In this document: piece after piece, positions 1 to 15,476 of the stretch
Numbering within the stretch: position 1 is the first letter of the stretch
Layout of the letters: every line of letters starts with the position of its first letter
DNA from: Yoonia sp.
Lineage (GTDB): Bacteria > Pseudomonadota > Alphaproteobacteria > Rhodobacterales > Rhodobacteraceae
Reading direction: 5' to 3'
Length of the DNA: 15,476 bases
NCBI GenBank assembly: GCA_020627605.1
Contig: JAHDGO010000018.1
Coordinates: forward strand, 1-15,476
Position numbers and translations under genes: made by a program
Notes under the pieces: model-generated
Databases searched by the model: none
Told to the model about the DNA's origin: nothing
What the model saw: the letters and a program-made list of their open reading frames with translations, nothing else

Positions 1-336
1 AAGGGTCTGGCAAAGGCCCGCGCCCTCGCGGAAAGCACCGCGACCATCGTGATCTACAAGATGGGTGAAAAGGGCGCCGTGACCTTTGCAGACGGGCAGG
101 AAATCCGCACCGGTATCTGGCCTGTCGACGCGCTGAAGCCCACAGGTGCCGGTGACAGTTTCATGGCCGGTCTTGTGACCGGGCTGGCCGAAGGACAGGC
201 GTTGCGCGATGCGATCTTGCGCGGCTCTGCCTGTGCATCGGTGACAGTGTCGCGGCCGGGCTGTGCGCCTGCGATGGCCGACACGCCGACATTGAACGAC
301 TTCATGGCCACCCACCCCGGCCCGACCGACGTATAA
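1..336 (+). CDS. iolC: PfkB-family carbohydrate kinase, C-terminal part; probably 5-dehydro-2-deoxygluconokinase IolC (5' truncated)
   Basis: The frame is open from base 1 to the TAA at 334-336, giving the last 111 residues of a protein that begins before the window. PfkB signature 2 is clear (DALKPTGAGDSFMAG). The GAGD anion hole and the catalytic base Asp (codon 154-156) are intact. PfkB kinases phosphorylate sugar hydroxyls with ATP. The next gene is iolB, followed by an aldolase and iolG, so the likely reaction is 5-dehydro-2-deoxy-D-gluconate to its 6-phosphate in cytoplasmic myo-inositol breakdown. Only about 60 residues follow GAGD, so there is no room for the C-terminal DUF2090 domain found in many proteobacterial IolC proteins. 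That fits with a separate aldolase gene downstream. The family call is certain. The IolC assignment rests on context, and other PfkB sugar kinases remain possible because the N-terminal half is not visible. Confidence 0.82.
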   Translation, partial: KGLAKARALAESTATIVIYKMGEKGAVTFADGQEIRTGIWPVDALKPTGAGDSFMAGLVTGLAEGQALRDAILRGSACASVTVSRPGCAPAMADTPTLNDFMATHPGPTDV

Positions 337-349
337 GAGGAATTGACCC

Positions 350-1192
350 ATGCACATCCCCCCCTTTGACAACCAGAACAAGCCGATTGTGGATGTGGAT
401 GACCCGACCGTTCCGCTGAACTATTTCAACATCGTGAAACTGACCAGAGGACAGGCGTTTGAATACGCTGTGCCGGGGTATGAAACCTGCATTGTGCCTG
501 CCACCGGGACCATTGATATCAACGTCGAGGGATTCAAGGCGACAGGCATCGGTGAACGGGTCGAGGACGTCTGGGATGGAGAGCCCGAGGGCGTTTACGT
601 GCCCACCGCCGCCAAGGCCGAGATGGTGTGTACGTCCGACGCTGCCGAGGTTTTCGTTTGTGGCGCGCGCTATGACAAGGTGCTGGAGGCATTTGCCGTC
701 CGCAAGGATGAGCTGGATCTGGTGCAATACGGATCAGACGACACCAAGACACACCGCAAGATCAAACATATCCTTGGCACGAAATACCACGACAAGGTAG
801 GCCGCCTGCTGGTGTCAGAGCTGTTTACCGTCGGCGAAGGTGGCTGGTCAGGCTTTCCCAGCCACAAGCATGACACCGACCGTCTGCCAGATGAAACGCG
901 GCATGATGAAACCTATAATTTCCGCTTCAAGCCCAACCATGGCTCCGGCGTACAGATGCTGCAGCGCGAGGATGGCAAGGCTGGCGATGCCTATCACATC
1001 GTCGATGGCTCGACCATTTGCCTTGATAGCGGCTATCACCCCTGCGCGGTGCTGCCGGGCTATCAGATGTATTACTTCACCATTCTGGGCGGTCTCAGCC
1101 AAAGGTCGCTGGTGCAGTATTTCCAGCCCAGCCATGCCTATCAGGTGGAAACCATTCCCGGCATCAAAGACATGATCGCCAAGTTCAAATGA
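350..1192 (+). CDS. iolB: 5-deoxy-glucuronate isomerase IolB
   Basis: 280 residues, close to the usual length of IolB (about 270). The enzyme converts 5-deoxy-D-glucuronate to 5-dehydro-2-deoxy-D-gluconate in myo-inositol catabolism, in the cytoplasm. It is a bicupin of the IolB/KduI type. The second cupin carries the metal-site motif PSHKHD (H172, H174), then a DETYNFRF segment (E187 a likely ligand), and the late His in GYHPCAVLPGYQMYYF (H230). Ligand roles are inferred from the family. The ATG at 350 has a good Shine-Dalgarno AAGAGGA at 335-341, which overlaps the stop of the kinase gene 13 bases upstream. The 3' end overlaps the aldolase gene by ATGA (1189-1192), suggesting translational coupling. 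Nothing is truncated and the family assignment is clear. Confidence 0.95.
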   Translation: MHIPPFDNQNKPIVDVDDPTVPLNYFNIVKLTRGQAFEYAVPGYETCIVPATGTIDINVEGFKATGIGERVEDVWDGEPEGVYVPTAAKAEMVCTSDAAEVFVCGARYDKVLEAFAVRKDELDLVQYGSDDTKTHRKIKHILGTKYHDKVGRLLVSELFTVGEGGWSGFPSHKHDTDRLPDETRHDETYNFRFKPNHGSGVQMLQREDGKAGDAYHIVDGSTICLDSGYHPCAVLPGYQMYYFTILGGLSQRSLVQYFQPSHAYQVETIPGIKDMIAKFK

Positions 1193-2016
1193 CCCTCGTG
1201 ACGCTGAAAGACGTGCTGCAACCGGCGTTGCAGCAAGGGTATGCCGTGGGTGGGCTTGTCTGTCTGGGATGGGAGGACATGCGCGCCTATGTGGCCGCCG
1301 CCGAGGCAGAGGATTGCCCGGTCATCCTGCAGGCCGGTCCCGGCTGTCGCGCGCATACGCCGCTGCCGGTTCTGGGCCGGATGTTCCGGCATCTGGCAGA
1401 GGGCGCATCGGTACCTGTCGTCGCCCATCTGGATCATGGCTACACCTATGACGAATGTGCCGAGGCGCTCGACAGTGGCTTTACCTCGCTGATGTTCGAC
1501 GGCTCGCGCAAGCCATTGGCCGAGAATATCGCCGAGACACGCAAGATTGTGGACATGGCTCATGGTGCCGCGATTTCCTGCGAGGGTGAGATCGGGTTTG
1601 TGGGCTATTCGGGCGGTGAAGCCTCTGCCGGGACCGACCCAGAGGAGGCCGCGCGCTTTGCTGCCGAAACGGGCGTTGATGCCATGGCGATTTCCGTGGG
1701 CAATGTGCATCTGCAACAGGATAAAGAGGGCGGTCTGGACGAACCCCGCATTGCGGCCATTCAGGCCATGACAGATGTGCCGCTGGTGATCCACGGTGGA
1801 TCGGGTGTGCCTGTGGACCAGCGCCGCAAGCTCGCCGCAACCACCAACATCTGCAAATTCAACATCGGGACAGAGCTGCGGATGGCCTTTGGTCAGGCTC
1901 TGCGCGACGCTGTGAATGCGGATGCGGACCGGTTCGACCGGGTCAGTATTCTGAAGGAAACGCATGATCCTGTCATGCAGGCCGCACGCGGCGTGCTGCG
2001 TCATCTGAAAGGCTGA
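1189..2016 (+). CDS. Class II (zinc) ketose-bisphosphate aldolase, probably the IolJ-type 6-phospho-5-dehydro-2-deoxygluconate aldolase
   Basis: 275 residues. The class II FBP/tagatose-bisphosphate aldolase pattern is complete: HLDHG with H80, catalytic D82 and zinc ligand H83; GEIG in the middle; a second His in GNVHLQ (H174); HGGSG (H202, third zinc ligand); then KFNIGTELR for phosphate binding. The 83/174/202 spacing matches the GatY/KbaY/IolJ group. In this operon the likely reaction is cleavage of 2-deoxy-5-keto-gluconate 6-phosphate to DHAP and malonate semialdehyde. Two oddities stand out. The usual N-terminal FN-type motif is replaced by a GGLVCLGWED segment, and the normal GT/S-x-HG around the second zinc His reads GNVHLQ. 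A different phosphorylated substrate is therefore possible. It overlaps iolB by 4 bases and ends 4 bases before iolG. Family certain; substrate inferred from neighbours. Confidence 0.88.
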   Translation: MTLVTLKDVLQPALQQGYAVGGLVCLGWEDMRAYVAAAEAEDCPVILQAGPGCRAHTPLPVLGRMFRHLAEGASVPVVAHLDHGYTYDECAEALDSGFTSLMFDGSRKPLAENIAETRKIVDMAHGAAISCEGEIGFVGYSGGEASAGTDPEEAARFAAETGVDAMAISVGNVHLQQDKEGGLDEPRIAAIQAMTDVPLVIHGGSGVPVDQRRKLAATTNICKFNIGTELRMAFGQALRDAVNADADRFDRVSILKETHDPVMQAARGVLRHLKG

Positions 2017-2020
2017 GGCG

Positions 2021-3016
2021 ATGATCAATATCGGTATTCTGGGCTGTGGCCGGATCGGGCAGGTGCATGGTGCGACCCTGCGCGGGATGACAATCGCGCG
2101 AGCCGCAGCGGTGGCTGACGCGATGCCAGAGGCGGCAGAGGCGCTGGCGAAAACCACCGGTGCTGCGGTGATGACACCGGACGCGATGATCGCATCGCCG
2201 GAGATCGACGCGGTGATCATCGGGACGCCGACAACCACGCATTACGACCTGATCCATGCCGCCGCTGCGGCGGGCAAGGCGATTTTCTGCGAAAAGCCCA
2301 TTGATCTGTCAGTGGACCGCATCCACGACTGCCTGAAGGCCGTTAAGGCGGCTGGCGTGCCATTCATGGTGGCCTTCAACCGGCGCTTTGATCCCAACTT
2401 TGCCGCGATCAAACAGCAGATTGCCGACGGCGTGATTGGCGAGGTCGAGATGGTGACGATCCTGTCGCGCGATCCGTCGCCGCCGCCGCTGGGCTATGTG
2501 GAAACCTCTGGCGGGATTTTCCGCGACATGATGATCCACGATCTGGATATGGCGCGCTTCTTGCTGGGCGAAGAACCTGACACACTGACCGCAGTCGGGT
2601 CTTGCCTTGTGGACCCAGAGATCGGGAAGTTGGGCGATTTTGATACTGCGGCGGTCACGCTAACGACCCCAAAGGGGAAGATCTGCCAGATTTCGAACTC
2701 GCGCCGGGCCACCTATGGTTACGACCAGCGGATTGAGGTGCATGGCAGCAAGGGCATGTTGCGCGCCGACAATATGGCGGAAACGACGGTGGAACTGGCC
2801 AATGCGGCGGGTATGACCACCGCCAAGCCGCAGCCATTCTTTCTGGAACGCTATGCGGCGGCCTATCGGGCAGAGATGGCCCATTTTGTTGATGCTCTGG
2901 CAACTGGCACCCCGGTGGCACCAACCGGTGCTGACGGGCTGAAGGCACAGATGCTGGCGGATGCGGCCGATGCGGCGGCCCGCGACGGGATGCCAAGGCA
3001 AATAACCCTCGATTAG
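2021..3016 (+). CDS. iolG: Inositol 2-dehydrogenase IolG (Gfo/Idh/MocA family)
   Basis: 331 residues, the normal IolG length. The N-terminal Rossmann domain has GILGCGRIG. The family EKP motif falls at residues 91-93, giving the catalytic Lys92. The C-terminal domain has GGIFRDMMIHDLDMARFLLG, with the catalytic pair D169 and H173 spaced as in Bacillus IolG. NSRRATYGYDQRIEVHG and FFLERY are further typical inositol-dehydrogenase segments. The enzyme oxidises myo-inositol to scyllo-inosose with NAD+, the first catabolic step, in the cytoplasm. It is the last gene of the iol operon in view, starting 4 bases after the aldolase stop with GAGG just upstream of the ATG. It could also act on related inositols or on glucose, as some IolG enzymes do. 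The remaining iol genes (D, E, A) are not in the window. Confidence 0.93.
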   Translation: MINIGILGCGRIGQVHGATLRGMTIARAAAVADAMPEAAEALAKTTGAAVMTPDAMIASPEIDAVIIGTPTTTHYDLIHAAAAAGKAIFCEKPIDLSVDRIHDCLKAVKAAGVPFMVAFNRRFDPNFAAIKQQIADGVIGEVEMVTILSRDPSPPPLGYVETSGGIFRDMMIHDLDMARFLLGEEPDTLTAVGSCLVDPEIGKLGDFDTAAVTLTTPKGKICQISNSRRATYGYDQRIEVHGSKGMLRADNMAETTVELANAAGMTTAKPQPFFLERYAAAYRAEMAHFVDALATGTPVAPTGADGLKAQMLADAADAAARDGMPRQITLD

Positions 3017-3105
3017 CGCCCTTTCCGCCATTTTTTCGACGCCATTCCCGTAGATTTCCAACAATGCGGGTGTGCCGTGCAAGTGCGGGACGCCTCTTTG
3101 GGGGT

Positions 3106-3197
3106 GTTGTAACAACCTAGGGGAGAAGCAAGGCCTGAATCGGGCCTTTCAGACCTTCCGAGGGATGGATTTCATGACCTGCATCCCCTAGGAGGTT
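3106..3197 (+). promoter_or_regulatory. Structured leader upstream of rmlC with competing inverted repeats
   Basis: The 222-base gap between iolG and rmlC holds no convincing gene. Visible elements are an 11-base near-palindrome GTTGTAACAAC (3106-3116), a hairpin AAGGCC/GGCCTT (3130-3135 with 3143-3148) followed by TTTC, and two helices that cannot form together. These are GGGATG (3162-3167) with CATCCC (3182-3187), and CCTAGGGG (3116-3123) with CCCCTAGG (3185-3192). The second helix would bury the start of a perfect Shine-Dalgarno sequence AGGAGGTT (3190-3197). A weak -10-like GATAAT lies at 3200-3205 with no good -35 box, so the transcription start is unclear. A T6 run at 3031-3036 has no hairpin, so no clear iol terminator is visible. 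Function is inference; an 8-base inverted repeat can occur by chance in a gap of this size. Confidence 0.3.
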
Positions 3198-3238
3198 CTG
3201 ATAATTCTGGTGTGAATTCTTGTTTGGCGTAGGTCTTA

Positions 3239-3805
3239 ATGTTTAAAAACACTGCACTTGAGGGCGTAGTCGTCTTTACGCCAAAGCGATTCGCCGACAG
3301 CCGCGGGCATTTCTCTGAAACCTACAATGCAGAGGTTTTTGCCGCACAGGGGATCACCACCCCCTTTGTGCAGGACAATCAGTCATACAGCGCTGCCGTT
3401 GGCACCGTGCGTGGGTTGCATTTTCAGGCCCCACCTGCGGCGCAGGCCAAATTGGTGCGCGTGCTGCAGGGCGAGATTTGGGATGTGGCCGTCGATGTGC
3501 GGACAGGGTCGCCTACATTCGGGCAATGGGTCGGTGTCAGCTTGTCAGCGGCAGAGGGCAATCAGCTGCTTATCCCCGCCGGTTTCCTGCATGGGTTTGT
3601 GACGCGCACGCCGGATTGCATGGTCAGCTACAAATGCTCTGCCACTTATGCACCTGACGCGGAAGGGTCCGTGCGGTTTGACGATCCGGCGCTGGGCATT
3701 GACTGGGGCATTGACGCCGACAAGGCGGTTTTGTCTGACAAGGATGCTGCCGCGCCGGGCTTTGCTGATTTCGTCTCGCCCTTCACATACGGACAAGCGA
3801 CATGA
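3239..3805 (+). CDS. rfbC: dTDP-4-dehydrorhamnose 3,5-epimerase RmlC
   Basis: 188 residues, the usual RmlC length. This cupin enzyme epimerises dTDP-4-keto-6-deoxyglucose at C3 and C5, the third step of dTDP-L-rhamnose synthesis. Evidence includes the N-terminal [18 protein letters not shown] segment, the catalytic His in VRGLHFQ (H61), the PAGFLHGF cupin motif, [12 protein letters not shown] with the conserved Tyr, the [10 protein letters not shown] segment (family W replaced by F), and a C-terminal LSDKDAAAP. The ATG at 3239 is the first possible start, because the frame has a stop at 3230-3232. It has only a weak ribosome site (TAGGT); the strong AGGAGGTT lies more than 40 bases upstream. 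It is the first gene of the polysaccharide operon and overlaps rmlB by ATGA. Confidence 0.95.
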
Positions 3806-4839
3806 AGATACTTGTCACAGGTGGTGCCGGCTTTATCGGGTCTGCCGTCGTGCGGCAGGCGGTGGCGCAGGGCCATGCGGTCGTCAATCTGGACGCGCTG
3901 ACCTATGCCGCCTGTCTGGCCAATGTGGCCAGCGTGGCCGATGATCCGAACTATGCCTTTGAAGAGGCTGATATCTGTGATCGCGCGGCGCTCGATCGTG
4001 TCCTTTCCGACCATCAGCCTGACGCGATCATGCATCTGGCCGCTGAAAGCCACGTGGACCGGTCCATCGACGGCCCCGGTGCCTTTATCGCGACCAACGT
4101 CACCGGCACCTATACGCTGCTGGAGGCCGCGCGCGCCTATTGGGAAGGGCGTGGCAGGCCGGATGATTTCAGGTTCCATCATATTTCGACTGATGAGGTT
4201 TATGGATCACTGGGTGCAACGGGCCAGTTCACAGAAGAGACGCCTTATGATCCGCGCAGCCCCTATTCTGCGTCGAAGGCGGCAAGTGATCATCTGGTGC
4301 GCGCTTGGGCCGAAACCTATGGCTTGCCCGTTGTCCTGACCAATTGTTCCAACAACTACGGTCCTTATCATTTCCCTGAAAAGTTGATCCCTGTGGTGAT
4401 CCTGAACGCCTTGCATGGCCGTCCGATCCCGATTTACGGCAAAGGCGAGAATGTGCGCGACTGGCTTTATGTGGAAGATCACGCCGATGCGCTGCTGACG
4501 GTTCTGAAAAAGGGCAAGCTGGGTCGCAGCTACAACATCGGGGGCGAGAATGAGGCCCGCAATATTGATCTGGTCAAGATGATCTGCGCGCTCTTGGATC
4601 AGCATCGCCCTGACAATGCGCCCCATGCCGATCTGATCACCTATGTCACCGACCGCCCCGGCCATGATCTGCGTTATGCGATCAACCCCAGCCGGATGCG
4701 GGAGGAGTTGGGCTGGCGCCCCTCTGTCACGCTGGAGGAAGGTCTGGCCAAGACGGTTGCATGGTATCTGGATAACCGCGACTGGTGGCAGCCATTGCTG
4801 GACCGTGACGGCGTCGGCCAGCGGCTGGGCAAGACATGA
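3802..4839 (+). CDS. rfbB: dTDP-glucose 4,6-dehydratase RmlB
   Basis: 345 residues, a normal RmlB length. This extended SDR converts dTDP-glucose to dTDP-4-keto-6-deoxyglucose using tightly bound NAD, in the cytoplasm. The nucleotide-binding GGAGFIG is at residues 7-13. The dehydratase catalytic triad region STDEVYG (T130, D131, E132) separates it from simple epimerases, and the SDR Tyr/Lys pair is in YSASK (Y155, K159). [30 protein letters not shown] and [15 protein letters not shown] are strongly RmlB-like. It starts inside the last codons of rmlC (ATGA) and overlaps rmlD in the same way. No residue appears to be missing. The 4-keto product could also feed pathways other than rhamnose, but the presence of rmlC and rmlD alongside argues for rhamnose. 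Confidence 0.97.
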
Positions 4840-5711
4840 AGGTTCTTGTCTTCGGCACCACGGGTCAGGTGGCCCGCGCTTTGGCTGATGCCGCCGCCGC
4901 ACATGATGTGACGTTGCTGGCGCTGGGCCGCGATCAGGCGGACCTGTCTGACCCTGCCGCCTGTGCCGCTGCCATCGCGCAAAGTGATGCGGATGCCGTG
5001 ATTAACGCCGCTGCATGGACTGCCGTGGATGCCGCCGAAGGGGAAGAGGCCGCCGCCCGCGTCGTCAACGCCGATGCGCCGGGTGCCATGGCGCAGGCCG
5101 CTGCGGCGAAAGGCCTGCCTTTCGTGCATATTTCGACTGACTACGTCTTTGACGGGCAGGCTGGCGCGCCTTGGCGGCCAGATGCCCCGACCGCGCCACT
5201 TGGGGCCTATGGGCGCACCAAGCTGGCTGGTGAACGCGCGGTGACGGCGGCGGGTGGGGCCCATGCCATTCTGCGCACGGCCTGGGTGTTTGACGGGCAG
5301 GGCCGCAACTTTGTCACCACGATGCTGCGACTGTCAGAAACCCGCGCCACGGTTTCAGTTGTCGCTGACCAGACGGGTGGCCCGACCCCTGCGGCAGCGA
5401 TTGCCGAGGCCTGCCTGACGATTGCCAAGGCACTGGTGGCTGACCCCGGCAAAAGCGGGATCTATCATTTCAGCGGCGCGCCCGATGTCAGCTGGGCCGA
5501 TTTCGCCCGCGCGATCTTTGCCACTGCAGGCCGCGATACTCTGGTCGCGGATATTGCGACCGTGGATTTCCCGACCCCTGCCGCACGTCCGGCCAATTCC
5601 CGCCTTGATTGCAGCCTAACGGTGGAAACATTCGGCATCCATCGCCCGGATTGGCAAGCCGCCCTGCGGCAGATGCTAGGTAAAGAGTTCGTCCAGAGGA
5701 CAAAGACATGA
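4836..5711 (+). CDS. rfbD: dTDP-4-dehydrorhamnose reductase RmlD
   Basis: 291 residues, typical for RmlD. It reduces dTDP-4-dehydro-L-rhamnose to dTDP-L-rhamnose with NAD(P)H, the last step of the pathway. The N-terminus [16 protein letters not shown] gives the Rossmann loop with the RmlD-type GxxGQ pattern. STDYVFDG (S100-G107) carries the catalytic Thr, and YGRTK (Y125, K129) is the SDR Tyr/Lys pair. [11 protein letters not shown] and the GIYHFSG segment near the C-terminus are typical of the family, as is the SRLDCS segment that leads into the last helix. The gene overlaps rmlB (ATGA) and rmlA (ATGA), so all four rml proteins are probably made by coupled translation. Confidence 0.96.
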
Positions 5712-6583
5712 GTGCACGCAAAGGCTTGATCCTTGCCGGCGGAACCGGTTCGCGGCTGTGGCCGATCACCCAGGGTTTGTCCAAGCAGTTGATGCCGATT
5801 TATGACAAGCCGATGATCTATTATCCGCTGTCGGTTCTTATGCTGTCAGGCATCCGCGAGATTGCAATCATCACCACCCCGCAGGACCAGCACCAGTTCC
5901 AGCAACTGCTGGGTGACGGATCACAATGGGGCGTTGACATCACCTGGCTTGTGCAGCCGACCCCGGACGGTCTGGCGCAGGCCTATCTGATTGCCGAAGA
6001 GTTTCTGGCGGGTGGCCCTTCTGCCATGGTGCTGGGTGACAACATCTTTTTCGGGCATGGCCTGCCAGAGCTTTTGGCAGCGGCAGATGCGCAGCCAGAT
6101 GGCGCGACCGTCTTTGGCTACCGTGTGGCGGACCCGCAGCGGTATGGCGTGGTGGGCATGGACGCCGATGACCGGGTGACGGAAATTATCGAAAAGCCCG
6201 AGGTCCCGCCCTCAAACTATGCTGTGACGGGGCTTTATTTTCTTGATGGCACGGCCCCCGACCGGGCGCGCGATATCAAGCCCAGTGCAAGGGGTGAGCT
6301 GGAGATTGTCACCCTGCTGGAAAGCTATCTGGCTGACGGCAGCCTGACCGTGGAACGCATGGGCCGGGGCTATGCCTGGCTGGACACCGGCACCCATGGC
6401 AGCCTGCTGGATGCCGGCAATTTCGTGCGCACCCTGCAAAGCCGTCAGGGCATGCAGACCGGCTGCCCCGAAGAGATTGCCCATGGACTGGGCTGGATCG
6501 ATGATGCGGCGCTGATGGATCTGGCGACGCGTTATGCCAAGACGGATTATGGCGCCTATCTGAAGGGGCTGCTGGACAGCTGA
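5708..6583 (+). CDS. rfbA: Glucose-1-phosphate thymidylyltransferase RmlA
   Basis: 291 residues, the standard length of the short RmlA form. It couples glucose-1-phosphate and dTTP to dTDP-glucose, the first and normally feedback-inhibited step of dTDP-rhamnose synthesis. The N-terminal LAGGTGSRLWP (from residue 9) is the nucleotide-binding loop, followed by the SKQLMPIYDKPMIYYPLS signature. GDNIFFGHGL contains the metal-binding Asp; EKP and GYAWLDTGTHGSLLDAGNF are further family motifs. The start ATG overlaps the rmlD stop (ATGA), with AGAGGA upstream inside rmlD as ribosome site. The stop overlaps the next ATG as TGATG (1 base). The order here is rmlC-B-D-A. Confidence 0.97.
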   Translation: MSARKGLILAGGTGSRLWPITQGLSKQLMPIYDKPMIYYPLSVLMLSGIREIAIITTPQDQHQFQQLLGDGSQWGVDITWLVQPTPDGLAQAYLIAEEFLAGGPSAMVLGDNIFFGHGLPELLAAADAQPDGATVFGYRVADPQRYGVVGMDADDRVTEIIEKPEVPPSNYAVTGLYFLDGTAPDRARDIKPSARGELEIVTLLESYLADGSLTVERMGRGYAWLDTGTHGSLLDAGNFVRTLQSRQGMQTGCPEEIAHGLGWIDDAALMDLATRYAKTDYGAYLKGLLDS

Positions 6584-7743
6584 TGGCGCAGGACACCCCA
6601 CATAAGACACGCAGCATCGCGATCATTGGCACAGGCTATGTGGCGGATTTCTATATGAAATCCATCCGGCTTTATCCGGATGTCGACATCGTGGCGGCCT
6701 TCGACATTGATGCAGAACGCTTGTCTGTCTTTTGCGCACATTGGGATGTGCCTGCTGCAAGCTCTGCGGATGAACTGTTTGCCGCCCTGCCGGATGATGG
6801 TCTTGTCCTGAACCTGACCAATCCTGACGCGCATTTCGCGGTCTCGCAGGCCTGTTTGCTGGCGGGCAAGCATGTCTATTCGGAAAAGCCGCTGGCGATG
6901 CGCATGACAGATGCCGATACGCTGGCTGATCTGGCGGTGGCCCATGGTCTCCACTTGGGTGCGGCGCCTTGCAGTTATCTGTCGCAATCGGCGCAAACCT
7001 TGTGGGCGGCTGTGCGCAGCGATGTGGCTGGCAAGGTCCGGTTGGCCTATGCCGAAATTGATGACGGCTATATCCGTCAGGCCCCTTACCAGCACTGGAA
7101 AAGCGAAAGCGGCGCCCCCTGGCCGGCCGAGGACGAATTTCAGGTGGGCTGCACGATGGAACATGCAGGGTATTACCTGACATGGCTGATCCAGATGTTT
7201 GGTCCGGTGCGCACGGTCGTTGCCGCCTCTGCGCAACTGACCGGCGACGGCGCTGCGGCCCATGATCTGTCAATCGGCACGCTGTTTCACACCTCTGGCG
7301 TGGTCACCCGGCTGACCTGTTCGATCATCGCGCCACATAACCATGAAATTCGCATTGTCGGTGACAAGGGTGTGCTGGAACTGGATGAATGCTGGGACAA
7401 TCTGGCCCCCGTCCGGTTTCGCAAACGGATGCGCATCCGCCGTCGCCTGTTGGAATCACCGCTGACGCGCAAACTGCGGCTGCCAGAGAAACTTGCCCAT
7501 CCGGTGCCTGCCAAGGGCGGGTCTGCCACGATGAATTTCTTTCTGGGCCCCGACCAGATGCTGCAAAGCATTGCCGCCGGTGATGATCCGAAACCGGCCA
7601 TGGATATGGCCCTGCATGTCAATGAGATCACGCTGGCCCTGCAGAACGCTGGCGAAGACAGCGGTGCCCTGCCGATGCAGACCCGCTGTGATCCCTTGCC
7701 GCCACAAAGCTGGGCCGCGCATCTGAAAGGGGGCGCGGCATGA
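6583..7743 (+). CDS. Gfo/Idh/MocA-family NAD(P)-dependent oxidoreductase in polysaccharide operon
   Basis: 386 residues. The N-terminal Rossmann domain begins with IAIIGTGYVADFY. The catalytic-Lys motif EKP is at residues 104-106. The C-terminal α/β domain has a candidate catalytic His in MEHAGYYL (H194). These enzymes oxidise or reduce a sugar hydroxyl/keto group, often on a nucleotide sugar. The exact substrate cannot be read from sequence. A basic stretch around residues 281-300 (RFRKRMRIRRRLL) is unusual for the family and could contact the membrane or a phosphorylated glycan; that is speculation. It starts on the rmlA stop (TGATG) and overlaps the following SDR gene by ATGA, so the two proteins are probably made together. 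The same domain pair occurs fused at 10870-12966. Confidence 0.88.
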   Translation: MAQDTPHKTRSIAIIGTGYVADFYMKSIRLYPDVDIVAAFDIDAERLSVFCAHWDVPAASSADELFAALPDDGLVLNLTNPDAHFAVSQACLLAGKHVYSEKPLAMRMTDADTLADLAVAHGLHLGAAPCSYLSQSAQTLWAAVRSDVAGKVRLAYAEIDDGYIRQAPYQHWKSESGAPWPAEDEFQVGCTMEHAGYYLTWLIQMFGPVRTVVAASAQLTGDGAAAHDLSIGTLFHTSGVVTRLTCSIIAPHNHEIRIVGDKGVLELDECWDNLAPVRFRKRMRIRRRLLESPLTRKLRLPEKLAHPVPAKGGSATMNFFLGPDQMLQSIAAGDDPKPAMDMALHVNEITLALQNAGEDSGALPMQTRCDPLPPQSWAAHLKGGAA

Positions 7744-8684
7744 CAGCCAAGACCCTGCTGATCACCGGCGCCGCCGGGTTCATCGGCCGTGCCGTTGTTG
7801 CACAAGCCCGCGCACGCGGCCATGCGGTGCGTGCGCTGGTGCGCCGGGCCGAGGCCGTGTTGCCGGAATGGGATGATGGCGTCACCCCGGTGATTGCCGA
7901 TCTGACTGACCGCGCCGCGATGGCAGAGGCGGTAGCGGGCGTCGATGCCGTGATCCATCTGGCCGCGACGCTGGCTGGTGATGCGCAGCAACGCTATCGC
8001 GACACGGTGGACGCGACCTATGCACTCTGCCGCGTCATGGTTGATCTGCCGGTGCCGCCACGGCTGGTGCTGATCAGTTCCATCTCTGTCTATGCCTGTG
8101 ATGCCGTGCCGGAAGGCGGCTGGCTGGATGAGACATCGCGCGTGGAGCGTGTGCCGCAGATGCGCGACATCTACTGCCGCAACAAGCTGGCGCAGGAAGA
8201 GGTTGTGGAAAGTTTCAAAGAGCTGGACGTGACGATCCTGCGCCCCGGTGCGGTCTATGGGCCGGGTCAGCTGTGGAACGCGCATCTGGGTCAACCACTG
8301 GGGCCCGTGCTGTGGCAATTCTCGCGCGCCGGGCATCTGCCTGTGATCTATATCGAAAACTGTGCTGCAGCGATTGTGAAGGCAACGGAACTGGGTGTGC
8401 CTGGCCCGATCAATCTGATTGACCCCAGCCCGCCGGATCGCGCGGCCTATCTTGATGCGCTGGACTGGCGCAAACCCGGCGTTGTCGTGCCATGGCGCGT
8501 TGTTGCCGCACTTGGCCGTTTGCTGCCAATCCCGCGCAAGCCGGGGCTGTTGCATCCCAATACACTGCAGGCCCGGATGATGCCGGTGCGTTACGATACC
8601 TCTGCCATGCAGGATCTGATGCAGGGTGAACATCTTGTCGCCTTCGAAGATGCCATGCGCATCAGCGTGAAGGCCAGCCGATGA
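7740..8684 (+). CDS. NAD-dependent epimerase/dehydratase (extended SDR)
   Basis: 314 residues. The N-terminal LLITGAAGFIGRAVV has the extended-SDR GxxGxxG loop (residues 10-16). VIHLAATLAGDAQQRY, the SSISVYA strand and the catalytic YCRNK (Y145, K149) complete the active site, and RPGAVYGPG follows as in nucleotide-sugar epimerases. It lacks the DE pair that marks 4,6-dehydratases such as RmlB, so epimerisation or reduction of a hexose derivative is more likely. The substrate is unknown. Compared with UDP-glucose epimerases the protein is short at the C-terminus. It overlaps the preceding oxidoreductase and the following GT4 gene by 4 bases each. Its placement suggests it makes or tailors a sugar used by the two glycosyltransferases downstream. 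Confidence 0.88.
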   Translation: MTAKTLLITGAAGFIGRAVVAQARARGHAVRALVRRAEAVLPEWDDGVTPVIADLTDRAAMAEAVAGVDAVIHLAATLAGDAQQRYRDTVDATYALCRVMVDLPVPPRLVLISSISVYACDAVPEGGWLDETSRVERVPQMRDIYCRNKLAQEEVVESFKELDVTILRPGAVYGPGQLWNAHLGQPLGPVLWQFSRAGHLPVIYIENCAAAIVKATELGVPGPINLIDPSPPDRAAYLDALDWRKPGVVVPWRVVAALGRLLPIPRKPGLLHPNTLQARMMPVRYDTSAMQDLMQGEHLVAFEDAMRISVKASR

Positions 8685-9889
8685 AGATCGCCTATCTGAC
8701 AGGGGAATACCCGCGCGCCACCGACACATTTATCCTGCGCGAGGTGCAGGGGCTGCGCGCGCTGGGTCTGGATGTCGTGACCTGTTCGGTGCGGACCACA
8801 GGGCCGGAACACCACGTCGGGCCGGAACAAAAGGCCGAGGCGGCAGCGACGTTCAAACTGCTGGATGCCGCCAAGAACCCGGCGCGTCTGATCAAGGCGC
8901 ATCTGCGCGCGCTGCGCCAGCCGGGGCGCTATTTCAGGGCCTTGCGACTGGCGGTGCGGACCTCGCCACCGGGGCTGCGCAATCTGCTGTATCAGCTCTT
9001 TTATTTTGCAGAGGCCGCCGTGCTGGCCGATCATCTGCACAGCGCCGGCGTGACGCATCTGCACAATCACATCGCCAAGTCGAGCTGCACCGTTGCGATG
9101 ATCACCTCGGCCATCTCAGGTATCCCTTACAGTTTCAGCCTGCACGGGCCGGATATTTTTTTTGAACCGCGTCACTGGCGGCTGGATGCCAAGATCGAAA
9201 CCGCCAGTTTCGTGGCCTGCATCAGCGATTTCTGCCGGTCGCAGGCGATGATCTTTGGCGCGCGCGACCACTGGGACAAGCTGCATATCATTCACTGCGG
9301 GGTAGAGCCTGAACGCTATGCCAAGGGGCCGCGGCCCGACAGTCCGACGCTGCTGTTTGTGGGCCGTCTGGCGGCCGTCAAAGGCGTGCCGGTTTTGTTT
9401 GAGGCCCTGCAATCGGTCATTGAACAGCATCCTGACGTCAGGCTGAACCTGATCGGCGATGGCCCTGAACGGGCGCGTCTGGAAAAACAGGCCAGTGACA
9501 TGGGTCTGGCCGATCATCTGACGTTTCTTGGGTATCAGTCGCAAGCCGCCGTGGCAGAGGCGCTGTCGTCCACTGACATTTTTGTCCTGCCCAGCTTTGC
9601 CGAAGGCGTGCCCGTGGTGTTGATGGAGGCGATGGCCGCCGAGGTGCCTGTCGTCACCAGCCGCATTGCCGGTGTGCCGGAACTTGTCAGCGATGGCGAA
9701 AGCGGCCTGCTGGTGCCGCCCGGTGCGCCCGGTCCATTGGCCGCCGCGTTGAACCGGTTGTTGGCTGACCCTGACCTGCGCGCCCGGATGGGCGCTGCCG
9801 GACGGGCCAAGGTGTCCGCTGAATTTGCCTCTGCCACCGAGGCGGCCAAGCTCAAGACGCTTTTTGAGACTTACGGGGCGCAGCGGTGA
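8681..9889 (+). CDS. Glycosyltransferase family 4 (GT-B fold)
   Basis: 402 residues. The N-terminal half starts MKIAYLTGEYPRATDTFILRE, typical of bacterial GT4 exopolysaccharide transferases, and includes HLHNHIAKSS and the acceptor-side HGPDIFFEPR. The C-terminal half has the donor-binding pattern: LLFVGRLAAVKG, GDGPERARLE, then FAEGVPVVLMEAMA with the retaining-GT4 E-x7-E motif (E308, E316), and GESGLLVPPG. It should transfer a sugar from a nucleotide donor to a lipid-linked intermediate at the inner face of the membrane. No membrane segment is seen. dTDP-L-rhamnose is a plausible donor because of the rml genes, but donor and acceptor cannot be read from sequence. It overlaps its neighbours at both ends. 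A run of eight T lies at 9156-9163. Confidence 0.92.
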   Translation: MKIAYLTGEYPRATDTFILREVQGLRALGLDVVTCSVRTTGPEHHVGPEQKAEAAATFKLLDAAKNPARLIKAHLRALRQPGRYFRALRLAVRTSPPGLRNLLYQLFYFAEAAVLADHLHSAGVTHLHNHIAKSSCTVAMITSAISGIPYSFSLHGPDIFFEPRHWRLDAKIETASFVACISDFCRSQAMIFGARDHWDKLHIIHCGVEPERYAKGPRPDSPTLLFVGRLAAVKGVPVLFEALQSVIEQHPDVRLNLIGDGPERARLEKQASDMGLADHLTFLGYQSQAAVAEALSSTDIFVLPSFAEGVPVVLMEAMAAEVPVVTSRIAGVPELVSDGESGLLVPPGAPGPLAAALNRLLADPDLRARMGAAGRAKVSAEFASATEAAKLKTLFETYGAQR

Positions 9890-10860
9890 TGGCTGATACA
9901 CCCGATATCGCCGTTGTCGTAATTGGACGCAATGAAGGCGCGCGTCTGGTCGCCGGGCTGGCCTCCTTGCAAGGGCAGGCCGCGCGGATCATCTATGTCG
10001 ACAGCGGATCAACCGATGACAGCGTGGCGGCGGCAAAGGCCGCTGGCGCAGAGGTCGTCGATCTGGATATGAGCGTGCCGTTCACCGCCGCAAGGGCGCG
10101 CAACGCGGGCTTTGACGCGCTCGATCCGATGCCCGAATTTGTGCAATTCATCGATGGCGATTGTCTGGTCGTGGCGGGTTGGCTGGACAAGGCCAGCGCC
10201 TATCTTGCCGCAAATCCTGATGCGGGCATTGTCACTGGCTGGCGGTCGGAAATCCACCCGGATGCCAGTGTCTTCAACAGCATGGCAGAGGTCGAATGGC
10301 ACCGTCCGGCTGGCGATATTCTGGCCTGCGGTGGCGACATGATGGTGCGCGCATCGGTCTTTGCCGATACCAGCGGATTCAACCCGCGCGTCATTGCCGC
10401 CGAGGATGACGAGTTTTGCACCCGTGTCCGCAAAGCCGGCTGGCGTGTGCATCGTCTGGCAGAGCCGATGACCCGCCACGATGCGGACATGATGCAGGTA
10501 TCGCAATGGTGGCAGCGGGCCGTGCGGACGGGCCATGGCTTTGCCCAGGTCGGTGCGCTGCACCCGGAGTATTTCAAGCGCGAACGTCAGCGCGTTTGGG
10601 TCTATGGCGGTGTCCTGCCTGTGCTGGCGCTGATCGGGCTGATCCTTGCGCCCTTGTTGCTGATCGCAGTTCTGGCCATCTATGGGCTGAACTATATCCG
10701 CACAGCCCGTGGGCTGATGCGTGACGGGCTGCCGCGCAATGCGGCATTGCACCAGTCAATCTATCTGACCTTGTCGAAAATACCCAACATGATTGGGCTT
10801 TTGACATATCACTGGCGCGTCGCGCGTAACCGTGACATGGCCATCATCGAGTACAAGTGA
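9889..10860 (+). CDS. Glycosyltransferase family 2 with C-terminal membrane segment
   Basis: 323 residues from the ATG at 9889; a GTG one codon earlier (9886) is possible and would give a GTGA overlap. ATG is preferred because TGATG is a common coupling junction. The GT-A domain has IAVVVIGRNEG at the N-terminus, DSGSTDDS (D38 and D43/D44, nucleotide binding), the metal-binding DGD (D89, D91) in FIDGDCLV, and an EDDEF segment (E172-D174) as likely catalytic acid region. QWWQRAVRTGHGF follows. A hydrophobic stretch at about residues 238-270 is one or two membrane segments, so the enzyme is probably anchored in the inner membrane. It would add a sugar to the lipid-linked repeat unit. It is followed by a 9-base gap before the fusion gene, the only true gap in this operon. 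Confidence 0.92.
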   Translation: MADTPDIAVVVIGRNEGARLVAGLASLQGQAARIIYVDSGSTDDSVAAAKAAGAEVVDLDMSVPFTAARARNAGFDALDPMPEFVQFIDGDCLVVAGWLDKASAYLAANPDAGIVTGWRSEIHPDASVFNSMAEVEWHRPAGDILACGGDMMVRASVFADTSGFNPRVIAAEDDEFCTRVRKAGWRVHRLAEPMTRHDADMMQVSQWWQRAVRTGHGFAQVGALHPEYFKRERQRVWVYGGVLPVLALIGLILAPLLLIAVLAIYGLNYIRTARGLMRDGLPRNAALHQSIYLTLSKIPNMIGLLTYHWRVARNRDMAIIEYK

Positions 10861-10869
10861 GACGCTAAA

Positions 10870-12966
10870 ATGGTACAAACACAGCTGCGCGCCGGGATCA
10901 TCGGCGCAGGGTATATCGCCACATGGCATGCCGATACGATCAAGGCGCTGCCCAATGCGCAACTGGCAGCAGTCTGTGATGTGTCCGCTGGCGCGGCAGA
11001 GGCACTGGCAGCGGGCTATGGTGCCACGGCCTACAATGATCTGGACCGGATGATCGCCGAGGGCAATCTGGACGTCGTCCATATCCTGACCCCCCCTGAC
11101 AGCCACCATGATCTGGCCGTCAAATGCGCTGCGGCCGGGTTGCACTGCATCGTCGAAAAGCCGGTTGCGACCTCTGCTGCGCAAACTCGCGCCATGGCAG
11201 AGGCGGGCGCTGCCGCTGGCAAGGTGATGGCGGCGAGCCATAACTTTCTGGGCATGCCCGGCTATGCGCGCCTGAAACAGGCGGCACAGGGTGGCGCGCT
11301 CGGCCGGATTTCGCAGGCTGAAATCAACTGGTGTTTTCCCCTGCCGCCCTTGCGGTCCGGTCCCTTTGGTCTGTGGCTGCTGCGCCAGCCCGGTAATCTG
11401 CTGCTGGAGCTTGGCCCGCATCTGTTTGCCTTTGCCCATGACCTTTTCGGCGGGGCAGAGGTTACGCATCTGGAACTGAGCAAGCCGATTGCATTGCCGG
11501 GCGGAGAGGTGCGCGATCAAAGCTGGCGCATTCTGGCCAAGGCCGGTGACGTCGATCTGACCTTCAATATCTCCATCGTTGAAACCGTGGATGAGCGCAG
11601 CGTGGTCCTGCGCGGATCAACCGCGCAGGCGCGGTTTGACTATGCCAACGACACATTGGTGATCCGGGGTGAAAACACCGCCGATCTGGTGGTGAACCCC
11701 TTTCGCGCGCAACTGTCACAAAGCGGGCAGCACCTGCGCGAGGGTGTCGTCAACCTGACCCGGCAGGTCGTGTCGCTGAACCGAAAATCGCCCTATGGCC
11801 TGAGCTTTCTTGGCACGATGTCCAGCATTTATGACAGCATCGCCAAGGGACAGCCGGTTGATACCCGCTTTGCCATGCAGACCGCCGTTGGTGTGATGCA
11901 AAGCATTGATGATGCGCTGGCGATGATGCCTGAACGCACAGTGCCTGCGCGGCCTACGGGCACGCCCAATCCAACCGTGATGGTGATCGGCGGCACCGGC
12001 TTTATCGGGCGTGCGTTGACCCGTGATCTGGTCAGCCGCGGCTATCATGTGCGTGTCCTCAGCCGGGGGCGCACAGGTCCCTTCCCCGATCTGGCCGACA
12101 AGGTGGAAACCGTGGGTTGTTCGCTGCGCGACACCGACGGTCTGACCAAGGCGATGGAAGGGATCGACACGGTCTACAACCTCGCCAAATCAATGGACAA
12201 AACCTGGGCCGATGCGCTGATCAACGATGTGGGTGTCAGCAATGGTGTGGCCGAGGCGGCGATGGCGGCAGGCGTGCGTCGGTTCATCTATACCGGTACG
12301 ATCGCGTCCTACGATATGTCGCAACCGACCGGCAAGATCACCGAAAGCATCGGTTTTCCCGACGATATGTCGGACCGCAATATCTATGCCCGGTCCAAGG
12401 CGGAATGCGAAAAGCAGCTGATGCAGATGCACCGCGACAAGGGATTGCCGCTGGTCATTGCGCGCCCCGGCATTGTGGTCGGCGAAGGTGGCCCGTTGCA
12501 GCACTGGGGCATTGGCCGCTGGCATGGGGCCGGTGCGGTGCGCATCTGGGGTCACGGGCGCAACAAGCTGCCGTTTGTGCTGATCGATGATCTGACTGAC
12601 GGGCTGATCCGGATGATGGAGCAGGACGGGCTGGAGGGGGAGGATTTCACCCTTGTCGGCGATCCGATCCTGTCGGCGCGCGAGTATTTTGATGCGATCC
12701 ATGACAAGATGGGCGCAAAACTGAATGTCACGTCCAGTTCGCTCCCGCTGCTTTTTGTGTCGGACAGCATCAAACATGCGTTGAAAGTTGGTCTCTTGCG
12801 GCGCAAGGGTCTGACGCGGGCCTCGCTGAAAGACTGGAAGTCACGCGCGCATTTCACACAGTTCGACAATGCCAAACCAAAAGAGGTGCTGGGCTGGGCG
12901 CCGGAGACAGACCGCGACAAGCTGATCGCTGGCGCGGTGACAGAGGCTAATCTCTTCGGTTTCTAA
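10870..12966 (+). CDS. Fusion protein: Gfo/Idh/MocA oxidoreductase + extended SDR (NAD-dependent epimerase/dehydratase)
   Basis: 698 residues, about the sum of two enzymes. Residues 1-350 form a Gfo/Idh/MocA oxidoreductase: the Rossmann loop GIIGAGYIA (9-17), the EKP motif (E96-P98, catalytic K97), and LLLELGPHLFAFAHD with a candidate catalytic His184. A Pro/Thr-rich linker (about 351-368) leads to a second Rossmann domain with VMVIGGTGFIGRAL (GGTGFIG at 374-380), a YTGTIASYD strand (474-482) and the SDR catalytic pair Y506 and K510 in YARSK, followed by RPGIVVGEGG. Both active sites look intact and the frame is open with no frameshift sign. The protein probably does two successive redox/epimerisation steps on a sugar. 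The substrate is unknown. It is the last gene of the operon and has a weak ribosome site. A sequencing error joining two genes is unlikely because the linker codes normally. Confidence 0.9.
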   Translation: MVQTQLRAGIIGAGYIATWHADTIKALPNAQLAAVCDVSAGAAEALAAGYGATAYNDLDRMIAEGNLDVVHILTPPDSHHDLAVKCAAAGLHCIVEKPVATSAAQTRAMAEAGAAAGKVMAASHNFLGMPGYARLKQAAQGGALGRISQAEINWCFPLPPLRSGPFGLWLLRQPGNLLLELGPHLFAFAHDLFGGAEVTHLELSKPIALPGGEVRDQSWRILAKAGDVDLTFNISIVETVDERSVVLRGSTAQARFDYANDTLVIRGENTADLVVNPFRAQLSQSGQHLREGVVNLTRQVVSLNRKSPYGLSFLGTMSSIYDSIAKGQPVDTRFAMQTAVGVMQSIDDALAMMPERTVPARPTGTPNPTVMVIGGTGFIGRALTRDLVSRGYHVRVLSRGRTGPFPDLADKVETVGCSLRDTDGLTKAMEGIDTVYNLAKSMDKTWADALINDVGVSNGVAEAAMAAGVRRFIYTGTIASYDMSQPTGKITESIGFPDDMSDRNIYARSKAECEKQLMQMHRDKGLPLVIARPGIVVGEGGPLQHWGIGRWHGAGAVRIWGHGRNKLPFVLIDDLTDGLIRMMEQDGLEGEDFTLVGDPILSAREYFDAIHDKMGAKLNVTSSSLPLLFVSDSIKHALKVGLLRRKGLTRASLKDWKSRAHFTQFDNAKPKEVLGWAPETDRDKLIAGAVTEANLFGF

Positions 12967-12982
12967 ACGACGCGCATTGCCA

Positions 12983-13008
12983 ACCACCCCCGCAGATGCG
13001 GGAATGGT
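12983..13008. terminator. Weak hairpin between convergent genes
   Basis: Bases 12983-12986 (ACCA) pair with 13005-13008 (TGGT), and 12989-12993 (CCCGC) pair with 12998-13002 (GCGGG) around an AGAT loop, with a 2x2 internal loop between the helices. It sits just after the polysaccharide operon and before the end of the convergent small gene, where a bidirectional terminator is expected. There is no T tract on either side, so intrinsic termination is doubtful. Confidence 0.3.
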
Positions 13009-13032
13009 GCCGTCACGTCTTGTGATTTGAAG

Positions 13033-13365
13033 TCAGTCGAAGATCTTGGTTGGTTCTTCGGGCTCTTCGGGGGCGACAGGCTCAACCGTCTCGCCGCCAC
13101 TGGCGATGTCGGTATCTGTGCCGCCATCATCGTCGTCAGAATTGGCCGCGATGAGCGCCCCAACCACAACCAAGGCGACCACTGGCAGGACCCAATTTGG
13201 CAGTGCGGCACTGGATACCGGTGCTGTCGCGGGCGGTGTTTCGACCACGGGTGGCGGCACCATCTCCTCCACCGGTTTTGACATTCCGCCTGCATTGACT
13301 GACGAGCCGATCAGCATTGCGCCGAGAGAGGCCGCAACCACGGCCTTTGAACAGAGTTTACGCAT
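13033..13365 (-). CDS. Small secreted or membrane-anchored protein, Pro-rich with acidic tail (unknown function)
   Basis: 110 residues from the ATG at 13365-13363, chosen because a GGGGG ribosome site lies 7 bases upstream (13377-13373) and the protein then begins with a proper signal peptide. An ATG 27 bases further out lacks these. Residues 1-25 form a signal peptide ending SSVNA before GG. Residues 36-50 are Pro-rich. Residues 57-74 (NWVLPVVALVVVGALIAA) are a membrane segment, then SDDDDGGTDTD and a Glu/Pro-rich acidic tail. No enzyme domain is seen. The layout suggests a small envelope protein with a single anchor. It runs towards the polysaccharide operon, with 66 bases between the stops. 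Function unknown; any link to the polysaccharide is only positional. Confidence 0.75.
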   Translation of the reverse strand: MRKLCSKAVVAASLGAMLIGSSVNAGGMSKPVEEMVPPPVVETPPATAPVSSAALPNWVLPVVALVVVGALIAANSDDDDGGTDTDIASGGETVEPVAPEEPEEPTKIFD

Positions 13366-13813
13366 TTGATTTCCCCCACTGGTACCGGACAATATTTTTT
13401 TGAAAATACAACGCGATACCCCTCCCCCAAGTCAAGCCGGCAGGGTTGAAGCGGAGCCAGGACCAATCAGCGGAATTGCCCGGTTTCGCCTGTTTTGGGC
13501 GTTCTGGCACAGGCGACATTGGCGCGGGTTGCCTTGCCGATGCATCTGCCCTGACGTCTTACGCCTGCAACAAGAAAGCCCTACTTTAAAAGGTTAACCG
13601 AAGATGAACACACGCTCCGGGCTGACCAAATGCAGTGGGCTACAACCTGATTGGGCTGGCTTTCCCGGCCACAGCATCACCCCTTGCCAGACCATGCAGT
13701 CCGCCGTGTTGCGTAAATGAGTGAAACAAATTTTGAGCGGAAAGCTGCCGAGGACCGATGTATTATTGGGCGTTCACGCAGGATTGCATTGACGGCAGGG
13801 TACTACCGGTCGG
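13366..13813. other. 448-base intergenic region without a convincing gene
   Basis: Next to the small - strand gene is an AT-rich patch (13391-13410, with a T7 run at 13395-13401) where its promoter probably lies, though no good -35/-10 pair is evident. A perfect 8-base palindrome GGTTAACC is at 13592-13599, preceded by TTTAAAA. Two short + strand ORFs exist: 13604-13720 (38 aa) and 13758-13871 (37 aa, with GAGGA just before its ATG and its end antisense to the hydrolase gene). Neither resembles a known protein. The rest shows no RNA gene or repeat that could be recognised. Confidence 0.5.
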
Positions 13814-14746
13814 TCAGGATGGCACGCCTGTTCGTGGCATGGATGTGACGACCTCCCACACGATGCGCTGAAAGAACGCCGCCAGTTCCGGCCCCGGATC
13901 ATCCGCTGGCGTCCCGTCAAAGCGGCGCAACCGGTGCGGCAAGCCTGTCGGATCCTGTTGATAGAGCACGGCGTAATGCGTCAGCGCCATCAGATAGGCC
14001 CCGTAGTCATTGAAATGAATCTCGTCGCTGAACAGGTCGCGGTAGCTGCTGACCGGCCCCACCGGACCTTCTGCCTCTAGTCTGTCGGCCACGGCCGCCA
14101 TGACCTGCCCGCCGGGGATCAGATAGATCGGTTCCGGTGTGTCCATCATGGCGAGCGCCGGGCGCATGATCCGCCCTTCCCAGTTCTTGGGCAGATCGCT
14201 ATCCAGCCGCGCACGCCAGCCTTTGGGGTCATCAAGCTCGTGCCAGGTCTCGTAGAAATAGACCGGCGTGCCTTGCCCCTGCGCCTTGTCCGCCCAGTTG
14301 AACAGCATGCGCGCGGCACTGAAATAATCAATCGCGGCTTCAAGCTCGACCATCTCTGTCAGGACAAGCGCGTCGTAGTCGCCTGATCCCACGGCCTCAT
14401 GCGCGTCGCGGTAACGGGCGTGGTTGTTTTCGGCGTCAAAGCCGTTGATCGGCTCTTCGGGGTCCCAGTGCTGGCGCAGTGGCGCGCCCCAGCCCAGCTG
14501 GTTGTTGTAGTCGTGACCGGCGGGGGCGAGTTGCATCAACATGGCAGGCATATCATGCCCGATCAGGCTGTGGCCCAGATGGAACAGTTTGCGCGGCCCG
14601 TCAGGTGCCGGCGCCGGATCGGTGTAGAGGGCGGCAAATGTCGCCTCATCCAGCGGCGCGGGGTCGCGCTGGTAAAGTCCGAAGGCGGCCAGCACGACCA
14701 GCACAGGGGTCAGCACAAAAAGGATCAGGCGTTTGATACGGGTCAT
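13814..14746 (-). CDS. SGNH-like hydrolase with N-terminal membrane anchor
   Basis: 310 residues from the ATG at 14746-14744. A start 39 codons earlier is possible but would run far into the upstream gene and precede the signal sequence with unrelated residues. Residues 4-24 (IKRLILFVLTPVLVVLAAFGL) form a signal anchor or uncleaved signal, placing the domain in the periplasm. Block I of the SGNH fold is LFHLGHSLIGHDM with the nucleophile Ser60 in GHSL in place of the common GDSL/GNSY. The C-terminal DEIHFNDYGAYL gives the D-x-x-H pair D241 and H244. The usual Asn of block III is not obvious; the strand ALVLTEMVELE stands where it would be. The likely role is removal or transfer of an acyl group on an envelope glycan or lipid. 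It overlaps the phosphopantetheinyl transferase gene by ATGA. The fold call is fairly safe; the substrate is unknown. Confidence 0.72.
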   Translation of the reverse strand: MTRIKRLILFVLTPVLVVLAAFGLYQRDPAPLDEATFAALYTDPAPAPDGPRKLFHLGHSLIGHDMPAMLMQLAPAGHDYNNQLGWGAPLRQHWDPEEPINGFDAENNHARYRDAHEAVGSGDYDALVLTEMVELEAAIDYFSAARMLFNWADKAQGQGTPVYFYETWHELDDPKGWRARLDSDLPKNWEGRIMRPALAMMDTPEPIYLIPGGQVMAAVADRLEAEGPVGPVSSYRDLFSDEIHFNDYGAYLMALTHYAVLYQQDPTGLPHRLRRFDGTPADDPGPELAAFFQRIVWEVVTSMPRTGVPS

Positions 14747-15387
14747 GCAGGCACCTTTTGCGGCTGGCAGGTGGTCAGGATGAAACCGTTCACGATCCGC
14801 GCCTCCCCACCCATAGCAGGCAGGCCGCGCAGATCGTGGGTGGCGAATGTCGTGCCGGTCCACGTCAGGCGGACCGCGTCAAAACCGATGACCTGCCCGG
14901 TCAGTGGAAACTGCGCCTTGTAGATCGCCTCTTTCGCGCAAAAGACCTGCTTTGCGGCCAGGCCGGGGTCAGGCTGCGCGTTCACCCACAGCATGTCTTT
15001 GGCGGTGCAGATGATCGGGATCAGATCAGGATCAAGCGCTGTGGCGGCTTCGATATCCACACCGAGGGTTTCCTGGCCTGTCGCGCGCGTCACAACGGCG
15101 ATGCAGGCGCTGTCGCAATGGGCGATGCTGCCCACCAGGCCCGGCGGCCATTTCGGGGCGCCCTGCGGGCCTTGCGGGATGGCGGCGGGCGAAAGGCCCA
15201 GTTGCGCCATGGCAGCCCGCGCGGCGCGGCGTCCGGCGGCAAAACTGGCGCGGCGGGCCGGAACTGCGCGGCCCAATGCGGCGTCTTCGCCCGCCAGTAG
15301 ACCGATGGCCGGATCACGCGGATCGCTCAGGCCGATGCCTGCACCCGGCCCCAGCATCTGTTGCAGGTGATCGGCGAGGGCTTGCAT
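14743..15387 (-). CDS. 4'-phosphopantetheinyl transferase (EntD/Sfp superfamily)
   Basis: 214 residues. It moves the 4'-phosphopantetheine arm of coenzyme A to a Ser of acyl- or peptidyl-carrier proteins, making them active. Motifs: RRASFAAGRRAARAAM near residues 45-60; APKWPPGLVGSIAHCDS (77-93), the EntD-type WPxGxxGSxxH segment with H90; GVDIE with the Mg ligands D111 and E113; and AAKQVFCAKEAIYKA with K152, E153 and K157. All key residues are present. The EntD-like layout suggests a carrier protein of a siderophore or other NRPS/PKS product rather than the fatty-acid ACP. Its ATG overlaps the stop of the upstream gene (TGATG) and its own stop overlaps the hydrolase ATG (ATGA), so all three are one operon read leftwards. 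No NRPS or PKS gene is in the window. Confidence 0.9.
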   Translation of the reverse strand: MQALADHLQQMLGPGAGIGLSDPRDPAIGLLAGEDAALGRAVPARRASFAAGRRAARAAMAQLGLSPAAIPQGPQGAPKWPPGLVGSIAHCDSACIAVVTRATGQETLGVDIEAATALDPDLIPIICTAKDMLWVNAQPDPGLAAKQVFCAKEAIYKAQFPLTGQVIGFDAVRLTWTGTTFATHDLRGLPAMGGEARIVNGFILTTCQPQKVPA

Positions 15388-15476
15388 CAGCGTTTGCGAC
15401 GGGCTTCGCGCATAGCACGGCGGCGGGCCATGGCGTCCTGCAATCCGTCGCCCGATGGTGCGGACGCAGCGGCAAC
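15387..15476 (-). CDS. C-terminal end of an unidentified protein (truncated by window edge)
   Basis: On the - strand the frame is open from the window edge to a TGA at 15389-15387 that overlaps the ATG of the phosphopantetheinyl transferase as TGATG. The 29 visible residues are Ala/Ser-rich, then strongly basic (ending MARRRAMREARRKR). Such a tail is common at the end of cytoplasmic proteins in high-GC bacteria and gives no function. The tight overlap and matching strand support a real gene in the same operon. Given the downstream transferase, a carrier-protein-dependent synthetase or acyltransferase would be a reasonable guess only. Confidence 0.55.
   Translation of the reverse strand, partial: VAAASAPSGDGLQDAMARRRAMREARRKR

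Follow-up and report, generated by a model that had tools for sequence, protein, structure and literature searches.

A Gfo/Idh/MocA–SDR fusion family paired with a GT2 glycosyltransferase in polysaccharide loci of Rhodobacterales and other bacteria

The 698-residue fusion of a Gfo/Idh/MocA oxidoreductase with an extended SDR encoded in a 15,476-nucleotide stretch of Yoonia sp. DNA (the whole of which is hereafter called the window) belongs to a large, conserved family of fused proteins tied to a GT2 glycosyltransferase gene. We tentatively read it, with a little less than even confidence, as a bifunctional redox enzyme that alters a single hydroxyl of a sugar on behalf of the adjacent GT2; the two proteins together probably produce a rearranged sugar and attach it. 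Two complete domains, invariant catalytic residues, differing cofactor residues and a conserved gene pair are established at the level of sequences or structural models. The initial annotation had described two complete active sites working by oxidation and then reduction in an unusual single protein. The former part stands, in view of the invariant residues, the confident folds and an NAD-/NADP-type split between the halves, but the single-protein framing gives way to that of a family.

Gene neighbourhoods were surveyed in 80 loci, the best of at least 423 confirmed ones, which lean towards close fused relatives because they were chosen with SDR-half patterns. Gene counts in these loci come from tblastn; a greedy ORF map made wrong calls in GC-rich genes and distributed the fusion family over separate clusters. 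The main features of the window are as follows.

3239..6583, forward strand: rmlC, rmlB, rmlD and rmlA (dTDP-L-rhamnose), each reaching one TIGRFAM equivalog cut-off
6583..7743, forward strand: unfused Gfo/Idh/MocA protein, 386 aa (Pfam), a distant paralogue of the Gfo half of the fusion (27% identical over 166 residues); 72/80 loci
7740..8684, forward strand: unfused SDR, 314 aa (Pfam), a distant paralogue of the SDR half of the fusion (27% identical over 220 residues); 70/80 loci
8681..9889, forward strand: GT4 glycosyltransferase (Pfam), matched in 76/80 loci
9886..10860, forward strand: GT2 glycosyltransferase (PF00535) with a hydrophobic stretch at about residues 236-271 (hydropathy); 9-base gap to the fusion
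10870..12966, forward strand: Gfo/Idh/MocA-SDR fusion, 698 aa; AF2 model with pLDDT 91.0 and pTM 0.86
10876..11934, forward strand: Gfo/Idh/MocA half, residues ~3-355, with the G12/G14 glycine motif, Asp37, EKP 96-98 and E180..H184
11935..11973, forward strand: variable linker, residues ~356-368
11974..12963, forward strand: extended-SDR half, residues 369-698 (PF01370), with GGTGFIG 374-380, R395/R399 and T477-Y506-K510
14743..15387, reverse strand: 4'-phosphopantetheinyl transferase (PF17837, PF01648); 43/80 loci
15387..15476, reverse strand: C-terminal tail of an NRPS, truncated by the contig edge, whose translation resembles the NRPS tail of locus L015

The fusion ORF starts with ATG and ends with TAA. 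As initially proposed, it encodes two oxidoreductases in one chain, since Pfam places both halves in this single ORF: PF01408 matches residues 6-121 (4.4e-26, 92.4 bits, cut-off 24), PF22725 residues 132-252 (32.9 bits, cut-off 27) and PF01370 residues 370-593 (5.1e-32, 111.6 bits, cut-off 20.9). Both Gfo/Idh/MocA domains pass their cut-offs, and the EKP lysine and the acid..His set of that family are present. The motifs first cited for the two halves, namely EKP at 96-98, His184 (in GPH 182-184), GGTGFIG at 374-380, Y506 and K510, are exact. Hydropathy analysis revealed no hydrophobic segment in the fusion at the threshold used. The SDR half was also folded separately, because the whole-chain fold search returned Gfo-half matches only, among the matches listed; the model of residues 368-698 has a pLDDT of 94.5 and a pTM of 0.93.

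To describe conservation, we aligned the window protein with 79 sequences chosen from 240 listed relatives, 42 of proteobacterial type and 37 of planctomycete type. The claim that both halves keep their active-site motifs holds across this alignment, in which the catalytic residues are invariant. Residues conserved in 80/80 sequences are G12, G14, D37, E96, K97, P98, H124, N125, E180, G182 and H184 in the Gfo half, and G374, G377, G380, R395, R399, T475, T477, Y506 and K510 in the SDR half; the three glycines and the T477-Y506-K510 set of extended SDRs are thus intact throughout. Glu180, four positions before the catalytic His and Glu in all aligned sequences, is replaced by Asp in the IolG protein of the window. 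T477, the SDR catalytic Thr, aligns with S121 of a UDP-GlcNAc C4-epimerase, and T477 and Y506 match the mutated Ser and Tyr of the S121A/Y146F structure of that enzyme. Also invariant are H545, W546, G547, W551 and W560; they lie in the segment of residues 545-563, where HWG.G.W and WG.G are found in every aligned fusion. This segment is possibly the substrate site of the family's SDR half. By eye, a distant fusion (genome G229, see below) differs in the HWG.G.W region.

In the Gfo half, mean identity to the window protein is 63% for the proteobacterial type and 33% for the planctomycete type; in the SDR half, the values are 70% and 38%, respectively. The Gfo half is less constrained, as 23 of its 347 columns are invariant, compared with 51 of 322 in the SDR half. 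The linker (residues 351-368) has 0/18 invariant columns and varies between 13 and 36 residues in the 80 sequences.

The two-domain architecture, sought across genomes, was found in Rhodobacterales, other Proteobacteria and Planctomycetota. Among the sequences collected, the fused family is mostly from Rhodobacterales, with members in other Proteobacteria, Planctomycetota and myxobacterial MAGs. The best 120 of 1034 hits of a protein search are 661-720 residues long, all carry both Pfam domains and, the window's own protein apart, they are 61-79% identical to the query. With an Aquisphaera member as the query, whose fusion is 36% identical to that of the window, 117 of the best 120 hits (of 2059) carry both domains; we use the name 'planctomycete type' because the few names given among these matches are planctomycete. 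Carriers include Loktanella, Thalassovita, Salipiger, Marivita, Hydrogenophaga, a Sandaracinus MAG, Paracoccus, Shinella, Ruegeria and Aquisphaera, and a Polyangiaceae MAG protein also belongs to the family. At the level of whole genomes, the fusion is present as a single copy in 26 of 149 genomes of the window's family, its own genome counted. Across the phylum it was found in 8 of 398 genomes, seven of which (own genome counted) are from the same family; the eighth, 29% identical, is from another family. The only further genome of this genus that appeared in the phylum listing (G246) is without the fusion.

An assembly or frameshift artefact is ruled out by uninterrupted full-span matches in other genomes and loci. 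The matches in the 26 family genomes, including the window's own, have no internal stop, and 25 are near full length, the exception covering residues 5-582 (G069). In all 80 kept loci, the fusion match spans from residue 1-7 to residue 696-698.

In the window, nine genes from rmlC (3239) through the fusion are arranged head to tail, most with overlaps of 1-4 bases. The genes for the unfused Gfo, the unfused SDR, GT4 and GT2 were all found in 70/80 loci, with an identical order in 70/70. In the remaining ten, one or more of Gfo, SDR and GT4 are missing; these loci include L048, whose contig ends 1.6 kb upstream. The GT2 is the constant partner, as its tblastn match lies 959-1028 bases before that of the fusion in 80/80 loci. 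Using proteins of locus L021 as tblastn queries, we identified a WecG-type glycosyltransferase in 68, a ParA-like ATPase in 60 and a Wzz-like protein in 55 of the 80 loci. Identity ranks gave no useful signal of co-evolution with the fusion, with Spearman coefficients of 0.23 for GT2, 0.51 for GT4 and 0.01 for Gfo. No solved relative of the GT2 was found at E 0.001.

Beyond the Proteobacteria, the neighbourhood was viewed in one Aquisphaera locus and in the Sandaracinus MAG within the 80. In Aquisphaera, a GT2 gene whose product is 47% identical to that of the window lies just before the fusion gene. On plasmids of Paracoccus sp. TOH and P. aminovorans, the GT2 and fusion genes occur together without those for Gfo, SDR and GT4 and the remainder of the Rhodobacterales polysaccharide locus, amid metabolic and transport genes, with another glycosyltransferase gene about 3 kb further. 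The Paracoccus pairs occupy positions 14029-17085 of L010 and 11029-14085 of L109, where an HPP family gene adjoins them. The GT2 is kept in the surveyed loci, in Aquisphaera and in Paracoccus; in the genomes compared, the closer members therefore have GT2 plus fusion as their smallest conserved unit. In G229, from another proteobacterial family, no GT2-like ORF of at least 150 aa directly precedes the distant fusion (29% identical). At this locus (contig C56; L102 6501-13893), a GT4 gene follows the fusion gene directly, and 2.6 kb upstream of the fusion an ORF encodes a PMT_2-type membrane protein.

Other genes of the window are less regularly associated with the fusion. The rml genes were found in only 5 to 8 of the 80 loci, making dTDP-rhamnose unlikely as an obligatory supply. 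Next to the polysaccharide string, positions 1-3016 carry genes of inositol catabolism (pfkB-type kinase, IolB, class II aldolase and IolG). A family-wide link with the inositol pathway was rejected, as IolB matches 1/80 loci and IolG 4/80, the latter weakly (median identity 29%) and partly through the fusion itself. Downstream of the fusion, the reverse strand carries two ORFs of no known family, the phosphopantetheinyl transferase gene and the NRPS tail. The 119-residue product of the first ORF (13033-13392) looks like a signal peptide, a hydrophobic segment and an acidic tail, and tblastn at 1e-8 found it in 0/80 loci. For the other (13814-14863, 349 aa), which matches in 17/80 loci, neither Pfam nor NCBIfam gives a hit at 0.001.

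We then compared the fusion with known proteins. All its NCBIfam hits are sub-threshold, and therefore no named NCBIfam family claims it. The rejected candidates are HpnA (TIGR03466; the best hit, with 85.8 bits versus a cut-off of 367.65), inositol 2-dehydrogenase IolG (TIGR04380; 79.3 versus 355), levoglucosan dehydrogenase (NF052479; 64.2 versus 650) and archaeal UDP-GlcNAc 3-dehydrogenase (NF040723; 73.2 versus 450). The protein encoded at 2021-3016 of the window is itself IolG, with 430.5 bits on TIGR04380 (cut-off 355). Members of the family are currently annotated as 'NAD-dependent epimerase/dehydratase' or 'predicted dehydrogenase/nucleoside-diphosphate-sugar epimerase', and two listed ones as '1,5-anhydro-D-fructose reductase'. 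None of the best 60 of 118 PDB sequence matches covers both halves. Similarly, among the papers listed by our literature searches we recognised no characterised two-domain protein, and among those listed for the fusion, the locus, the Gfo relatives and Gox2253 we recognised no description of the fusion or its locus (publications consulted include PMC4340712, PMC10066097, PMC11340318 and PMC5797133). The fused family is uncharacterised.

With respect to cofactors, an acidic residue that closes or directly follows strand 2 generally marks the NAD type, and an Arg in this place the NADP type. Asp37 ends strand 2 of the Gfo half in 80/80 aligned sequences. In the SDR half, strand 2 comprises residues 394-398 in the model and is directly followed by Arg399, also in 80/80; residues 395-406 of the window protein contain no acid, D407 being the first acidic residue after the strand. 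This pattern suggests that NAD serves the oxidation and NADP(H) the reduction. If NAD is used in one step and NADPH in the other, the enzyme would oxidise and then reduce in one direction.

Several of the closest solved relatives of the Gfo half oxidise the C3 hydroxyl of a sugar; this half is at most 22% identical to proteins of the GenD2, KanD2, WlbA, GnnA and levoglucosan dehydrogenase type. In the mechanism that we propose, the fusion would be a soluble bifunctional sugar oxidoreductase. With K97, E180 and H184 acting in catalysis, its Gfo half would use NAD+ to oxidise one ring hydroxyl, most likely at C3, to a ketone, and the SDR half would reduce the keto-sugar with NADPH through T477-Y506-K510, yielding an epimer or another rearranged hydroxyl. 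The use of two cofactors would drive the conversion one way. As initially suggested, the keto intermediate may be channelled between the two active sites, and the sugar made may be an undescribed one. As the gene order suggests, the adjacent membrane-anchored GT2 would then transfer the product, and GT2 and fusion would form a two-gene make-and-attach cassette, usually located in an exopolysaccharide locus. DprE1/DprE2 catalyse a two-enzyme epimerisation of a decaprenyl (polyprenyl)-linked sugar. That system, which serves the making of a cell-envelope glycan, likewise uses different cofactors for its oxidation and its reduction; however, DprE1 is a flavoenzyme without relation to Gfo, and the two activities reside in separate proteins.

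The main alternative is that the same oxidation-reduction pair acts after transfer, on a polyprenyl-linked sugar or oligosaccharide, as DprE1/DprE2 do with their decaprenyl-linked substrate. We consider it unlikely but serious, as assembled glycosides are substrates or ligands of close Gfo relatives: GenD2 acts on an aminoglycoside, and, going by deposited names, the KanD2 structure is titled with a hydroxykanamycin and the DgpA2 entry lists isoorientin. The hydrophobic stretch of the constant GT2 partner and the scarcity of rml genes point the same way, but by fold the SDR half is nearest to NDP-sugar enzymes, and the lack of a hydrophobic segment in the fusion also favours action before transfer.

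Rather than a reductase, the SDR half could be a redox-neutral epimerase of the GalE type or a dehydratase, with the Gfo half performing a separate redox step in the making of a multi-step NDP-sugar. GalE-type UDP-sugar 4-epimerases generally have an acid just after strand 2, where all the aligned fusions have Arg399 and the window protein has no acid before D407. The comparison involves two proteins only: the UDP-GlcNAc C4-epimerase, which reads DDLS after strand 2 (with DDL set as an insertion by HMMER), and Gox2253 (3wj7), which has an Arg aligned with R399. The latter, deposited as a putative oxidoreductase, is the protein that the SDR half matches best by sequence, almost from end to end (5.5e-18, 24% identity). 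With so few comparisons, these observations do not decide the matter, and we rate the epimerase or dehydratase reading as unlikely.

A separate action of each half on its own sugar, with fusion serving co-expression only, would fit the variable sequence and length of the linker, and in the same string the Gfo and SDR of the unfused pair have separate genes. Nevertheless, the fused form is the rule, both domains being present in 120/120 and 117/120 listed relatives, and the whole-chain model has a pTM of 0.86. With the SDR half alone as the query, many of the best 120 of 193 hits are labelled partial or lie on short contigs; among five matches examined, three are full-length unfused proteins, 33-36% identical, and two are more distant (25-30%); further hits have identities of 37-79%. 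We therefore regard independent action of the halves as quite improbable.

The unfused pair (6583-8684) shares with the fusion the two families, their order, the gene string and, by eye, the cofactor split, but its ORFs are separate, with a 4-base overlap, and each product is about 27% identical to the corresponding half, which lends no support to a birth of the fusion from this adjacent pair. By eye, the unfused Gfo has a Tyr at the position of His184, in EHAGY at 193-197. Gfo and SDR proteins of Halobaculum are nearer to the fusion halves (35% identity along 214 residues for Gfo and 33% along 239 for SDR); because a third ORF separates their genes, they offer only a loose model of the unfused ancestor.

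Usually, the GT2-fusion cassette belongs to a polysaccharide locus that also includes PKS/NRPS genes; the flank contains a PKS or NRPS match in 62/80 loci. The downstream flank is cut in six of the 18 others (L032, L037, L039, L065, L072 and L093) and intact in twelve. In the window's genome, contig C103 (positions 30-4226) encodes residues 1-1394 of a 1518-residue NRPS, 81% identical to that of L015, with formyltransferase, adenylation and MupA/Atu3671 luciferase-like domains; genes for a GT2, a 2148-residue PKS (KS-AT-KR-DH-ACP-TE) and a DegT-type aminotransferase follow. This contig appears to come after the window, an adjacency that is only inferred because about 95 NRPS residues lie on neither contig. 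The PKS/NRPS set (14743-15476 of the window and 3-13239 of C103, L108) seems to continue the polysaccharide gene string, and a polysaccharide-polyketide hybrid locus is possible. Although these associations would also fit a fusion that tailors the polyketide or peptide and not a sugar, that role is highly improbable given the 18 loci that show no such genes, at most six through a cut flank, the Paracoccus pair, whose retrieved flank has no annotated PKS/NRPS gene, and the G229 fusion, next to a GT4 gene and with no PKS gene among the ORFs listed in 20 kb.

Extending the preferred reading of a sugar-remodelling enzyme that serves the GT2, one may picture a portable GT2-fusion system, distributed from Alphaproteobacteria to Planctomycetota, in which NAD+-dependent oxidation and NADPH-dependent reduction by a single chain invert one sugar hydroxyl and a rare sugar, inverted for instance at C3, is attached; in marine Rhodobacterales, the polysaccharide would be joined to a PKS/NRPS product. 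This broader picture is doubtful in its entirety; if true, the enzyme activity and the type of hybrid envelope glycan would both be new. With its two intact active sites, constant GT2 partner and minimal two-gene form, the system offers an accessible entry point to a still unassigned sugar, the assignment of which would reveal what accompanies the polysaccharide-plus-PKS/NRPS loci of marine Rhodobacterales.
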